A program made the translations under genes and the position numbers. A stretch of 64,000 nt of DNA from Chloroflexota bacterium. Lineage in GTDB: Bacteria; Chloroflexota; Anaerolineae; Anaerolineales; Anaerolineaceae. The DNA is taken from assembly GCA_009773005.1 (NCBI GenBank), contig WOUT01000001.1, positions 125,389-189,388 on the forward strand, written 5' to 3'. Under the pieces are notes generated by a model, which worked only from the letters and a program-made list of their open reading frames with translations, searched no databases and was not told the origin of the DNA. Of this stretch, positions 1 to 64,000 are shown piece after piece. The stretch's first letter is position 1; each line of letters opens with the position of its first letter.

Positions 1-662
1 AATTGCGCTGATACGACATTTGTTTTTGTGCGCTTACGAATGAATTCCTTGAGTTTTTCAGCAGTTACTGCATTTACCGGCGATTCTTCAGTGAAGACGT
101 AAGCTTTATCATTTGTGAAAACAATGATGGGTTCCGGAGTGTAAGCACCGAGGTCAACACCTTTTTTTTCAAAATATTTTAATATATCAATTAATGCATA
201 TTTTGAATCCAAATTAGGTCTTCCCATGCTGTCGCCACCAAATGTTTTAAGAAAGAAATTGCCACCAGATTGTTTCCAACGATCCTTAATAGCGTCATAA
301 GTTATCATGCCGGGCTGGTTATAAGGGAGCAGGCAAAATATCCCTGCAGGACCAACGAGAAGATGAGAAACGCTGGTTTGATAATGGTAGAGCGTAAATT
401 TCTCATCAAGACCTTTTAACGCTAGCGATAACTTTTCATCGGGGCGAGGGGATTTTCCCCAACGGTTCGTAAAATAATTACCAACCTGGAAGAGCAAGAA
501 CCCCACAATTAATGCTGTAAATGTTAAGGGAAGGTAAGTCCCATCCTTATCCTTGAAGGAAAAAAACATACCCACGCCAAGAATGGCGATGCTTAACAAT
601 GAAGTGATATTGCCAGCGCGGTTGTTGCGTTTAATCAATTTTTCATTTGAGTAAATTTTCAT
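1..662 (-). CDS. NERD-like membrane protein, 3' end outside the window
   Basis: This open frame is missing from the ORF track because its stop lies beyond base 1. Reading the minus strand from the ATG at 662 gives about 220 residues without a stop. The N-terminus is basic, followed by two predicted membrane segments (about residues 19-38 and 45-65). A soluble part follows with the pattern HLLVGPAGIFCLLPY and a later KDRW, which resembles the start of a nuclease-related (NERD) domain. The start lies 3 bases downstream of the plsX stop on the same strand, so it is probably co-transcribed with plsX. The NERD assignment is by pattern only and the function is unknown. An alternative is a generic conserved membrane protein. 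Confidence 0.6.
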   Translation of the reverse strand, partial: MKIYSNEKLIKRNNRAGNITSLLSIAILGVGMFFSFKDKDGTYLPLTFTALIVGFLLFQVGNYFTNRWGKSPRPDEKLSLALKGLDEKFTLYHYQTSVSHLLVGPAGIFCLLPYNQPGMITYDAIKDRWKQSGGNFFLKTFGGDSMGRPNLDSKYALIDILKYFEKKGVDLGAYTPEPIIVFTNDKAYVFTEESPVNAVTAEKLKEFIRKRTKTNVVSAQ

Positions 663-665
663 TTA

Positions 666-1688
666 TCAAGACCTGCTCTCTATGGAATTATTTGATTGGG
701 TTAGTTTTTCGTGAATCTCAGCCTGCATCGTTTCGAGTAAATGGTTGTCAATTGTATTTCGTGCGAGTTTTACTGCAGATACGAGCGCTTTCGCATCTGA
801 TCTGCCGTGCCCGATGAAAACAAGACCATTTACACCGAGAAGTATACCCGCGCCAGTTTCAGAAGGGTCTAACATTTTCTTCAAGGTGGAAAATGCCGGT
901 TTTGCCAAGAGATACCCTATCTTACTTAAGAATCTCGAAGACATGCCATCTTTTAATGTGTCGATGATGAGTTTGGCAACCGCTTCGCTCGATTTGATAA
1001 AGATATTTCCTGAGAAGCCATCTGCAACGACCACATCAACCTGGCCAAAAAATATTTCCTTGGGTTCTATATTGCCATAAAAATTTAGACCGCTGTTTTG
1101 AAGTAATATGTAAGCGTCCTTTACTAATTGGTTGCCTTTTCCAGCTTCTTCTCCGTTGGCGAGTAGTCCAACTTTAGGCGTTGGTGTATTAAATAACCTG
1201 CTCGCATAAGCACTTCCCATCACTGCAAATTCCAACAAAAATTCAGGCCGGCAGTCGGCATTAGCCCCGGTATCCATAAAAACGCACTTTCGGTTCTTGA
1301 CCGGAATGATGGCAGTTAAAGCAGGCCGAGAGATACCAGATAATCGCTTTAATATAGTAACGGCATTAAAATAAGCAGCGCCAGTATTCCCCGCGGTTAC
1401 GAAGGCTTCCGCCTCGCCATTTTTTATCAGGTTCAATCCAATCGCCATTGAATTATTCGGTTTTTTTCGCGCAGATTCCACCGGTTTGTCTGTCATTTCA
1501 ACTACGTCCGGAGCGTCTTTGATCTGAAAATTGACATGACCAAGATTAAGTTTGGATATATGCTCTTCAATGATCACTTTATTACCGACCAGGAGCACAT
1601 TTTCACCGAGTCTTAATAATTCAAAAGCAGCCAGGATTTCTGGTTCGGGGAAATCATCACTGCCCATCGCGTCAAGAATAATCGTCAT
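666..1688 (-). CDS. plsX: Phosphate acyltransferase PlsX
   Basis: PlsX makes acyl-phosphate from acyl-ACP, the first step of the PlsX/PlsY route to lysophosphatidic acid, as a peripheral membrane enzyme. The 340-residue product has the family length and conserved blocks: an N-terminal ILDAMGSDDFPEPE, then TAGNTGAAYFNA, ISRPALTAIIP, DTGANADCRPE with FAVMGSAYA, and a C-terminal GNIFIKSSEAV. The usual N-terminal MGGD is MGSD here, a conservative change. The ATG is preceded by GAGGT four bases upstream, matching the close spacing seen elsewhere in this genome. It is separated from tRNA-Leu, which faces away, and is followed by the NERD-like gene on the same strand. Confidence 0.93.
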   Translation of the reverse strand: MTIILDAMGSDDFPEPEILAAFELLRLGENVLLVGNKVIIEEHISKLNLGHVNFQIKDAPDVVEMTDKPVESARKKPNNSMAIGLNLIKNGEAEAFVTAGNTGAAYFNAVTILKRLSGISRPALTAIIPVKNRKCVFMDTGANADCRPEFLLEFAVMGSAYASRLFNTPTPKVGLLANGEEAGKGNQLVKDAYILLQNSGLNFYGNIEPKEIFFGQVDVVVADGFSGNIFIKSSEAVAKLIIDTLKDGMSSRFLSKIGYLLAKPAFSTLKKMLDPSETGAGILLGVNGLVFIGHGRSDAKALVSAVKLARNTIDNHLLETMQAEIHEKLTQSNNSIESRS

Positions 1689-1729
1689 TTGGACCTCATT
1701 TCGTTTTTCTTAGTAATATTTTAATCTGC

Positions 1730-1757
1730 TTGACACTACATGATTGCCAGTTATAAT
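1730..1757 (+). promoter_or_regulatory. Sigma70-type promoter of tRNA-Leu
   Basis: A consensus -35 TTGACA (1730-1735) and -10 TATAAT (1752-1757) are separated by 16 bp. Transcription would begin near 1764, about 6 bases before the tRNA. Both boxes match perfectly, so this is the strongest promoter visible in the window. Confidence 0.85.
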
Positions 1758-1769
1758 AACGAAGCAATT

Positions 1770-1851
1770 GCGCTGGTGCTGGAATTGGCAGACAGGCATG
1801 GTTGAGGGCCATGTGCCGCAAGGCGTGAGGGTTCAAGTCCCTCTCAGCGCA
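1770..1851 (+). tRNA. tRNA-Leu, anticodon GAG
   Basis: The 82-nt sequence folds as a class II tRNA. The acceptor GCGCTGG pairs with TCAGCGC (one G-T pair) and the discriminator is A. The D-arm is typical of tRNA-Leu (GGAATTGGCAGAC). The anticodon stem CATGG/CCATG holds loop TTGAGGG, giving anticodon GAG for CUC/CUU. A long variable arm (TGCCGCAAGGCG) and T-arm GAGGG-TTCAAGT-CCCTC follow. The 3' CCA is not encoded. It stands alone, with its own promoter and terminator. Confidence 0.95.
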
Positions 1852-1858
1852 CTGCATT

Positions 1859-1881
1859 AGCCGCTTAAGCGGCTTTTTTAT
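1859..1881 (+). terminator. Rho-independent terminator of tRNA-Leu
   Basis: A self-complementary stem AGCCGC/GCGGCT (AGCCGCTTAAGCGGCT) is followed directly by a run of T, 8 bases after the tRNA. It may also serve the convergent polyprenyl synthase gene in the other direction. Confidence 0.85.
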
Positions 1882-1897
1882 TTTAACGTTCAGATGA

Positions 1898-2884
1898 CTA
1901 TTTATTCCGCATCACACTAAATTTTGTGAGTTGAATAAGCTCTTCTCTCTCTGAGGAGGTGGGTAATTCATTTAAATAATTCAATGCGCGTTGAGCAAAT
2001 TGTTCAGCTTCGATTAAAGAATTTTCAATTGCCTGACTTGTTGAAATTTCTTTAACCAACTGTTGAACGGATTGTTCATCTTGAAAGCAGTTCCCATTTA
2101 AGAGATCTATCACGTTTTTATCATCGGAGTGTGTTTGCATAAAGTAAAGCATTGGTAGAGTGATTAATCCCTGACGCAAGTCACCTCCGACAGGTTTTCC
2201 TACAACGGTTTGATCCCCAGAATAATCCAGAACATCATCAACAATTTGAAATGCCATTCCAAGTTCGTAGCCGAATTTTCGCATAATCTCAACTTGCTGA
2301 TCAGAAACCTGACTAATGATCGCCGCGGTATGCGTTGATGTTTCAAACAAGGAAGCAGTTTTTGCATAAATTCTTCGGTAATAATCTTCCTTACTAGTGT
2401 TGCATCGGCTTGTAAATAACTGATTGACTTCGCCATTTACAATAGTCATCAGCGTTTTAGAAAACAATGACATTACTTCAATGGAATTAGTTTTTGCCGC
2501 CAGATTAGCAGCACAAGCGAAAATAAAGTCACCAGTCAAAACTGTTGCCGCTGGTGACCATTTTGAATTTAATGTTGGAGCTCCTCTTCTTAATAAGGAG
2601 CCATCTATTAAGTCATCATGCACCAAGGTGGCGGTGTGAAGTAATTCGATTGAGGTTGCCAAGGTGATCAATGTTTCTTTTTTTGCGTTAAAAATACTTC
2701 CTAAAAGAAGAATGATTCTGGGGCGAATACGTTTTCCACCGGACGATAATAATACAGAGAGCGCAGACTTGAGATCGGAGTGATATTCATCTGCCTGAGA
2801 AAGCATTAACTTTTCGACAGCATCAATGCCTTGTTGGATTTCCGGTAAAGTGGGTATAGTAGAAGTCAATTTTATACATCCCAA
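1898..2884 (-). CDS. Polyprenyl (trans-isoprenyl) diphosphate synthase
   Basis: This enzyme condenses IPP units onto an allylic diphosphate to give all-trans polyprenyl diphosphate, probably the side chain of menaquinone or a similar quinone. The first aspartate-rich motif DDLID is at about residues 90-94 and the second, FQIVDDVLD, at about 213-220. The GGKRIRP block lies near residue 50. The 328-residue length fits the family. The annotated start is TTG (2884) and overlaps the tatD stop by 13 bases, which suggests translational coupling. No good ribosome-binding site is seen, so the exact start is unsure. Chain length cannot be told from sequence by eye. Confidence 0.9.
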   Translation of the reverse strand: MGCIKLTSTIPTLPEIQQGIDAVEKLMLSQADEYHSDLKSALSVLLSSGGKRIRPRIILLLGSIFNAKKETLITLATSIELLHTATLVHDDLIDGSLLRRGAPTLNSKWSPAATVLTGDFIFACAANLAAKTNSIEVMSLFSKTLMTIVNGEVNQLFTSRCNTSKEDYYRRIYAKTASLFETSTHTAAIISQVSDQQVEIMRKFGYELGMAFQIVDDVLDYSGDQTVVGKPVGGDLRQGLITLPMLYFMQTHSDDKNVIDLLNGNCFQDEQSVQQLVKEISTSQAIENSLIEAEQFAQRALNYLNELPTSSEREELIQLTKFSVMRNK

Positions 2885-3672
2885 TAAAAAAGTGATTTGG
2901 CGTTTTGAGTTGTCAGCTTTGCAACATAATCCAGGGGGGAATCAACCAATTCGGAAATTTTTTGTGCGATAAAGGGGATTCTTGAAGGTTCATTCCGCAA
3001 CCCTCTAAATGGGTGGGGAGATAGAAATGGCGCATCGGTTTCAAGGACTATATTTGATATGCCGAGATTTCTGACGATTAGTTGTTTATCCACGGCATTT
3101 TTATATGTAATGGGACCGCCAACCCCTATAGCAAAATTTAACTCATGAACGATTGAGGCTTGTTCAACCGTACCTTCAAATGCATGAAAAACACCCAAGA
3201 ATAGATTTGTTTGGACAGGTTTTTTAGTAAGGGTATTTACCCATCGCGTAATAATCTTTAGTAGATCATCCAGCGATTTTCTACTGTGTAGAATTACGGG
3301 TTTGTTTTTATTTGATGCGATATTCAACATAGATTCCAATACTTCAACCTGTTTTAATTTGCTCTCAGGGTTATGATGATAATCCAATCCGATCTCGCCA
3401 ACTGCCACAACTTTTTGATCGGATATCAACTTTTCCAATGTCAATAATTGGCTCTTCGCATAGTGTTGTGCTTCGTTCGGGTGGATCCCTACTGCCGCAT
3501 AGACACAATCAAAACGATTTGCTATTTCAACCGCCTCTTGGCTGGTCGTAATATCCAAACCCGGAACCAATATTTTAGTAACACCTGCTTCCAATGCACG
3601 CTCAACCACTTGTTGAATATCATTTTGAAAAGATTTAAAATTTAAGTGGCAATGCGTATCAACAAAAGCCAC
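2872..3672 (-). CDS. tatD: TatD-family metal-dependent DNase
   Basis: TatD proteins are TIM-barrel metal-dependent hydrolases with 3'-5' exonuclease activity on DNA. The 266-residue product has the metal-binding HxH in VDTHCHL (residues 7 and 9), the catalytic glutamate in VGEIGLDYH, histidines in ILHSRKS and VFHAFEG, and the C-terminal aspartate in LETDAPFLSP. The start is GTG, 2 bases after the stop of the upstream phosphohexomutase gene, and its 3' end overlaps the polyprenyl synthase start. The three genes therefore form a tight operon. All catalytic residues appear present. Confidence 0.93.
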   Translation of the reverse strand: MAFVDTHCHLNFKSFQNDIQQVVERALEAGVTKILVPGLDITTSQEAVEIANRFDCVYAAVGIHPNEAQHYAKSQLLTLEKLISDQKVVAVGEIGLDYHHNPESKLKQVEVLESMLNIASNKNKPVILHSRKSLDDLLKIITRWVNTLTKKPVQTNLFLGVFHAFEGTVEQASIVHELNFAIGVGGPITYKNAVDKQLIVRNLGISNIVLETDAPFLSPHPFRGLRNEPSRIPFIAQKISELVDSPLDYVAKLTTQNAKSLFYWDV

Positions 3673-3674
3673 AA

Positions 3675-5096
3675 TTATCCCAGCCCGGCGATTCGTAAAC
3701 CGTCTTTGAGAATGGACTGCACTTTATCTATATGAGTAGTTTCACAATAAACACGCATAATCGGTTCTGTTCCAGAGAAACGGATCAACAACCAACCGCC
3801 ATCTTCTAAAATGAATTTGTAGCCGTCCAATGAATTCAAACCGATTACTTTCAAACCGCCGATAGTCACAGGTTTTGCATCCAGAATCGCTTTTTCACGG
3901 GAGTTTCTATCGCCGGTAAACGACGTATCGATACGATCGTAATAATGCGAACCGATCTTCGAAAAAAGAAGAGCCAACAACTCGGAAGGTTTTTTCCCCA
4001 ATTTAACCATGAAATCAAGCATATAAAGTCCTGCAAGTATTCCATCACGTTCAGGAACATTCCCCCTGAAGGCGTAACCGCCGGACTCTTCACCACCGAT
4101 CATAGCGTTGGTTTCGAGCATTTTAGGTGCAACATATTTGAAGCCAACACCTGTTTCATAGACAGGAACATTGTAGAGCTTACCGAGTTTTTCAAGCATA
4201 CTTGTAGTGGAAAGCGTTTTGACAATGGGACCTCGATCTCCACGAACCTCCAATAAATAATAGGCAAGAAGTGCGTAGACCTGTAGTTGGTTGATGAATA
4301 CACCATTTTCATCACCAACCCCAAGTCGATCGGCATCACCATCAGTAATTAAGAGAACATCAGCCTTGTTGTTGATAGTTGCTTCAAGACCTACATCTAT
4401 ATTGGGGGGGATTGGTTCAGGTCGTTTCATTTCGGGAAAGATTGGATTTCGGCTGTTATGAATTTCAATAATCTCAGTTTTACCACCGCCCAGAAGACGG
4501 GTGAACCAACCAGCGCCGTTTCCCCACATTGCATCGACAACAATTTTCAACCCGGCTTTTTTAATCGGTTCAAGGTCAATGAGGTCGGCAAGATGAGTAA
4601 TATAATTGGTTGACGCATCGAATATTATGACATTACCTAGTTTAATACAGTCGTCAAAAGAAACTCGTTTTACCGATTCAACTGATTCAGGAATTAAGTT
4701 TTCTATCAATTTTAAATCATCAGGTGGTATAGCTCCTCCGTTCGCATCGCGTACCTTATACCCGTTATCAGTAGCGGGATTATGAGAGGCGGTTATATTA
4801 ACCGCACCCGATGCTTTTTTATCAACAACGGCATAGGCGATGACTGGCGTGGGGGTAGCCCCTTCAGTCAAATAGGTGTTGATTCCATTACCAACAAAAA
4901 CCTCGCATACAGAACGTGCGAAGTACTCAGACAAGAACCGTTTGTCGTATCCAACGACGATCCATTTCCCCTTATTGCCTTTTTGAAGAAGATAATTTGC
5001 AAAACCCTGAGTACATCTGCGAACACTCTCAAAGGTATAGTCTTCTGCGATTGACCCTCTCCAACCATCAGTTCCAAAAATGATCTTTGATTGCAT
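3675..5096 (-). CDS. Phosphoglucomutase/phosphomannomutase family protein
   Basis: This alpha-D-phosphohexomutase interconverts hexose 1- and 6-phosphates. The 473-residue product has the four family signatures: the phosphoserine loop [13 protein letters not shown] (Ser about 104), the metal loop DGDADRLG, the sugar-binding GEESGGY, and the phosphate-binding RFSGTEP near the C-terminus. The ATG is preceded by GGAG five bases upstream. It is first in the operon with tatD and the polyprenyl synthase. Sugar preference (glucose, mannose or glucosamine) cannot be decided from these motifs. Confidence 0.92.
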
Positions 5097-5169
5097 AATA
5101 ACTCCAAAAATAATTTTGTATTTTTTATTATATCAGTGTTTGACAGCCAGAAAAACGATTGTCTAACCA

Positions 5170-5178
5170 TGCTATAAT
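5170..5178 (+). promoter_or_regulatory. Extended -10 promoter for the cysteine desulfurase operon
   Basis: TGCTATAAT is an extended -10 element (TGn plus TATAAT), about 20 bases before the GTG start. No -35 box is at the right distance. The nearby TTGACA at 5140 is 27 bp away, too far. The same 9-mer recurs upstream of the histidine kinase gene. Confidence 0.65.
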
Positions 5179-5198
5179 CAGGCGCAAAGCGAGGTAAA

Positions 5199-6365
5199 GT
5201 GGATAGGATATATCTGGATTATGCTGCATCAACGCCAATTGATAAACGTGTGATCGATGAGATGCTGCCATTTTTTAGTACGGTTTTTGGGAATCCATCT
5301 TCAATGCATTATTTTGGTCAAAAAGCCGAAGGAGCAGTTGAGCTGGCCAGACAAAGAATTCAAAATGCACTTAACGCTCAAGATTACGATGTGATCTTCA
5401 CCAGCGGCGGTACCGAAAGTGACAATCTAGCGCTGCGAGGAATGGCATTAAAAGAGAGAAACGAACGTGGATCTAATCGAATTTTGATCAGCGGCGTTGA
5501 GCATCACGCGGTCTTGGCTACAGCAGAGCAATTAAAAAAGTATTATGGATTTGAACTTGAGTTATTGCGTGTAGACGTTAATGGCAAATTAGATATTTCA
5601 CAATTTATTAATACGATCGATAATAATGTCGCGGTTGTTTCTGTTATTTATGCAAATAATGAAATTGGAACTATTAATCCGATTAACGAAATTGCCATGA
5701 TTTGCAGAGATAAGGAGATTCCGTTTCATACAGATGCTGTTCAGGCTGTTGCTCACCTTGAGATAAATATGAGTTCAAATGAAATTGATCTCCTCTCTTT
5801 TGGAGCACATAAATTCTATGGTCCAAAAGGAGTTGGAGCATTATTAAAAAAGAAAGATATTGAACTCCTTCCTCAAATAACAGGAGGGATGCAGGAAAGG
5901 GGGAGCCGTGCTGGAACCCATAATGTTCCATACATCATGGGAATGGTTAAGGCGCTTGAACTGGTAATTGACGAACGTGAGTTTGATTCTACGAGGCTAA
6001 AAATACTTAGAGATAAATTAATTGAAGAAGTCCTGAAGAAAATACAAGGCTCAAAGTTAACCGGGGACCCGGTGGATAGACTTCCAAATCATGCCAGTTT
6101 TGTAATTGACGGGGTTAATGGAAATGATTTACTTATCGCATTGGACATTGCCGGATTTGCGGTTTCTTCAGGATCAGCATGTAAAGTGGGGAATCCAACC
6201 CCTTCAGACGTTTTGTTAGCCATCGGACTGGAACCTGCGCTAGCAATGGGTTCAATAAGGGTGACTCTTGGTAAAACCACCACAATTAATGAGGTAAATA
6301 ATTTTCTATCTGCTTTAGCACAAGTTGTCGATAGTATTCGTAAAAGTAAATCGGGTGTACTTTGA
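5199..6365 (+). CDS. Cysteine desulfurase (IscS/NifS family)
   Basis: This PLP enzyme takes sulfur from L-cysteine and passes it as a persulfide to acceptors. The 388-residue product starts MDRIYLDYAAST, typical of the family. The PLP lysine lies in SFGAHKFYGPKG (about residue 204) and the catalytic cysteine in SSGSAC (about residue 327). The GTG start follows GAGGT by three bases. The gene overlaps mnmA by 4 bases, so the desulfurase very likely supplies sulfur for tRNA 2-thiouridine. It may also serve Fe-S assembly, since no isc or suf scaffold gene is adjacent. Confidence 0.94.
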   Translation: MDRIYLDYAASTPIDKRVIDEMLPFFSTVFGNPSSMHYFGQKAEGAVELARQRIQNALNAQDYDVIFTSGGTESDNLALRGMALKERNERGSNRILISGVEHHAVLATAEQLKKYYGFELELLRVDVNGKLDISQFINTIDNNVAVVSVIYANNEIGTINPINEIAMICRDKEIPFHTDAVQAVAHLEINMSSNEIDLLSFGAHKFYGPKGVGALLKKKDIELLPQITGGMQERGSRAGTHNVPYIMGMVKALELVIDEREFDSTRLKILRDKLIEEVLKKIQGSKLTGDPVDRLPNHASFVIDGVNGNDLLIALDIAGFAVSSGSACKVGNPTPSDVLLAIGLEPALAMGSIRVTLGKTTTINEVNNFLSALAQVVDSIRKSKSGVL

Positions 6366-7447
6366 ACCACAAAGCAAAAGTTGTTGTAGCAATGAGCGGG
6401 GGTGTGGATAGTTCAGTCGCAGCAGCACTTCTGGTCGAACAGGAATACGATGTTGTTGGCATGATGCTAAAGCTATGGACTGGTGAATGCGAGTTGGAAG
6501 CCAATGCCTGCTGCACACCTGAATCAATCGGCGAAGCCAGAAGCGTTGCAGTTGCTCTTAATATTCCATTTTATGTGATTGATGCTAAAGATATTTTCAA
6601 GCAGCATGTAGTTGACCAATTCATATCAAGTTATCAACGAGGATTAACACCAAATCCATGTTTCATTTGCAATCAGACAGTAAAATGGGAGTACCTTCTT
6701 TCAAAAGCCAATCAAATTGGAGCGGATTACCTGGCGACAGGACATTACGCCCAGATAATCGAGGATGAGGTCCATGTTTATCATCTATTGAAAGGAATAG
6801 ATGAACAAAAAGACCAATCTTATATTTTGGCGGGTTTAACTCAAAAAAAATTGTGCCGGACTCTCCTTCCGTTGGGAAAACTAAAAAAAAATGACGTTCG
6901 AGAAATTGCTGTACGGTACTGTTTTAATGTAGCGAGAAAACCAGATTCTCAAGACTTGTGTTTTACAGGAAAATCAGGATATCGGGCGTTTCTCGCCACC
7001 TATGGGTCGCAGGAAAAGAGCCCGGGTGTGATCCGGAATGTAGCAGGCGAAACTGTTGGAGAACATCAGGGGTTAGCGTCTTATACAATCGGACAACGCA
7101 AAGGACTTGGCTCAGGTTATAAAGTTCCACAATATGTAATATCGAAAAACATTGATCTAAATGAGCTAGTAATCGGGACGGAAGATCAATTGGGATCGAA
7201 AAGTTTTCAAGTCTCACAAATAAATTGGATTTCCGGGTTTGCGCCAACTCACCCGAAAGAGTATTGGGTTAAAATTAGATACAAAGCAAATCCGGTACTA
7301 TGCAGTGTAGAAGACATCAACGCAGATGCATTAAACATTGTCGTTGAGAATAAAATACGAGATGCAACGCCAGGTCAAATAGCCGTATTTTATGACGATA
7401 ACGAAGTTATCGGAAGCGGAGTGATCATTTCGACGGAGGGAGAGTAA
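6362..7447 (+). CDS. mnmA: tRNA-specific 2-thiouridylase MnmA
   Basis: MnmA adenylates and thiolates U34 of tRNA-Lys, -Glu and -Gln. The 361-residue product has the PP-loop MSGGVDSSVA near the N-terminus, the catalytic cysteine pair in NPCFICN (about residue 98) and SQDLCFTG (about 199), and the tRNA-binding C-terminal beta domain. The TTG start overlaps the preceding stop (TTGA), an arrangement that favours translational coupling with the sulfur donor gene. All key residues are present. Confidence 0.95.
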   Translation: MNHKAKVVVAMSGGVDSSVAAALLVEQEYDVVGMMLKLWTGECELEANACCTPESIGEARSVAVALNIPFYVIDAKDIFKQHVVDQFISSYQRGLTPNPCFICNQTVKWEYLLSKANQIGADYLATGHYAQIIEDEVHVYHLLKGIDEQKDQSYILAGLTQKKLCRTLLPLGKLKKNDVREIAVRYCFNVARKPDSQDLCFTGKSGYRAFLATYGSQEKSPGVIRNVAGETVGEHQGLASYTIGQRKGLGSGYKVPQYVISKNIDLNELVIGTEDQLGSKSFQVSQINWISGFAPTHPKEYWVKIRYKANPVLCSVEDINADALNIVVENKIRDATPGQIAVFYDDNEVIGSGVIISTEGE

Positions 7448-7451
7448 GAAA

Positions 7452-7730
7452 ATGACATTTGCATCAATAATACTCGGCACGTTAATCGCTTCAATTTTTG
7501 GCTGCGGATTCCATTTTTGGCGAGGTGGAGGGTTTAAATGGTTAATCCTTTTTAATATATTTTCATTTCTGGGTTTCTGGATCGGACATTTATTGGGAAG
7601 TTTAATTAACTGGCATTTTATTAAACTTGGACCGATCAATCTTGGAATGGCTATATTGGGCACAATTTTATTGTTATTCGGTGGATATTGGTTGAGTATG
7701 GCAAGTCTTGAACCCAGACGCAAAAAATAA
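7452..7730 (+). CDS. Small hydrophobic membrane protein
   Basis: The 92-residue product is almost entirely hydrophobic, with three likely membrane segments (about residues 3-20, 28-48 and 57-83) and a basic tail EPRRKK that would lie in the cytoplasm. It begins 4 bases after mnmA and is followed closely by trmI, so it is part of the same transcript. No family is recognised with confidence. The glycine-rich helices loosely resemble small GlsB/YeaQ-type proteins, but this is not enough for a call. Confidence 0.7.
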   Translation: MTFASIILGTLIASIFGCGFHFWRGGGFKWLILFNIFSFLGFWIGHLLGSLINWHFIKLGPINLGMAILGTILLLFGGYWLSMASLEPRRKK

Positions 7731-7756
7731 TTTCACACGTGACTATTGGAGGTATT

Positions 7757-8659
7757 TTGACTGAAAGTACAGAGATATTTTGTGCCAATCCTGGAGACCT
7801 TGTGCAGTTAGTAGGGTTGAGCCACAAATCATTTATTTTTAATTTGATTGAAGGCGGCGAGTTTCAATCCCATCGAGGGGTTATTAAACATGATGATTTA
7901 ATTGGTAAACCTTGGGGTATTCAAATTTTCAGTCACAACGGTAGTCCCTTTTTTCTTTTACAACCATCACTTCCTGATATTCTTAAAAGCACAAAACGCG
8001 CCACTCAGATCATGTATCCAAAGGAAATCGGGTACATTCTTTTGCATATGGGAATAGGGCCGGGGAAGCGGGTCATTGAAGCCGGCACTGGAAGCGGTTC
8101 ATTTACTACTGCTTTGGCTTACAGTATTGGTGAAAGCGGCAGGATTTATTCGTATGAAACAAAGGCTGAAACACAACGGATTGCTCAACGCAGTTTGGAG
8201 AAATTGAAGCTTACCGATTATATTGAATTTAAACTTAGAGATATTTCGGAAGGTTTTGATGAGCAAGGTGTGGACGCGGTTTTTCTCGATGTGTCAAATC
8301 CTTATGATTATTTACACCACGTCAAGAAGGCATTAAAACCCGGGGGATATTTTGGCAGCATATTACCAACAGCAAACCAGGTGATGTCTTTGCTGGTTGC
8401 GCTGAGACAAAACGATTTTGCCTTTATTGACGTTTGCGATATAAGTCTTCGTTACTACAAACCAGAGCCAAGCCGGTTTAGACCCACTGATCGGATGATT
8501 TCGCATACCGGGTACCTGATTTTTGCAAGGTCAGTCACCATAGACCACACATTGGCAGATCGAAAGCTTCTTAAGGAGATCGGGATGATAGGACTTGAAG
8601 ATGAACGATTGTTTGATAAAATCCAAGATTCCGAAGTCCAAACTAATCTGGATTCTTAG
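7757..8659 (+). CDS. trmI: tRNA (adenine-N1)-methyltransferase TrmI-like
   Basis: TrmI methylates N1 of A58 in the T-loop of tRNA using SAM. The protein has the N-terminal beta domain of this family, then a Rossmann-type SAM site VIEAGTGSGSFTTALA, an acidic motif VDAVFLDVSNPYDYL and KPGGYFGSILP. The ORF track starts at a GTG at 7739, but GGAGGT at 7748-7753 lies inside that reading. The TTG at 7757, three bases later, is the better start and gives 300 residues. It sits in the mnmA transcript, so two tRNA-modification genes are grouped. Confidence 0.87.
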   Translation: MTESTEIFCANPGDLVQLVGLSHKSFIFNLIEGGEFQSHRGVIKHDDLIGKPWGIQIFSHNGSPFFLLQPSLPDILKSTKRATQIMYPKEIGYILLHMGIGPGKRVIEAGTGSGSFTTALAYSIGESGRIYSYETKAETQRIAQRSLEKLKLTDYIEFKLRDISEGFDEQGVDAVFLDVSNPYDYLHHVKKALKPGGYFGSILPTANQVMSLLVALRQNDFAFIDVCDISLRYYKPEPSRFRPTDRMISHTGYLIFARSVTIDHTLADRKLLKEIGMIGLEDERLFDKIQDSEVQTNLDS

Positions 8660-8664
8660 TTTGA

Positions 8665-9234
8665 ATGGATAAAATTGAGCGACAACTTCGTGCCAGACTA
8701 CGACAAAATGATCTTTTCCACACTCTAGAAGATGATAATCTTTCACCGGCGGCTGTTCTTGTATTACTGGTTAAGAAGGATGAAAATTGGAATATTCTCT
8801 TTACGCGCCGAACAAACGGTGTTCGTACACATCAAGGCGAAGTGTCATTTCCGGGTGGCGCCTATGAGGAGGGTGACGAATCCTTAATCAATACTGCGCT
8901 TAGAGAAACGAAAGAGGAAATTGGTATAAACCTGGAAAATATTACTATTTTGGGCGCCTTGGATGCATGCAAGACAGTAACTAATTTTGTCGTGTATCCG
9001 TTTGTTGGAATTTTAGAGTGGCCTGCCGCATTTAATTTGAATAAAAATGAAGTTGAACGTGCATTCCTGATACCGATTGAATGGTTATTTGACACCAAAA
9101 ATTACCATGAAAAAGACCACATTATAAACGGGGTAAATATTCGCAGAGTCATTCACTATCATGATTATGACGGTGAACATTTATGGGGATTTACTGCAAG
9201 GGTAACTCAACAAATATTGTCATTGATGCGATAA
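8665..9234 (+). CDS. Nudix hydrolase, CoA pyrophosphatase type
   Basis: The 189-residue product carries a complete Nudix box, GGAYEEGDESLINTALRETKEE followed by IG (about residues 64-87). It is preceded by RRTNGVRTHQGEVSFPGG, the extra signature of the CoA-diphosphatase branch (NudL/YeaB-like). Such enzymes cleave CoA to 4'-phosphopantetheine and 3',5'-ADP. The gene starts 5 bases after trmI and ends the operon before a bidirectional terminator. Substrate specificity is inferred from the motif only. Confidence 0.87.
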   Translation: MDKIERQLRARLRQNDLFHTLEDDNLSPAAVLVLLVKKDENWNILFTRRTNGVRTHQGEVSFPGGAYEEGDESLINTALRETKEEIGINLENITILGALDACKTVTNFVVYPFVGILEWPAAFNLNKNEVERAFLIPIEWLFDTKNYHEKDHIINGVNIRRVIHYHDYDGEHLWGFTARVTQQILSLMR

Positions 9235-9270
9235 ACAAAAGCAACAGGTTGTGCCCGTTGCTTTTGTTTA
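9232..9270. terminator. Bidirectional terminator between Nudix gene and L25 gene
   Basis: A long perfect inverted repeat, TAAACAAAAGCAAC and GTTGCTTTTGTTTA, surrounds an 11-base loop. It has A-rich and T-rich flanks on both sides, so it can end transcription from either of the two convergent genes. Confidence 0.85.
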
Positions 9271-9288
9271 TTTTCAAAGAGTAGTTGT

Positions 9289-9933
9289 CTATTCGGCTTC
9301 TTCTTCCTCTTCTTTTTTACCCTTTTCAATTACTTCGGGTTCCTCGGCTGTTTCTTCAGTAACTTCTTCGACCTCTTCTGCAGCAGGTGAAGTAATCAAG
9401 ATGATCATTTCATCTAATGAATCAAGCACATCGACACCATTTGGGATGGCAATATCACGCAGAGTAATGGAATCGCCGATTTGCATGAGGTTAGAAATAT
9501 CGACGATGAACCGTTCAGGAAGATCTTTTGGCAGAGCCTCAACCGTGACAGAAGTAATTCCGTCAACAACAACACCATTGAAGTCTTTCACGGCAGGAGC
9601 GTGGCCGACAAATTCAATTTTAACTTCAGCGCGAATCTTTTCGGTTTGAGATACAGCCTGGAAATCAACGTGGAGAAAGAGGTTTTTTAAATAATCACGC
9701 TGTTTTTCACGCACCAGCACTGCATATTCAGTTCCATCAAGGTCGACTGTAATAACACTTGACGATGTAGTGGTATTCAAAACTCTGGTGGATTGTTTGA
9801 GTTCCATGAGAATAGCTACAGGATCCATTTTGTGCCCATAAATTACACCCGGCAGTTTGCCAGCTCGGCGAAGTACTCCAACCTGTTTGCCAATGACCGT
9901 ACGTTTTGTGGCATTAATAACAACCTTTTCCAT
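9289..9933 (-). CDS. rplY: Ribosomal protein bL25 (Ctc/TL5 form)
   Basis: This protein binds 5S rRNA in the large subunit. The 215-residue product has the L25 domain (GKQVGVLRRAGKLPGVIYG, about residues 11-29), followed by the TL5-type beta domain, and a strongly acidic tail of mostly glutamate and lysine. The track start at 10014 adds 27 residues unlike the family. The ATG at 9933 is preceded by GAAGGA at 8 bases and gives the expected N-terminus MEKVVINA. No pth gene is adjacent. About 170 bases separate it from glpK. Confidence 0.93.
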   Translation of the reverse strand: MEKVVINATKRTVIGKQVGVLRRAGKLPGVIYGHKMDPVAILMELKQSTRVLNTTTSSSVITVDLDGTEYAVLVREKQRDYLKNLFLHVDFQAVSQTEKIRAEVKIEFVGHAPAVKDFNGVVVDGITSVTVEALPKDLPERFIVDISNLMQIGDSITLRDIAIPNGVDVLDSLDEMIILITSPAAEEVEEVTEETAEEPEVIEKGKKEEEEEAE

Positions 9934-10100
9934 TTTCTTTTCCTTCGAGCGCCTCTCACCGATCGTTTGGTTACCTTCGCTCCATGCAAGATGAGTTACC
10001 GTTCTAAACGGCAATTTGAAATTTTAGTCTGTTATCCTATTGCAGTCAAGATAAATTAAGGATTAAATTCAAGGTTTTAGACGAACTCCTGCATCAATTT

Positions 10101-11597
10101 TCAATCTACCCAATTGAAAGTTCGAGAAACGGCTTTTTTCCATTTCACATACTGCATTGCTCGGGTCGTTTCAGGCATATTTGGCAACCATTCCTTGTCC
10201 TTTTGCCAGTATGATAAAAGCTCATCCGTCGTTTGCCAAAAACCAGTAGCCAATCCCGCAGCATAAGCTGCTCCAAGAGCAGTTGTCTCCGTGATGCGGG
10301 GGCGGACTACCGGAACATTTAAGATATCTGCCTGGAACTGCATTAGAAGGTCATTAATAACCATACCTCCATCAACTTTTAGTGAATTTAGTTTAACCTT
10401 TGAATCAATTTCCATGGCGTCTAATACTTCTTTGGTTTGAAAAGCAGTCGATTCCAAGGATGCACGGGCAATATGTCCTTTATTTACATATCGAGTCAGC
10501 CCCACAATTACTCCGCGGGCATCTGACCGCCAATAGGGGGCAAAAAGACCCGAAAAGGCTGGTACCAAAAAAACGTCACCATTATCGGGTACAGTTCGAG
10601 CGAGAGGTTCGATGTCAGAAGATTTGTCAATAAGTTGGAGGTTATCCCGCAACCATTGCACCAATGCGCCGGCAATCGCAATAGACCCTTCTAGGCAATA
10701 CACGGCTGGATTAGAACCAATTTTGTATCCCACTGTAGTTAAAAGACCGTTCTTGCTAATAACAGGCTTTTCGCCTGTATTCATCAACATAAAACAACCG
10801 GTGCCATATGTGTTCTTTGCATCACCAGTGTGATAACAACCTTGACCGAATAGGGCGGCCTGCTGATCACCCAAATCACCAGCAATTGGAACACGGCTCA
10901 GCGATTTTTGAGTATAGCCATAAATCTCAGAGCTGGAAGCGATTTTTGGGAGAATTGAAGCGGGGATATGCATAATCTTTATCAATTCCTGATCCCAATC
11001 AAGGGTCTTTAAATCCATTAACATCGTGCGAGATGCATTTGTAACATCAGTGACATGAACTCCACCTTGGGTTCCACCTGTAAGATTCCAAATTAACCAG
11101 GTGTCCATGTTACCAAATAGGGTGATTCCTTTTTCAGCATCTGAGCGAGCAGTGGGGTGATGGTCCAAAAGCCATTGGATTTTTGGACCAGAGAAGTACG
11201 TCGCAAGGGGCAAGCCAGTTTTTTCGCGAAAACGGTCTATCCCCCCGATATCTTCAAGTTTGTTGCAAATATCATTCGTTCGAGTATCCTGCCATACGAT
11301 GGCATTAGCATATGGCTCACCTGTATTCTTGTTCCAAAGAACGCTAGTTTCTCTCTGATTGGTTATTCCAAGGGCGGCAATATCCGTAGAGGACAGACCT
11401 GATTTTCGCATGGCGCTTGCAATGACTTCTTGCGTATTTTCCCATATCTCATGCGCATCATGTTCTACCAGACCAGGACCTGGATAGATTTGTCTGTGGT
11501 CTCTCTGATCAATCGCAACAATGTTCCCAACCCGGTCAAAAACAATAAATCGAGTGCTGGTCGTTCCTTGATCTATCGCAGCAATAAAATTTGCCAT
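10101..11597 (-). CDS. glpK: Glycerol kinase
   Basis: GlpK phosphorylates glycerol with ATP to sn-glycerol 3-phosphate. The 498-residue length is standard. The ATP-binding start [29 protein letters not shown], the glycerol-binding [10 protein letters not shown] and the FGGY signature region ([18 protein letters not shown], then [18 protein letters not shown]) are all visible. It stands alone, with no glpF or glpD neighbour, and is divergent from the lipoprotein nuclease gene across 58 bases. It may link lipid turnover to central metabolism. Confidence 0.96.
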
Positions 11598-11655
11598 CTA
11601 GTGTCCTCCGCATAATTAGGAATACAGAAAAATTATACAATAATGTCTAAATCAA

Positions 11656-13443
11656 ATGCTTGCAAGACTCTGGACTTGTATGATAAGAATATTGTTATCA
11701 ATAGGAATTGTTCTGCTGGTTACTTCATGTTCAGAAAACTTGACCAATGACCTTGATATTCATGATATCCAGGGGTGTAGTCATATTTCACCTTTCAACG
11801 GTAAAAATGTAAGGAACATTGAAGGAGTTGTGACACACAAATACGACAACGGTTTTTCGATGCAGTCAATCACACCGGACAATGTACCATGTACATCCGA
11901 AGGCATATTTGTATTTACTGGAGATTATTCTGAAGTGATGCCTGGCGAACTTGTTAATGTCAATGGAAAAATTGTTGAATTTGTTGCAGGAAAGACTGCA
12001 AACTTTAACCTTTCCAGAACTGAATTGCACAACCCGATAATTACGATCATCTCTTCTGGAATCGAAATGCCAATGCCGATCAGGATTGGTGAGGGAAGTG
12101 GAAGAAGACCTTATACAGTGATTGAGGATGACCAGTTATCACAATTTGATATTGAAAGCGATGGACTGGACTATTACGAAAGTCTTGAATTTATGCTAAT
12201 TGAAGTAAAAGACGGATTGGTTGTGGGACCAAGAAATCAATTTAATGAGGTTGTCATATTGCCAACGAGTGAAATTAGTCAAAATTTGACCTCACATAGT
12301 GGTGCGTTAATTGGGTCTGAAATAGATCTAAATCCCGAAAAGATCATGGTGAAACTGCCAACTTATTTCGATCAACAAGTAAACTTGGGGGACTCAACTA
12401 CATCTTCAATGATTGGAATCATGGATTATTCTTACGGGAATTATAAAATATTTACAGTAAATGACATATCATTTCAAACAAAAAATAACTTCTATGAACT
12501 ATTCCAACGAAATGAACAAAAATTGACAATTGCGTCATACAACCTTGAAAACTTGTCACTTTATGATAATAAGTCGAGATTTTCTGCAATAGCAAAACAA
12601 ATTATCCAATCCATGGATTCGCCAGATATTTTAGTCCTTCATGAGGTAATGGATGATAGTGGAACTGTGGACGATGGAATTGTAAAGGCGAGTAAGACAA
12701 TAAAGTTGCTTGTTGATGAAATCTTAAAAAAGGGTGGACCGACCTATTATTTTAGCGATAACCCACCTGAGAATAATCAAGATGGCGGAATCGACGGGGG
12801 AAATATTCGCACAATTATTCTCTACCGTATAGATCGTGGGTTATTACTTGAAAATCCAGATCAAATGCTAGCAGGAATTTCTTATTCTGATGGATATTTC
12901 TCAATTTCAAAAAATCCTTTTCGGTTTGGAACTTCTGCAGAGGCATTCTTCACCGCGAGAAAACCAGCGATTTGGTTATTTCGACAAAACGAATTTCAGT
13001 TTTTTGTTGTAGGTGTTCATTTGACATCACAAGGCGCAAATTCGCCACTGTGGGGGAGTCAACAACCGCAACTAAAGCCAGAAGAAGAGAAAAGGATAGA
13101 ACAAGCGAGGATTGTTTCTGTGTTTACTTCAAGGATCATTTCCCAGGACCCAAATGTTCCCATTTTTATTGCTGGAGACATGAACGATAATCCTTGGTCA
13201 AAAACGCTCAAAGCACTTGAAGGAGAGGAATTTGTAAATTGCGGCGTATTGGATGAATCAAACGAACAGTATTCATATATTTTTGAAGGAATTGCACAAC
13301 AACTTGACTACATTTTTCTTAATAAAAGCCAAATCGATATCCATACAAATTGTCAATTCATTCACATGAATACGTTTTATGATGCCGCAAAACAAATTTC
13401 AGATCATGATGCTGTTATTGCGGAAATAGTTCTGGAACGTTGA
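11656..13443 (+). CDS. Lipoprotein of the endonuclease/exonuclease/phosphatase family
   Basis: The 595-residue product begins with a lipoprotein signal peptide, with lipobox LLVTSC (Cys at about residue 25). Residues about 45-215 look like the OB-fold part of large extracellular nucleases (NIEGVVTHKYDNGFSMQ, GELVNVNGKIVEF). The C-terminal half (about 290-595) is an EEP domain with SYNLENLS, LVLHEVMD, GVHLTSQGA, FIAGDMNDNPW and the catalytic SDHDAVI. This points to a surface-anchored, secreted DNase/RNase, probably used for nucleic acid scavenging. An alternative start at the internal ATG (11680) would give a shorter signal peptide. Confidence 0.85.
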   Translation: MLARLWTCMIRILLSIGIVLLVTSCSENLTNDLDIHDIQGCSHISPFNGKNVRNIEGVVTHKYDNGFSMQSITPDNVPCTSEGIFVFTGDYSEVMPGELVNVNGKIVEFVAGKTANFNLSRTELHNPIITIISSGIEMPMPIRIGEGSGRRPYTVIEDDQLSQFDIESDGLDYYESLEFMLIEVKDGLVVGPRNQFNEVVILPTSEISQNLTSHSGALIGSEIDLNPEKIMVKLPTYFDQQVNLGDSTTSSMIGIMDYSYGNYKIFTVNDISFQTKNNFYELFQRNEQKLTIASYNLENLSLYDNKSRFSAIAKQIIQSMDSPDILVLHEVMDDSGTVDDGIVKASKTIKLLVDEILKKGGPTYYFSDNPPENNQDGGIDGGNIRTIILYRIDRGLLLENPDQMLAGISYSDGYFSISKNPFRFGTSAEAFFTARKPAIWLFRQNEFQFFVVGVHLTSQGANSPLWGSQQPQLKPEEEKRIEQARIVSVFTSRIISQDPNVPIFIAGDMNDNPWSKTLKALEGEEFVNCGVLDESNEQYSYIFEGIAQQLDYIFLNKSQIDIHTNCQFIHMNTFYDAAKQISDHDAVIAEIVLER

Positions 13444-13450
13444 ATGTGCT

Positions 13451-15016
13451 TTATTGACCAACTTGTGTGAGTTTTTTTTCAATTGCAGGCTGCCTGATAT
13501 TTCCAATATTATTCCGATTTATTTCGCTGGTCGCTTTTCGTTGGTTTTGCGCGTTCACCTTTCGGAAGTGATAACCATAAATCAATAAAGTAATCGCTAA
13601 CGCAAACTTAGAGGGATAGTGGAACAGCGTCCAAAAGAGCAGATTCCAATAATACTTGCCTTCTTTGGGATTAAGACCCATACGGAATATGGTTTTCAGA
13701 AATGCAAATATTTCTTTAAAGTAGACAAGACTTGGGATGTTTTCGGTACGGTAAGCGCGAAGCAACGTTTTGATTCTTGGATAAAGTAATTGAGGGGAAT
13801 AAATTGAATTTATGATATGGATGTAGCCATTTTTTAAAAGAATTGGATCCATTTTTGGAACTATATTCGTTGAACCATCAGCGTTGTCCCCAGACGTTTC
13901 ATGCAGAATTCTGCCCTCTGATTCCAACCGCTTATAAAGAGCTGTACCATTGGGCGCCTGAAGCAGTCCCACCATTGCAGTTACGATTCCAGATTCCTGG
14001 ATAAATTTGATCATTTGGTCGAAAATTTTGGGTGTGTCATTGTCGAAACCAACGATAAAACCAGCCATCACTTGAATCCCTGAGTGATGAATTTTATTTA
14101 TGCTCTTAAGCAAATCTCTTTTTGCATTTTGGTTTTTATTACATTCAATAAGACTGCTTTCATTGGGTGTCTCGATTCCAATAAACACTGTGGTAAAACC
14201 TGCAAGACTCATTAGTCTCATCAGGTCCGGATCATCAGACAAATTAATAGATGCCTCGGTAATAAAGGAATAACCTTTCTTGCCTTTTCTCCAATTGATT
14301 AAGGCAGGCAATATTTCCTCTTTGAGATATTTTTTATTTCCAATAAAATTGTCATCAACAAAGAAAACGTCTCTGCGCCAGCCTGCTTGATAAAATTGTT
14401 CTAATTCATTAATTATTTGAGTTGCTGTTTTCATACGAGATTTGTGTCCTAACAAGGCAGTGACATTACAAAAATCACATTGGAATGGGCAACCACGCGA
14501 AAATTGAATACTCATACATTCATAATCATCAATATTGATTAAAGAAATATCAGGTAACGGGCTTTTTTGAATATCCGCAAATTGATCAGTCGAATAGATG
14601 TGTTGGGGCTTTCGATTATTTTCAAGATCTGAGAGAAATTGCGGAAGTGTGATCTCACCTTCATTAAGAACAAAATAATCAACTTCAGGAAATTTCGTGA
14701 ATTCTGCTGTAAAAAGGGGGCCACCAGCCACAATTTTTTTATTATGTCTTTTTACTCTTCTGATCAAATCTTGACAATCAGAGCGTTGGACATCCATTGC
14801 GCTAATAAAGACGAGGTCAGCCCATTCAATATCTTCTTTTTTCAGCACAGAAATATTGGTATCAACTAATTTTTTTGACCAATTTTCCGGTAATAAGGAA
14901 GCAATCGTCATTAATCCTAATGGTGGGTTGTTGATTTTTTTACCTATAAATGCCAGAGCGTGTTTAAAACTCCAAAATGTATCTGGAAATTGGGGATAGA
15001 CCATTAATATATTCAT
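13451..15016 (-). CDS. B12-binding radical SAM protein
   Basis: The product has an N-terminal cobalamin-binding-like Rossmann domain (MNILMVYPQFP, then FISAMDVQRSDCQDLIRR) and a radical SAM core with the cluster motif CPFQCDFC. A C-terminal region of the DUF4070 type and a hydrophobic stretch near the end follow. Family members methylate unreactive carbons or edit lipids or secondary metabolites. The start chosen is the ATG at 15016, with AGGAG six bases upstream, giving 521 residues. The track start adds 12 residues without support. It is convergent with the nuclease gene and has no biosynthetic neighbours, so the substrate is unknown. Confidence 0.85.
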   Translation of the reverse strand: MNILMVYPQFPDTFWSFKHALAFIGKKINNPPLGLMTIASLLPENWSKKLVDTNISVLKKEDIEWADLVFISAMDVQRSDCQDLIRRVKRHNKKIVAGGPLFTAEFTKFPEVDYFVLNEGEITLPQFLSDLENNRKPQHIYSTDQFADIQKSPLPDISLINIDDYECMSIQFSRGCPFQCDFCNVTALLGHKSRMKTATQIINELEQFYQAGWRRDVFFVDDNFIGNKKYLKEEILPALINWRKGKKGYSFITEASINLSDDPDLMRLMSLAGFTTVFIGIETPNESSLIECNKNQNAKRDLLKSINKIHHSGIQVMAGFIVGFDNDTPKIFDQMIKFIQESGIVTAMVGLLQAPNGTALYKRLESEGRILHETSGDNADGSTNIVPKMDPILLKNGYIHIINSIYSPQLLYPRIKTLLRAYRTENIPSLVYFKEIFAFLKTIFRMGLNPKEGKYYWNLLFWTLFHYPSKFALAITLLIYGYHFRKVNAQNQRKATSEINRNNIGNIRQPAIEKKLTQVGQ

Positions 15017-15154
15017 ATTTGCTCCTATATTTGATTCGAGTGTAACTTCCAAATCACAGCAGGGAATGTGTAAGAGGTCATAGTCAAATGCATAGTTATT
15101 CAGTTAATGTGTGTAATGAATGTGTCGTTTAGGAGGGGGTGAATATGACCAGGA

Positions 15155-15163
15155 TGCTATAAT
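15155..15163 (+). promoter_or_regulatory. Extended -10 promoter of the two-component operon
   Basis: TGCTATAAT is identical to the element at 5170. The expected transcription start (about 15170) falls at or just before the ATG at 15172, so the mRNA would be essentially leaderless. No Shine-Dalgarno sequence precedes that ATG. Confidence 0.6.
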
Positions 15164-15171
15164 TGACTACA

Positions 15172-16368
15172 ATGGACCGAAATGTATCTTCGAAATTTAC
15201 ATTAAATACTGGTACTGACCTGGCGTTTGCTTTGGTAGTGTTTATCTCGTTTTTCGCAACATTTAGCAATGCGTCAGTAACAGAACCATTCTTGATCACA
15301 GTCATTATTCTGTTAGGCATTGCTTATATAACGAATGGCATATACGGTTTTGCGCATACAAGCAAAACAGGGACGACATTTGCGAAACTTGTTTATTTTT
15401 CGCTTCAACTAATAATTGGTGGATTGATCGTCTTCTATGGCAAAGGAGCTGGATTTAATGCTTTGATCCTTCTTCCCATTGTGGCGCATTCAGCTATGCT
15501 TTTAGATCAGGACTGGATGCTCGCCGCAAATGTAGCAATAATATTTACATTTATTATTTCTGTTTACCTATATTCAAGCAGCCTTAGCGTTGTTTGGGCA
15601 GCAGCGCCGATTTTTTTTGTAGGGCAGGTCTTCATTCTTATTTTTACACAAATGGCAGTGACTGAACAGCGAGCCAGAGTGAAGCTTGAAACGCTTGCAA
15701 CACAGTTGTCTGAGGCAAACAAACATTTAAGTGAATATGCTGATCGGGTTAGAGAATTGACGATTACCCAAGAACGCAATCGCATGGCTAGGGAGATTCA
15801 TGACGGATTAGGTCATTACCTGACAACTATTAGCATGCAGATTCAAGCAGCTTATGCAGTATTTTCCAATGACAAAGATAAAGCAAAGTCATTATTGACA
15901 ACTGCACAAAACCTGACGTCCATTGCGTTGGAAGATGTTCGAAGTTCTGTGTTTGCATTACGGCAAGATCCGAATGAGTTATCACCACTGTTTGAAAGAA
16001 TTGAAGAAATGGTTAAAGCTACATCTACACCTGGAAGAAAAATGAATGCCGAGTTAGTCGGTACTCCAAGGGTAGTTTCGCCCCAGATTGACCTAACTTT
16101 GTTTAGGGCAGCACAAGAAACAATTAACAATGCGAATAAACATGCTAATGCATCAAATGTTAAATTGATCCTTGATTACAGCGATAATAAAGGAATAACC
16201 CTCGTGGCTTGTGATGATGGAATTGGAACCGACAAGATCCTTCAAGGATACGGTTTAATAGGGATTCAAGAGCGCGTAAGATTACTTAACGGAATAATGA
16301 CGATAAATTCTTCTGCAGGTAAAGGATTTAATATAAAAATATCCATTCCGAGTAAAAATGAGCATTAA
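15172..16368 (+). CDS. Sensor histidine kinase, NarL-partner (HisKA_3) type
   Basis: Residues about 1-155 form a membrane sensor of five or six hydrophobic helices without an obvious extracellular domain. A coiled-coil linker leads to the H-box MAREIHDGLGHYLTT (His about 208), a HisKA_3 dimerisation domain, then an HATPase_c domain with the N-box AAQETINNANKHANAS, DDGIG and GLIGIQERV. The track starts at a TTG (15163) inside the -10 box. The ATG at 15172 is preferred, giving 398 residues. The gene overlaps the response regulator by 11 bases. The signal is probably membrane-borne, as in LiaS/DesK-like kinases. Confidence 0.92.
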   Translation: MDRNVSSKFTLNTGTDLAFALVVFISFFATFSNASVTEPFLITVIILLGIAYITNGIYGFAHTSKTGTTFAKLVYFSLQLIIGGLIVFYGKGAGFNALILLPIVAHSAMLLDQDWMLAANVAIIFTFIISVYLYSSSLSVVWAAAPIFFVGQVFILIFTQMAVTEQRARVKLETLATQLSEANKHLSEYADRVRELTITQERNRMAREIHDGLGHYLTTISMQIQAAYAVFSNDKDKAKSLLTTAQNLTSIALEDVRSSVFALRQDPNELSPLFERIEEMVKATSTPGRKMNAELVGTPRVVSPQIDLTLFRAAQETINNANKHANASNVKLILDYSDNKGITLVACDDGIGTDKILQGYGLIGIQERVRLLNGIMTINSSAGKGFNIKISIPSKNEH

Positions 16369-17017
16369 AATATTAATTGCTGACGATCAGTCCTTGTTTC
16401 GGGAGGCCCTCCGAACTCTTTTAAGCGCGTATCCAGATTTGGATGTTATTGGGGATGCTAGCAACGGAGAGGAAGCGCTAAGATTGGCATTCAGCGTATC
16501 TCCTGATGTTGTTCTCATGGATCTTCGCATGCCCATAATGGATGGAGTTGAAGCAACTAGAAAAATCGTCCAACTTGGTAAAAAGATCAAGGTGATTGTT
16601 TTAACAACTTTTGATGATGATGAGACAGTTTTTGAGGGGTTAAGGGCTGGAGCAGTCGGTTATTTGCTTAAGGATGTAACATCAGAGAAACTAACCGAAG
16701 CAATCAGAGCTGCAAACAGGGGAGAGTATTTTTTGCTCCCATCAATTACAGCGAAAGTGGTTTCGGAATTTTCGAGGATATCCAGGCCCATCCCAAGAAA
16801 CCACGATTCATTTCTTGCTGATCCCTTATCACCTCGAGAAGTTGAAATATTGCGACTTGTGGCTACTGGCGCCAGCAATAGAGAAATTGCTGAACGTTTG
16901 GTTATATCCGAAGGAACTGTAAAAAACCACCTATCAAGTATTCTCAGCAAACTGAGCGTCAGGGATAGAATGCAAGCAGTATTAAAGGCGAAAGAATTAG
17001 GAATCATAAATTTATAA
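16358..17017 (+). CDS. NarL/LuxR-family response regulator
   Basis: The 219-residue regulator has a receiver domain with acidic pair DD at 9-10, phosphoacceptor Asp55 in VVLMDLRMP, Thr in VLTTFDDDE and Lys in GYLLKDV. A LuxR-type helix-turn-helix follows at about 150-215 (LSPREVEILRLVATGASNRE, then GTVKNHLSSILSKL). It overlaps its partner kinase and precedes a membrane protein by 13 bases, a likely target of this system. Confidence 0.95.
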   Translation: MSIKILIADDQSLFREALRTLLSAYPDLDVIGDASNGEEALRLAFSVSPDVVLMDLRMPIMDGVEATRKIVQLGKKIKVIVLTTFDDDETVFEGLRAGAVGYLLKDVTSEKLTEAIRAANRGEYFLLPSITAKVVSEFSRISRPIPRNHDSFLADPLSPREVEILRLVATGASNREIAERLVISEGTVKNHLSSILSKLSVRDRMQAVLKAKELGIINL

Positions 17018-17030
17018 AGCGAGATCTTAT

Positions 17031-17882
17031 ATGAATAAAGAATCCAATAATGGTAACAAAGAAAAGTGGATCCAATATGCTCCAATTATTGGAATTGTAC
17101 TGGTTGTATCTGGGTTTTTATTACTCCTTGACCAGCGTATTCAAACTCATTGGCTGTCGTTAGCAATTCCTGTTCTTATCAGCATTATCCTGATCATTTC
17201 TGGAATTTTGACTCGGAAGAGACTTTGGTTGATCCCTGGATTCATTCTTTTTGGAATAAGTTCAGCGATTTTCATTCTATTTCAACAATTATTTATTGCT
17301 GAAACAGTAATATTGATAAGTTGGGCGCTCGGATTAATTTCGGTTTCATGGTTACTTCTATTCACATCACTTGCTCTTTTGCGAAAAATCTGGACTTGGT
17401 GGTCTTTAATCGTAGCAATGGTTGCCGGCGCTTTAAGTTATAACTTTTCACTTTCAGATCAATCGTTATTAAGTTATATCTTTTCAATTTCAGTAGGAAT
17501 CGGTTTTTGTTTTTTACTATGGGGTGGGATCAAAAAAAGTCAAGGTTTGATAATTCCGGGTCTATTAATTTCCACAATTGGATCGGGCGTTTACTTTGCC
17601 TGGACTGATGCCAGCAATCCAAATGGATTAAAAGAAACCGGGATTATGCTCGTATGGTTCTCATTAGGGTGGATCTTGATTACAGTTTCTTCGAGAGTAT
17701 TTTCCAAGAAGTTTGTTTGGTGGCCTTTAATCCCCGGGGGCGTTTTAGCGATGGTAGGATCAGGATTATATATTGGAGGAAATCCTGAAAATGCCCTGGG
17801 ATTTTTCCAAAATACTGGTTCAATTGGTTTGATTTTATTTGGTGTTTACCTCATTTTGTTAAAATTTGGCATGAACAAATAA
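17031..17882 (+). CDS. Polytopic membrane protein with four internal repeats
   Basis: The 283-residue product is nearly all membrane helices (about eight). It is built from a repeated unit with a period of about 50-58 residues. Each unit has a basic-aromatic turn followed by a helix: RKRLWLIPGFILFGI (62), RKIWTWWSLIVAMVAG (118), KKSQGLIIPGLLISTIGSG (168) and KKFVWWPLIPGGVLAMVGSG (226). The last two are the most alike. It follows the response regulator closely and is probably in the same transcript, like the small membrane proteins controlled by LiaRS-type systems. No enzymatic motif is seen and the function is unknown. Confidence 0.8.
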   Translation: MNKESNNGNKEKWIQYAPIIGIVLVVSGFLLLLDQRIQTHWLSLAIPVLISIILIISGILTRKRLWLIPGFILFGISSAIFILFQQLFIAETVILISWALGLISVSWLLLFTSLALLRKIWTWWSLIVAMVAGALSYNFSLSDQSLLSYIFSISVGIGFCFLLWGGIKKSQGLIIPGLLISTIGSGVYFAWTDASNPNGLKETGIMLVWFSLGWILITVSSRVFSKKFVWWPLIPGGVLAMVGSGLYIGGNPENALGFFQNTGSIGLILFGVYLILLKFGMNK

Positions 17883-18251
17883 ATCAAATTCACAATTTAA
17901 ATGAGCATATCTTTATTTGATTCCTATGCCGTTGAGCTGTTGGTTCCTCGGTGAGAATAATTTTAAGTGAATTTTAGAAACCGAGAAACATATTCCGCTC
18001 AAAGTTCTAATAATAAACCTCAATACCAAGCTTTTTGCGTATCTACCCCTCAATAAGCCTCAAATTCTTTTTGATGTTTATGGCGATAGTTTATCGTAGA
18101 TTCTAATCGAGAAATAAATTGAAAATCGTGTTCAAGTGGCAAGGGGACATTATAAACTTTGGTGTAACAAGGCAATTCGCCCCCTGTTCAATTGTGTTAC
18201 CGCCTGATAAAATAAAGGGTTGTTAAAGTATGTTATATGATTGGATTGTAA
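17883..18251. other. 369-base non-coding stretch before typA
   Basis: No gene, tRNA or clear terminator is visible. A 45-codon open frame on the minus strand (18050-18187) ends in a normal stop but begins right after a stop and has no start signal. It may be a gene remnant. The segment must also contain the typA promoter, but no convincing -35/-10 pair was found. Confidence 0.5.
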
Positions 18252-20108
18252 ATGGAAAAAGAACGTTCAGATATTCGGAATATTGCAATTATTGCTCACG
18301 TTGATCATGGTAAAACAACACTGGTTGACGGTTTACTGAAACAGGCCAGAGTATTTCGTGAAAACCAGAATATTGTCGAAAGGGTAATGGACTCGAATGC
18401 GCTTGAAAGAGAACGAGGAATCACTATCCTGGCAAAGAATACGGCAATTGTTATCCCGGATAAAAAACGGGGTGGGATGGTAAAAATTAATATTGTTGAC
18501 ACCCCGGGGCACGCTGATTTCGGTGGTGAGGTTGAGCGTGTCATGAACATGGTGGACGGCGTTCTTCTCCTGGTTGATGCTGCCGAGGGGCCGATGCCTC
18601 AAACCCGTTTTGTTTTAAAAAAAGCTCTTCAGATGGGGCACCGTGCAATAGTTGTAATAAACAAAATGGATCGTAAAGATGCAGATCATGAAAGGGCGGT
18701 TAATCTCACTTTTGATTTATTCATTGAGCTCGGTGCGTCCAATGAACAAGCAGATTTCCCTATCATATATGCAAATGCCATAACTCAACAAGCTGGAACA
18801 ACAAAAGACCTCGAGCCGGATCTGCAGCCATTATTCAATGCTATTCTTGATACTGTTCCGCCACCTAAAGTTGATGTAGATGCACCTCTTCAACTTTTAG
18901 TTACAAATCTTGGATATGATGAATATAGGGGCGTAACTGCTGTCGGAAGGATTCACGCGGGTAAAATGAAAGCTGGTGGTCCTGTTGCCAGAATTCAAAA
19001 AGATGGGAAAATTCTAAATGAACGAGCCAGATATCTTTATATATATCAAGGACTTGAAAAAGTTGAAGTGGAATCAGCAGAAGCTGGTGAAATCGTTGCG
19101 ATAGCAGGGTTGGAAGGCATCGCTATCGGCGAAACACTTGCCGACATCGAAAATCCTATTGCCTTGCCGGTCATTGAAGTAGAGGAACCAACTGTTCGAA
19201 TGACTTTTGGCGTCAATACATCTCCATTTACAGGCAAAGAGGGTAAGTGGGGAACTTCACGCAAACTTAGAGAACGGCTATTTGATGAACTGAAAAATAA
19301 TGTCGCATTGCGTGTAGAAGAAACTGAAAGTTCAGACACCTTTAAGGTGGCGGGCAGGGGAGAGCTACATTTAGCTATATTAATTGAAACTATGCGTCGC
19401 GAGGGTTATGAATTTCAAGTATCTCGACCAGAGGCAATTTTCAAAAAAGATGAAAGTGGTGAGGTGTTAGAACCTTTTGAAGAGTTGCATATCGAAACCA
19501 GCCCGGAAACTGTTGGTACTGTAGTTGAAATGCTGGGAAGCAGGCGTGGAAAAATGCTTGATATGATAAATAACCCGGATAACACGGTGCATTTACGATA
19601 TTTAGTTCCAACCAGAGGTTTGTTAGGCTTTCGGTATCAGTTCTTGACTGCTACCCGGGGTATGGGTACACTGAATTCATTATTTCATGAGTACTTACCA
19701 TTAGCAGGTCCAATCGTTTCAAGGTCGACTAGCTCAATCGTATCATGGGAAACGGGTCTGACGACAACATTTGGTCTAAAAAATGCAGAGGAACGAGGAG
19801 TATTATTCATAGGGGCTGGGGTTGATGTCTATGAAGGTATGGTGGTTGGGGAAACACAAAGGCCTGATGATTTATCAGTTAATGTTTGCAAGAAAAAACA
19901 TTTAACAAACATGAGATCTTCAAACAAGGATATTGAAATTAGATTGGTACCACCATTGAATATGAGCATCGACCAAGCAATCGAGTATTTGGCAGAAGAT
20001 GAATTATTGGAAGTTACACCATTAAACTTCAGGATCAGAAAAAGAATATTAAATACAGACGAACGCGGCAAACAAACAAAGAAAGCAAAAGAGTTATTAA
20101 CAGAATGA
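18252..20108 (+). CDS. typA: Ribosome-associated GTPase TypA/BipA
   Basis: TypA is a translational GTPase of the EF-G family, acting in 50S assembly and stress adaptation. The 618-residue product has G1 [11 protein letters not shown]2 with RERGITI, G3 [15 protein letters not shown] and G4 NKMDR. The later part holds the EF-G-like domains and the TypA-specific C-terminus ([18 protein letters not shown], then [11 protein letters not shown]). Length is standard. It stands alone between two non-coding stretches, upstream of the cold-shock gene. This pairing makes sense because TypA loss causes cold sensitivity in other bacteria. Confidence 0.96.
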
Positions 20109-20162
20109 ACGTAAATGGACTAACAAAAAATATGATTTATAAAAAATATTTTGGATAAACTT

Positions 20163-20215
20163 CTTATGCCATCACTTATGCCATCTGAAATTTTAAATTA
20201 AACACTTATGCCATC
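20163..20215 (+). repeat. Three direct copies of CTTATGCCATC
   Basis: The 11-mer CTTATGCCATC occurs at 20163-20173, 20175-20185 and 20205-20215, between typA and the cold-shock promoter. The first two are one base apart and the third is 19 bases further on. The last copy ends 5 bases before the -35 box, a position suited to a regulator-binding site. No coding function. Confidence 0.7.
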
Positions 20216-20219
20216 CTTA

Positions 20220-20248
20220 TTGACTTCTGGCAAGAAGTGTGATAAAGT
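20220..20248 (+). promoter_or_regulatory. Promoter of the cold-shock gene
   Basis: TTGACT (20220-20225) and TAAAGT (20243-20248) are 17 bp apart, a good sigma70-type pair. Transcription from about 20255 would give a leader of about 140 nt, as is usual for cspA-type mRNAs. Confidence 0.6.
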
Positions 20249-20293
20249 TATTTAAGTAGGATGCAAAGTAGTTCTTGTTGGATGTAATAAAAG

Positions 20294-20322
20294 ACAGCCC
20301 AAGGCGAAAGCTCCAGGGCTGT
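20294..20322 (+). promoter_or_regulatory. Hairpin in the cold-shock mRNA leader
   Basis: ACAGCCC and GGGCTGT enclose a smaller GGC-GAAA-GCT hairpin. A short T-rich stretch (TTATATTTG) follows, so it could be a weak terminator/attenuator or a thermosensing leader structure. The stem sequence is repeated in the terminator after the gene, which allows alternative pairing. Confidence 0.5.
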
Positions 20323-20393
20323 TTATATTTGACCGCTCCGAGAGAACGAAACAATCCTAAAAAATAGTAAGTTTTGCTATAGGAGGCAAAAAA

Positions 20394-20606
20394 ATGTCAG
20401 AACGTATCATCGGCACGGTCAAATGGTTTAACGGAACCAAAGGCTACGGTTTCATCTCCCGCGAGGGTGGAGAGGATGTATTCGTACATTTCTCTGCAAT
20501 CCAGGGTGATGGCTATCGCAATCTCGAAGAAGGTCAGAAGGTTGAATTTGTAATCGAAAAAGGCCCCAAAGGTCTTCAGGCCAGCAATGTAACAATTGTA
20601 AATTAG
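20394..20606 (+). CDS. Cold-shock protein (CspA family)
   Basis: The 70-residue single cold-shock domain has RNP1 KGYGFI and RNP2 VFVHF on an OB-fold, starting with [14 protein letters not shown]. It binds single-stranded RNA/DNA as an RNA chaperone. AGGAGG lies eight bases before the ATG, one of the strongest ribosome-binding sites in the window. A long structured leader and its own terminator make it a single-gene unit. Confidence 0.96.
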
Positions 20607-20622
20607 TTTACATGCCATTTGA

Positions 20623-20656
20623 AACAGCCCCTGAGATTTAGGGGCTGTTTTTTTTA
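20623..20656 (+). terminator. Rho-independent terminator of the cold-shock gene
   Basis: AACAGCCCC and GGGGCTGTT flank a short loop and are followed by eight or more T. The hairpin overlaps the last codons of the convergent recombinase gene, whose stop is at 20638. Confidence 0.9.
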
Positions 20657-21630
20657 TCTTCAATGGCATTCCAATATCCTTTATCCAACTCATCATCAGA
20701 TAAATGCGCATAACGTTGCGTTACCGCAATATTTTTATGACGAGCCAGTTCTTGAGCTAGTTTGAGGTTACCAGAAGCTCTTAGAACACGAGTGACAAAA
20801 TAATGTCTAAAAGAATGAGGGGTAATCGAACCAATAGCTTCAGGTCCTAAAAGGTCACGAACTCTGTTTGTGACAATATTTCTACCAGAGGTTGTTGTAA
20901 TTGGTTTAATTTTGTTACCAGCTCCACGATCATGCCGGGCAAAAAGAGGTAGAGCAGATAAAGGTGTTTTTGTGCCACCATCCAGTTTTGTTCTGGTTTT
21001 TAGATATTCCTGCAATGCTTCAGTACTGCGTGTAGAAAACCGGATGATGTCCTGGCGGTTGCCTTTGCCTATGATCATGGCTTTGCCTTCGTTCCAGTCG
21101 AGATCACCGCGGCGTAAACCACAAGCTTCGTGCACGCGCAATCCTGTATCAGCCAGTGTAAGCAAAAAGGCTCGATCACGAAGTTTGATCAGACGGTCGA
21201 CTTCAGTTTCAGATATCAGGAATTCTGGCTCGCTGATCTTTTTCAAAATCATATCAATCGCCGATGCAGGAAATTGTGGAAGTCTTTGACCAGGGCGCCT
21301 CGCTCTTTGTTGAATGAGAAGTTTGATGCGCGGTAGGTTAATAAGAGAGGCGTTTTCTGCCGCCAGATAGGCAAAGAAACCTGATACAGCCGTCAGATAT
21401 AAACGTTCAGTTGTGGCAGCGTGATTTTTTAGTGCGACTGCCATTAACACGATGGAGTCTTCTTGCAAATCATTAATGGGGGTTGTATCAGGATCAATTT
21501 TATTTAGGCGCAGGGTGTCAAGGTAGAATTTCAACGCATTGGCATATGTAGAGGCAGTATGCGGGCTACGCGCCATTTTGACTGACATTAAGTATTTCTC
21601 TACTAGAGAAGTAATTGATAGAATTGTCAT
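20638..21630 (-). CDS. Tyrosine recombinase (XerC/XerD family)
   Basis: The 330-residue product has an N-terminal SAM-like core-binding domain (about 5-105) and a catalytic domain with all expected residues: Arg165 (DTGLRVHEA), Lys189 (GKGNRQD), His272 and Arg275 (PHSFRHYF), His298 (ARHKN) and nucleophile Tyr307 (VTQRYAHLS). AAGGAAG precedes the ATG. It may be the chromosomal dimer-resolving recombinase or the integrase of a small accessory insertion. Its 3' end lies within the cold-shock terminator, a common place for an attachment site. No flanking duplicate was found. Confidence 0.9.
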   Translation of the reverse strand: MTILSITSLVEKYLMSVKMARSPHTASTYANALKFYLDTLRLNKIDPDTTPINDLQEDSIVLMAVALKNHAATTERLYLTAVSGFFAYLAAENASLINLPRIKLLIQQRARRPGQRLPQFPASAIDMILKKISEPEFLISETEVDRLIKLRDRAFLLTLADTGLRVHEACGLRRGDLDWNEGKAMIIGKGNRQDIIRFSTRSTEALQEYLKTRTKLDGGTKTPLSALPLFARHDRGAGNKIKPITTTSGRNIVTNRVRDLLGPEAIGSITPHSFRHYFVTRVLRASGNLKLAQELARHKNIAVTQRYAHLSDDELDKGYWNAIEDKKNSP

Positions 21631-21869
21631 TATTCTTCCTTTTTCAATATTATATCATGCTTATGATAATAATACTTATCGAAACCTTAATGTTATTATA
21701 TGATGAATCCCCTCTTTTTTCAATAAGTTCATAGGGATTGAATCACAACAATAATACATAACAGTGCAAAAATATTTATTAAATGAAAACAAGCAGTTTT
21801 ATGAATATTAGTCAAGGATACCCCCCCTGCCCCTGTAAAGGTTTAAGTTCTTGCCCTTTTCTGGTGTAG
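21631..21869. other. AT-rich intergenic stretch upstream of the recombinase
   Basis: About 240 bases without a gene. It contains the palindrome TATCATgcttATGATA just upstream of the recombinase start, which could be an operator or recombinase-binding site, and a C-rich run near 21825. Nothing else is recognisable. Confidence 0.4.
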
Positions 21870-22328
21870 TTACTTGGATAAAAACGCAATGACCGCCATG
21901 ACGATCCCCACACCCATTAAAAGGATACCAATGATTAAGCTCAGCACCGCCCCTTGAACCTCGGTTTCAAGGGCAACGTCCTCTGGTTTGTCCGGGTTGT
22001 AATGCACAATTACCTGCTGGTTTACCGGGTACCGCGCGATGATACTATCGCTCTTCTTGCGATTAAAAGCATTTGCGCCAAAGGCTATCCTGTTACCCCT
22101 GTAGTCCTGCCCCATAATGGTATATTGATACTCAACAAAAGGCTTGTAACTGGTGCTTGTCCTCCTGTCACTATCCATACTTGTATGGATATCGACACGT
22201 GAGGAGAGGATCACACCCGGAATGGTCGGCCAGGATTGCGCAGCTTTTGACCTTTTTTTTGAGGTGATGCTTATGATCACAAAAACCAATCCAAAAAATA
22301 TAAAAACACCATAGACGATCGGTGACAT
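21870..22328 (-). CDS. DUF3592 membrane protein
   Basis: The 152-residue product has an N-terminal membrane helix (about 4-24), a soluble beta-rich middle (WPTIPGVILSSRV, FVEYQYTIMGQDYRGNRI, VNQQVIVHYNPDKPEDVALE) and a C-terminal helix (about 125-150). This layout and the VxYNPxxPxxA pattern are typical of DUF3592, whose function is unknown. It lies between the recombinase and a lipoprotein, all on the minus strand. Confidence 0.85.
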   Translation of the reverse strand: MSPIVYGVFIFFGLVFVIISITSKKRSKAAQSWPTIPGVILSSRVDIHTSMDSDRRTSTSYKPFVEYQYTIMGQDYRGNRIAFGANAFNRKKSDSIIARYPVNQQVIVHYNPDKPEDVALETEVQGAVLSLIIGILLMGVGIVMAVIAFLSK

Positions 22329-22417
22329 TTTAGATCCTCCTCATTATTCAGGAATGGTGAACGATACAACAAAAACCAGCGATTGCGAAACGACAATCCA
22401 TCTCTAAAGCTGTTGCA

Positions 22418-23074
22418 CTATGGATAAACGCACTTGGTCCAGGAGGGGATAACATAATCATCCGGTGTCATCTTCAGGGTGACAAGTCCTTCAATAACGG
22501 TATAAGCCTCCCCACTTGAACGAAAAACATGCGCGGGAAAAACTGTGATCAGGTCATCACCAAGACCGTCAGGAAGGGGGACGTCACCCAACATGCTGTC
22601 GTGCAGAACTTTTATTTGGGAAAACGCAAAGTGAGTATCAACCTGTAATGTGAGTTCGCATTTAGGGTAGGGAGAAAATTGGGTATTGAAGGTATAGGTT
22701 ACCGGTATAATTGCGGTTGTACTGGCTGACCCAATAACCCCTGTGCGGATTAACTCAACATCGCATACAACTTCTTCGTATGCTTTTTTATTTTTACTGA
22801 CAAGTTTTGGAAAATTTTCATAAAACTGCATCCAGATCGTGTGCGTGGTATCGCAATTGATATAGGATAAGCCATCAGTGAACGAATTGACAATATTTAA
22901 GGTGATAGAACCCACCTCTTCTTCATCGGCAGGTTGAAAAACTTCCTCAGTCATTATGATTTCTTCTTCCGGGTCAGGAACATCAGGAACTGGCACTTGA
23001 ACCTTGCGGTCGCATGCGTTGGTCAATAGAAACAGCGCAGCAACCAGCAGCCAAATGATGGTTTTGCCTCCCAT
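22418..23074 (-). CDS. Predicted lipoprotein of unknown function
   Basis: The 218-residue product has a signal peptide with lipobox LLTNAC (Cys about 21), a proline/acid-rich linker (VPVPDVPDPEEE) and a globular part of about 160 residues without a recognised motif. It would be anchored outside the cytoplasmic membrane. It may share a transcript with the DUF3592 gene, 89 bases downstream. It could be a lineage-specific surface protein. Confidence 0.75.
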   Translation of the reverse strand: MGGKTIIWLLVAALFLLTNACDRKVQVPVPDVPDPEEEIIMTEEVFQPADEEEVGSITLNIVNSFTDGLSYINCDTTHTIWMQFYENFPKLVSKNKKAYEEVVCDVELIRTGVIGSASTTAIIPVTYTFNTQFSPYPKCELTLQVDTHFAFSQIKVLHDSMLGDVPLPDGLGDDLITVFPAHVFRSSGEAYTVIEGLVTLKMTPDDYVIPSWTKCVYP

Positions 23075-23177
23075 TTTCCCTCCCTTCTTTCTATACTAGT
23101 ATACAACCTTGAAATTGAGAATGCAACACCAGTCGCCTTGCTCACTCCTAAAAAAGAGCCGCGCAAATGATCCAAGT

Positions 23178-23202
23178 AAGGGGCGGTTCCAAACCGCCCC
23201 TT
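23178..23202. repeat. Perfect GC-rich palindrome
   Basis: AAGGGGCGGTT and AACCGCCCCTT form an 11-bp perfect stem with a 3-base loop in a non-coding stretch between the lipoprotein and the larA-like gene. No T run follows on either strand, so it is not a classic terminator. It could be a REP-like element or an operator. The rest of 23075-23360 shows nothing recognisable. Confidence 0.6.
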
Positions 23203-23360
23203 AGAATTTGTTGGGGGATGGTTCTGTTATACCCTTCGCAATATCCAGGTTTATTACCATTTCGTAGAGTACTGATCTATTCACCACTTGGATGCCTTAT
23301 ATCGTGTAGAATTATGAAGTATAGAAACTATTATTAACTACTATTAGCTCAGGGTTTATT

Positions 23361-24644
23361 ATGAATAACAAGTTTACCCTTCCCTACGGAAAAACTTCAC
23401 TCACCTTTGAACTGAAGAGTAAATGGAATCCAGTTCTCATTTTGCCAAAGCAAATTCATGCAAATGAGGATGCTGAATTTCTTGTAGATTATGCTATACG
23501 CAATCCGTTATTAAATTGCGGACTACCCCCTTTAGTAGCTGATTCGACAAAGGTCGTGATAACGATCAATGATAAAACCAGGCCAGTTCCAAACGATTTA
23601 CTATTTCCCCCCTTGCTTAGAGAATTGCATCGAATTGGGGTGAAGAATGCAAATATTACATTCCTGATCGCGACGGGAACTCATGTTCCGATGCAAGAAA
23701 ATGAATTTCACCTTTTGATAAACAAAAATATCGTTAGCCAATATCGAATCCTTTCACATGATTGTGATGATGAATCTAATCTTGTTTTCAAAGGGATTAG
23801 CCATTTTAGTACAAATATATATGTGAATAAGGTATTTGATGATGCGGACATTAAGATTGTTGTAGGAGATATTGAACCTCACCATTTTGCGGGTTTTTCT
23901 GGAGGCGCAAAAAGTGCGGCCATTGGTGTTTGTGGCAGAAACACCATAAACCAAAATCATTCCCTGCTGCTCGACCCCAGATGTTTTGTAGGAAACTATG
24001 AAAACAACCCATTGCGCCAGGATATCGAAGAAATTGGAGCCTTAATTGGCGTCGACCTGGCCTTAAACGCCATTTTGAATGAACAAAAAGTAATCGTAAA
24101 GGTCTTTTTTGGAAAACCTTTGGATGTGATAAAAGAAGGCGTTAAAGTCATTAGAAAAAAAGCCTTTATTAAGATCGATCACAAATTCGATCTGGTTATT
24201 GCTTCTGCAGGTGGTTATCCAAAAGATATTAATCTATATCAGGCTCAAAAAGCATTGACACACGCTTCTCTTTTTTGTAAAAATGGCGGAACAGTCATTT
24301 TAGCTGCAGCCTGCAACGAAGGTGTCGGCAGTCAGTCGTATTCGAAATTTATGGAAGGCGTCAACAGCCATCAGCAAGCAATAGACAAATTTACAAAGAC
24401 AGGTTTCAGTGTTGGTCCACATAAGGCTTTTCAATTTGCTATGATAGCAAAAAGAGTCAAATTTCGATTGTTTTCTGAAATTGAACCTTCAACTCTAGAA
24501 AAATTGCTTATTAAACCAGTTTCGATGATGGAGCATGATATAAAATCATTATTGAGCAATTTATCAGAAGATACACGCATAGCAGTGATTCCTTATGCCA
24601 CAGCCACGATTCCGGTTATTAAAGGAGATTCTGATGGAAACTAA
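23361..24644 (+). CDS. LarA-family (DUF2088) protein, lactate racemase-like
   Basis: LarA proteins are racemases or epimerases of 2-hydroxy acids that use a nickel-pincer nucleotide covalently bound to a lysine. The 427-residue product has the N-terminal domain with TRPVPNDLLFPPLL, ATGTHVPM, and the signature HHFAGFSGGAKSAAIG, holding the histidines and lysine expected for cofactor binding. The C-terminal domain follows. No larB, larC or larE gene is nearby, so cofactor supply must come from elsewhere. The gene overlaps the next one by 11 bases. The actual substrate is open. Confidence 0.87.
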   Translation: MNNKFTLPYGKTSLTFELKSKWNPVLILPKQIHANEDAEFLVDYAIRNPLLNCGLPPLVADSTKVVITINDKTRPVPNDLLFPPLLRELHRIGVKNANITFLIATGTHVPMQENEFHLLINKNIVSQYRILSHDCDDESNLVFKGISHFSTNIYVNKVFDDADIKIVVGDIEPHHFAGFSGGAKSAAIGVCGRNTINQNHSLLLDPRCFVGNYENNPLRQDIEEIGALIGVDLALNAILNEQKVIVKVFFGKPLDVIKEGVKVIRKKAFIKIDHKFDLVIASAGGYPKDINLYQAQKALTHASLFCKNGGTVILAAACNEGVGSQSYSKFMEGVNSHQQAIDKFTKTGFSVGPHKAFQFAMIAKRVKFRLFSEIEPSTLEKLLIKPVSMMEHDIKSLLSNLSEDTRIAVIPYATATIPVIKGDSDGN

Positions 24645-25398
24645 ACCACCTATCTTTCAAAATCCCCAAATGGATGGGAGTTCATTCTATTGGGAGGGTA
24701 AACTCAATAACAAAGTTGGCATATTGCTTTTCCATGGTTTTACCGCCACAACTGTAGAAGTAAGACCAGTTGCAAAATTCCTTAATGTCCAAGGTTACAC
24801 AGTTATGGGGCCATTATTACCGGGGCATGGCGTCTCGCCCCAAGACTTAAATCGCGTAACCTATCTAGATTGGGTCAGGGCTGGAGAAAACGCATTAATT
24901 GAATTGAAAATAAAACATGAAAAAGTTTTCGTTCTAGGTGAATCGATGGGCGGACTCTTATCATTGTGGTTATCTGCCGTATATCCTGATTTTATTAGGG
25001 GATTATTGTTATTTGCACCTGCCCTTAAGATCCCCGGGCTTTGGAAATCTAACATTTTCTGGCCGTTTGTTGAAACAAAATTAAAAAATAATATCGACCT
25101 CTCAAGTCCCTGGCAAGGTTTTAACGTTGTTCCTTTACGGGCAGCATCTCAATTGAACCGTTTCCAATTACAAGTCTTGAAAAAATTACCGATGGTAACA
25201 ACACCAATGATTATCTTTCAAGGAAAGTTGGATAAAACGATAGACTCATCAAGTTCTGTTGAAGTATTAGAGCGTGCCGGCTCCAAATCCAAGCAACTTG
25301 TCTGGTTGGAAGAGTCTTCGCATTGCATATTATTGGATAAACAATTGGCTGAGGCTCAAACAATAAGCCTGGATTTTATCAAGAAACTGGGGGGATGA
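24634..25398 (+). CDS. Alpha/beta hydrolase, carboxylesterase/monoacylglycerol lipase type
   Basis: The 254-residue product shows FHGFTATTVEVRPVA (oxyanion loop), LPGHG, nucleophile Ser in LGESMGG, the acid Asp in FQGKLDKTID and the His in EESSHCILLD. This matches Est30-like carboxylesterases of about 250 residues. The track start (24595) lies inside larA. The ATG at 24634, preceded by AAAGGAGA, is the better choice and overlaps the larA-like stop. It probably cleaves short-chain esters in the cytoplasm. Confidence 0.88.
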   Translation: METKPPIFQNPQMDGSSFYWEGKLNNKVGILLFHGFTATTVEVRPVAKFLNVQGYTVMGPLLPGHGVSPQDLNRVTYLDWVRAGENALIELKIKHEKVFVLGESMGGLLSLWLSAVYPDFIRGLLLFAPALKIPGLWKSNIFWPFVETKLKNNIDLSSPWQGFNVVPLRAASQLNRFQLQVLKKLPMVTTPMIIFQGKLDKTIDSSSSVEVLERAGSKSKQLVWLEESSHCILLDKQLAEAQTISLDFIKKLGG

Positions 25399-25471
25399 AA
25401 CACGCGCCCTCTTGAACTTTGTTTAAGGTTATAATATATGGTTATCCGTAGACAGACCAAATGGAGAAAAA

Positions 25472-25816
25472 ATGGAAAAATCCAAAATGCCCATCGGTAA
25501 AACAACAATATCCCCTGAGGTGCTTGTTTCGATAGTTCTGCTTGCAACAATGAGCGTAGAGGGCGTTAGCCGATTAACTCCTGGACCTCGCGATATGAAT
25601 ACTCTGTTTAAAAAAGGGTTAACTGAAGGGGTTGGAATTACTGTCGAGGATAATGTTGTTTATACTGATATCTATGTAGTATTAAAAAAAGATGTTAAAG
25701 TTCGCGATGTTTGCAGGCAGGTCCAGAGTCAGGTATCACGCTCGATTTCAGAAATGGTAGGCATGGAAATTGGTAGGGTTAATGTCCATGTCGAAGATAT
25801 TGACTTTACAGAATAG
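25472..25816 (+). CDS. Asp23/Gls24 family protein
   Basis: The 114-residue product has the family's two-part pattern: TTISPEVLVSIVLLATMSVEGVSR, then GVGITVEDNVVYTDIYVVLK and VREVCRQVQ-type helices, ending IGRVNVHVEDIDF. Family members are linked to the cell envelope and alkaline stress. It precedes nusB by 12 bases, the same order as yqhY-nusB in Firmicutes, which supports the assignment. Its own biochemical role is unknown. Confidence 0.88.
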   Translation: MEKSKMPIGKTTISPEVLVSIVLLATMSVEGVSRLTPGPRDMNTLFKKGLTEGVGITVEDNVVYTDIYVVLKKDVKVRDVCRQVQSQVSRSISEMVGMEIGRVNVHVEDIDFTE

Positions 25817-25828
25817 CAGAAGAAACTT

Positions 25829-26260
25829 ATGAAATCTCGTACCAAGGCTCGTGGTATCGCCTTGCAAGTACTTTATGAATATGATTTAACCGGGCACCCA
25901 CTGGGGGACTCGTTGGAAACCCGATTCGCAGAAGAAGTTCTGGATGACCAGCTTCTTTCTTTTTCACGACAGATTGTAACAGGTGTTATTCCATTAATTT
26001 CTCACCTTGATGATGTTATTGCTGAACACGCGCCTGAGTGGCCGCTAGAACAAGTAGCAGTGATCGACAGGAACATCTTGCGAATTGCCCTTTGGGAATT
26101 CGCTGTGGCAAAGATTACGCCAATAAAGGTAGCAATTAATGAAGCGATTGAACTAGCCAAAATCTTTGGATCAGACAGCTCATCACGTTTTGTAAATGGT
26201 GTATTAGGCAGTTTGGTTAACCACCTTACCGAAATTCAAAATCGTTTTTCGAAGAAGTAA
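25829..26260 (+). CDS. nusB: Transcription antitermination factor NusB
   Basis: NusB with NusE binds boxA RNA in rRNA leaders. The 143-residue product starts [19 protein letters not shown] and has the C-terminal [21 protein letters not shown] followed by [14 protein letters not shown] and [10 protein letters not shown], all typical. It follows the Asp23 gene closely and is 5-40 bases before the lipoprotein gene. Confidence 0.95.
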
Positions 26261-26298
26261 GTGTTTTGGCGTCAAAAGAATATTATCGGGTGGATACT

Positions 26299-28743
26299 AT
26301 GCATAATCGAAAACATTCTCAAATTCATATAATCCTGTTTATTGCAAACTCATTTCTATTTGTTTCTCTATTAGCCGCTTGTTCTTCAATCAATGAAATT
26401 ACATTTCAGGAAACTATAGAAAACTACCCGAAGGCTGAGATCGTTTTTCAAGTAAAACTCCCTGCTTCGGTACCTTCTGATAGCAAAGTTATATTTGAAA
26501 TTTTAGATGATGTGACGGGATTGTATTTTAATGCTTTGCAATTTGATATGGTTCAGCAGGATAATCAAAATTATTTCATTCGCATGCCGCTTGTTATTGG
26601 GTCGGAAGTTAAGTACAGGTTTTTACGAAAAGGCGCTCTCACCGACATTGAATATAATACCCAAAATAAACCTGTTCGATTTCGTGTCCTAAAAGTTACA
26701 GGCCCTGCCTTATTGCAGGATTCGATCGCAGGGTGGTTTGATCAGCCTTACAGCGGTTCAATTGGACGAATTCGGGGACAACTTATCGACCAGGATAATA
26801 AGGCTCCGGTACCGAATATGTTGATTTCTGCTGCTGGAATGCAGACAATTTCGGCTTCCGACGGGACCTTTATACTTGAAGGGCTTCCAATTTGGACCCA
26901 TAATCTTGTGATCCTGAGTCTGGATGGAGCATACGATTCTTTCCAACAAGGGGCTGTGATTGCTGATGAGGCAACGACTCCTGTTTTTATAACGTTAAAA
27001 AAGCGGCAACTCGTTGAGATAAATTTTATCGCTAAGACTCCTGCTGGTTTTGAGTCTAATCTTCCATTAAGATTTGCGAGCAACCTAACCTCGCTAGGAA
27101 GTCCATATGCAGACCTGTCTTCCGGCTCAAGTACAATTGCTTCAAACCTACCAATCCTTGAAAGAGTTTCAAAAGACCAGTATCTGGTCAAACTTAACCT
27201 TCCGAGTGGATCAGACCTGAAGTATAAGTTCACATTTGGTGATGGTTTTTGGAATTCCGAATTAGATAATTCTGGCAATTTTGTTATTCGAGAACTCATT
27301 GTCCCTGCAAAAAGCACAACAATAAAAAAGGAAATTGCGACTTTTAATTCCCCTAATTTTGGTGAAGTTGTTATTAATCTATCTACACCTGTGATAACCC
27401 CTGCTAATGATTTTGTTTCAATTCAATTTAACCCCTTCGGGTGGATGGAACCGTTGCCGATGGTGAAAGCAGGTGAAAATAATTGGACGTATACCCTCTA
27501 TTCACCCTTACATTATTTTGGAAATATTGATTATCGTTTCTGCAGAAATGATCAATGCGCTATAGCTTTATCACAATCAAATATTGAAAATGTAATTGTC
27601 GGTTCAAATGAAACCCAACTCATAACAATTAATTTAGATAAATGGGATAACCTTGATGTCGCAAAGAGTGCAACTTCGGTTGACACCGATGGGGGTTCCT
27701 TGCAACCTCGCAGTTCCTTTATCGCAGGCTTTGAACTTGTCAATGATTTTCCTCCTTCATGGCAGACATCTGTGGACCAAGGATTGCAAGCTATGGCTGG
27801 AACAGGAGGCAATTGGGTCATTCTCTCCCCCACTTGGAGCGCAACCAGCATAAACCCGCCATTATTTGAGCCAATCCCTGGTTCTGACCTATTATGGACT
27901 GATATTCAGAACCTTATCACGAGAGTGACCGTTGCAAACCTTCAGCCCGTTCTATTCCCGCGAATTACCTTTACTGATTCCTCAGATAAATTCTGGGATT
28001 ATGCAATAAAAGATGGAGGCTGGTGGCAATCATTATTTGATCGTTATCAAAGGTTCATCTTACATAATGCGGACTTGGCGGCCATAATGAATGTCGATGC
28101 AATAATGGTTGGTGATCCCGCAATGTCGGCAGCTATGATCGGTGGGATGCTTTCGAATGGCGATTCGGTTTCTGCTCCGGTAAATGCAGATGAACAATGG
28201 AGTCAATTGGTCCAGGATATTCGAGCGCGCTATCAAGGACCAGTCGTTGGTGTCGTCAGCCTTCCGTCCTCTAACAATTCTTTCCCTGCCTGGCTAAATA
28301 ATGTCGATGCGATCTATGTTTTATTCTCACCTTCCTTAGAAGAGTCTGGTGAGAGTACTGTATTAAACCTTAAAAACACATTTGGAACTCAATTAGACGA
28401 AATTGTTCTACCTTTATATAATCAGTTTTCGAAACCAATCCTGATTGGAATTAATTATCCTTCAACAAACTCAAGTCTGAGCGGCTGTAATGCAACAAAT
28501 GATTCTTGCGCGGACTTTATCGCCACAGATTCAGTGAAAAGCCAAATTGATCTTGAATTACAATCAAGAATCTATAATGCCTCTGTGATTGAAAGTGCTT
28601 CTCGTTCGTGGATTTCTGGGTTTATTTCCAGGGGATTTAATCCCATCGTCGTTGTGCAAGATAAAAGTTCCTCAATTTACGGAAAACCAGCTTCAGACGT
28701 TTTATGGTTTTGGTATCACTTTATATTGAATATAGCTCCATAG
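26299..28743 (+). CDS. Large modular lipoprotein, possible carbohydrate-active
   Basis: The product (about 814 residues from the ATG at 26299; the track uses a TTG 11 codons earlier) starts with a lipoprotein signal ending LLAAC. Three kinds of modules follow: beta domains resembling starch-binding or Ig-like folds (about 35-150 and 260-450), a carboxypeptidase-regulatory-like repeat (GRIRGQLIDQDNKAPVPNML, about 160-240), and a C-terminal half (about 470-814) that looks like a TIM-barrel glycoside-hydrolase-type domain (GNWVILSPTWSATSINPP, NVDAIMVGDPAM). The barrel call is weak and the catalytic acids cannot be named. It is probably surface-exposed. Confidence 0.7.
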   Translation: MHNRKHSQIHIILFIANSFLFVSLLAACSSINEITFQETIENYPKAEIVFQVKLPASVPSDSKVIFEILDDVTGLYFNALQFDMVQQDNQNYFIRMPLVIGSEVKYRFLRKGALTDIEYNTQNKPVRFRVLKVTGPALLQDSIAGWFDQPYSGSIGRIRGQLIDQDNKAPVPNMLISAAGMQTISASDGTFILEGLPIWTHNLVILSLDGAYDSFQQGAVIADEATTPVFITLKKRQLVEINFIAKTPAGFESNLPLRFASNLTSLGSPYADLSSGSSTIASNLPILERVSKDQYLVKLNLPSGSDLKYKFTFGDGFWNSELDNSGNFVIRELIVPAKSTTIKKEIATFNSPNFGEVVINLSTPVITPANDFVSIQFNPFGWMEPLPMVKAGENNWTYTLYSPLHYFGNIDYRFCRNDQCAIALSQSNIENVIVGSNETQLITINLDKWDNLDVAKSATSVDTDGGSLQPRSSFIAGFELVNDFPPSWQTSVDQGLQAMAGTGGNWVILSPTWSATSINPPLFEPIPGSDLLWTDIQNLITRVTVANLQPVLFPRITFTDSSDKFWDYAIKDGGWWQSLFDRYQRFILHNADLAAIMNVDAIMVGDPAMSAAMIGGMLSNGDSVSAPVNADEQWSQLVQDIRARYQGPVVGVVSLPSSNNSFPAWLNNVDAIYVLFSPSLEESGESTVLNLKNTFGTQLDEIVLPLYNQFSKPILIGINYPSTNSSLSGCNATNDSCADFIATDSVKSQIDLELQSRIYNASVIESASRSWISGFISRGFNPIVVVQDKSSSIYGKPASDVLWFWYHFILNIAP

Positions 28744-28772
28744 GTTAAGCAATGCAATTTCAGGAGTGATTA

Positions 28773-30362
28773 ATGCAGCAAAGCGCAAAACTGACAAATA
28801 TTAACCTCAAATATTTGGGAATAAATGATCATTTCAATGTTTATTGGAATTTAGCAACACCCAAGTTGGTTGAACATTCAATAAGAAATAACGAAAGCAA
28901 TTTATCTCCGTCAGGTGCGCTGCTTGTAAATACTGGGGAGTTTACAGGCAGGTCGCCTAATGATAAGTTCATTGTTGATTATGGCGAAAAAACCGACAAC
29001 GAAATATTTTGGGGTTCTGTAAATAGACCCTATTCACCAGAAAATTTTGAAAAGCTATTATTCAAAGTAACCAAACATATTGCAACGGTTCCAATCTATG
29101 CGCAAGATGTTTTAGTGGGAGCTCATCCAAACCATCAAAGGAAAATCAGGATAATTTCGGAATTTGCCTGGTCAGCGCTATTTGCTTGTGATTTGTTTAT
29201 TCCAACAAGTGATAAATTTGTAGATGAACCTGATTTTACAGTAATACAAACGCCATCTTTTTTTGCCGATCCAACAGTTAATGGAACTTTTTCAAAAGCT
29301 TTTATTATTATAAATTTTAAAAAAAGGATAGTCCTGATCGGATGCACTCAATATGCAGGTGAAATTAAAAAATCTGTATTCTCTGTTATGAATCGAATCC
29401 TTCCAGATGAACATGTCTTACCCATGCATTGTTCTGCAAACATAGGCATGGATGGAGATACTGCCCTGTTTTTCGGGCTATCTGGCACTGGAAAAACTAC
29501 GCTTTCTTCTGACCCAGATCGATTCTTAATTGGAGATGATGAGCATGGCTGGGGGGCTGATGGTGTCTTCAACTTCGAAGGCGGGTGTTACGCAAAGACA
29601 ATCAATTTACAACAAAATCTCGAACCAATCATTTGGAAGGCGTCACAAGAATTTGGATCTGTTTTGGAAAACGTAATATTTAACCAAGAAACGCGTGAAA
29701 TTGATTTTACAAATGATTCTTTGACTGAGAATACCAGAGCTGCATATCCATTAACTCACATTGCCAAGCGTATCAAGAATGGACGCGGAAATCATCCAAA
29801 TCACATATTCTTTCTAAGCGCTGATGCGTTTGGCGTACTACCCCCAATTTCAAGTTTAACTCCCGATCAAGCAGCATTTTACTTTTTATCCGGGTATACT
29901 TCAAAACTAGCCGGGACTGAACGAGGGCTTAGTTCGGAACCGCAAGCAACCTTTTCGGCATGTTTCGGAGCCCCATTTTTGCCATTAAATCCAGCACGTT
30001 ATACAGAAATGTTGCGTAACAAGATAAAAGAATACAATTCAAAAGTTTGGTTAGTAAATACGGGTTGGACCGGTGGTCAATACGGCGTTGGTAGCCGAAT
30101 AAAACTACCTTATACCCGGGCGATGATTTCGGCAGCTATAAAAGGAATTCTTGACGAAGCTCCCTCAGAAATTGATCCGGTATTTGGATTAAAGATACCC
30201 AACATCATTCCTGGTGTTCCTGCGAAATTATTAAATCCAATACTAAATTGGCCGGATCACACCCAATACCTGATCAATGCCAACCAACTGATCTGCAAAT
30301 TCAAGCAAAATATCATACAATACAGAGATTCATTTGATGACAAAGTGATTAATCAGATGTAA
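28773..30362 (+). CDS. pckA: Phosphoenolpyruvate carboxykinase (ATP)
   Basis: PckA interconverts oxaloacetate plus ATP and PEP plus CO2. The 529-residue product has the substrate-binding block TGRSPNDKFIVD, the kinase-1a P-loop GLSGTGKTTLSSDP, the metal-binding FLIGDDEHGWG and the C-terminal NTGWTGGQYGVGSRI, all typical of the ATP-dependent family. It may run in the gluconeogenic or the anaplerotic direction. It is convergent with the prepilin peptidase gene. No clear terminator was seen in the 50 bases between them. Confidence 0.96.
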   Translation: MQQSAKLTNINLKYLGINDHFNVYWNLATPKLVEHSIRNNESNLSPSGALLVNTGEFTGRSPNDKFIVDYGEKTDNEIFWGSVNRPYSPENFEKLLFKVTKHIATVPIYAQDVLVGAHPNHQRKIRIISEFAWSALFACDLFIPTSDKFVDEPDFTVIQTPSFFADPTVNGTFSKAFIIINFKKRIVLIGCTQYAGEIKKSVFSVMNRILPDEHVLPMHCSANIGMDGDTALFFGLSGTGKTTLSSDPDRFLIGDDEHGWGADGVFNFEGGCYAKTINLQQNLEPIIWKASQEFGSVLENVIFNQETREIDFTNDSLTENTRAAYPLTHIAKRIKNGRGNHPNHIFFLSADAFGVLPPISSLTPDQAAFYFLSGYTSKLAGTERGLSSEPQATFSACFGAPFLPLNPARYTEMLRNKIKEYNSKVWLVNTGWTGGQYGVGSRIKLPYTRAMISAAIKGILDEAPSEIDPVFGLKIPNIIPGVPAKLLNPILNWPDHTQYLINANQLICKFKQNIIQYRDSFDDKVINQM

Positions 30363-30412
30363 CCAACTTTTTTTGTTTATGCAATCCTAATTTATGTTTA
30401 TATAACGCTGCA

Positions 30413-31159
30413 TTATTGAACATAAAAAATTGCTATTGCGCCCAAGATTAGAAAAGGTGTATACGGAATGGCGGAAAAAGCCTGATATTCTTTCCTGATT
30501 AGTTTTATTACTACAAATAGCAAAGCAAAAATCCCACTGGTAATAATAGCTAATACGATTGTTCCGATAATGAATGGCCAGCCTGTTAAAAATCCCAGGA
30601 AACCGCAAACATATACATCGCCAAATCCTAAAGCGACCTCATCGATTTTTTGCTTACGTATTTTTCCAAGTATTTTCGAAAAGAATATTCCAAAATAATA
30701 GATAAACAACATAATTAAGAAACCGGAAACACCACCGATAAAAGTATTAACAAAACCCTGTAAAACAACGCCATAAATAAAAAGTAGAACTAACCCGGCG
30801 ATACTGGTTTCGATCAAAACGACTCTGTGTTCAATATCAATGACCAATATCAACCCGAGAAATACAATTAGAGGAACTGTGAACCAAAAATTCAATCTTC
30901 CAAACGGGAAAAGCGCAACGAGAATTGAGATGATAATAGAAAGACTTGTTACAATCAGACTTCGTTTCGAAGGAAACTTTCCACATTGCTGGCATTTAAA
31001 AGAAATAAGATAACTTCGAAGTGAATGCAGTGCAGAACAATTTGGACACACAGGCATTGTGAATTTTCGAGTTAGCGGGAGAACATCTGCAAGATAATTT
31101 ATTAAAACACCGATGAAACCTCCCACAATAATATAAATAATCAGATTGATAGTTGCCAT
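30413..31159 (-). CDS. Prepilin peptidase (A24 family)
   Basis: This membrane aspartic protease cleaves and methylates type IV prepilin-like leaders. The 248-residue product has an N-terminal cytoplasmic zinc-type loop with CPNC and CQQC, seven or so membrane helices, and the two catalytic aspartates in LVIDIEHR and GFGDVY. The usual proline after the first aspartate is missing (DIEHRVVL). The ATG at 31159 follows GAGGT at 7 bases. The track's GTG at 31168 overlaps that site. No pilin genes are adjacent. Confidence 0.85.
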   Translation of the reverse strand: MATINLIIYIIVGGFIGVLINYLADVLPLTRKFTMPVCPNCSALHSLRSYLISFKCQQCGKFPSKRSLIVTSLSIIISILVALFPFGRLNFWFTVPLIVFLGLILVIDIEHRVVLIETSIAGLVLLFIYGVVLQGFVNTFIGGVSGFLIMLFIYYFGIFFSKILGKIRKQKIDEVALGFGDVYVCGFLGFLTGWPFIIGTIVLAIITSGIFALLFVVIKLIRKEYQAFSAIPYTPFLILGAIAIFYVQ

Positions 31160-31204
31160 TTTATCCACCTCACTTTGATGTATTCAAGCGCTCTTTATAA
31201 AGAG

Positions 31205-31210
31205 TATAAT
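31205..31210 (+). promoter_or_regulatory. Candidate -10 box for the helicase operon
   Basis: A perfect TATAAT lies about 30 bases before the ATG of the helicase gene. The -35 region (TTCAAG at 16 bp) is poor, so confidence is modest. Confidence 0.4.
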
Positions 31211-31241
31211 GCCGTAATAAAATTGCCGCAATAAAATAATA

Positions 31242-33770
31242 ATGACACAATTTGATGAATTCTTACTTCGAATAAAAAAATATCCTGATTTTTTTGAGAA
31301 TGTTGCATTTTGGCAAACACAAATTGCTCAGCAAGCTCAGCCATTTCCGTTTCCTTCATGGCTTCACAACCGTTTAGTGGATACGTTTAATTCGATGGGA
31401 ATAAATTCTTTATATTCGCATCAATTTGAAGCAATCAATTGTGTAAAAGGAGGCATGAACACAGTAATATCAACGGGGACTGCCAGTGGAAAAAGCATTT
31501 GTTATCAGATTCCAATTATCGACCAACTTATTAAAGACCAAAAATCTTCTGCGATACTTCTGTTTCCTACAAAAGCGTTGACTTATGACCAATTAAAATC
31601 TTTTTCAACAATTCTTTCTACAGGTAAGATTTTTGAGAACCAAAAAAGCATTGCTGCAGTATACGACGGTGATACGCCATCGCAGCAGCGAAATGCGATC
31701 AGGAATAATTCCAAAATAATATTAACGAATCCGGATATGTTAAATGTTGCTATCCTGCCCCATCACACAATTTGGTCTGAGTTTTTCCAAAATTTAAAAT
31801 ATATTGTAATAGATGAAATTCACTTGTATCGAGGAGTGTTTGGTTCTAACATCGCGAATCTAATCCGCCGATTGAAACGAGTGGCTGTTTTTTACGGGTC
31901 GTCACCTCGCTTTATTATGACTTCTGCAACAATTGCCAACCCAAAAGAACTGGCTAGTAACTTAATTGAAGAGGAAACGATTTCAATTGAAGCAGATGGT
32001 TCCCCAAAAGGAGAAAAGAATTTTGTTATCTATAACCCCCCAGTCATAGATAAAGATCTGGGTATAAGAGAAAGTTTGTTAACATCAACATCAAAAATAT
32101 CAGAATTATTCCTGATTTCCAATATTCAAACACTTATTTTTTGCCGAACCAGGCGGTTTGTTGAATTATTAGTCAGAGAAATTCAAGCGCTCAATCCTCG
32201 TTCAACTAAACAAATCCGCGGTTATAGAAGTGGATATCTCAAAAAGGATAGACGGGAGATCGAAGAGGGTTTAAAAAATGGATCAATCTCTCTTGCGATT
32301 GCTACAAATGCACTTGAGCTTGGCATTGACATCGGCGGAGTAGACGCCGTATTGCTGGCAGGATATCCAGGTTCAATTGCCTCACTTCATCAGCGCGCCG
32401 GAAGAAGTGGGCGCTCATTGAATTCATCGGTAGCGATTTTGATCGCATCAATGAATCCGCTAGATCAATTCTTTGCTCGTAACCCGAAATATTTAATGGA
32501 ACGTCCCCTTGAACAAGCTTTAATCGATGCGAACAACCCATTAATCCTTCTCTCACATATTAAAAGTGCAGCATTTGAGCTTCCTTTTGAAGAAAGTGCC
32601 AATTTTGGTTTACTAAATTGGACTCACCTAGAAGAATATTTGGAATACTTATGTGAAGAAGGAGTACTGCAAAAAAAGAAAACCAGGTATTACTGGTTAT
32701 CAGAACATTACCCATCTGGGGATTTTTCTCTTCGAAGTACGATCTCAGTTAGAATTTTACTGAAATACGAGGATGATGGAGTGATTGAAACCATTGGAGA
32801 TGTTGATTACAATTCTGCATTATGGATGACACACCCGGGTGCGATTTATTTGCAAGATGGACTCGCTTTTTATGTAAAAACTCTTGATTTGGAAAAAGGT
32901 ATTGCGATATTGACAAAAAGCCAAGCAGACTATCTTACCGAACCGATCATATCTGTCGATATCGATGCGATATCTCAATTAAAAGTTAAAACTTTTCAAA
33001 ATTTTATCTTACAGTATGGAGAGATCGAAGTTACATCTAAAGTCACTGGATTTAAGAAGATCCAAATTATAACAAGAGAAATATTAAGTGCCGAAAATCT
33101 CGAATTGCCAGAAAATCGGCTTCAAACGACAGGTTTTTGGATCGAATTAACCGAGAAGTGCGTAGGACTGATGCGTTCGAAGAGCATTTGGCTGAGCGAT
33201 CCAAATGACTACGGTCGAAAATGGAAGAGTATTCGTGATTCTGTTAGAAATAGAGATAATTTTACCTGCCAATCTTGCGGCCGAGGTGAAGCGGACGTCT
33301 CCTTTCATGTTCATCATAAGATCCCCTTTAAAATGCTTTTCTCGATTGAAGAAGCAAATGAATTTGGTAATTTAGTGACGTTGTGCCCGGATTGCCATCG
33401 GCGGGTAGAATTAAACTTCAAGATCAGGAGCGGTTTATCTGGATTAAAATACTTATTGACCAATCTGGCGCCTCTTTTAGTTTTATGCGATTCTACTGAC
33501 TTGGGATCTTATGTTGATCCAAACGCGAAATTCTCGAATCTCAAACCAGTTGTGCTAATATACGATTCAATTCCTGCAGGGATTGGATTATCCAGTTCTC
33601 TATATGAACGTATTTATGAGCTGTTAAAAAAATGCAGAGAATTATTAAACCAATGTGATTGCAAAGTAGGCTGCCCATCATGTGTTGGTCCGACATCAGA
33701 AGTAGGTATTGGCGGTAAGAAAGAAACAAGTTTTTTGCTTTCACTTCTGCTGGAACAAGATATCAAATGA
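31242..33770 (+). CDS. mrfA: MrfA-like DEAD/DEAH helicase with inserted HNH nuclease domain
   Basis: The 842-residue product has an SF2 helicase core: Walker A STGTASGKSICYQ, DEIH box in VIDEIHLYRG, SATIANP, and motif VI LHQRAGRSGR. The C-terminal DUF1998 zinc region has CDCKVGCPSC. This is the MrfA (YprA) family, a 3'-5' helicase for mitomycin-type damage in Bacillus subtilis. Unlike the usual form, a complete HNH domain (about residues 664-726; CQSC, VHHKIPF, NLVTLCPDCHRRVE) sits inside the DUF1998 region. It splits the TTGFWIELTE strand from the GLSGLKYLLTNLAP block. The gene overlaps the mrfB-like gene by 4 bases (ATGA), the same pairing as in Bacillus. Confidence 0.88.
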   Translation: MTQFDEFLLRIKKYPDFFENVAFWQTQIAQQAQPFPFPSWLHNRLVDTFNSMGINSLYSHQFEAINCVKGGMNTVISTGTASGKSICYQIPIIDQLIKDQKSSAILLFPTKALTYDQLKSFSTILSTGKIFENQKSIAAVYDGDTPSQQRNAIRNNSKIILTNPDMLNVAILPHHTIWSEFFQNLKYIVIDEIHLYRGVFGSNIANLIRRLKRVAVFYGSSPRFIMTSATIANPKELASNLIEEETISIEADGSPKGEKNFVIYNPPVIDKDLGIRESLLTSTSKISELFLISNIQTLIFCRTRRFVELLVREIQALNPRSTKQIRGYRSGYLKKDRREIEEGLKNGSISLAIATNALELGIDIGGVDAVLLAGYPGSIASLHQRAGRSGRSLNSSVAILIASMNPLDQFFARNPKYLMERPLEQALIDANNPLILLSHIKSAAFELPFEESANFGLLNWTHLEEYLEYLCEEGVLQKKKTRYYWLSEHYPSGDFSLRSTISVRILLKYEDDGVIETIGDVDYNSALWMTHPGAIYLQDGLAFYVKTLDLEKGIAILTKSQADYLTEPIISVDIDAISQLKVKTFQNFILQYGEIEVTSKVTGFKKIQIITREILSAENLELPENRLQTTGFWIELTEKCVGLMRSKSIWLSDPNDYGRKWKSIRDSVRNRDNFTCQSCGRGEADVSFHVHHKIPFKMLFSIEEANEFGNLVTLCPDCHRRVELNFKIRSGLSGLKYLLTNLAPLLVLCDSTDLGSYVDPNAKFSNLKPVVLIYDSIPAGIGLSSSLYERIYELLKKCRELLNQCDCKVGCPSCVGPTSEVGIGGKKETSFLLSLLLEQDIK

Positions 33771-34993
33771 CTTCATTATCAGAGCGATTAAAAAATTTAG
33801 GTTTAAGCAAAGGGTCTGAAATTACTGTTCTTGCAAAAAAAGATACTAGATCTCTCGTTGATGAATTAAATGCTTCTACAATTACTAACGATCTGGGAAA
33901 AATAATTGTTGTTGAGAAGACATTTCCTTACGGTTATTTGCATGGCGATATACAGCTTGTTGATCAGATTGATACAACTGAAATACATAAGACAAGTAAA
34001 CTTAATGGGATAAACTGTAATCTTAAGAAGATAGCGTTTCTTGACACAGAGACAACTGGTTTGTCTGGGGGAACCGGTACCCTTGCGTTCTTAATTGGGG
34101 TTGGTCGGTTTGGAGAGCAAGGTTTTCATCTCACCCAATATATTTTAGAAGACCCTTCAGAAGAATCATCTTTATTGCTTGCACTATCAATCTATTCAGA
34201 GGAAATAGAAGAAATTGTCACATTTAATGGCAAATCTTTTGATCTACCCCTGCTAAAATCCAGGTTCATTTTAAATAGAATGCCGGTACCATTTACACAT
34301 TTGAAGCATCTCGACCTTTTGCACATATCAAGAAGGCTGTGGCGGCAGCGTCTCCCGAGCAGGAGTTTAAAGGATTTGGAACACGAAATCTTACACCTGC
34401 CAAGAACCGAAGAAGAAGTTCCTGGATGGATGATTCCTGAGCTTTATTTCAACTTTTTAAAGTCTGGTGACGCATCGTTAATAAAAAATGTTGTCTATCA
34501 CAACGCCATGGATATTGTTTCTTTGGCTGCATTATTTATTGGCATCACGCAAATGCTGAACAAAGACTTATTTTATTATGATTTGGATCAAATGGATGTG
34601 TTTTCAATTGGTCAGGTGTATGAGCGTATCGGAGAATATAGTAAATCAATCGAGATTTACGAATATTGTTTGAAACAGAGTACCTTTTCCAAGAATTTTA
34701 TGATTGAACTCAATAATCGTTTGGGATGTATCTACAAAAAACAATCCCAAAGCGATAAAGCGGTTAATTTGTGGAAAAACAATGCAGAAAATGGTGATTA
34801 TGCTGCATGCATAGAATTGGCGAAATATTACGAACACGAAGCAAAAGATACAAAAACTGCTCTTCTATGGACTCAAAAAGCAGATATTATTATTGTAAAT
34901 TCGAAAATTTCCCGATATAAGAAAAATACTCAAAAAAAAGAGTTACACTTAAGGAGAACCAGATTAGAGAAAAGGATAAACGGGAATGTTTAA
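33767..34993 (+). CDS. mrfB: MrfB-like DEDD exonuclease (YprB ribonuclease H-like)
   Basis: The 408-residue product has a DnaQ/DEDD-type nuclease domain: FLDTETTGLSGGTGT (Asp93, Glu95), IVTFNGKSFDLPLL, and VYHNAMDIVSLAAL with the His and Asp of motif III. The C-terminal part (about 265-400) is helical with TPR-like repeats. YprB/MrfB works with MrfA in repair of mitomycin adducts in B. subtilis. The overlap with the helicase gene supports a two-protein repair unit. All catalytic residues are seen. Confidence 0.88.
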   Translation: MTSLSERLKNLGLSKGSEITVLAKKDTRSLVDELNASTITNDLGKIIVVEKTFPYGYLHGDIQLVDQIDTTEIHKTSKLNGINCNLKKIAFLDTETTGLSGGTGTLAFLIGVGRFGEQGFHLTQYILEDPSEESSLLLALSIYSEEIEEIVTFNGKSFDLPLLKSRFILNRMPVPFTHLKHLDLLHISRRLWRQRLPSRSLKDLEHEILHLPRTEEEVPGWMIPELYFNFLKSGDASLIKNVVYHNAMDIVSLAALFIGITQMLNKDLFYYDLDQMDVFSIGQVYERIGEYSKSIEIYEYCLKQSTFSKNFMIELNNRLGCIYKKQSQSDKAVNLWKNNAENGDYAACIELAKYYEHEAKDTKTALLWTQKADIIIVNSKISRYKKNTQKKELHLRRTRLEKRINGNV

Positions 34994-35279
34994 GAGAAGT
35001 ATTCGTGATGAAGTTGTATATATCGCAAATGGGAAACTTGAAGCAGAATCTGTAAAAATCTTGCTTGAGTCGTTTGATATCCCTGCTTTTATTAATCAAG
35101 AATCTGCGGGATCAACTTTTGGATTAACAGTTGGGATTTTAGGTGAGGTTGAAGTTATCGTTCCATTGTCGTACGTTACTGAGGCCAAGAAGATCATCGA
35201 GGAAATGATAAATGGCAAATTAGAACTACATGATTCACAAGACGATTTATTCGAGGATTCAAATGAAGAAAATAATTAA
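34986..35279 (+). CDS. DUF2007-like putative signal-transducing protein
   Basis: The 97-residue product matches the small DUF2007 fold: EVVYIANGKLEAESVKILLES, FINQESAGSTFGLTVG and VEVIVPLSYVTEAKKIIEE, then an acidic tail. Members are thought to sense or bind partners, but the function is not established. It overlaps the mrfB-like gene by 8 bases and is the last gene of the operon. Its stop codon overlaps the stop of the convergent nucleotidyltransferase gene. Confidence 0.8.
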   Translation: MFKRSIRDEVVYIANGKLEAESVKILLESFDIPAFINQESAGSTFGLTVGILGEVEVIVPLSYVTEAKKIIEEMINGKLELHDSQDDLFEDSNEENN

Positions 35280-35890
35280 TTCGGCTTTGGTTTTATTCTT
35301 TCGTATTCTTCTGGAGAATCAAGGTCAGCAAGTATATTTGAGCTTTTAACTGGGTAGTAACTGATATCTTCAGTGTGTAAATTAATGAAATCCCTCAATG
35401 TCTTGGGAACCTGGATCTCTAGCAATTCAGGTACGAATTTCTGAGGAATAAGCCAAGGGTGTCCTCTGCGCCAGTTATAACTAGGTATAACTAGTTTATC
35501 TTTATTACTTTGATGCTGATTAACCATACCAATAATATCTTCACTGGTGATCATTGGCTGGTCACCCAAGGCTATAAATACACCATCTACGGTTTCATCT
35601 ATTGTGGAAAGCCCTTTTTTTACAGAATCGACCATTTCACCATTTTCAAATTTTTCATTAAATATTGTATTAACCCCAAATTTCTTTACCTCAGCCTCTA
35701 CTTCTGATCGATATCCCCCGCTTACAACGACGATCTCTCCAATTGAACATCTTTGAAAAACATCAATGATTCTTCCTAAAATTGTGGTATTCCCCCATGG
35801 AAGTATTTGTTTACATTGTTTCATTCTTATGGAGAGACCGGCTGATAAAATAATTGTGGAATATTGACTACACGCATTATTTATTTTCAT
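35276..35890 (-). CDS. MocA/MobA-like nucleotidyltransferase (second copy)
   Basis: The 204-residue product has the nucleotidyltransferase signature LSAGLSIRMKQCKQILPWG and the metal-binding region VFIALGDQPMI. This family (MocA, YgfJ) attaches CMP to molybdopterin to give the cytosine dinucleotide cofactor of XDH-type enzymes, or GMP in MobA. It overlaps a paralogue by 14 bases and is last in the molybdenum-hydroxylase/F420 run. Nucleotide choice is not certain from the motif. Confidence 0.83.
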   Translation of the reverse strand: MKINNACSQYSTIILSAGLSIRMKQCKQILPWGNTTILGRIIDVFQRCSIGEIVVVSGGYRSEVEAEVKKFGVNTIFNEKFENGEMVDSVKKGLSTIDETVDGVFIALGDQPMITSEDIIGMVNQHQSNKDKLVIPSYNWRRGHPWLIPQKFVPELLEIQVPKTLRDFINLHTEDISYYPVKSSNILADLDSPEEYERIKPKPN

Positions 35891-36476
35891 AAGCCTTGAT
35901 TAGTTTTCGATAATCGTCGTTTGTGTCGCTATCGAGTAAGATTCTTCGATCTTCCCAATCTACTGTTGCGGTTTTGAATTTATCGATTAGTTCCTTCCCT
36001 CCTTTATCACCTTCCAACGCAAGTAACTCACTTATGCAATTTGGTTTAAAAAGAATGGGCGGACAAGTCTTATTGCCTACTCTCGTTGTCACGATTTCTG
36101 CATCTTCGCTACTAGATTTCTTCATAATTTCCGTAATTAATTCCTCAGGAACTTGAGGTTGGTCGCACAATAAAAATAAAAACGCCTGGCTTTTAGAACT
36201 AAGCGCGATAATCCCTTTTTTTATTGAACTACTTTGTCCGGATTGCCAATTTAGGTTTCTTGTAATTATTACATTTTTATTTTCGATATTCTTTTCTACT
36301 TCTTGATAACATGCGCCTGTAACAACGATCACAGGGTTTAAGTTTACATTTATTGCAACTTTTATAACTTGGTTAATAAATGATTTCCCAAACCAATCAA
36401 GAAGTTGTTTTGGTCTTCCTAGTCTTTTTGAACTTCCCCCTGCTAAAATGATCCCCGCAATATTTTCATTTTTCAT
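35877..36476 (-). CDS. mocA: MocA-like molybdenum cofactor nucleotidyltransferase (first copy)
   Basis: The 199-residue product has LAGGSSKRLGRPKQLLDW near the N-terminus and LFLLCDQPQVP in the middle, as in MocA/YgfJ proteins that make molybdopterin cytosine dinucleotide. It overlaps the XDH-type large subunit gene by 11 bases, so it very likely matures that enzyme. A divergent paralogue follows directly. Two tandem copies may serve two hydroxylases or two different nucleotides. Confidence 0.85.
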   Translation of the reverse strand: MKNENIAGIILAGGSSKRLGRPKQLLDWFGKSFINQVIKVAINVNLNPVIVVTGACYQEVEKNIENKNVIITRNLNWQSGQSSSIKKGIIALSSKSQAFLFLLCDQPQVPEELITEIMKKSSSEDAEIVTTRVGNKTCPPILFKPNCISELLALEGDKGGKELIDKFKTATVDWEDRRILLDSDTNDDYRKLIKAYENK

Positions 36477-38688
36477 TTTGAGAGATTTTAGTAAATACGC
36501 GTTCTGCTGTCAGTGGAAACTCGTCAAACCAAATACCAATGGCATTATGAACTGAAGATACGGCTGCAGGAGCAAATGGCAGGTATGGCATTTCGCCAAT
36601 GCCCCTGACGCCCCAAGGACCTATTAGGTCTGGGTATTCCAAAACAATTGATACTACTTTTTCAGGAATATCCAAAACAGTTGGAATTAAATAAGTAGAA
36701 AATTTATCCGTTAGAACCCTGCCCTTCTTTTGGATGAACTCTTCTTGAAGTGTATACCCTGCAGCTTGGACAATTGCACCTTCAATCTGACCTTCCACTT
36801 GTTGCGGATTAACTGCCAGCCCAACATCATCAGCACATATAACATTTGTAAGTTTAATTTGACCAGTTTCAATATCTACTAGACATTCAACGGCCTCAGC
36901 TACATATCCATAAGCAAAATTTGGTTCACTTTTGCCTGTCTCAGGATCTAAAGGCGTTGTTTTTGGTGGTCGATATTGAAATTCAGCAACTGCAGGTCTT
37001 TCCTCATTTTTCCATTTTTCCAAGGCAATATCAGCAGCGCCTTTTATTGCATTGCCGGCCATAAAAGTCATTCTTGACGCACTGACGCTCCCGGAGTTAA
37101 GTGTAAAAGCGGTATCAGAAGCAATAAGCGAAATTTTTTTCATTGGTAGATTTAAGGCTTTTGCTGCCATCTGTACAAAAACGGTATGAGATCCTTGTCC
37201 TACTTCAGCACCGGCATGACGCAGTACCGCATGCTCGATCTCAGATTTTCCATATAGCTCGATGATTGCCCAACAGTTTTCTGGAGCTCCAAAAGAAAAC
37301 CCAATATTCTTATACCCACATGCAAAACCAATTCCTTTACGTAAGTAATTTTGATTTTGAGTTGCTCCAGATTCGGGGTAGAAATATTGACCCTTCTGAT
37401 CCAACTTCCAACCTGCTTTTACCGCACAAGCAGCAATTGCCTTTTCTATTGTCACCCCCTTAGGAAGCGGAGTTCCTACAGATAGTAAATCTCCCTCTTT
37501 TATCAGGTTTTTCATTCGAATCTCTACGGGGTCGATATTTAACCTTTCAGCGATTTTGTTAATTTGCAACTCAGCAGAAAATGCTGCCTGTGGTCCGCCA
37601 AATCCCCTAAATGCGCCATTAGGAATATTATTGGTGTAAATTGCATATGAGTCTACTTTTACATTTGGAATATTATAAGGACCGGTGCAAAGCAGTGTTG
37701 CATTTCCCAATACTTTTGTAGAGGTGTAAATATATGCGCCGCCATCGGCATAGATTTCAACTTCTGCTGCGGTGATTATTCCCTCTTTGGTTGCGCCCCA
37801 TTTTGTTTTTATTGTATAAGGATGCCTTTTGTGATGCCCAATTATAGATTCCTCACGAGTCCAAATAATCTTTACTGGACGGTTGATACCCTTTTCTTTT
37901 AATCGAAAAGCAGCTAGCGCAAGAACAATTTGAACAGACATGTCCTCCCGGCCACCAAATGCTCCGCCAATAGCCGGATAAATGACCCGGATGGAATCCA
38001 GCGGTAAATTTAGAGCATGAGCGATTTGCTCCTGATCTTCGTGTGCCCATTGCCCTCCCACAACGACAGTAATCCTGCCTTCTTCGTCATAATAACAAAT
38101 GCCGGCTTCTGGCTGTAAATAGGCATGCTCTTGTGCCGGAGTATGGTACGTGCTCTCAACAATAACATCGGAGTTCGATAACGCATTACTTGTATCCCCT
38201 TTACGAACCCGGTAATAACAAAATGTGTTAACCCCTTTGTCTGGATGAAGAATAACAGAATTCTCCCGCAAGGCTTCTTCTACGTTTGAAACGATTTCGA
38301 GCTCTTCAAACTCGACATCAATTAGATCTCTTGCTTTGATTGCAGATTCTTCAGATTCAGCAACAATTAGTGCTATCTGATCTCCAATAAATCTGACGCG
38401 ATCGGCAAACGCTTTATTTGAACCCGGACCACATAAAACTGGTTGGTCTGCAAAAATTAGCCCATATTCGTTATTTGGAACATCCTTAGCAGTCAATATT
38501 AAGATGACTCCTGGAATTTTCTCAGCTTTTTTTGTGTTTACAGATTTGACAATTGCATGAGGAACTCCAGAAAAAAGTATTTTCATGCAAAGTTGACCCT
38601 GTAAATTATAATCACCAGGAAACAGAGCATCACCTGTTACCTTCGCTCGCGCATCAATACGATTAATCGACTTCCCAAACTCCGACAT
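36466..38688 (-). CDS. XDH-family molybdopterin-binding subunit
   Basis: The 740-residue product starts with the Ald_Xan_dh a/b hammerhead domain (INRIDARAKVTGDALFPGD) and continues with the Mo-cofactor domains. The Q-loop GGQWAHEDQEQ, the Mo-loop IGGAFGGREDMS, the Arg/Phe substrate region AFRGFGGPQ, GAEVGQGSHTV and the active-site Glu in VRGIGEMPYLP are present. With the FAD/2Fe-2S fusion protein encoded just upstream it would form a complete hydroxylase of the xanthine-dehydrogenase type. Substrate is inferred to be a purine or other N-heterocycle. Confidence 0.9.
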   Translation of the reverse strand: MSEFGKSINRIDARAKVTGDALFPGDYNLQGQLCMKILFSGVPHAIVKSVNTKKAEKIPGVILILTAKDVPNNEYGLIFADQPVLCGPGSNKAFADRVRFIGDQIALIVAESEESAIKARDLIDVEFEELEIVSNVEEALRENSVILHPDKGVNTFCYYRVRKGDTSNALSNSDVIVESTYHTPAQEHAYLQPEAGICYYDEEGRITVVVGGQWAHEDQEQIAHALNLPLDSIRVIYPAIGGAFGGREDMSVQIVLALAAFRLKEKGINRPVKIIWTREESIIGHHKRHPYTIKTKWGATKEGIITAAEVEIYADGGAYIYTSTKVLGNATLLCTGPYNIPNVKVDSYAIYTNNIPNGAFRGFGGPQAAFSAELQINKIAERLNIDPVEIRMKNLIKEGDLLSVGTPLPKGVTIEKAIAACAVKAGWKLDQKGQYFYPESGATQNQNYLRKGIGFACGYKNIGFSFGAPENCWAIIELYGKSEIEHAVLRHAGAEVGQGSHTVFVQMAAKALNLPMKKISLIASDTAFTLNSGSVSASRMTFMAGNAIKGAADIALEKWKNEERPAVAEFQYRPPKTTPLDPETGKSEPNFAYGYVAEAVECLVDIETGQIKLTNVICADDVGLAVNPQQVEGQIEGAIVQAAGYTLQEEFIQKKGRVLTDKFSTYLIPTVLDIPEKVVSIVLEYPDLIGPWGVRGIGEMPYLPFAPAAVSSVHNAIGIWFDEFPLTAERVFTKISQNEK

Positions 38689-38726
38689 TTCTTTAACTCC
38701 TGCTAACTGTTAGTCCACTGATTTTT

Positions 38727-39068
38727 TTAGTGTTTTACATCGAAAGGGCCAAACCTGGGTGGACCTAAATATTTATTTAAAGAAAATGTAACAATAGCGC
38801 TGACAAAGAACAAGAGAAAAGTGATGATAACTGCGTAGATCAGCCGTACAAATATATATGGATCTGAAAAACTTTCGTTAACGACATCCTCTGGAATGAC
38901 CAACCATTTCAATTTACTCCGGTTGTCTACAAGAATAGTTGATGCAGCATAAGATATTAAAGGAATGACAGTTATCAGTACAAATCCAATACCGCGCCAA
39001 ATCGGGTGAGTCCGTTTTTTATTGTCATCTTTTTTAACTTCTCTTCTATACATACCATGTTTTGGCAT
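38727..39068 (-). CDS. Small two-helix membrane protein inside the hydroxylase operon
   Basis: The 113-residue product has a basic N-terminus (YRREVKKDDNKKR), a membrane helix at about 27-47, a short outer loop with KWLVIPEDV, a second helix at about 74-97 and the tail LGPPRFGPFDV. It lies between the two subunit genes of one hydroxylase, 10 and 38 bases away. Nothing in the family of molybdenum hydroxylases predicts such a protein. A membrane anchor or electron-transfer partner is possible but unproven. Confidence 0.7.
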   Translation of the reverse strand: MPKHGMYRREVKKDDNKKRTHPIWRGIGFVLITVIPLISYAASTILVDNRSKLKWLVIPEDVVNESFSDPYIFVRLIYAVIITFLLFFVSAIVTFSLNKYLGPPRFGPFDVKH

Positions 39069-39078
39069 ATTTTCCTTC

Positions 39079-40485
39079 TTACTTTTCAGATGCTTTTTCG
39101 ATTGCGGAGAGGATTTTATAATATCCTGTACACCGACAAAGATTGCCAGTTATTGCCTGCTTAATTTCATCCTTCGAAGGACTTGTTTTTTCCTCCAACA
39201 GTTTTACTGCTGACATAACAAAGCCAGGTGAACAATAACCACATTGTATTGCACCTTCTTGAATAAACGCATCTTGCACCCTGTGCAGTTGACCGTTCTG
39301 CGTGATACCCTCAATCGTAACAACTTTAGTACGATGAGCACGAGCCGCCGGCACCAGACATCCCATTACAGCAATACCGTCAAGGAATACTGTACAAGCG
39401 CCACACTCTCCCTCTCCGCATCCTTCTTTTGTTCCTGTGAGCAACGCGTTTTCCCTAATCAGATCAAGTAAGTTTTTTTTATGAACATTAATAAATTCGT
39501 ATGTCTTTCCATTAATCTCAATTTCGATTTTAGTTGTATGATCAAATTCTAAAGATTTCTCCTGCATGGGTTTATACGTTGAAGTGTTTTGACCCCAAAG
39601 GACAACAGGATCCTGGTATTCCACTTTCTTGCTTACAGCGGCTTGATCAAGACCGCGTTTAACCAATACACTTACCATTTTCCGTCGGTAATTCGCAGAA
39701 GATCGAATGTCGGTTATTGGAGAAGTTTCTTCAGATGCGATTTTTCCAGCCTCAACAAATAAGTTATCTGATATTTTTTTACCAAGCAAATATTTTTCTG
39801 TTTTATTCGCTCTGATAACAGTGGGCGCAACAGCGCCGATTGCGATTCTCGCCTCAAAGATTTCTTGATCAATAATGTTTATTACAACTGATACGTTTAG
39901 TACAGAAATAGCCTGGGCTCGCCGAAGTGCATGCTTGTAAAAAACACTTTTTAAATTATCAGATAGCCCTTTAAAATAAATTTCCGTAACGATTTCCCCA
40001 GGCTCCATTTTTGTTTTTCTTACTCCGGAATAGAAGTCATTTATCTCTATCTCTCTAATCCCTTTATTAGAAGCGAGTACAATTTTTGCATTTAATACCA
40101 TGAGCGCTGAAATGGTATCATTTGCAGGCGATGCAGTAACCACATTTCCTATGATGGTTCCGCGATTTCGAATTTGTGGCGACCCCACTTGCGCGCAAGC
40201 CTGAAAAAGACAAGCTGCATATTTTTGGATAATTTTGGATTTAAAGCAGTGATTGTGCGTTGCAAGTGGACCTATGTGCACATATTCTTTATTATCAATA
40301 GTTATCTGATCGAGACCCTCAATTCGGGAAATATCGATAATTTCTGTCACAGCAGGATGTAAACCCCGTTCAATTTCCAGAAGCAGGTCTGTCCCACCTG
40401 AAATCAATTTTGCGCTATTGGTATATTTAGAATATAGCTCAACAGCATCATGTAGATTGTTTACGATGAAGTATTTCTCCCACAT
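39079..40485 (-). CDS. XDH-type FAD subunit fused to 2Fe-2S subunit (FAD first)
   Basis: The 468-residue product joins two usual separate subunits. Residues about 1-290 are the FAD-binding domain (LISGGTDLLLE, RNRGTIIGNVVTASPANDT). Residues about 310-468 hold the two 2Fe-2S clusters: GCGEGECGACTVFLDG, and QCGYCSPGFVMSA with NLCRCTGY. In eukaryotic XDH the order is 2Fe-2S then FAD, so here it is reversed. It would pass electrons from the 740-residue Mo subunit encoded nearby. The electron acceptor is unknown. Confidence 0.9.
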   Translation of the reverse strand: MWEKYFIVNNLHDAVELYSKYTNSAKLISGGTDLLLEIERGLHPAVTEIIDISRIEGLDQITIDNKEYVHIGPLATHNHCFKSKIIQKYAACLFQACAQVGSPQIRNRGTIIGNVVTASPANDTISALMVLNAKIVLASNKGIREIEINDFYSGVRKTKMEPGEIVTEIYFKGLSDNLKSVFYKHALRRAQAISVLNVSVVINIIDQEIFEARIAIGAVAPTVIRANKTEKYLLGKKISDNLFVEAGKIASEETSPITDIRSSANYRRKMVSVLVKRGLDQAAVSKKVEYQDPVVLWGQNTSTYKPMQEKSLEFDHTTKIEIEINGKTYEFINVHKKNLLDLIRENALLTGTKEGCGEGECGACTVFLDGIAVMGCLVPAARAHRTKVVTIEGITQNGQLHRVQDAFIQEGAIQCGYCSPGFVMSAVKLLEEKTSPSKDEIKQAITGNLCRCTGYYKILSAIEKASEK

Positions 40486-40495
40486 GTTTCCACCT

Positions 40496-41287
40496 TTAAT
40501 TGGATTTCATCATCTTTCCTGAACTTGCATTTGCAACCATCATAACTTCAGCAATGATGCTTAAGGCTATTTCCTGAGGGGTTTCTGCATTAAGCTCCAG
40601 TCCCATTGGCGAATGTATTTTATCAATTTTTTCCTTGGTTATACCTTTATCGAGTAGTTCTTTTTTTGTTAACTCCCAACGCCGTTTGGAACCAATTACA
40701 CCTATGTATCCGGTTTCTGTTTCTAGCAATACTGGAAGACCTTCGACATCAACGCTAGAACTCTTTGTAGTAAGCACCAAGAATGTGAAAGGATTAATCT
40801 TTACCAGTTGTGGAATTTCTGAAATTGGGCATATTATATATTCATCAGCTTCCGGAATATAAACAGGATTACAAAACTCTGGTCTTTCGTCTGTTATCAC
40901 GACACGATAGTCCAGCCACTTTCCCAAATGGGCAACTTGTTTTCCAACATGACCTGCACCAACGACAACCAGGGTTAATTTCGGAATGATCGGTTCCACA
41001 TAAACCTCAACTTGACCACCACAAATCCCGGGATCGCCTTTTTCAGGATTTACCAGGCTGTATTTTAAAATTTTGTTTTTTCTTTCCTTTAAAGCTTTTA
41101 ATGCTTCTTCTATTACTAAATGTTCAATTAAACCTCCACCGACAGTTCCAGAAATCTTCCCATCTGAAAAGACTAGCATCTTTGAGCCTTCATGGCGAGG
41201 AGTAGACCCGCTAGATGAAACAATCGTACAAAAAACAAATGCTTCTCCGGTTTTCTCAATGGAGGCAATTTGTTGATAAATCGACAT
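40496..41287 (-). CDS. xdhC: XdhC-family molybdenum hydroxylase maturation factor
   Basis: XdhC binds molybdenum cofactor, helps add the terminal sulfido ligand and inserts it into XDH-type enzymes. The 263-residue product has the XdhC/CoxI domain (SSSGSTPRHEGSKMLV, GTVGGGLIEH) and a C-terminal Rossmann domain (LVVVGAGHVGKQVAHLG). It overlaps the pyrophosphatase gene by one base and precedes the FAD/2Fe-2S gene by 10, fitting a role with these hydroxylases. Confidence 0.9.
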   Translation of the reverse strand: MSIYQQIASIEKTGEAFVFCTIVSSSGSTPRHEGSKMLVFSDGKISGTVGGGLIEHLVIEEALKALKERKNKILKYSLVNPEKGDPGICGGQVEVYVEPIIPKLTLVVVGAGHVGKQVAHLGKWLDYRVVITDERPEFCNPVYIPEADEYIICPISEIPQLVKINPFTFLVLTTKSSSVDVEGLPVLLETETGYIGVIGSKRRWELTKKELLDKGITKEKIDKIHSPMGLELNAETPQEIALSIIAEVMMVANASSGKMMKSN

Positions 41288-42633
41288 TAATCCTCCAATA
41301 ATCCTAATACAACCGGTAATAATTGTTTTTTTCTTGATACAACTCCTTCAGCTAACCGGGTGTCGTCACTGAGAGTAATATACGGTAACTCATCAAGAAT
41401 AGCAGGAGGATTTGATAAAATAAGTCTGCTTGACCCTCTAACAATATCTGTCACCATTAACATCGCAAAATTTACTTTCTTATTCGCCCTGAGTGAATCA
41501 AGTGCGGTTTGGAGCATTGAAAGGTGTTCGTTAATTTCGTTCAGATCGCTAACTTCAGCTTGTGCAATGGCAAAATCATAAACACCCGCATTGTACACTT
41601 TCAGGTCACTTGTAACCACATCTTGTGCGGTACGATTACTCAATCCTGCGCTGGCAGAAAGCACTTTTATTCCAAAACTATGGCTTGTCTCCAGTTCCAG
41701 TCGACTTCCTTTGACAAATGCCCACCTTGAAAGACGTTCGGCGGCTTTTTTATCTCTCTCAGTTGTCGTCGGACTAGTTAAATTTAGGGTATCCGAAAGA
41801 AGCCCTGCAAGCATTAATCCAGATATAGCAGGTGGAGCGCTAAACCCGGATTCTTCCATTCGTTCTGATACGAGAGTGCTTGTGCTTCCAACAATATCTA
41901 CAGACATTTTAATCGGGATATGTGTTGAAGGGTTACCTAATCGATGGTGATCCAGGATTTCAAGAAGTTGAGCTTCTTCAAGCGACGCAACGGATTGCTG
42001 CGCTTCGTTGTGATCTACTAACACAATTCTGATTCTCGGTGGGTTAAGAAGATCTCTCTGTCGGCAAATCCCGACGTAGTTGCCTTTTTCATCAACAACC
42101 CAAAACTCATCCCCTTCTTCTCTTAAAATGCGATTTACCACGTCTTTTATTTTTGTGTTGACGTTAAATTTTAAGATATTTGTGTCTGCCGCGTCCTTAC
42201 AGGGCAGTTCAAGAATTTTGCTGATCCCTATATCCTGGTTTTTAGGATTAACCCCTACCATCTTTCCCATAAAATTAAAAAGACTTCTCCCAGTGATCAA
42301 ACCAAATGGATCTCCTCCAGGATTTAATACAGGAGCAATTCCACCGGTTCTTGTAGCTATCGCCCACGCATCTCTAAGGGGGCTCTCTGGCGTTGTAGAA
42401 TCTAACCTTCTAACGACCGATTCAAAACGAGGACTGGCATCCGTAATTAATACCGGCGCTTCCATTTTTAATAATTTTAATATCCAAGCAGTTTGGGTAT
42501 TTGTTGCACCAGCACGGGCTGCAACAGTATCTAATCCATCTCGCTCCCTCAATAACCAAGCATATCCGATTGCCGAAGCTATTGAATCAGTGTCAGGGTT
42601 AACATGTCCAACAACGTATACTTGGGAGCCCAT
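41287..42633 (-). CDS. ppaC: Mn-dependent inorganic pyrophosphatase with CBS insert
   Basis: This family II (DHH) enzyme splits PPi. The 448-residue product has VGHVNPDTDS at the N-terminus, VLVDHNEAQQSV, the DHH in EILDHHRLGN and the DHHA2 domain with SRKKQLLPV at the end. An insert of about 135 residues (65-200) contains a CBS pair and no DRTGG domain, as in nucleotide-regulated CBS-PPases. It lies inside the hydroxylase/F420 operon, next to genes (mocA, cofC) whose reactions release PPi. Confidence 0.92.
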   Translation of the reverse strand: MGSQVYVVGHVNPDTDSIASAIGYAWLLRERDGLDTVAARAGATNTQTAWILKLLKMEAPVLITDASPRFESVVRRLDSTTPESPLRDAWAIATRTGGIAPVLNPGGDPFGLITGRSLFNFMGKMVGVNPKNQDIGISKILELPCKDAADTNILKFNVNTKIKDVVNRILREEGDEFWVVDEKGNYVGICRQRDLLNPPRIRIVLVDHNEAQQSVASLEEAQLLEILDHHRLGNPSTHIPIKMSVDIVGSTSTLVSERMEESGFSAPPAISGLMLAGLLSDTLNLTSPTTTERDKKAAERLSRWAFVKGSRLELETSHSFGIKVLSASAGLSNRTAQDVVTSDLKVYNAGVYDFAIAQAEVSDLNEINEHLSMLQTALDSLRANKKVNFAMLMVTDIVRGSSRLILSNPPAILDELPYITLSDDTRLAEGVVSRKKQLLPVVLGLLED

Positions 42634-42651
42634 TCGATTAATATACCTTTC

Positions 42652-45549
42652 TCAAACACTCTTTAATGAACGCCAAATTCGTTCTGGCGTTGCTGGAATT
42701 TGGTTTAGTTTTGCACCACAAGCATTTTGGATTGCATTTGCAACAGCTGGGGCGACACCATCCAATGGAATTTCTGCAACAGCCTTTACACCAAATGGGT
42801 GGGTTGGTTCAAATGATTCAACAAACATCGCTTCTATTTCTGGCATTTCGTCAACTCTAAAAATATGATAATCTTTTAAATCTTTTTCCCGAGCTACCCC
42901 TTTTTGGTCATAAAGCATTTCTTCGCATACTGCGTACCCCAACGCCTGAACCATACCACCTTCAATTTGACCTGACGCAGTTAATGGATTAACAATCACG
43001 CCAGAATCAACTGCCATCACAAGTTTATCAACAATCAATTTTCCTGTCTCAATATCTACAGTGACCTCAGCAAATTGAGCTGCAAATGGCGGAGGTGAAG
43101 ATTTTGACATAAATGAGGCAATACCCATAATTTGTTCTTGATCGTTGTGATGAAGTGTTTCAAGTGCGATATCTTTTAGGGAAATTCTTTTACGATTCTT
43201 TGCAATTGCATATTTGTCTTTTAAGACAATATCAACTGGAGAAAGTATTTCTTCAGCAGAAGACAACAAAGCAGCGGCGCGTATCTTAATCATGGCAGCA
43301 GCTTCTTCCGCTGCTTTGGTTACCGCTCCTCCAGAAATGTATGTTGTGCTCGATGCATACGCTCCTTTGTCAAATGGTGTGAAATCCGTGTCTGAAGAAT
43401 AAACTAGAATATCATCAAGTGGAACGCCCAAAACTTCTGCTGCCATTTGCCCTAAAACGGTATCGGATCCGGTTCCAAGATCTGTAGCGCCAATCAGCAA
43501 GTTGAATGACCCGTCGTCATTCATTTTTATACTGGCTGCACCCATATCGAGATATGGAATTGCCGTGCCTTGCATAACCATGGCAACTCCAACCCCTTTA
43601 CGCAAGTGAGGTTTGCCTGGAATGTTTTTCCAATTTACATTTAAAGCTTTTTCTTTCCATCCAATCGCTTTTTTACCCATTTCAACGCATTTTTCAAGAC
43701 CCACGGTGTGAATAATCTCAGGTTTCGGTTCGCGTCCTTCACTCCATGCCGTGCTAAATGGGTGCAATTCACCAGAACGCAGTGCATTTTTCAGCCTAAA
43801 CTCTATCGGATCAAGACCGAGCTCGTTCGCGATCAACTCCATTTGCCGTTCAACAGCCCAATATCCTTGAGGTACTCCATATCCGCGGTAAGCGCCAGCA
43901 GGTGGATGGTTTGTGTATACAACGTCTGCATAAAACCGAATATTCGGCGCCTTGCGATATTTTCCGTCACCAACATAAAGCGCCATGGCTTTGTGTCCAG
44001 TATTTCCTGTAACAGTCAATGCATGACAACCATAGGCGCCTGTGTCAGTTAATACTCGCATCTCGTTAGCAGTTATGGTTCCGTCTGCCATCACGCCAGT
44101 CTTCATCCATAATTTCATCGGATGTCTGGATCTTGAAGCTATAAATTCCTCTTCACGTGTATATTCAAAACGAACAGGACGTCCGGTTGCAATCGTAAGA
44201 TGCGCTGCAACATCTTCGACCAATATTTCTTGTTTTCCACCAAAACCTCCACCTATTCTAGGCTTGATCACTCTAATCCGTTTTATCGTGAGATTTAAGA
44301 CTGGTGAGAGTATTCTTCGTGCGTGAAATGGAACTTGGGTACTTGATCGAATAACAAGTCTGTCATTTTCGTCCCAATACGTAATGACCACGTGAGGTTC
44401 GATATGAGCCTGTTGCACTTTGGGTACTTCAAATTCGTTTTCGAAGATTTTGTCTGCTTCTTTAAAACCAGAATCAACATCTCCGATATCGATCCTGATC
44501 TCAGCAGCTAGGTTCTTTATTGGGTTGGAATTTGCAAAATTTATGTATTCTGGTTCATCATGGATTTTTGGAGTTTCCTGTAACATTGATTTCGTTGAAT
44601 CCAATACAGCGGGCAGTTCTTCATATTCGACTTCTATCAGGTCAATGGCTTGTTGTGCGATTTCTTCTGTCTCCGCAGCAACAAATGCTACCCGGTCGCC
44701 AACGAACCTCACCTTATTATCAAGGCTAAAGGTATCTAATGGACCAGGTATCGGGTCGGATTGGCCTGCGGTTGAATACACTACACGCGGTAAATCTTTC
44801 CAGGTTAGTACGGAGTGTACACCTGCTAGTTCCTTGGCCTTCTTTATGTTGATACTTTTTATTCGGGCATGAGCAACAGTGCTTAAAAGGACTTTTGCTA
44901 CTAACATCCCTTGAAGATCAATATCCGCGGTAAAGGCTGGTTTTCCTTGAACCAATTTAATTGCATCAACCTTTATTTCATTTTTCCCAACCGTACTAAA
45001 TCGATTTAATTCTATGTCAGATTGAATCTCTGGGCTCCAGGTTGCTTTTTCTATCACTTTCGAGTCTTGACTTTCCATCGACGCTGCTTTAATTGCGCTG
45101 ACAGGTTTTTTATACCCAGTACACCGGCATAGAACACCCGAAATAGCATCTCGAATTTCCGATTCTTCAGGATCAGGGTTTGAAGCCAACAGTGACTTAC
45201 CGGCAAGCACCATTGCTGGGGTGCAATATCCACATTGGATGGCGCCTGATTCGATAAATGCTTGTTGTATCGGATCCAGTCCTACAGACTTCTTCCAACC
45301 TTGGTCTGGTCGTTCTCCAATTCCTTCAATCGTCTCAACTTTATGCCCATCTGCTTGCGCCGCAAGCATTGAACATGAATTAATCGGCTTTCCATCAAAC
45401 AACACAGTACAAGCCCCACATTCACCGGATTTGCACCCACCTGATTTCGCACCGAAAAAACCAAGCCGTCGTAAAACAGTTAGCAAGTTTTCATTGACAT
45501 TAATTTCCGTGGCAGTTGGAGTCTTGTTAATCCATAGATGTAAGATCAT
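42652..45549 (-). CDS. XDH-family hydroxylase, 2Fe-2S and Mo domains fused (XdhD-like)
   Basis: The 965-residue product has 2Fe-2S domains at about 1-155 (KSGECGACTVLFDG, QCGYCTPAMVLAG, LCRCTGYKKPV) followed by the Mo-binding part: hammerhead VQGKPAFTADIDLQ, GGGFGGKQEILVED, AYRGYGVPQG, TDLGTGSDTV and the Glu in KAVAEIPLDG. This layout and length match E. coli XdhD and the selenium-dependent molybdenum hydroxylase type. The FAD subunit is encoded by the next gene upstream in the operon. Substrate unknown, and a purine or similar heterocycle is likely. Confidence 0.9.
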   Translation of the reverse strand: MILHLWINKTPTATEINVNENLLTVLRRLGFFGAKSGGCKSGECGACTVLFDGKPINSCSMLAAQADGHKVETIEGIGERPDQGWKKSVGLDPIQQAFIESGAIQCGYCTPAMVLAGKSLLASNPDPEESEIRDAISGVLCRCTGYKKPVSAIKAASMESQDSKVIEKATWSPEIQSDIELNRFSTVGKNEIKVDAIKLVQGKPAFTADIDLQGMLVAKVLLSTVAHARIKSINIKKAKELAGVHSVLTWKDLPRVVYSTAGQSDPIPGPLDTFSLDNKVRFVGDRVAFVAAETEEIAQQAIDLIEVEYEELPAVLDSTKSMLQETPKIHDEPEYINFANSNPIKNLAAEIRIDIGDVDSGFKEADKIFENEFEVPKVQQAHIEPHVVITYWDENDRLVIRSSTQVPFHARRILSPVLNLTIKRIRVIKPRIGGGFGGKQEILVEDVAAHLTIATGRPVRFEYTREEEFIASRSRHPMKLWMKTGVMADGTITANEMRVLTDTGAYGCHALTVTGNTGHKAMALYVGDGKYRKAPNIRFYADVVYTNHPPAGAYRGYGVPQGYWAVERQMELIANELGLDPIEFRLKNALRSGELHPFSTAWSEGREPKPEIIHTVGLEKCVEMGKKAIGWKEKALNVNWKNIPGKPHLRKGVGVAMVMQGTAIPYLDMGAASIKMNDDGSFNLLIGATDLGTGSDTVLGQMAAEVLGVPLDDILVYSSDTDFTPFDKGAYASSTTYISGGAVTKAAEEAAAMIKIRAAALLSSAEEILSPVDIVLKDKYAIAKNRKRISLKDIALETLHHNDQEQIMGIASFMSKSSPPPFAAQFAEVTVDIETGKLIVDKLVMAVDSGVIVNPLTASGQIEGGMVQALGYAVCEEMLYDQKGVAREKDLKDYHIFRVDEMPEIEAMFVESFEPTHPFGVKAVAEIPLDGVAPAVANAIQNACGAKLNQIPATPERIWRSLKSV

Positions 45550-45568
45550 ACTTCCTCATATTGAAATT

Positions 45569-46318
45569 TTATTTAAGTTCTTTTAATAATCTCATAGCCA
45601 GGTTTGTACCTGCATCTTGTCGGTATACAGAAGAGGCCCATTGATCAGATGAATCTGCTAAAGCATTCTTAATCATAGTGATTAAATCGCCATTTACATC
45701 ACCGTCAAAGGCTGTGACAGGGTTATCTCCAAAACCGCCAAAAGTTATTCTTGTTCGACCTGTTTTCCATTTTGCCACCGCGCAGCAAATTGTTGGTTGA
45801 TCGTATGGACTGCGCCCCACTGACTCAAATACGACTTGCACGTCATTGTCAACTTTTATTTCAGAAATTAAAGCGGCCTTTTTCCAATCATGTCGTTTTG
45901 GCAGCCAATCTTCCAGAGATATACATATTTCACCAGGGAGCCACACAATTTGAGCATTAAGCGCTAACATTACTGTGAGAAGCGGAGATCGACCGTTTTC
46001 TGAAACAATTAGACCTGCAATTGTTCCCATTACACGTTGATTCTTTGAACACTGTATCTTTATCGCCTCAACTACAGAACGGTTATCCTGATAAAAAACG
46101 ATCATTTCTTCAAGTGTTGTTGTAGCGCCAATTACAGTTAAGGTTTCTATTATCTTGATGTAATTTAAGCCAATGGACTGCAAATCTACAACTGCTATGT
46201 CATCACTTCTTTTTGCGAGAGTCAAACCACCCCCCAATGGAATAGTAATTGGCTCGTTTCTTTGTAGCAATTCAACAGCTTCGCTAAGGGTTGCAGGTCT
46301 GAAGTACTCTAAAATCAT
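45569..46318 (-). CDS. XDH-family FAD-binding subunit (YgfM-like size)
   Basis: The 249-residue product starts MILEYFRPATLSEAVELL and has the FAD-binding GGGLTLAKRSDDIAVVDLQ and QRVMGTIAGLI regions of CO-dehydrogenase/XDH medium subunits. It is shorter than the usual 280-290 residues and close to YgfM of E. coli, which also neighbours xdhD. It is 19 bases before the 965-residue subunit gene and would complete that enzyme. The FAD-pocket sequence is quite divergent. Confidence 0.85.
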   Translation of the reverse strand: MILEYFRPATLSEAVELLQRNEPITIPLGGGLTLAKRSDDIAVVDLQSIGLNYIKIIETLTVIGATTTLEEMIVFYQDNRSVVEAIKIQCSKNQRVMGTIAGLIVSENGRSPLLTVMLALNAQIVWLPGEICISLEDWLPKRHDWKKAALISEIKVDNDVQVVFESVGRSPYDQPTICCAVAKWKTGRTRITFGGFGDNPVTAFDGDVNGDLITMIKNALADSSDQWASSVYRQDAGTNLAMRLLKELK

Positions 46319-46368
46319 TTCAATCCCTTTCTAATTTGCGCTCTGACCTCTAATGACTGAACTTGGGG

Positions 46369-47367
46369 TTATTTTTGTGCAAATGTATCAATCAGCAAAT
46401 GAACATCGCCGCCAACTGGATATAGAATGGGACATGTGCAACCATTATTAACGTACTCAGCAACTTTTTTCTTTGCCTCTTCAGGTGTACCTGAAGCGGT
46501 AATTTTTATGATCAATTCTTCTGGAACCAGATGCTTGGCTTTTGAGATCTGTTCATGAGTAGCCGGCCACCCCAAAATGGATTGAATTTTCTCAACAACA
46601 TCCATCGAAACGCCTGAAGCTTTTGCGATATGCGGCTGTTGTGCCAGGTACTGTGTCAATAATTCTCTGGTAGTATCGATTGCTTTGTCATGATCATTGT
46701 CAACCGAACAGACGATTAATTGAGGTCGATCTATAGCATCAATAGTCTTTCCACTCTTTTTTGCACCAGCAATGAGTAAATCCATTGCTTTATTGTTGTA
46801 TTCAGGCGGGACACAATAATTCAAAACAACCCCATCTGCTATTTCTCCAGTCATTTCCATCATGTTATCGCCTGTTGCGCCAATGTAAACAGGAACATTG
46901 CGAGGTTCTTTTCTACCATGGACAACATCAAGCTCAATTCCATAAACTTGTATAAATTCACCTTCAAAACTTACCCGTTCCATATTTAATAACCGCTTAA
47001 GAATCGTAATTGTTTCCTTCATTGCGGTTAATGGTTTCTTTCGATCGATTCCCACATTCTTGGCGAGAGGATCCCACCATGCGCCAATTCCACAGATGAT
47101 TCTATCTGGCGCTAAATCGTCCAGGGTTAAGAATGTTGATGCAAGTAACCCTATATTCCTTGTCCAGTTATTGATGACACCTGAACCCACCTTCAATTTT
47201 TCTGTTACGGCGGCATAGGCCGCCATAGGAACTATTGCATCCCGTACAAGCCGGCTTTCTGCTTGCCATACTGCTTCAAATCCTCGGCTTTCTGCGTATT
47301 TTACATATTCCAAACCATCCCTAAGCTCGTGGGCATCCTGCAGATACAAAGCGACTCTTTGCTTCAT
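46369..47367 (-). CDS. LLM-family F420-dependent oxidoreductase (Mer-like)
   Basis: The protein is a luciferase-like monooxygenase-family TIM barrel: [79 protein letters not shown]. This pattern is nearest to F420-dependent methylenetetrahydromethanopterin reductase and its bacterial relatives. The ATG at 47367 with GGAGGA just upstream is preferred over the track's TTG and gives 332 residues. Its position directly before cofC, cofD and cofE supports use of F420. The substrate is not known. Confidence 0.83.
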
Positions 47368-47387
47368 AGTTCCTCCATACAAAATAT

Positions 47388-48008
47388 TTATACTGTGATT
47401 TTTTTGATATTGTTTTCAATTTCTTTTAACAGGATCAAGTCTTCAGGTAGATCGAGATCAAGCCCAAGCACTTCTGACTCAACAATTTGTACGCGCGCAC
47501 CAGCTTTTTCAGCCGCAGCCCTGTGAATATTAAACGATCCTGGACCGTAACAAAACTCAATCAATTCTGCTGGATTAATGTATAAAGCATTGGTTCCGTC
47601 TTTCCTTCGATCTGGAGCGATAATTACTTCTGGTGGAGTGCTTGCGTTACCAATAAACTGTCTGACATGTTCAGGTTTTACGAGAGGAAGATCAGCAGGT
47701 AACACTAGAATTTCATTTGCGTGATATGCTTTTGCTACCATCGAAGCTCTTCTTAATGCAGTATTTAATTCAGGGCTTCCATCCTCTAATACAGTTCTGG
47801 CTGAAAATTCTCTGGCAATGGCAAGAGCAGAAGGATCACGACTTACTACCAATACTGTGTCAATTTCCTCCAGCGCTTTTAAGGTTTTCAATGTATTTAT
47901 TAACATTGATTGATTCAATGCTGTTCGTTCGTCTTCATTCAATATACTTGATAACCGTGATTTCCCTCTTTTTAGTGGTTTTACAGGAATAATCGCCCAA
48001 AGCGTCAT
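47388..48008 (-). CDS. cofC: 2-phospho-L-lactate (or PEP) guanylyltransferase CofC/FbiD
   Basis: CofC activates 2-phospholactate, or in many bacteria phosphoenolpyruvate, with GTP for F420 assembly and releases PPi. The 206-residue product starts [20 protein letters not shown], as in the family, and has [14 protein letters not shown] and [19 protein letters not shown]. It overlaps cofD by 4 bases. Whether it takes phospholactate or PEP cannot be read from this sequence. Confidence 0.92.
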
Positions 48009-48955
48009 GTGGTTGATTCCTCTAAAATTTTTACTGCAAATCTAAAAACATCAGCCGCGAGCCTTTTTTTTGAACTTTCATTACTCATTATTGTATCAGT
48101 AACGAATGGAATTATACCCCACGAAGAAATTGTATCGCATTCATTTTGATTTTTTGTATCCAGAACATATCCTTTAATAATCTCTTTATAAATACGAGCT
48201 ACCTCAAAAGCTGAAGGAACAATCCCCAATTCAAAGAATATTTTCGCAGCTGGACCTTTTATGGCAGAATTTCCGACAATCGGGGAAACCGCAATAGTTG
48301 TTTTCTTACTGAGGATTTCTTTACAGTTCTCAACTTCCAATATTGGCATAATACTTAACCATGGGTTTGAAGGGCAAATCACCACGATATCAGCTTGGTT
48401 CAGTGCTTTTTTTGTTTCATTTGTGAGCTTGGCATTCTTAATACCTTCAAACTTATAATTTCGCAACTTTGGTCTAAATTGATGTTTTACAAAATATTCT
48501 TGGAATGGTAAATCGCCATATTCGTCAGTCTCAATAATTGTAGAGACTTTCTCGTTTGTCATAGGATAAACTATTGTTTTTACATCAAGTTTTTCACATA
48601 AGGTTTGGGTAACTTGGGTTAAATCTTGACCCAAGGCAAGTAATCTGGTCCGCTCTAGATGTAATGCCAAATCTTTATCACCAATTTGAAACCACGACAG
48701 TGAATCAAGTTTTATTAAAGATTTTAAACAATTCCAGGTGTCATCTTTTCGTCCCCATCCACTTGTTTGATTTGATAATCCTGCGAGTGTGTAGCAAATT
48801 GTATCGACATCTGGGCAAATTCTAAGTCCCAGGTGAGTGAAATCATCACCAGTATTAACAATTACGGTTAGATTCTCAGTGGGTAAATTATGGGCTAATC
48901 CCAATACTAGTTTAGCCCCGCCCACGCCACCAGCTAAAGCAACAACATTTTTCAT
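48005..48955 (-). CDS. cofD: 2-phospho-L-lactate transferase CofD/FbiA
   Basis: CofD transfers the activated phospholactyl or enolpyruvyl group onto the deazaflavin FO to make (dehydro-)F420-0. The 316-residue product shows ALAGGVGGAKLVLGLA, VNTGDDFTHLGLRICPDVDT, YTLAGLSNQTSGWGR and ICPSNPWLSIMPIL, all hallmark segments. It lies between cofC (overlap) and cofE (50 bases). Confidence 0.94.
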   Translation of the reverse strand: MKNVVALAGGVGGAKLVLGLAHNLPTENLTVIVNTGDDFTHLGLRICPDVDTICYTLAGLSNQTSGWGRKDDTWNCLKSLIKLDSLSWFQIGDKDLALHLERTRLLALGQDLTQVTQTLCEKLDVKTIVYPMTNEKVSTIIETDEYGDLPFQEYFVKHQFRPKLRNYKFEGIKNAKLTNETKKALNQADIVVICPSNPWLSIMPILEVENCKEILSKKTTIAVSPIVGNSAIKGPAAKIFFELGIVPSAFEVARIYKEIIKGYVLDTKNQNECDTISSWGIIPFVTDTIMSNESSKKRLAADVFRFAVKILEESTT

Positions 48956-49005
48956 AATTTTTATTACTTTTCTTTCTCAAGCAAAACAAATTTGTATAAT
49001 AGCGC

Positions 49006-49788
49006 TTATCGAAATAGGTCCAGTTCTTCTGGTCTTATCAATTCAGCAAGTGCCGCTTCCTGTAATTCATATGGAAATCCGCGTACATGAATACAAGGTG
49101 TACCTTCTGCTGCCTGACCCATTAATAGGGAAGCGCCTGCTGCCAATTCATCTGCCGCCCCTACTGTGGTAATTTTTAAGCGAAATCCGAATAAATCTTC
49201 CTGACCCCGCAAATCAACGACTCCAGGCAGGCCAGAAAGACCAATTGTTATACCCACAGTGCCATTTCTCCAGGCACGGCCGTGAGAATCAATGATCAGA
49301 ACACCTACACGAACTCTGTAGTATTCTTGTAAACGCATCCTGATTCCTTTTGCAGACTTGTCAGCATCTTCTGGAAGCAACAATACCCAGTTTTCGGAAT
49401 CTTCTCCAACTTGTACGACATTGGAATGGTCAATTCCAGCATTAGCACAAATAAAACCGTTTTTATGTTCAACGATCAGTGTATTATTTTTTGCTCTGAT
49501 AACTTTCTTACTTTCGCATAAAACAAGTTCAATGAATCGAGCGTCTTTTTGTGTAATTCTTGCCAGTTTGACTGCCTCTTTTGAAGGAATAATTTGTGAA
49601 TAATTAACCAATCTCCCTTCAGTTTTTGAGACAATTTTTTGCGCAAGAACGATTACGTCCCCGTCTTGTAATTTAATTGATTGGTTATTTAATGAATTGA
49701 TAAGAATCTCACTTAAATTATCCCCAATTTTTATGTTGGGAATATTTTCAAGTGATGTAAAAGTTAAGATTTTATTGGATGAACTCAC
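49006..49788 (-). CDS. cofE: Coenzyme F420-0:L-glutamate ligase CofE
   Basis: CofE adds gamma-linked glutamates to F420-0 using GTP. The 260-residue product has GDVIVLAQKIVSKTEGR, NAGIDHSNV, LIIDSHGRAWRNGTVGITIG and DLRGQEDLFG followed by the DELAAGASLLMGQAAEG block. It is the single-domain archaeal-type form. The extra nitroreductase-like domain of actinobacterial FbiB is absent. The GTG start is 2 bases after the npdG stop. Confidence 0.93.
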   Translation of the reverse strand: MSSSNKILTFTSLENIPNIKIGDNLSEILINSLNNQSIKLQDGDVIVLAQKIVSKTEGRLVNYSQIIPSKEAVKLARITQKDARFIELVLCESKKVIRAKNNTLIVEHKNGFICANAGIDHSNVVQVGEDSENWVLLLPEDADKSAKGIRMRLQEYYRVRVGVLIIDSHGRAWRNGTVGITIGLSGLPGVVDLRGQEDLFGFRLKITTVGAADELAAGASLLMGQAAEGTPCIHVRGFPYELQEAALAELIRPEELDLFR

Positions 49789-49790
49789 TC

Positions 49791-50456
49791 TTATGCTCGT
49801 TTGATACCGGTAATTTTTATTCCTGCAGTGTGTTCTCCAAATTCTTTGTTAATCCCGATTAAAATGGAAGTTAATCCTTCTGCGACAACTGAATTTTCAA
49901 TAGGGCCTGCATCCCAGCCAGTCATGCCAGCCCTTTCTACCAATTCCAAAACAATACTTCTCGCCTCTTTAGAGCTCCCGCATACTAAAACGTCGCAATC
50001 AATATCTTGGTCTGTCAGTAATTTTTCATAGGAGATGTTTTGAAATGCAGAAACTACCTGCACATTTTCTCCAAGTATTAATTTTGCTTCTTGAGCGGCA
50101 CTACCTGCGGGTGGCATTTGAACTCTTGTAACTTTAGGTGGAACCAATGGGACAGTAACATCAATTAATATTTTTTCCTTCAAGCACTCTTTTAAACTTT
50201 CCAATAATGCTTTATGTCCCGAAAATGGGATCGTTAAAACAGCAATGTCGCACCAATCAGCTGCCTGATGATTTTCCAGACCGGTGATCGCAACTTTAGC
50301 GTTTCCAACTAATTGGTTTAATTCATCTGCAACAATTTGGGCTTTCTCGACTTGCCTGGACCCGATGACTATCTCATATCCGGCTTTTGCCCATCGATAT
50401 GCAAGTCCTTTCCCTTCTTTTCCAGTACCACCTAATATTGCAATTCGATTTATCAT
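49791..50456 (-). CDS. npdG: F420-dependent NADP oxidoreductase
   Basis: This enzyme moves hydride between F420H2 and NADP. The 221-residue product starts MINRIAILGGTGKEGKGLAYRWA, the family Rossmann motif, then IVIGSRQVEKA for NADP phosphate binding. It continues with VLTIPFSGHKALL, VVSAFQNISYEKL and a C-terminal VAEGLTSILIGINK. Its place between cofE and the amidohydrolase suggests that it links F420 to cellular NADPH. Confidence 0.92.
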   Translation of the reverse strand: MINRIAILGGTGKEGKGLAYRWAKAGYEIVIGSRQVEKAQIVADELNQLVGNAKVAITGLENHQAADWCDIAVLTIPFSGHKALLESLKECLKEKILIDVTVPLVPPKVTRVQMPPAGSAAQEAKLILGENVQVVSAFQNISYEKLLTDQDIDCDVLVCGSSKEARSIVLELVERAGMTGWDAGPIENSVVAEGLTSILIGINKEFGEHTAGIKITGIKRA

Positions 50457-50477
50457 GCCTTAGTCCAATCTATATTT

Positions 50478-51824
50478 TCAAAATTGTCTCTCGTATCTTT
50501 TCCAAACTTCTTTTGAAAGCTCGCATGCGGTACTCGAAATTTTTTGCTCATCCAAAAAGACCAATTGTCTATCTTTCATAAGCAGTTTTCCATCTACTAT
50601 GGTTGTAGTCACCATGGAGTCTCTAAACCCAAATAAGATTTGCCAAGGCAGATTCCCGGTAGAAACTTCTGTGATTGGCGTATAATCCACAAGGATTAAA
50701 TCGGCTTTTGCTCCAATCTCGATCTTTCCTATTCTTGAACCATTGAAAAAGTGTGTGGCTAAATCGGAATTATTATAGACTGCCAAGTCAATTACAGAAG
50801 AGCCATTCATTCTGCGTGGATCTTGATTCCAAAGTTTGTGGGCAAGGTAACAAGTTCTCCATTCATCCCACATCGCATTTGAGAACCCGTCGTTACCCAT
50901 GCAAACTTTTACACCCATTCTTATCATAGAATCAATATCTGCCATCCCGACCGCATTATTCATGTTCGATCGAGGTTGGTGCGTGACCCATGTTTTTGTT
51001 TCTACCACTTGGGCAATTTCACGCATATCCATGTGGACGCCATGGACTACTATGGAATTTTCGCCTAAAAGTTCATGTTTATCTAACCGGTCGATTACGC
51101 GTAAACCTGTTTTTATGATGCTATCATATTCATCGACGCTATGCTCGGCAACATGAATGTGAATTCCGAAATTATCGGGTAAAACACTCCTGCATTTCTT
51201 GAGTGTTTCCTCTGAAATTGTTAAGCTTGCGTGCAATCCAAATGTTGCAGAAACTTTGTTGTCAAAAACTTTATTGTTATTAACTTTTTGGATCATCCGT
51301 ACGTTTTCAGCAATCCCTTCATCGGCTTTACCGTACCCACCCCTGTCAGTTACCTCATAACAAACAACTCCTCTAAGTCCTGTATCGCGGAAAGCCTCCT
51401 CGATAATATCCAAAGACCCAGATATTGAATTAGGAGAGGCATGATGATCAAATAGTGTTGTCGTTCCATGTTTTATGGCATCGACCATACTAACAAGAGA
51501 AGAATACTTAATATCTTCGTTTGTTAAGGATTGGTCTAGTGGCCACCACAACTTTTGCAAAATTTCAGGAAAATCAGCGGGGGCAGATCCATGGATATTC
51601 ATTCCCCTTGAAAATGCTCCATAAAAATGCGTATGAGCACAGATCAAACCTGGCATTAAGAATTGCCCTTTTGCATCCAAAATTTCGTCAGTTGAATATT
51701 TTTCCAGCAAATCTTTTTGAAAACCGATATCTTGAATTATTGAATCCGAAATTCGAATTGCATGGTTATGCAAGATCTCGTTCGGTTTCCCCCATGTAAT
51801 AATTGTGGAATTAATAATCAGCAT
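50478..51824 (-). CDS. ssnA: SsnA-like amidohydrolase/chlorohydrolase
   Basis: The 448-residue product is a TIM-barrel amidohydrolase with metal-binding PGLICAHTHFYGAFSRG, HGTTTLFDHHASPNSISGSL, HIHVAEHSVDE and CMGNDGFSN. These segments, especially DHHASPN, match SsnA, whose gene sits next to ygfK, ygfM and xdhD in E. coli. The ATG follows GAGGT at 4 bases. As first gene of the operon it may deaminate or open an N-heterocycle (a guanine-like substrate). The exact reaction is not established for SsnA. Confidence 0.88.
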   Translation of the reverse strand: MLIINSTIITWGKPNEILHNHAIRISDSIIQDIGFQKDLLEKYSTDEILDAKGQFLMPGLICAHTHFYGAFSRGMNIHGSAPADFPEILQKLWWPLDQSLTNEDIKYSSLVSMVDAIKHGTTTLFDHHASPNSISGSLDIIEEAFRDTGLRGVVCYEVTDRGGYGKADEGIAENVRMIQKVNNNKVFDNKVSATFGLHASLTISEETLKKCRSVLPDNFGIHIHVAEHSVDEYDSIIKTGLRVIDRLDKHELLGENSIVVHGVHMDMREIAQVVETKTWVTHQPRSNMNNAVGMADIDSMIRMGVKVCMGNDGFSNAMWDEWRTCYLAHKLWNQDPRRMNGSSVIDLAVYNNSDLATHFFNGSRIGKIEIGAKADLILVDYTPITEVSTGNLPWQILFGFRDSMVTTTIVDGKLLMKDRQLVFLDEQKISSTACELSKEVWKRYERQF

Positions 51825-51839
51825 CGTTACCTCACATTT

Positions 51840-51869
51840 TTTGTAGTGTGTGAAGTAATTTTAACACAA
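51840..51869 (-). promoter_or_regulatory. Candidate promoter of the hydroxylase/F420 operon
   Basis: On the minus strand, TTGTGT (51864-51869) and TACAAA (51840-51845) are 18 bp apart. Transcription would start about 10 bases before the ssnA-like ATG, near its GAGGT box. The fit is moderate, but it is the only candidate in the 147-base divergent region. Confidence 0.4.
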
Positions 51870-51899
51870 AGCCCAATCTCTAATATTTTGTTTTTTATA

Positions 51900-51929
51900 T
51901 TGATTTTATATTGATATGGTAAATATAAT
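51900..51929 (+). promoter_or_regulatory. Promoter of the M20-peptidase operon
   Basis: TTGATT (51900-51905) and a perfect TATAAT (51924-51929) are 18 bp apart, with a second TATAAT at 51939. The leader would be about 35 nt and includes the AGGAG site before the TTG start. Confidence 0.55.
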
Positions 51930-51971
51930 AAAATGGAATATAATCGTTGAGTGTTAAAAAGGAGAATTAAT

Positions 51972-53366
51972 TTGGATACACGCAGTTTCGCTCTTTCTTA
52001 TGCCGCCGAAAATCTTGAAAGTTCTTTGTTATTCCTTAAAGAGCTTATTAAGATTCCATCGGTGTCTACTGAATCTGAAAGATCTAAAGATGTTAGTAAT
52101 TGCGCCAACTTTATTGCTCACAGACTTACATCAATTGGAATTGAGCATGTCCAGGTATATGAAACCGCAAAACATCCAATAGTATACGGCGACCATCTAC
52201 ATGCTGGCTCAACCCAACCAACGATTTTAATTTATGGTCATTATGATGTACAGCCTGTTGATCCTCTCGAGCTCTGGAAAAATCCACCTTTTGAGCCAAC
52301 GAGAATTGGAGACAATCTGTTTGCCCGTGGCTCTTCTGATATGAAAGGACAATTAGTCGCATGTCTCTCGGCAGTAGATGCGATTATGAAAACCGGCAAA
52401 TTCCCGGTAAATATTAAATTCATCATCGAGGGCGAAGAGGAAATTGGCTCTCCAAGTATTAAGAAATTCCTGCAAGAAAAAAAAGACCTTCTTATTTCTG
52501 ACGTCGTTTTAAACCCTGATACTGGCATGATCGCCGCGGATATTCCTACGATCGTTTATGGACTACGTGGTTTGGCATATTTCGAAATTAGAGTTTTTGG
52601 GCCTGATCACGATTTGCACTCTGGCGCATATGGCGGTGTTGTTCACAATCCTGCCCAAGTGCTCTGTGATTTGGTTTCGGGAATGCACGATGCAGATGGC
52701 AGGGTTACATTACCAGGTTTTTACGACAGAGTTCTTCCGCTTTCAGATCAAGAACGTAAAGAATTAGCTCGTCTAAATATGGATGATAATTATTACTCAA
52801 ATCAGACCGGTACGAGTGGTGTTTGGGGTGAAAAAGGATATTCTTCTATTGAGCGAATTAGTTGCCGTCCGACACTTGAAGTTAACGGGTTCCTCTCCGG
52901 TTTCACTAGTCAAGGAGCAAAAACAATCATTCCCTCCAAAGCCATGGCTAAGATTTCGACTCGTTTGGTTCCAAATCAAAAACCAGAAGAGGTTAATATA
53001 CAATTGGTTTCTTATTTGGAAAAACATGCCCCCTCGACCGTTCGCTGGGAAGTGGAATTAATAAGCGACGGATTTCCGAGTATCTCAGACATTAATTTGC
53101 CTGAGACCCAAGCTCTGGCTTCTGCTCTTGAGATGATATGGGGAGTTAAACCTGTTTATAAACGTGAGGGAGGATCAGTTCCTGTTACTGCGGATATCCA
53201 ACAAATACTTGGAATTGATTCTGTTTTAACCGGTTTTGGTTTGCCAGATGACAATATCCATTCCCCAAATGAAAAATTGCATTTACCTACATGGCAAAAA
53301 GGAATTCTTGCTCTGGTCCATTTCTTTTTCAATGCGTCAAAAACAATCAAATTGGATATAAAATGA
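51972..53366 (+). CDS. M20-family metallopeptidase (dipeptidase)
   Basis: The product has the M20 co-catalytic zinc layout: YGHYDVQPVDP with metal His and the catalytic Asp two residues on, RGSSDMKG with the bridging Asp, EGEEEIGSPS with the general-base and metal Glu, NPDTGM, HSGAYGG for the dimer-domain His, and IHSPNEKLHL near the end. It is close to the carnosinase/CPG2-like dipeptidases of about 460 residues. The TTG at 51972 with AGGAG at 7 bases is preferred over the track's GTG (51951) and gives 464 residues. Confidence 0.9.
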   Translation: MDTRSFALSYAAENLESSLLFLKELIKIPSVSTESERSKDVSNCANFIAHRLTSIGIEHVQVYETAKHPIVYGDHLHAGSTQPTILIYGHYDVQPVDPLELWKNPPFEPTRIGDNLFARGSSDMKGQLVACLSAVDAIMKTGKFPVNIKFIIEGEEEIGSPSIKKFLQEKKDLLISDVVLNPDTGMIAADIPTIVYGLRGLAYFEIRVFGPDHDLHSGAYGGVVHNPAQVLCDLVSGMHDADGRVTLPGFYDRVLPLSDQERKELARLNMDDNYYSNQTGTSGVWGEKGYSSIERISCRPTLEVNGFLSGFTSQGAKTIIPSKAMAKISTRLVPNQKPEEVNIQLVSYLEKHAPSTVRWEVELISDGFPSISDINLPETQALASALEMIWGVKPVYKREGGSVPVTADIQQILGIDSVLTGFGLPDDNIHSPNEKLHLPTWQKGILALVHFFFNASKTIKLDIK

Positions 53367-54256
53367 ATCCTGATAAATTAAAACTGCCTTCATACGGCGG
53401 ACAAGCCTTGATTGAAGGCGTATTAATGAGAGGGTCAAAATACTTGGCGGTTGCCATGCGGGACCCCTCGGGATCAATTCAAATTAAAACAGAGAAACTT
53501 CAAGGGCTCTATACGTCAAGATTTGCCAAAATACCTTTTCTACGTGGATTGGTGATTCTTTGGGATGCGATTGGATTGGGCACAAAATATCTTACTATCT
53601 CCGCCAACCTACAAACTGGTGAAGATGAAAAAATTGAAGGTCCCGCGCTTGTCGGAACACTCTTTTTTTCTTTTTCGTTAGCAATAGTGCTGTTTTTTCT
53701 TGCTCCGGCTGGTGTTGCTGCATTAATTCAAAAATGGCTTATTATTGACTCATTTTCGACAAATATCATTGAGGGTGTTTTCCGTCTGGTTCTGGTTATC
53801 GGCTATATCTGGGCGGTTGGAAAAATACCAGATATCCGTCGTGTTTTTTCATATCACGGTGCTGAGCATAAAACCATTAACGCTTTTGAAGCAGGCGCCG
53901 AATTGACGCCTGAAAACGTTAAAGGTTTTTCTCTTCACCACCCACGATGTGGAACTGGATTTATTTTAATCCTGGTGATTTTTTCAGTCATCTTATTTAC
54001 ACTAATCGGCCCCCTGCCAAACATCGCAGTACGCTTGGTATCGCGGGTTGTACTCTTGCCGCTTTTAGTCATGTTTGCCTATGAATTTATAAGATTTACT
54101 GCCCGCCACCTCGATAACCGTTTTATTCGGCTACTTTCGAAGCCTGGAATGGCAATGCAAAGATTAACAACCTTTGAACCTTCGCTGGATATCATAGAAG
54201 TATCGATTGCGTCCTTTAATGCTATGTATCGACTTGAAAATTCTGAAGATCAATAG
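53363..54256 (+). CDS. DUF1385 membrane protein
   Basis: The 297-residue product (ATG at 53363, overlapping the preceding stop as ATGA) matches DUF1385: YGGQALIEGVLMRG, LRGLVILWDAIGLG, then membrane helices (about 95-150 and 205-250) around YHGAEHKTINAFE and HPRCGTGF. The function of this widespread family is unknown. The track's start at 53291 lies inside the peptidase gene and is rejected. Confidence 0.9.
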   Translation: MNPDKLKLPSYGGQALIEGVLMRGSKYLAVAMRDPSGSIQIKTEKLQGLYTSRFAKIPFLRGLVILWDAIGLGTKYLTISANLQTGEDEKIEGPALVGTLFFSFSLAIVLFFLAPAGVAALIQKWLIIDSFSTNIIEGVFRLVLVIGYIWAVGKIPDIRRVFSYHGAEHKTINAFEAGAELTPENVKGFSLHHPRCGTGFILILVIFSVILFTLIGPLPNIAVRLVSRVVLLPLLVMFAYEFIRFTARHLDNRFIRLLSKPGMAMQRLTTFEPSLDIIEVSIASFNAMYRLENSEDQ

Positions 54257-54259
54257 CTT

Positions 54260-54661
54260 ATGCAGATCCCGAATTTGAAATTTACTTTTCTCTTCGGTTT
54301 TTTAATTGGCATATTATTTTCCGGTATAGCCTTATTGATCATAAGCAACAGCACAGATTCTCACAAGATTAATAACAAGAATACTGATTTTTCAATTACT
54401 TTGAGTGCCAGTATTCCAATAATTCAATCAACTCCTCTTTTTTCAGAAACGAGGAATGAGGGTAAAATCAATATTAATTCTGCAGATATTGGTGTTCTTG
54501 AGGAATTGCCAGGTATTGGTCATGAAAAAGCTGCTGCAATTATTACTTTCCGCTCCAAGTATGGTCTTTTTTTAGACATCAACGAATTGCTTTATGTTCC
54601 TGGGATTGGGAAAAATCTGTTTGACAAAATCCGCGACTTAGTTACTACTGGTAATGAATGA
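54260..54661 (+). CDS. ComEA-like helix-hairpin-helix protein
   Basis: The 133-residue product has an N-terminal membrane helix (about 8-28), a short linker and two helix-hairpin-helix motifs (INSADIGVLEELPGIGHEKA, then INELLYVPGIGKNLFDKI), the DNA-binding unit of the competence receptor ComEA. The SLBB domain found in many ComEA proteins is missing, so it is a short form. DNA uptake is possible, but no comEC is adjacent. Confidence 0.85.
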   Translation: MQIPNLKFTFLFGFLIGILFSGIALLIISNSTDSHKINNKNTDFSITLSASIPIIQSTPLFSETRNEGKININSADIGVLEELPGIGHEKAAAIITFRSKYGLFLDINELLYVPGIGKNLFDKIRDLVTTGNE

Positions 54662-54675
54662 CATGAAGGAGAAAT

Positions 54676-55119
54676 ATGATTTCAAAAATCACTTTTGAAG
54701 ATGACCTACACAACGCGATGCGCCAAAAAAATGAAATAGCCAAGAATACAATCAAAATATTGATTTCGTCCATAAAGATGGCAGAAATTGAAAAAGGCAG
54801 TTCACTCGATGAGGCAACAATTCTTTCAATAATCCAAAGAGAAATTAAAATGAGACGAGAATCAATTGCTGAATTCACAAAGGGCAACCGACCTGATCTA
54901 ATTCAGACTGCAGAGATTGAGATTCAAATTCTTCAAAAATACCTTCCGGCACAACTAAGCGACGAGGAGATTACAATTGCCGCTATAGAAACCATAAAAG
55001 AAATTAATGCGGCATCACCGTCTGACATAGGCAAAGTGATGAAAATTCTCATTCCAAAATTATCCGGAAAAGCCCCTGCCGAACGAATTAGCGCGATAGT
55101 ACGATCTCTCCTCTCATAA
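54676..55119 (+). CDS. yqeY: GatB/YqeY domain protein
   Basis: The 147-residue product matches YqeY, a stand-alone relative of the tRNA-binding tail of GatB: LHNAMRQKNEIAKNTIKIL, IQREIKMRRESIAEFTKGNRPDL, LQKYLPAQLSDEEI and DIGKVMKILIPKLSGKAPAERIS. GAAGGAG precedes the ATG. It is often found near ribosomal or lipid genes. Its exact role is not known. Confidence 0.9.
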   Translation: MISKITFEDDLHNAMRQKNEIAKNTIKILISSIKMAEIEKGSSLDEATILSIIQREIKMRRESIAEFTKGNRPDLIQTAEIEIQILQKYLPAQLSDEEITIAAIETIKEINAASPSDIGKVMKILIPKLSGKAPAERISAIVRSLLS

Positions 55120-55126
55120 CAATATC

Positions 55127-57274
55127 GTGACTTCCCTGCCTGCCAGATTATTTCAAAGCAAAACTCCCCGAAAACTGTACCGAATCGGGCTATTGATTAT
55201 TACAGCATGTCTAGTCTTAGGGGCTTTGGTTTTTCCAATCGCGCTTCGCCCCGAATCTGTACCAATTAAATTAGGAAACGTTGCACCGCAAAATTTCGTC
55301 GCTCCCAGATCAACCACTTTTGAAAGCAAAATATTAACCAAAATTGCACAAGAATCCGCAGCTGGCGCTGTAAGCGCTCACTATTTGCCTTCAGATTCCT
55401 CCATAACAAGAGCACAAATTGACACTCTTCAAATGGTTCTAAATTATATAAGCTCCGCGCGCTCAGATGCTTATGCAACCTATGACCAAAAACTTTCTGA
55501 TTTGTCTCACATAACCCAACTTTCGTTACCCCCAAATATTTCAAATTCGATTCTCCAATTATCAGATAGTCAATGGCAAATGGTTGCCCACGAGTCATTA
55601 TCAACACTGGAACAAACAATGCGTAGAACCATCCGTGATTACCAAGTTCAAGAAAACCGGATCAATTTACCATCGCTAATTAGCTACTCACTCTCGGAAG
55701 AGCAGGCGCGTATTGTTGCACACCTGGTATCTCCAATTATTGTCGCTAATAGCCTGTTTTCTGAAGAAGAAACCAATCTAGCCCGGCAACAAGCTATTGA
55801 AGCCGTTAAGCCAGTCACGCGAACCTATGTTCAAAACCAGACTATCGTCCTTAGAGGTCAAATAATTGATGAAGAACAACTTGAGGTTTTACAGTTGTTT
55901 GGTTTAATTAAACCGGAAAACAAAATCCAGGACCTTGTTGCGGCTTCTTCAATTGTTATCACCCTTGTCGGATTTATTGCACTTTATTTCACAAGAAGGA
56001 CTGTAAGCCCAATGGGGGACTTAAAAAGTCTCACAGTCATCGCAATAGGTTTCCTTATTTTTCTTTATGGCGCAAGGTTTCTAATCCCAAATCGAGCTGT
56101 GATTCCTTATTTCTATCCTATTGCTGCATATGCACTGATTCTTGTCACGTTATTTAATCTTGAAATTGGAATCATTTTTTCTTTGTCGTTAAGCATCCTT
56201 GCGGCATATGGACTTTCGAACTCATTAGACTTGACCCTTTTTTACATGATCACTAGTCTTATTGGAGCTTTGTCGCTCGGAAAAGGTCGAAGAGTTACAA
56301 GTTTTTTTGGTGCCGCTATTGCAATTGCATTTGCTGGCAGCGCAGTCTTATTTGCGTATAAACTAACTGACCCATTGTCTGACCTACTTGGCATGGTCAC
56401 TTTGCTCGGCGTCACATTCTTAAATGGATTTGCCTCAGCAAGTCTGGCCTTATTGATTCAATACTTGCTTTCTCAGCTTTTGGGGTTAGTAACTCCACTC
56501 CACTTGCTTGATATATCTCGACCAGATCATCCATTATTAAAATATCTGTTACAAAACGCTCCGGGTACCTACCAGCATTCACTCCAAGTATCTAACCTTG
56601 CAGAACAAGCAGCCGAGGCAATTGGTGCAGATGCGCTCCTCACTCGGGTTGGGACATTATTTCATGATGCTGGAAAAGCTGTTAATGCTTCCTTTTTTGT
56701 TGAAAACCAAATTCCTGGCAAACTAAACCCACATGATGATCTTGACGCGGTGATAGCCGCTCAAACGATTATTCAACATGTAGCAGACGGAATTACTCTT
56801 GCTGACAAATATAGATTGCCGCCAAGGTTAAAAGATTTCATCCGTGAACATCATGGAACTCATATTACCCAATACCAATTCAATCGAGCTTTGGAAAAAG
56901 CAAACAATGATTCCGAAAAAGTAGATCAAGAACTGTTCCGCTACTCAGGTCCAAAACCCCGCTCGAAGGAAACTGCTTTACTTATGTTAGCTGATGGATG
57001 TGAAGCAAGATCCAGAGCAGAACTCCCAAAATCGAAAGAGGAGCTAACAATTCTTGTTAAAAAAGTATTTGATTATTGTTATAAAGAAGGTCAATTCGAC
57101 AAAACTAATTTAACAATTAAAGACATGAATACCGCTCAAGAATCCTTCATTAAAACACTTACAAATACTTATCATCCTCGAATCCAATATCCCGAAATAA
57201 CAATTTCAACCGCTACCAAACAAGGATCAAGACTTGAGGATTCAAAGATTTTTCAAAAGTTAGAGAAAAAATGA
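55127..57274 (+). CDS. PgpH-like 7TM HD-domain phosphodiesterase
   Basis: The 715-residue product has an N-terminal membrane helix (about 17-40), an extracellular 7TMR-HDED-type region (to about 270), seven membrane helices (about 275-465) and a C-terminal HD domain (HSLQVSNLAEQAAEAIGAD, TLFHDAGKA). In other bacteria PgpH breaks down cyclic di-AMP. It precedes ybeY and dgkA with overlaps, the pgpH-ybeY-dgkA order known from Firmicutes. The start is GTG. No strong ribosome-binding site was seen. Confidence 0.92.
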   Translation: MTSLPARLFQSKTPRKLYRIGLLIITACLVLGALVFPIALRPESVPIKLGNVAPQNFVAPRSTTFESKILTKIAQESAAGAVSAHYLPSDSSITRAQIDTLQMVLNYISSARSDAYATYDQKLSDLSHITQLSLPPNISNSILQLSDSQWQMVAHESLSTLEQTMRRTIRDYQVQENRINLPSLISYSLSEEQARIVAHLVSPIIVANSLFSEEETNLARQQAIEAVKPVTRTYVQNQTIVLRGQIIDEEQLEVLQLFGLIKPENKIQDLVAASSIVITLVGFIALYFTRRTVSPMGDLKSLTVIAIGFLIFLYGARFLIPNRAVIPYFYPIAAYALILVTLFNLEIGIIFSLSLSILAAYGLSNSLDLTLFYMITSLIGALSLGKGRRVTSFFGAAIAIAFAGSAVLFAYKLTDPLSDLLGMVTLLGVTFLNGFASASLALLIQYLLSQLLGLVTPLHLLDISRPDHPLLKYLLQNAPGTYQHSLQVSNLAEQAAEAIGADALLTRVGTLFHDAGKAVNASFFVENQIPGKLNPHDDLDAVIAAQTIIQHVADGITLADKYRLPPRLKDFIREHHGTHITQYQFNRALEKANNDSEKVDQELFRYSGPKPRSKETALLMLADGCEARSRAELPKSKEELTILVKKVFDYCYKEGQFDKTNLTIKDMNTAQESFIKTLTNTYHPRIQYPEITISTATKQGSRLEDSKIFQKLEKK

Positions 57275-57744
57275 TCTCAGTCCTTATCAAAAGACCATTT
57301 TCCAAACTTGTATCCCGTTCGGTCATTAAAGACACGGCTAATCGTTCCATTGAATTCTTGATTGGCGCTGACAAGTTCGACCTTACTATCGTGATCGGGT
57401 CTGATAAATTGTTACAAGCTCTCAACATCCAATATCTTGGAATTGATAAACCGACGGATGTTTTGTCTTTTGCTTCAAAAGAAATTGACCCTGATACTGG
57501 CATCGTCAACCTAGGCGATATCATCATCTCTTATCAAACTGCAGAAAAACAAGCTTTGGAGGCTGGGCACCTTACCATCAATGAAATCCGGCTTCTCTTG
57601 ATCCACGGGGTTCTTCATCTTCTTGGCTATGATCACTTTTCAACCGCTGAGAAAGAAATAATGTGGAAAAAACAAAAAGCACTTCTGGATTTCCAGAATA
57701 TCCAGATTAATCGTATTGCAGGGGACTGCGAATTTCATGATTGA
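57271..57744 (+). CDS. ybeY: Endoribonuclease YbeY
   Basis: YbeY is a zinc-dependent RNase for 16S rRNA 3' maturation and ribosome quality control. The 157-residue product has the zinc motif HGVLHLLGYDH at about residue 111 and the upstream PTDVLSFASKE and LGDIIIS segments. It overlaps the pgpH-like gene by 4 bases (ATGA) and dgkA by 8. Confidence 0.95.
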   Translation: MISVLIKRPFSKLVSRSVIKDTANRSIEFLIGADKFDLTIVIGSDKLLQALNIQYLGIDKPTDVLSFASKEIDPDTGIVNLGDIIISYQTAEKQALEAGHLTINEIRLLLIHGVLHLLGYDHFSTAEKEIMWKKQKALLDFQNIQINRIAGDCEFHD

Positions 57745-58117
57745 TATTAAAACAATTGTTAGATCTATTTCTTTCGCTTTTCAAGGTTTACTCTATGTAT
57801 TAAGAACTCAGAATAATGCTCGGTTTCACTCATTCGCAACCCTAATTGTCGTTGGTCTTGGAATTTGGCTGCAATTAAATTTCTTGCAATGGTGCATTAT
57901 CATTATCGCTATTGGAATGGTATGGGTTACTGAGTGTTTCAATACCTCCATTGAAAAACTTTTTGATTTAGTCAATCCTGCTTCCAATCCATTGGTAAAA
58001 TATGGCAAAGACGCTGGTGCAGCTGCTGTTTTGATTTCAGCATTTTTAGGCATACTGCTGGGCATATTTGTTATGGGGCCACTTTTATATTTGAGAATCT
58101 TGTCACTTTTTAAGTAG
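57737..58117 (+). CDS. dgkA: Undecaprenol/diacylglycerol kinase DgkA
   Basis: The roughly 126-residue product has three membrane helices and the family's RFHSFATLIVV, the catalytic block VTECFNTSIEKLFD and KYGKDAGAAAVLISA. Gram-positive-type DgkA phosphorylates undecaprenol for cell-wall lipid carrier recycling. The ATG at 57737 inside the ybeY end is preferred to the track's TTG, which adds 7 unlike residues. A decayed endonuclease IV gene starts 3 bases downstream. Confidence 0.9.
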   Translation: MIDIKTIVRSISFAFQGLLYVLRTQNNARFHSFATLIVVGLGIWLQLNFLQWCIIIIAIGMVWVTECFNTSIEKLFDLVNPASNPLVKYGKDAGAAAVLISAFLGILLGIFVMGPLLYLRILSLFK

Positions 58118-58120
58118 GTT

Positions 58121-58581
58121 ATGAACGCAAATGGGTCAATGATTTTTGTTACGGTAGGTTCGCCAATTTCGACGGGAAAGAAGCCTGGTGGCATCATGGG
58201 CGCAATTCTAAGATTGAGCGAAATGGGGCTTGGTGCGTAAGAGTTGGGCTGGGTTCAATCCGTTAGAATATCTGAAGAAAATATAAAAGATCAAACAGCA
58301 ATCTACTTTAAGTGACATCAACTTAAATGTTCATGCACCCTATTTCATTAATCTAAATTCTGATGAAGAGGAATGGCCAAAATCAAGTCAACGCTTGATA
58401 GCTGCTGCTCACTTTGGCAATTTAGCTGGCTCTACTGATATCATTTTCCACCCTGGCTCATATTTTGAAGAACATCCATCTCAAGTTTTATCAATCGCAA
58501 TCCCCAGATTACAAAATTCGTTGATGAGCTGCGATCTGCTAATAATCCGGTCATTCTCCACCCTGAGACAGGTGTATTACG
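58121..58581 (+). pseudogene. nfo: Decayed endonuclease IV (nfo)
   Basis: The reading frames together encode the first half of an AP endonuclease of the Nfo family: TVGSPISTGKKPGGIMGAILRLSEMG, then ELGWVQSVRISEEN, then LNVHAPYFINLNS, EWPKSSQRLIAAAHFGNLAGSTDIIFHPGSY, and finally NNPVILHPETG. They are broken by a stop (GCG TAA where TTA is expected, near 58238), a frameshift near 58305-58310, a second frameshift near 58518-58522 and a truncation after 58578. The start is 3 bases after dgkA, so it was once the last gene of that operon. The downstream half is not found after the IS element. Confidence 0.85.
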
Positions 58582-58599
58582 GAAGTTTTCCCTAACGGG

Positions 58600-58790
58600 T
58601 TCGGATTTTGAAAAGGCAATGAACCCTGGCGTCGCCCAGCGCCACTACGCAGCAAGCTAGTATGATTAAGAAAGACCCGGCAGGCCGATTTGCAAGCAGG
58701 TTTTAAAGACCGCCGCGCAGCATGGGTCGCCGGGTCTGTACATATACCGCCCGAACAGTTGTGTGGACCGTTGAGTCCGAATTCTGCTAG
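58600..58790 (+). ncRNA. Candidate bridge RNA in the IS110 left end
   Basis: In the IS110 group the non-coding end upstream of the transposase encodes a structured bridge RNA that pairs with target and donor DNA. Here AGACCCGGC (58673-58681) and GCCGGGTCT (58729-58737) form a perfect 9-bp stem around a 47-base loop that can fold further (AGGCCG, GCAAGCAGG, CCGCCGCGCAGC). This is position and structure only. Boundaries and guide loops are not defined. Confidence 0.4.
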
Positions 58791-58827
58791 AATGGGCAAC
58801 TTTATTATACAAAAAAGGAAGGCCAGA

Positions 58828-59766
58828 ATGAGCGATGAATTTTCAAGAATTGTTGGTATAGATGTAAGCAAAGCACGACTCGATATTTTTTTCAATGGTG
58901 AATCTTGGTCTGTATTAAATGCTTGGGATTCAATATCAAAGCTTGCTGTTAAACTGATAGAGCTACAACCCAAATTGATCATAGTGGAGTCTACCGGCGG
59001 TTTGGAACGCGCTATTCTCGCCGAGTTTTCTTCACTGGGACTTCCAGTTGCTTTAGTTAACCCACGCAGAGTTCGTGAATTTGCTAAGGCTATTGGTTTA
59101 CTTGCAAAAACCGATAAAGTGGACGCCAGGCTGCTCGCGCGCTTTGGTGAAGCAGTGAAACCGGAACCAACCAAGATGCCAAGCATAGAAGAACAACACC
59201 TTTCAGCTTTGATGACTCGTCGTCGACAAGTAGTAGAAATGCTCACCATTGAAAAAAACCATCTATGTAGCACTCATCCTGTTACTCAAGATAGTGTTAC
59301 AAAGATCATCTCAATACTTCAGCAAGAATTGATCGAACTAAATGATCAAATTAGCGAATACATTGATCAATTACCAGACTTCAAGAAAAAAGGTGAAATC
59401 TTATGTTCAACTCCAGGTATTGGTAAAGTCACCTCCGCCATTCTACTTTCAGACCTTCCAGAGCTTGGATCAATTGATCGTAAGAAAATTGCTTCTCTAG
59501 TGGGGGTTGCTCCATTCAACAACGATAGCGGTCATTTCCGAGGAAAAAGAAGAATTAAGGGTGGCCGTCCTACAGTGAGGACTGTCCTTTATATGGCTAC
59601 TCTTTCTGCGATTAAATCCAACCCAATCATCCGCCCTTTTTATAAGCAACTCCTTTTGAAAGGTAAAGTCAAAAAAGTAGCAATTGTCGCTTGTATGAGA
59701 AAGCTCCTCACTTATTTGAATGCCATGATCCGGGATTCTCGTTCCTGGAAACCATCTCTTTCTTGA
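58828..59766 (+). CDS. IS110-family DEDD transposase
   Basis: The 312-residue product has an N-terminal RuvC-like DEDD domain (GIDVSKARLDIFF with first Asp, IIVESTGGLE with Glu, KTDKVDARLLA with Asp) and a C-terminal Tnp_20 domain with STPGIGKVTSA and the serine motif NNDSGHFRGKRRIKGGRP. The ATG at 58828 with AAGGAAGG just upstream is preferred to the track start (58690), which runs through the candidate bridge RNA. An extended -10 (TGCTAGAAT, 58785-58793) could drive it. It seems intact and possibly active. Confidence 0.92.
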   Translation: MSDEFSRIVGIDVSKARLDIFFNGESWSVLNAWDSISKLAVKLIELQPKLIIVESTGGLERAILAEFSSLGLPVALVNPRRVREFAKAIGLLAKTDKVDARLLARFGEAVKPEPTKMPSIEEQHLSALMTRRRQVVEMLTIEKNHLCSTHPVTQDSVTKIISILQQELIELNDQISEYIDQLPDFKKKGEILCSTPGIGKVTSAILLSDLPELGSIDRKKIASLVGVAPFNNDSGHFRGKRRIKGGRPTVRTVLYMATLSAIKSNPIIRPFYKQLLLKGKVKKVAIVACMRKLLTYLNAMIRDSRSWKPSLS

Positions 59767-59808
59767 CTTTTTACACAAGCTGCGGGGTATTCAAAAAGCG
59801 AATAAATG

Positions 59809-60462
59809 TTATAAATATTCTCTCAGGCTATGTTCAACCGCATACGCTGCGGCTTCAGCACGATTGCTCACGCCTAATTTCGATAGTATGCTGCTGACAT
59901 AATTTCGAACTGTACCTTCGCCCAGAAATAACGCCTTGGCAATTTCGCGATTTGTCCTTCCCTCAGAGACTAACAATAAAACATGTTTCTCTTGTTGTGA
60001 CAAAGTTGAGAATGCTGAGGCTTCTTCTTCTTTTACTGCTCGTCGTACTTCCTGAAAAACGCGTTGAGTTACCGCAGGATCGAGTAACGCTTCGCCGCGT
60101 CCGACAGCCTCAATCGCTCGCATTAAATCCTCTGCACCAATTTGTTTTAAAACATATCCTGATGCTCCAGCTCGTATCGCTGAAAATAACATATCGTCTT
60201 CAGCATATGATGTAAGCATAATGACTCTAATCTCTGGAAAATTCTTTGTAATTTCTTCACATGCTTCAATACCTGATGTGCCTGGCAGTCTTATATCCAT
60301 CAAAACAACATCTGGTAGTAACCGTTCTACTTGTTCGAGAGCTTCTTTGGCAGTGCCGGCTTCACCAATGACCTCAAAATGTGGGTGCCGTTCCAGCAAG
60401 GACTTAAGTCCCAACCTGACAACTTCGTGGTCATCTACTATAATGATCCGCTGTTTTGCCAT
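59809..60462 (-). CDS. Orphan NarL/LuxR-family response regulator
   Basis: The 217-residue product has a receiver domain ([17 protein letters not shown], Asp in [27 protein letters not shown]) and a C-terminal LuxR helix-turn-helix ([39 protein letters not shown]). It resembles DevR/DosR-type regulators. No histidine kinase is adjacent, so its partner is elsewhere. The right end of the IS110 element lies within about 40 bases of its 3' end without damaging the coding region. Confidence 0.93.
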
Positions 60463-60523
60463 ATCTCTCCTTCTAAGTATTTTGCACTATTGTTGAGGCA
60501 ATTATACTCGACTACAATAAATA

Positions 60524-61291
60524 TTAAATAATCTCCAGTGTTACCGGACAATGGTCAGATCCCTCTATATGATCGTGTATCACCACATCTTTTACGGAAT
60601 TTATCAATTCTTTTGAAACTAAGTAATAATCCAAGCGCCAGCCAATTCCTCTTTTTCGCGCATTAAATCGGTAAGTCCACCATGTGTATTGCACTTTTTC
60701 AGGATATAGACTACGAAAAGCATCAATAAAGCCATTGTCAATAAATTTACTAACCCAAATTCTCTCTTCAGGTAAAAAACCTGAATTTTTTTCATTTTCC
60801 TTGGGATTTGTTAAATCAATTTCTGTATGTGCAGTGTTAAAATCACCTGTAATTATTATCTTTTTTCCCTGGTTACGTTCTTCCTTACATACATCTAATA
60901 ATTTTTCATAGAATCTTAATTTGTATTCAACGCGGTCATATCCTCGTTGTCCATTTGGAAAATAAATATTGTAAAGCAAAATATTTTTATAAGAAGTTTG
61001 TATCACGCGACCTTCCCGATCAAATTCATCAACGCCAAAACCAGTTTTTGATGAAGTCAATATATCAGAATTCAATATATAAGTCGCAACCCCGCTATAT
61101 CCTGGTCGTATTGCAGAATTCCAAATATGTTTGTACCCCGGAATGTCGATATCGCCTTCGGCCAACTGCTCTTCTTTAGCCTTGATTTCTTGTAAACATA
61201 ATATATCGGGGGATAATTCAGCAATAGATTTCAAAAAATCTTTTTTTATAATTGCACGATACCCATTTACATTCCAGGTTGTTATTTTCAT
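60524..61291 (-). CDS. xth: Exodeoxyribonuclease III (AP endonuclease)
   Basis: ExoIII/ExoA cleaves abasic sites in base excision repair. The 255-residue product starts MKITTWNVNGYRA and has LCLQEIKA with the metal Glu, the catalytic IITGDFNTAHTEIDL, the TWWTYRFNARKRGIGWRLDYYLV block and the final GSDHCPVTL. All catalytic residues are present. It lies just 62 bases upstream of the regulator gene and about 2 kb from the decayed endonuclease IV. Confidence 0.95.
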   Translation of the reverse strand: MKITTWNVNGYRAIIKKDFLKSIAELSPDILCLQEIKAKEEQLAEGDIDIPGYKHIWNSAIRPGYSGVATYILNSDILTSSKTGFGVDEFDREGRVIQTSYKNILLYNIYFPNGQRGYDRVEYKLRFYEKLLDVCKEERNQGKKIIITGDFNTAHTEIDLTNPKENEKNSGFLPEERIWVSKFIDNGFIDAFRSLYPEKVQYTWWTYRFNARKRGIGWRLDYYLVSKELINSVKDVVIHDHIEGSDHCPVTLEII

Positions 61292-61360
61292 ACCCTAATC
61301 CCATGTCCCTATGTGGTAAACTTTGTATTCCTTCAATCAATTTTACTTGGTTTATATCTA

Positions 61361-61735
61361 ATGACAACAATAAATATTTCAAATCTGTCTAATCCAGGGT
61401 TCTCAATTACTGCACAACTTGCCCAATCATTTCTTTCTAAATTCTTGGGATTAATGTTCAAAAAAGAATTATTAATCAACCAAGGCATCGTTTTAGCAGA
61501 AAATTATGAATCCAAATTTAGTGCTTCAATTCACATGTTATTTATGAATTTTGATATTTGTGTTGTTTGGCTGGATAAAGATCTGCGAGTAATTGATGTA
61601 AAACACGCAAAAAAATGGCATTTTGCTTACTTTCCTAAAAAAGCTGCGCAATATGTCCTTGAATTACACTTTTCCAAAATTTCTGAATTCAATCTTGGCG
61701 ACCAACTTCAATTTGAATATGAAAAAAATATTTAG
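61361..61735 (+). CDS. DUF192 family protein
   Basis: The product (about 124 residues from the ATG at 61361) has the DUF192 pattern SKFLGLMFKKEL, SIHMLFMNFDICVVWLDKDLRVIDV and AAQYVLELHFSKISEFNLGDQL. No signal peptide is present from this start. The longer track start adds a hydrophobic stretch that could act as one, so the start is uncertain. The family is small and its role unknown. It overlaps the LysM/M23 peptidase gene by 17 bases. Confidence 0.83.
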   Translation: MTTINISNLSNPGFSITAQLAQSFLSKFLGLMFKKELLINQGIVLAENYESKFSASIHMLFMNFDICVVWLDKDLRVIDVKHAKKWHFAYFPKKAAQYVLELHFSKISEFNLGDQLQFEYEKNI

Positions 61736-63131
61736 CGTTGTATTTATAATAATATTCCATTTGTTTATGCTTTCCTCGCCTGTCAAAGCTCAAGACATTT
61801 CAGAGCTTCCGGGTTATATAATCCAGCCGGGTGATTCATTAGAAGAAATAGCTGTAAAATTTGGGGTCTCTATTTCAGATTTGATCCAAATAAATAATAT
61901 CCCTAATCCTGACTTTATTTCACCGGGTCAAATATTAAAGATTCCCGGATTAACAGGAATCAGTGGAACAATTACACCCGTTGTCGTTGGGCTTGGTGAA
62001 TCTGCTGCTCGTCTGCTTATTAAATACCAAGCTGATAGCACAGCACTAATTAAAATAAATCGGATCACAAATTTATCGGAAATTTATGCCGGTTCGAATA
62101 TCCTGATACCTATCGTTGAAACAACAAAAAAAATAAGCCCGGTTGCCATCCTCGAACAAAACATGACTGAATTAGAAGAAGCTGTGTTCTTAAATGCAAA
62201 TCCGTACGAGCTTCTCTTCTTGAATCAAAAACCTGCCGACTATTTTGTTTTTTCTGGCGATTTATTATTTAAAATTCTTCTACCGGGAGAAAAACCTCTA
62301 CATCAATTATCCGCCTCAATTGAAGAAATAAACGTAAATCCACTTCCATTAAAACAAGGTGCGACCGCAACCATTCGCGTTAAAACAGACCTGCCTTTAA
62401 CTTTGGAAGGTCAAATAAATGGACACAAACTAAACTTTTTTACAACTGATAACAAAAATTATTATGCATTACAGGGAATAAATGCTATGGCAACGCCTGG
62501 TTTGACTGAGTTCAGACTTACCGGAATTGATGGAACAAAAACAGTTTTCTTGTATGAACAAAATATTTTGTTAGCCCCCGTCATTTTTGAAACAGACCCG
62601 CCTCTGAGTGTCGACCTTGAAAAAATTGATCCTAAACTCACAAAACCTGAAGACGAATTAATATTTTCCCTTACCTCACAAGTAATTCCAAAAAAATACT
62701 GGGAAGGTATTTTTATTAGCCCGGCATTTTATCAGGAATATACTTCCTTTTTTGGCAATCGTCGAACATACAATAACAATCCTGAAGTCACTTACCACAC
62801 TGGGGTTGATTTTGGCGGCGGAATGGGATTACCAATTGTTGCTCCTGCTCACGGCAAAGTTGTATATACCGGCTCATTATCTGTTAGAGGAAATGTCACT
62901 ATTATAGATCATGGATTAGGAGTATTTAGTGGATATTTTCATCAAAACAAGATTGATGTGAATGTGGGCGATTTTGTCACAAAGGGCCAAAAAATAGGCG
63001 AGGTGGGGAATTCTGGTCGTGTCAACGGTGCGGATGAATTTCAAGGCGCAGGCGCTCATCTTCACTGGGAATTATGGGTAAATGGAGTACAAGTTAATCC
63101 TCTTGATTGGTTAAATACTGCTTACCCATGA
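61719..63131 (+). CDS. LysM and M23-domain cell-wall peptidase
   Basis: The product (470 residues from the ATG at 61719) has a signal peptide ending SSPVKA, a LysM repeat (YIIQPGDSLEEIAVKFGVS, about 27-70), a weaker second LysM (about 80-125), a beta-rich middle, and a C-terminal M23 endopeptidase with YHTGVDFGGGMG, APAHGKVVYTG, and HLHWELWVNG holding the last metal histidine. It is probably secreted and cuts peptide cross-links or acts on the sheath. The track's start adds 32 unrelated residues. Confidence 0.9.
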   Translation: MKKIFSVVFIIIFHLFMLSSPVKAQDISELPGYIIQPGDSLEEIAVKFGVSISDLIQINNIPNPDFISPGQILKIPGLTGISGTITPVVVGLGESAARLLIKYQADSTALIKINRITNLSEIYAGSNILIPIVETTKKISPVAILEQNMTELEEAVFLNANPYELLFLNQKPADYFVFSGDLLFKILLPGEKPLHQLSASIEEINVNPLPLKQGATATIRVKTDLPLTLEGQINGHKLNFFTTDNKNYYALQGINAMATPGLTEFRLTGIDGTKTVFLYEQNILLAPVIFETDPPLSVDLEKIDPKLTKPEDELIFSLTSQVIPKKYWEGIFISPAFYQEYTSFFGNRRTYNNNPEVTYHTGVDFGGGMGLPIVAPAHGKVVYTGSLSVRGNVTIIDHGLGVFSGYFHQNKIDVNVGDFVTKGQKIGEVGNSGRVNGADEFQGAGAHLHWELWVNGVQVNPLDWLNTAYP

Positions 63132-63174
63132 ATAAAACTTAAGGTATAATTATTATGTTAGGGAATATTATTTA

Positions 63175-64000
63175 ATGGAATCCAATATGGCGATTAATGA
63201 GAACTTTTGGATAAATTACCAAATTTCTGAAAACAACCTCGATTTAATTTACAACCACCTTTTAGAATCCCAGATTCCAGCAAATAAAAAAGAATTATCT
63301 TTTTTCTTGATTGGCGAAATCATTGACCAACAAAAAGTAGCTTTAAAAAAAGAGCGCCTCTCTGGTGGAGATGTTTACCTTCCAAAGGAAAGGTATCGTC
63401 CAGGTCAATCTTTAGTATTTCCTCTAAGAGATTGGCAAAAAGGTGAAGTGACTAATGTCAGAAAGGGCAATAATCCCGAGTATGAAGGGATGGAAATAAT
63501 TAGAGTTGAGTTCTCCTCTTCAGATATTAAATATTTCGCCTCGAATGTTTCAAACCACATCCTTAATAACCCTGCTGCGGTGGATGAAGCAGAGTTTCTT
63601 AATAGCAACCACATTATTGAAAATTATGCATCCTCATTAGCGAACAAGCTTGAAACAATATTGTCAAAAAATGACGATTTAGTGTGCATCGCAGGAAGTT
63701 ATTTCCCGCGTTCCTTGCTTGTTGATGTCAGTGTCGGGCATCTCAATTTATGTGAAGCAGTCCTTGAAATGGAAAGCGGAGGTCCGCTCACAACCCAGGA
63801 ATTGATCTCCCAAATTGAATTGCCGACCGATGTAAATGCTAATTTAACCGAGTTCTCTCTAAACTTGGCTCTTCAAGAGGATACGCGCTTTGACGAAGTC
63901 GGCCCAGCCGGAGAGACCCTATGGTTCTTAAACAGGTTGGAACCTGAAGAAGTCCGGTCGACACCTGCAACTCTGCAATATACAGGTCAAAACGTAGATT
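63175..64000 (+). CDS. Hypothetical protein, 3' end outside the window
   Basis: From the ATG at 63175 (or the in-frame ATG at 63187) an open frame runs to the window end, about 275 residues, and is missing from the ORF track because it has no stop. It reads MAINENFWINYQISENNLDLI, then GGDVYLPKERYRPGQSLVFPL and EYEGMEIIRVEFSSSDIKYFAS, and later EMESGGPLTTQELISQIELP, which resembles a winged-helix type segment. A TATAAT at 63145-63150 with a weak -35 (TTACCC, 17 bp) could drive it. No family is recognised. Confidence 0.75.
   Translation, partial: MESNMAINENFWINYQISENNLDLIYNHLLESQIPANKKELSFFLIGEIIDQQKVALKKERLSGGDVYLPKERYRPGQSLVFPLRDWQKGEVTNVRKGNNPEYEGMEIIRVEFSSSDIKYFASNVSNHILNNPAAVDEAEFLNSNHIIENYASSLANKLETILSKNDDLVCIAGSYFPRSLLVDVSVGHLNLCEAVLEMESGGPLTTQELISQIELPTDVNANLTEFSLNLALQEDTRFDEVGPAGETLWFLNRLEPEEVRSTPATLQYTGQNVD

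Follow-up and report, generated by a model that had tools for sequence, protein, structure and literature searches.

What does a complete F420 finishing set (CofC, CofD and CofE) do inside an operon of molybdenum hydroxylases? The question is raised by positions 35276-51824 of the window, the whole 64,000-nucleotide stretch of Anaerolineaceae DNA analysed, where 15 consecutive ORFs lie on the minus strand, separated by at most 50 bases and in several cases overlapping by 1-14 bases. The coordinates in the ORF list of the window bear out the earlier note, which had described a fifteen-gene run of this kind, and the Pfam and NCBIfam profiles used to name the genes recover all the families listed there (two hydroxylase sets, XdhC, MocA-like proteins, cofC, cofD, cofE, npdG, an LLM oxidoreductase and an ssnA-like gene). 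The CBS-domain pyrophosphatase and the 113-aa membrane protein are operon members which that note had left unnamed. CofC, CofD, CofE, NpdG and SsnA score above curated NCBIfam cut-offs; no equivalog cut-off is reached by the Mo proteins or the MocA-like proteins, whose names are those of the nearest family.

Table 1. The fifteen genes of the operon in order of transcription; positions are those of the window, and bit scores refer to Pfam (PF) or NCBIfam models.
Gene product	Position	Strand	Assignment
SsnA-type amidohydrolase	50478..51824	-	NF005540 485.8 bits, cut-off 444; TIGR03314 445.3, just below 455.5
NpdG, NADPH:F420 reductase	49791..50456	-	TIGR01915 207.2 bits, cut-off 149.8
CofE	49006..49788	-	TIGR01916 262.2 bits, cut-off 180.65
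CofD	48005..48955	-	TIGR01819 287.2 bits, cut-off 257.45; nearest solved structures CofD/FbiA
CofC	47388..48008	-	TIGR03552 167.9 bits, cut-off 105
LLM, F420-type luciferase-like hydride transferase (proposed ring reductase)	46369..47370	-	PF00296; AlphaFold model
FAD249, YgfM-like FAD subunit, 249 aa	45569..46318	-	PF00941; reciprocal best match of YgfM
FeS-Mo965, XdhD-like fused 2Fe-2S and Mo hydroxylase, 965 aa	42652..45549	-	nearest TIGR03313 699.7 bits, below cut-off
Mn-dependent inorganic pyrophosphatase with CBS domain	41287..42633	-	PF01368, PF02833, PF00571; nearest NF011443 317.7 bits, just below cut-off 335
XdhC/YqeB-type Mo-hydroxylase maturation factor	40496..41287	-	PF13478, PF02625; 35% to N-terminal half of E. 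coli YqeB
FAD-FeS468, FAD and 2Fe-2S fusion subunit, 468 aa	39079..40485	-	PF00941, PF03450, PF00111, PF01799
TM113, predicted membrane protein, 113 aa	38727..39068	-	no family match; hydrophobicity read from sequence; syntenic homologues
MoL2, XDH-type Mo subunit, 740 aa	36466..38688	-	PF01315/PF02738/PF20256; nearest pucD and Se-dependent XDH, below cut-offs
MocA-like nucleotidyltransferase 1	35877..36476	-	PF12804 116 bits; nearest TIGR03310 MocA, below cut-off
MocA-like nucleotidyltransferase 2	35276..35890	-	PF12804 103 bits; NF045665/TIGR03310 below cut-off

The G+C content of the operon equals that of the window (0.401 vs. 0.397), and internal terminators are not found within the 15-gene block beyond chance expectation. 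The helicase, DUF2007 and DUF1385 genes nearby lie on the opposite strand and keep their synteny in relatives; no link to the operon was seen. The divergent M20 gene (51951-53366) was considered as a candidate YgeY and found unsupported as such, being a member of the dipeptidase family NF006053 and not residing beside SsnA in several relatives.

Three proteins of the operon match E. coli counterparts reciprocally. FeS-Mo965 and XdhD are best matches of each other (36% over the full length, well below NCBIfam cut-offs), as are FAD249 and YgfM (27%, below cut-offs) and the two SsnA proteins (32%), the SsnA of the window keeping the catalytic motifs HxH, HIH, AE and DG. In work on E. coli, Li et al. 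2025 (PMC12507026) showed that urate is converted reductively to yanthine by XdhD together with YgfM, and that YgfK acts with SsnA and NAD(P)H to reduce the ring and open it. PMC12507026 and PMC12990295 describe the E. coli pathway as demonstrated in vitro, and propose an F420-type LLM of Chloroflexota as yanthine reductase. The E. coli cluster (xdhD-ygfM-ygfK-ssnA-hyuA-ygeW-ygeY-ygeX) shares with the window XdhD-like and YgfM-like proteins, SsnA and accessory proteins of the MocA/XdhC type (PMC12507026). In contrast to E. coli, neither YgfK nor UacX is found among the 15 operon genes, an F420-type LLM standing in their place, and the operon adds the F420 finishing genes and NpdG. Likeness extends to the selenium-dependent molybdenum hydroxylase system (yqeB/mocA/ssnA/xdhD), TIGR03312, TIGR03313 and TIGR03314 being the nearest or near-nearest models for three window proteins; yet a TIGR03309-type YqeB gene is missing from the window operon, and is found inside the operons of some relatives (293 bits).

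The AlphaFold model of the LLM protein (pLDDT 84.7) has Mer, Fgd and Adf, all F420-dependent, as closest folds, ahead of FMN enzymes; by predicted fold and by family, the protein is a member of the F420-dependent LLM hydride transferases. Mer raises the question whether the LLM could instead be an F420-dependent methylene-tetrahydrofolate reductase. Mer (methylene-H4MPT reductase) is indeed the nearest solved relative, but the idea is highly improbable and was dropped: the LLM is tied to SsnA, and a MetF-type enzyme resides in 96 of 101 genomes of the order, that of the window included. The LLM shares family and fold with Mer at about 30% identity; in an ungapped extension of the alignment, Glu6 of the M. 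jannaschii enzyme (mutant 8qq8) falls on Tyr9 of the LLM.

Absence of the association from relatives, which the earlier note had set as the sign of chance neighbours, is not what the relatives reveal. Within 20-kb stretches around CofD, the block is syntenic at about 28 of 40 order-level loci. The order LLM-CofC-CofD-CofE-NpdG-SsnA recurs at these loci, mostly together with Mo-hydroxylase genes. Synteny is kept in most Anaerolineaceae examined, the set is also present in other families, and related loci bear the names Bellilinea, Longilinea, Leptolinea and Pelolinea. LLM is the most conserved protein of the operon (25 orthologues, 71-92% identical to that of the window), and adjoins SsnA even in eight genomes in which cofD has moved or is undetected; four of these have CofE, LLM and SsnA with no CofD match. 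Recurrent synteny and LLM-SsnA adjacency thus reject a chance neighbourhood. CofD is present in 76 of the 101 relatives, and its presence is associated with that of SsnA: both occur in 66 genomes and neither in 18, the two kinds of discordant genome numbering 7 and 10 (Fisher p = 7e-8, uncorrected for kinship). In the genus of the window, nine genomes carry CofD and SsnA, six neither, and one SsnA alone, the last in a fragmented genome, on a 3.3-kb contig that ends inside the operon.

Among 80 loci retrieved independently with the 740-aa Mo subunit of the second hydroxylase set, many of them short, the block is syntenic in 25-32: LLM is found in 32, CofC in 31 and CofD in 25. In many relatives, a TM113 homologue separates the Mo gene from the FAD/Fe-S gene, and these three genes also occur without F420 genes in other Anaerolineales; the trio is therefore an independent hydroxylase module.

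We favour, with a probability of about one half, the reading that the operon encodes a Chloroflexota variant of reductive purine degradation together with its own cofactor supply line, the deazaflavin FO being salvaged from neighbours. One or both Mo enzyme sets (FeS-Mo965 with FAD249, and MoL2 with FAD-FeS468 and the small membrane protein) would convert oxopurines into one another, as in urate to 2,8-dioxopurine (yanthine). NpdG would hand hydride from NADPH to F420, and the LLM would use the resulting F420H2 to reduce the dioxopurine-type ring in place of YgfK/UacX; SsnA would hydrolyse the dearomatised ring, thereby pulling the reduction forward. CofC, CofD and CofE may convert FO into charged F420, the Mo enzymes may be matured by XdhC together with the MocA-like proteins, and the pyrophosphatase may clear the PPi released by CofC and MocA. 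The role given to the LLM, coupled to SsnA, is suggested by the matches to SsnA, XdhD and YgfM, by the F420-type fold and by the conservation of the protein. A ring reduction by the LLM in an F420-linked pathway, one of two options offered by the earlier note, is accordingly the reading that the sequences favour most, and agrees with the suggestion for Chloroflexota in PMC12507026. The link of SsnA and XDH to an F420-type LLM in this phylum is thus already published there, and the window would be an example of the predicted variant. New here are cofC, cofD, cofE and npdG within the operon, yet with FO synthase missing, neither of which is mentioned in the accessible part of that paper.

Some observations count against the favoured reading. 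The enzyme that ends the E. coli route, YgeX, has no match in the genome of the window or in its genus, and is present in 12 of the 101 relatives. The HyuA homologue (TIGR02033 518 bits, 38% to E. coli HyuA) resides on another contig, unlinked to the operon, and HyuA-type proteins are found also in genomes without CofD. The complete pathway by which E. coli reaches pyruvate is therefore lacking as such; the cell may process the hydantoin or ureido product in another way, or excrete it. About 8 of the 40 CofD loci of relatives lack the XdhD/YgfM-like pair while retaining LLM, SsnA and F420 genes; one genome retains SsnA (49%) without LLM or CofD; and the SsnA and FAD249 of the window are distant from their E. 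coli matches. A purine transporter was not found among the 15 genes.

Part of these observations fits the strongest alternative, that the same architecture serves a substrate other than urate or yanthine, such as another pterin, a pyrimidine or an N-heterocycle. This is possible, if unlikely. Besides the absence of YgeX, it is favoured by 4-hydroxybenzoyl-CoA reductase being the closest solved structure to FeS-Mo965, and by a 4HBT-type thioesterase gene which adjoins the LLM gene in several relatives; the family membership of SsnA and the XdhD-YgfM-SsnA set speak for purines instead.

The earlier note had placed coenzyme F420 synthesis in the operon. This stands for the finishing steps, not for the core. 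CofG and CofH, which make FO, were not found in the genome of the window, none of its 19 radical-SAM proteins resembling either, and F420 is apparently not made from scratch in this organism. Taken alone, the absence is weak because the assembly is fragmented (105 contigs, 97.5% complete, 3% contamination) and its contigs uneven in G+C (0.37-0.55 in the stretches read), and the argument rests on relatives. Scoring of every candidate among the matches listed finds CofG and CofH above cut-off in the same two of the 101 order-level genomes only, so that FO synthase is absent from 74 of 76 genomes bearing CofD. Nearly closed genomes are among these, five assemblies of 1-10 contigs, one from Longilinea arvoryzae, having CofD without CofH. 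At class level, CofH is found in only 3 of 54 CofD-bearing genomes. Among 400 Chloroflexota genomes, CofD occurs in at least 277 and CofH above cut-off in at least 60, 58 of the latter with CofD; the best five candidates per genome were scored, and large genomes are possibly undercounted. In the literature covered, from which most subscription journals are absent, no report was found of CofD-bearing genomes without FO synthase, of FO salvage or of an alternative FO route.

FO crosses membranes, which the charged tail of F420 prevents (PMC8498797), and culture supernatants of producers typically contain FO (PMC11917521). Salvage and trapping are therefore the simplest reading: since no FO synthase was found, the cell probably acquires FO that leaks from neighbours such as methanogens and actinobacteria, and would trap it with CofC, CofD and CofE through addition of the charged tail. 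It is doubtful that FO is instead made within the cell by an unrecognised route free of CofG and CofH, possibly using operon enzymes. The abundance of CofD without CofH across the phylum and the presence in the operon of Mo hydroxylases with no assigned substrate are consistent with such a route. However, none of the operon enzymes would be expected to couple the two FO precursors, Mo genes are missing beside several loci having CofD and no CofH, and a review finds the CofG/CofH chemistry universal among the producers studied. The broad form of the idea, in which Anaerolineae and many other Chloroflexota make FO by a new CofG/CofH-free route and F420 serves one dedicated ring-reduction pathway, is likewise improbable.

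Electron flow in the opposite sense, also put forward in the earlier note, is very doubtful. The Mo hydroxylases would oxidise N-heterocycles and pass electrons to F420, to be re-oxidised by LLM or NpdG. The sharing of one operon, and the FAD and Fe-S parts in both enzyme sets, are in line with it, but in profile searches none of the 15 proteins is an FrhB-like subunit for F420 reduction, Mo genes occur without F420 genes in other Anaerolineales as described above, and F420 is already linked to NADP through NpdG, a ready route from NADPH. Transfer from hydroxylases to F420 thus finds no specific support.

If reductive purine degradation with salvaged FO is the correct reading, purine-ring reduction in a large, mostly uncultured group of anaerobes relies on a low-potential deazaflavin instead of an iron-sulfur flavoprotein, and a single operon supplies nearly all cofactor needs save the F420 core. 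The FO gap is also a simple genomic starting point toward a new FO pathway; an unknown FO route would be more novel than salvage, which is the simplest explanation. With salvage, FO would be a vitamin-like compound moving from methanogens and actinobacteria to Chloroflexota, and dependence on it could help explain the difficulty of growing Anaerolineaceae alone.

Operons carrying CofE, NpdG, the LLM protein and SsnA with no CofD at the locus occur among the relatives in genomes G026, G035, G055 and G056 and at loci L093, L098, L099, L103, L130 and L144, most of them with CofC as well. CofD was not found anywhere in the four genomes named. Additional genes, missing in the window, are found in the operons of L042, L049 and further relatives: YqeB (TIGR03309), a 4HBT-type thioesterase located before the LLM gene, and, in the interval separating CofD from CofE, a 2'-5' RNA ligase-like protein. 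That interval hosts, in one relative (L069), a nitroreductase-like protein of about 200 aa, also lacking in the window, which resembles by eye the C-terminal domain of FbiB.

The public record of locus L073 (PNNN01000001.1), labelled Chlorobiaceae bacterium SW.3.66, matches the window in and near the operon at about 100% identity; the record is probably misassigned. The synteny of L112, in a record labelled Ca. Atribacteria, is likewise of the Anaerolineaceae kind.

The Rfam match at the cold-shock gene of the window is possibly driven by the underlying coding sequence.

Features at the cold-shock gene (window coordinates)
Feature	Position	Strand	Remarks
Rfam cspA thermoregulator match	20256-20653	+	score 79.1, barely above the threshold of 78
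Cold-shock protein ORF, 70 aa	20394-20606		overlapped by the Rfam match

Elsewhere in the window's own genome, a second Se-dependent-XDH-like protein (903 aa; L229, contig C56) adjoins amidohydrolases and ABC genes. The sole other LLM protein (TIGR03560; L228) resides on contig C14, a possible contaminant, the G+C content of which is 53% vs. 40% in the window. On contig C38 a HyuA homologue (L227) has ABC permeases, a threonine-synthase-like PLP enzyme and a second PALP protein for neighbours, which makes this locus a candidate site for downstream steps.
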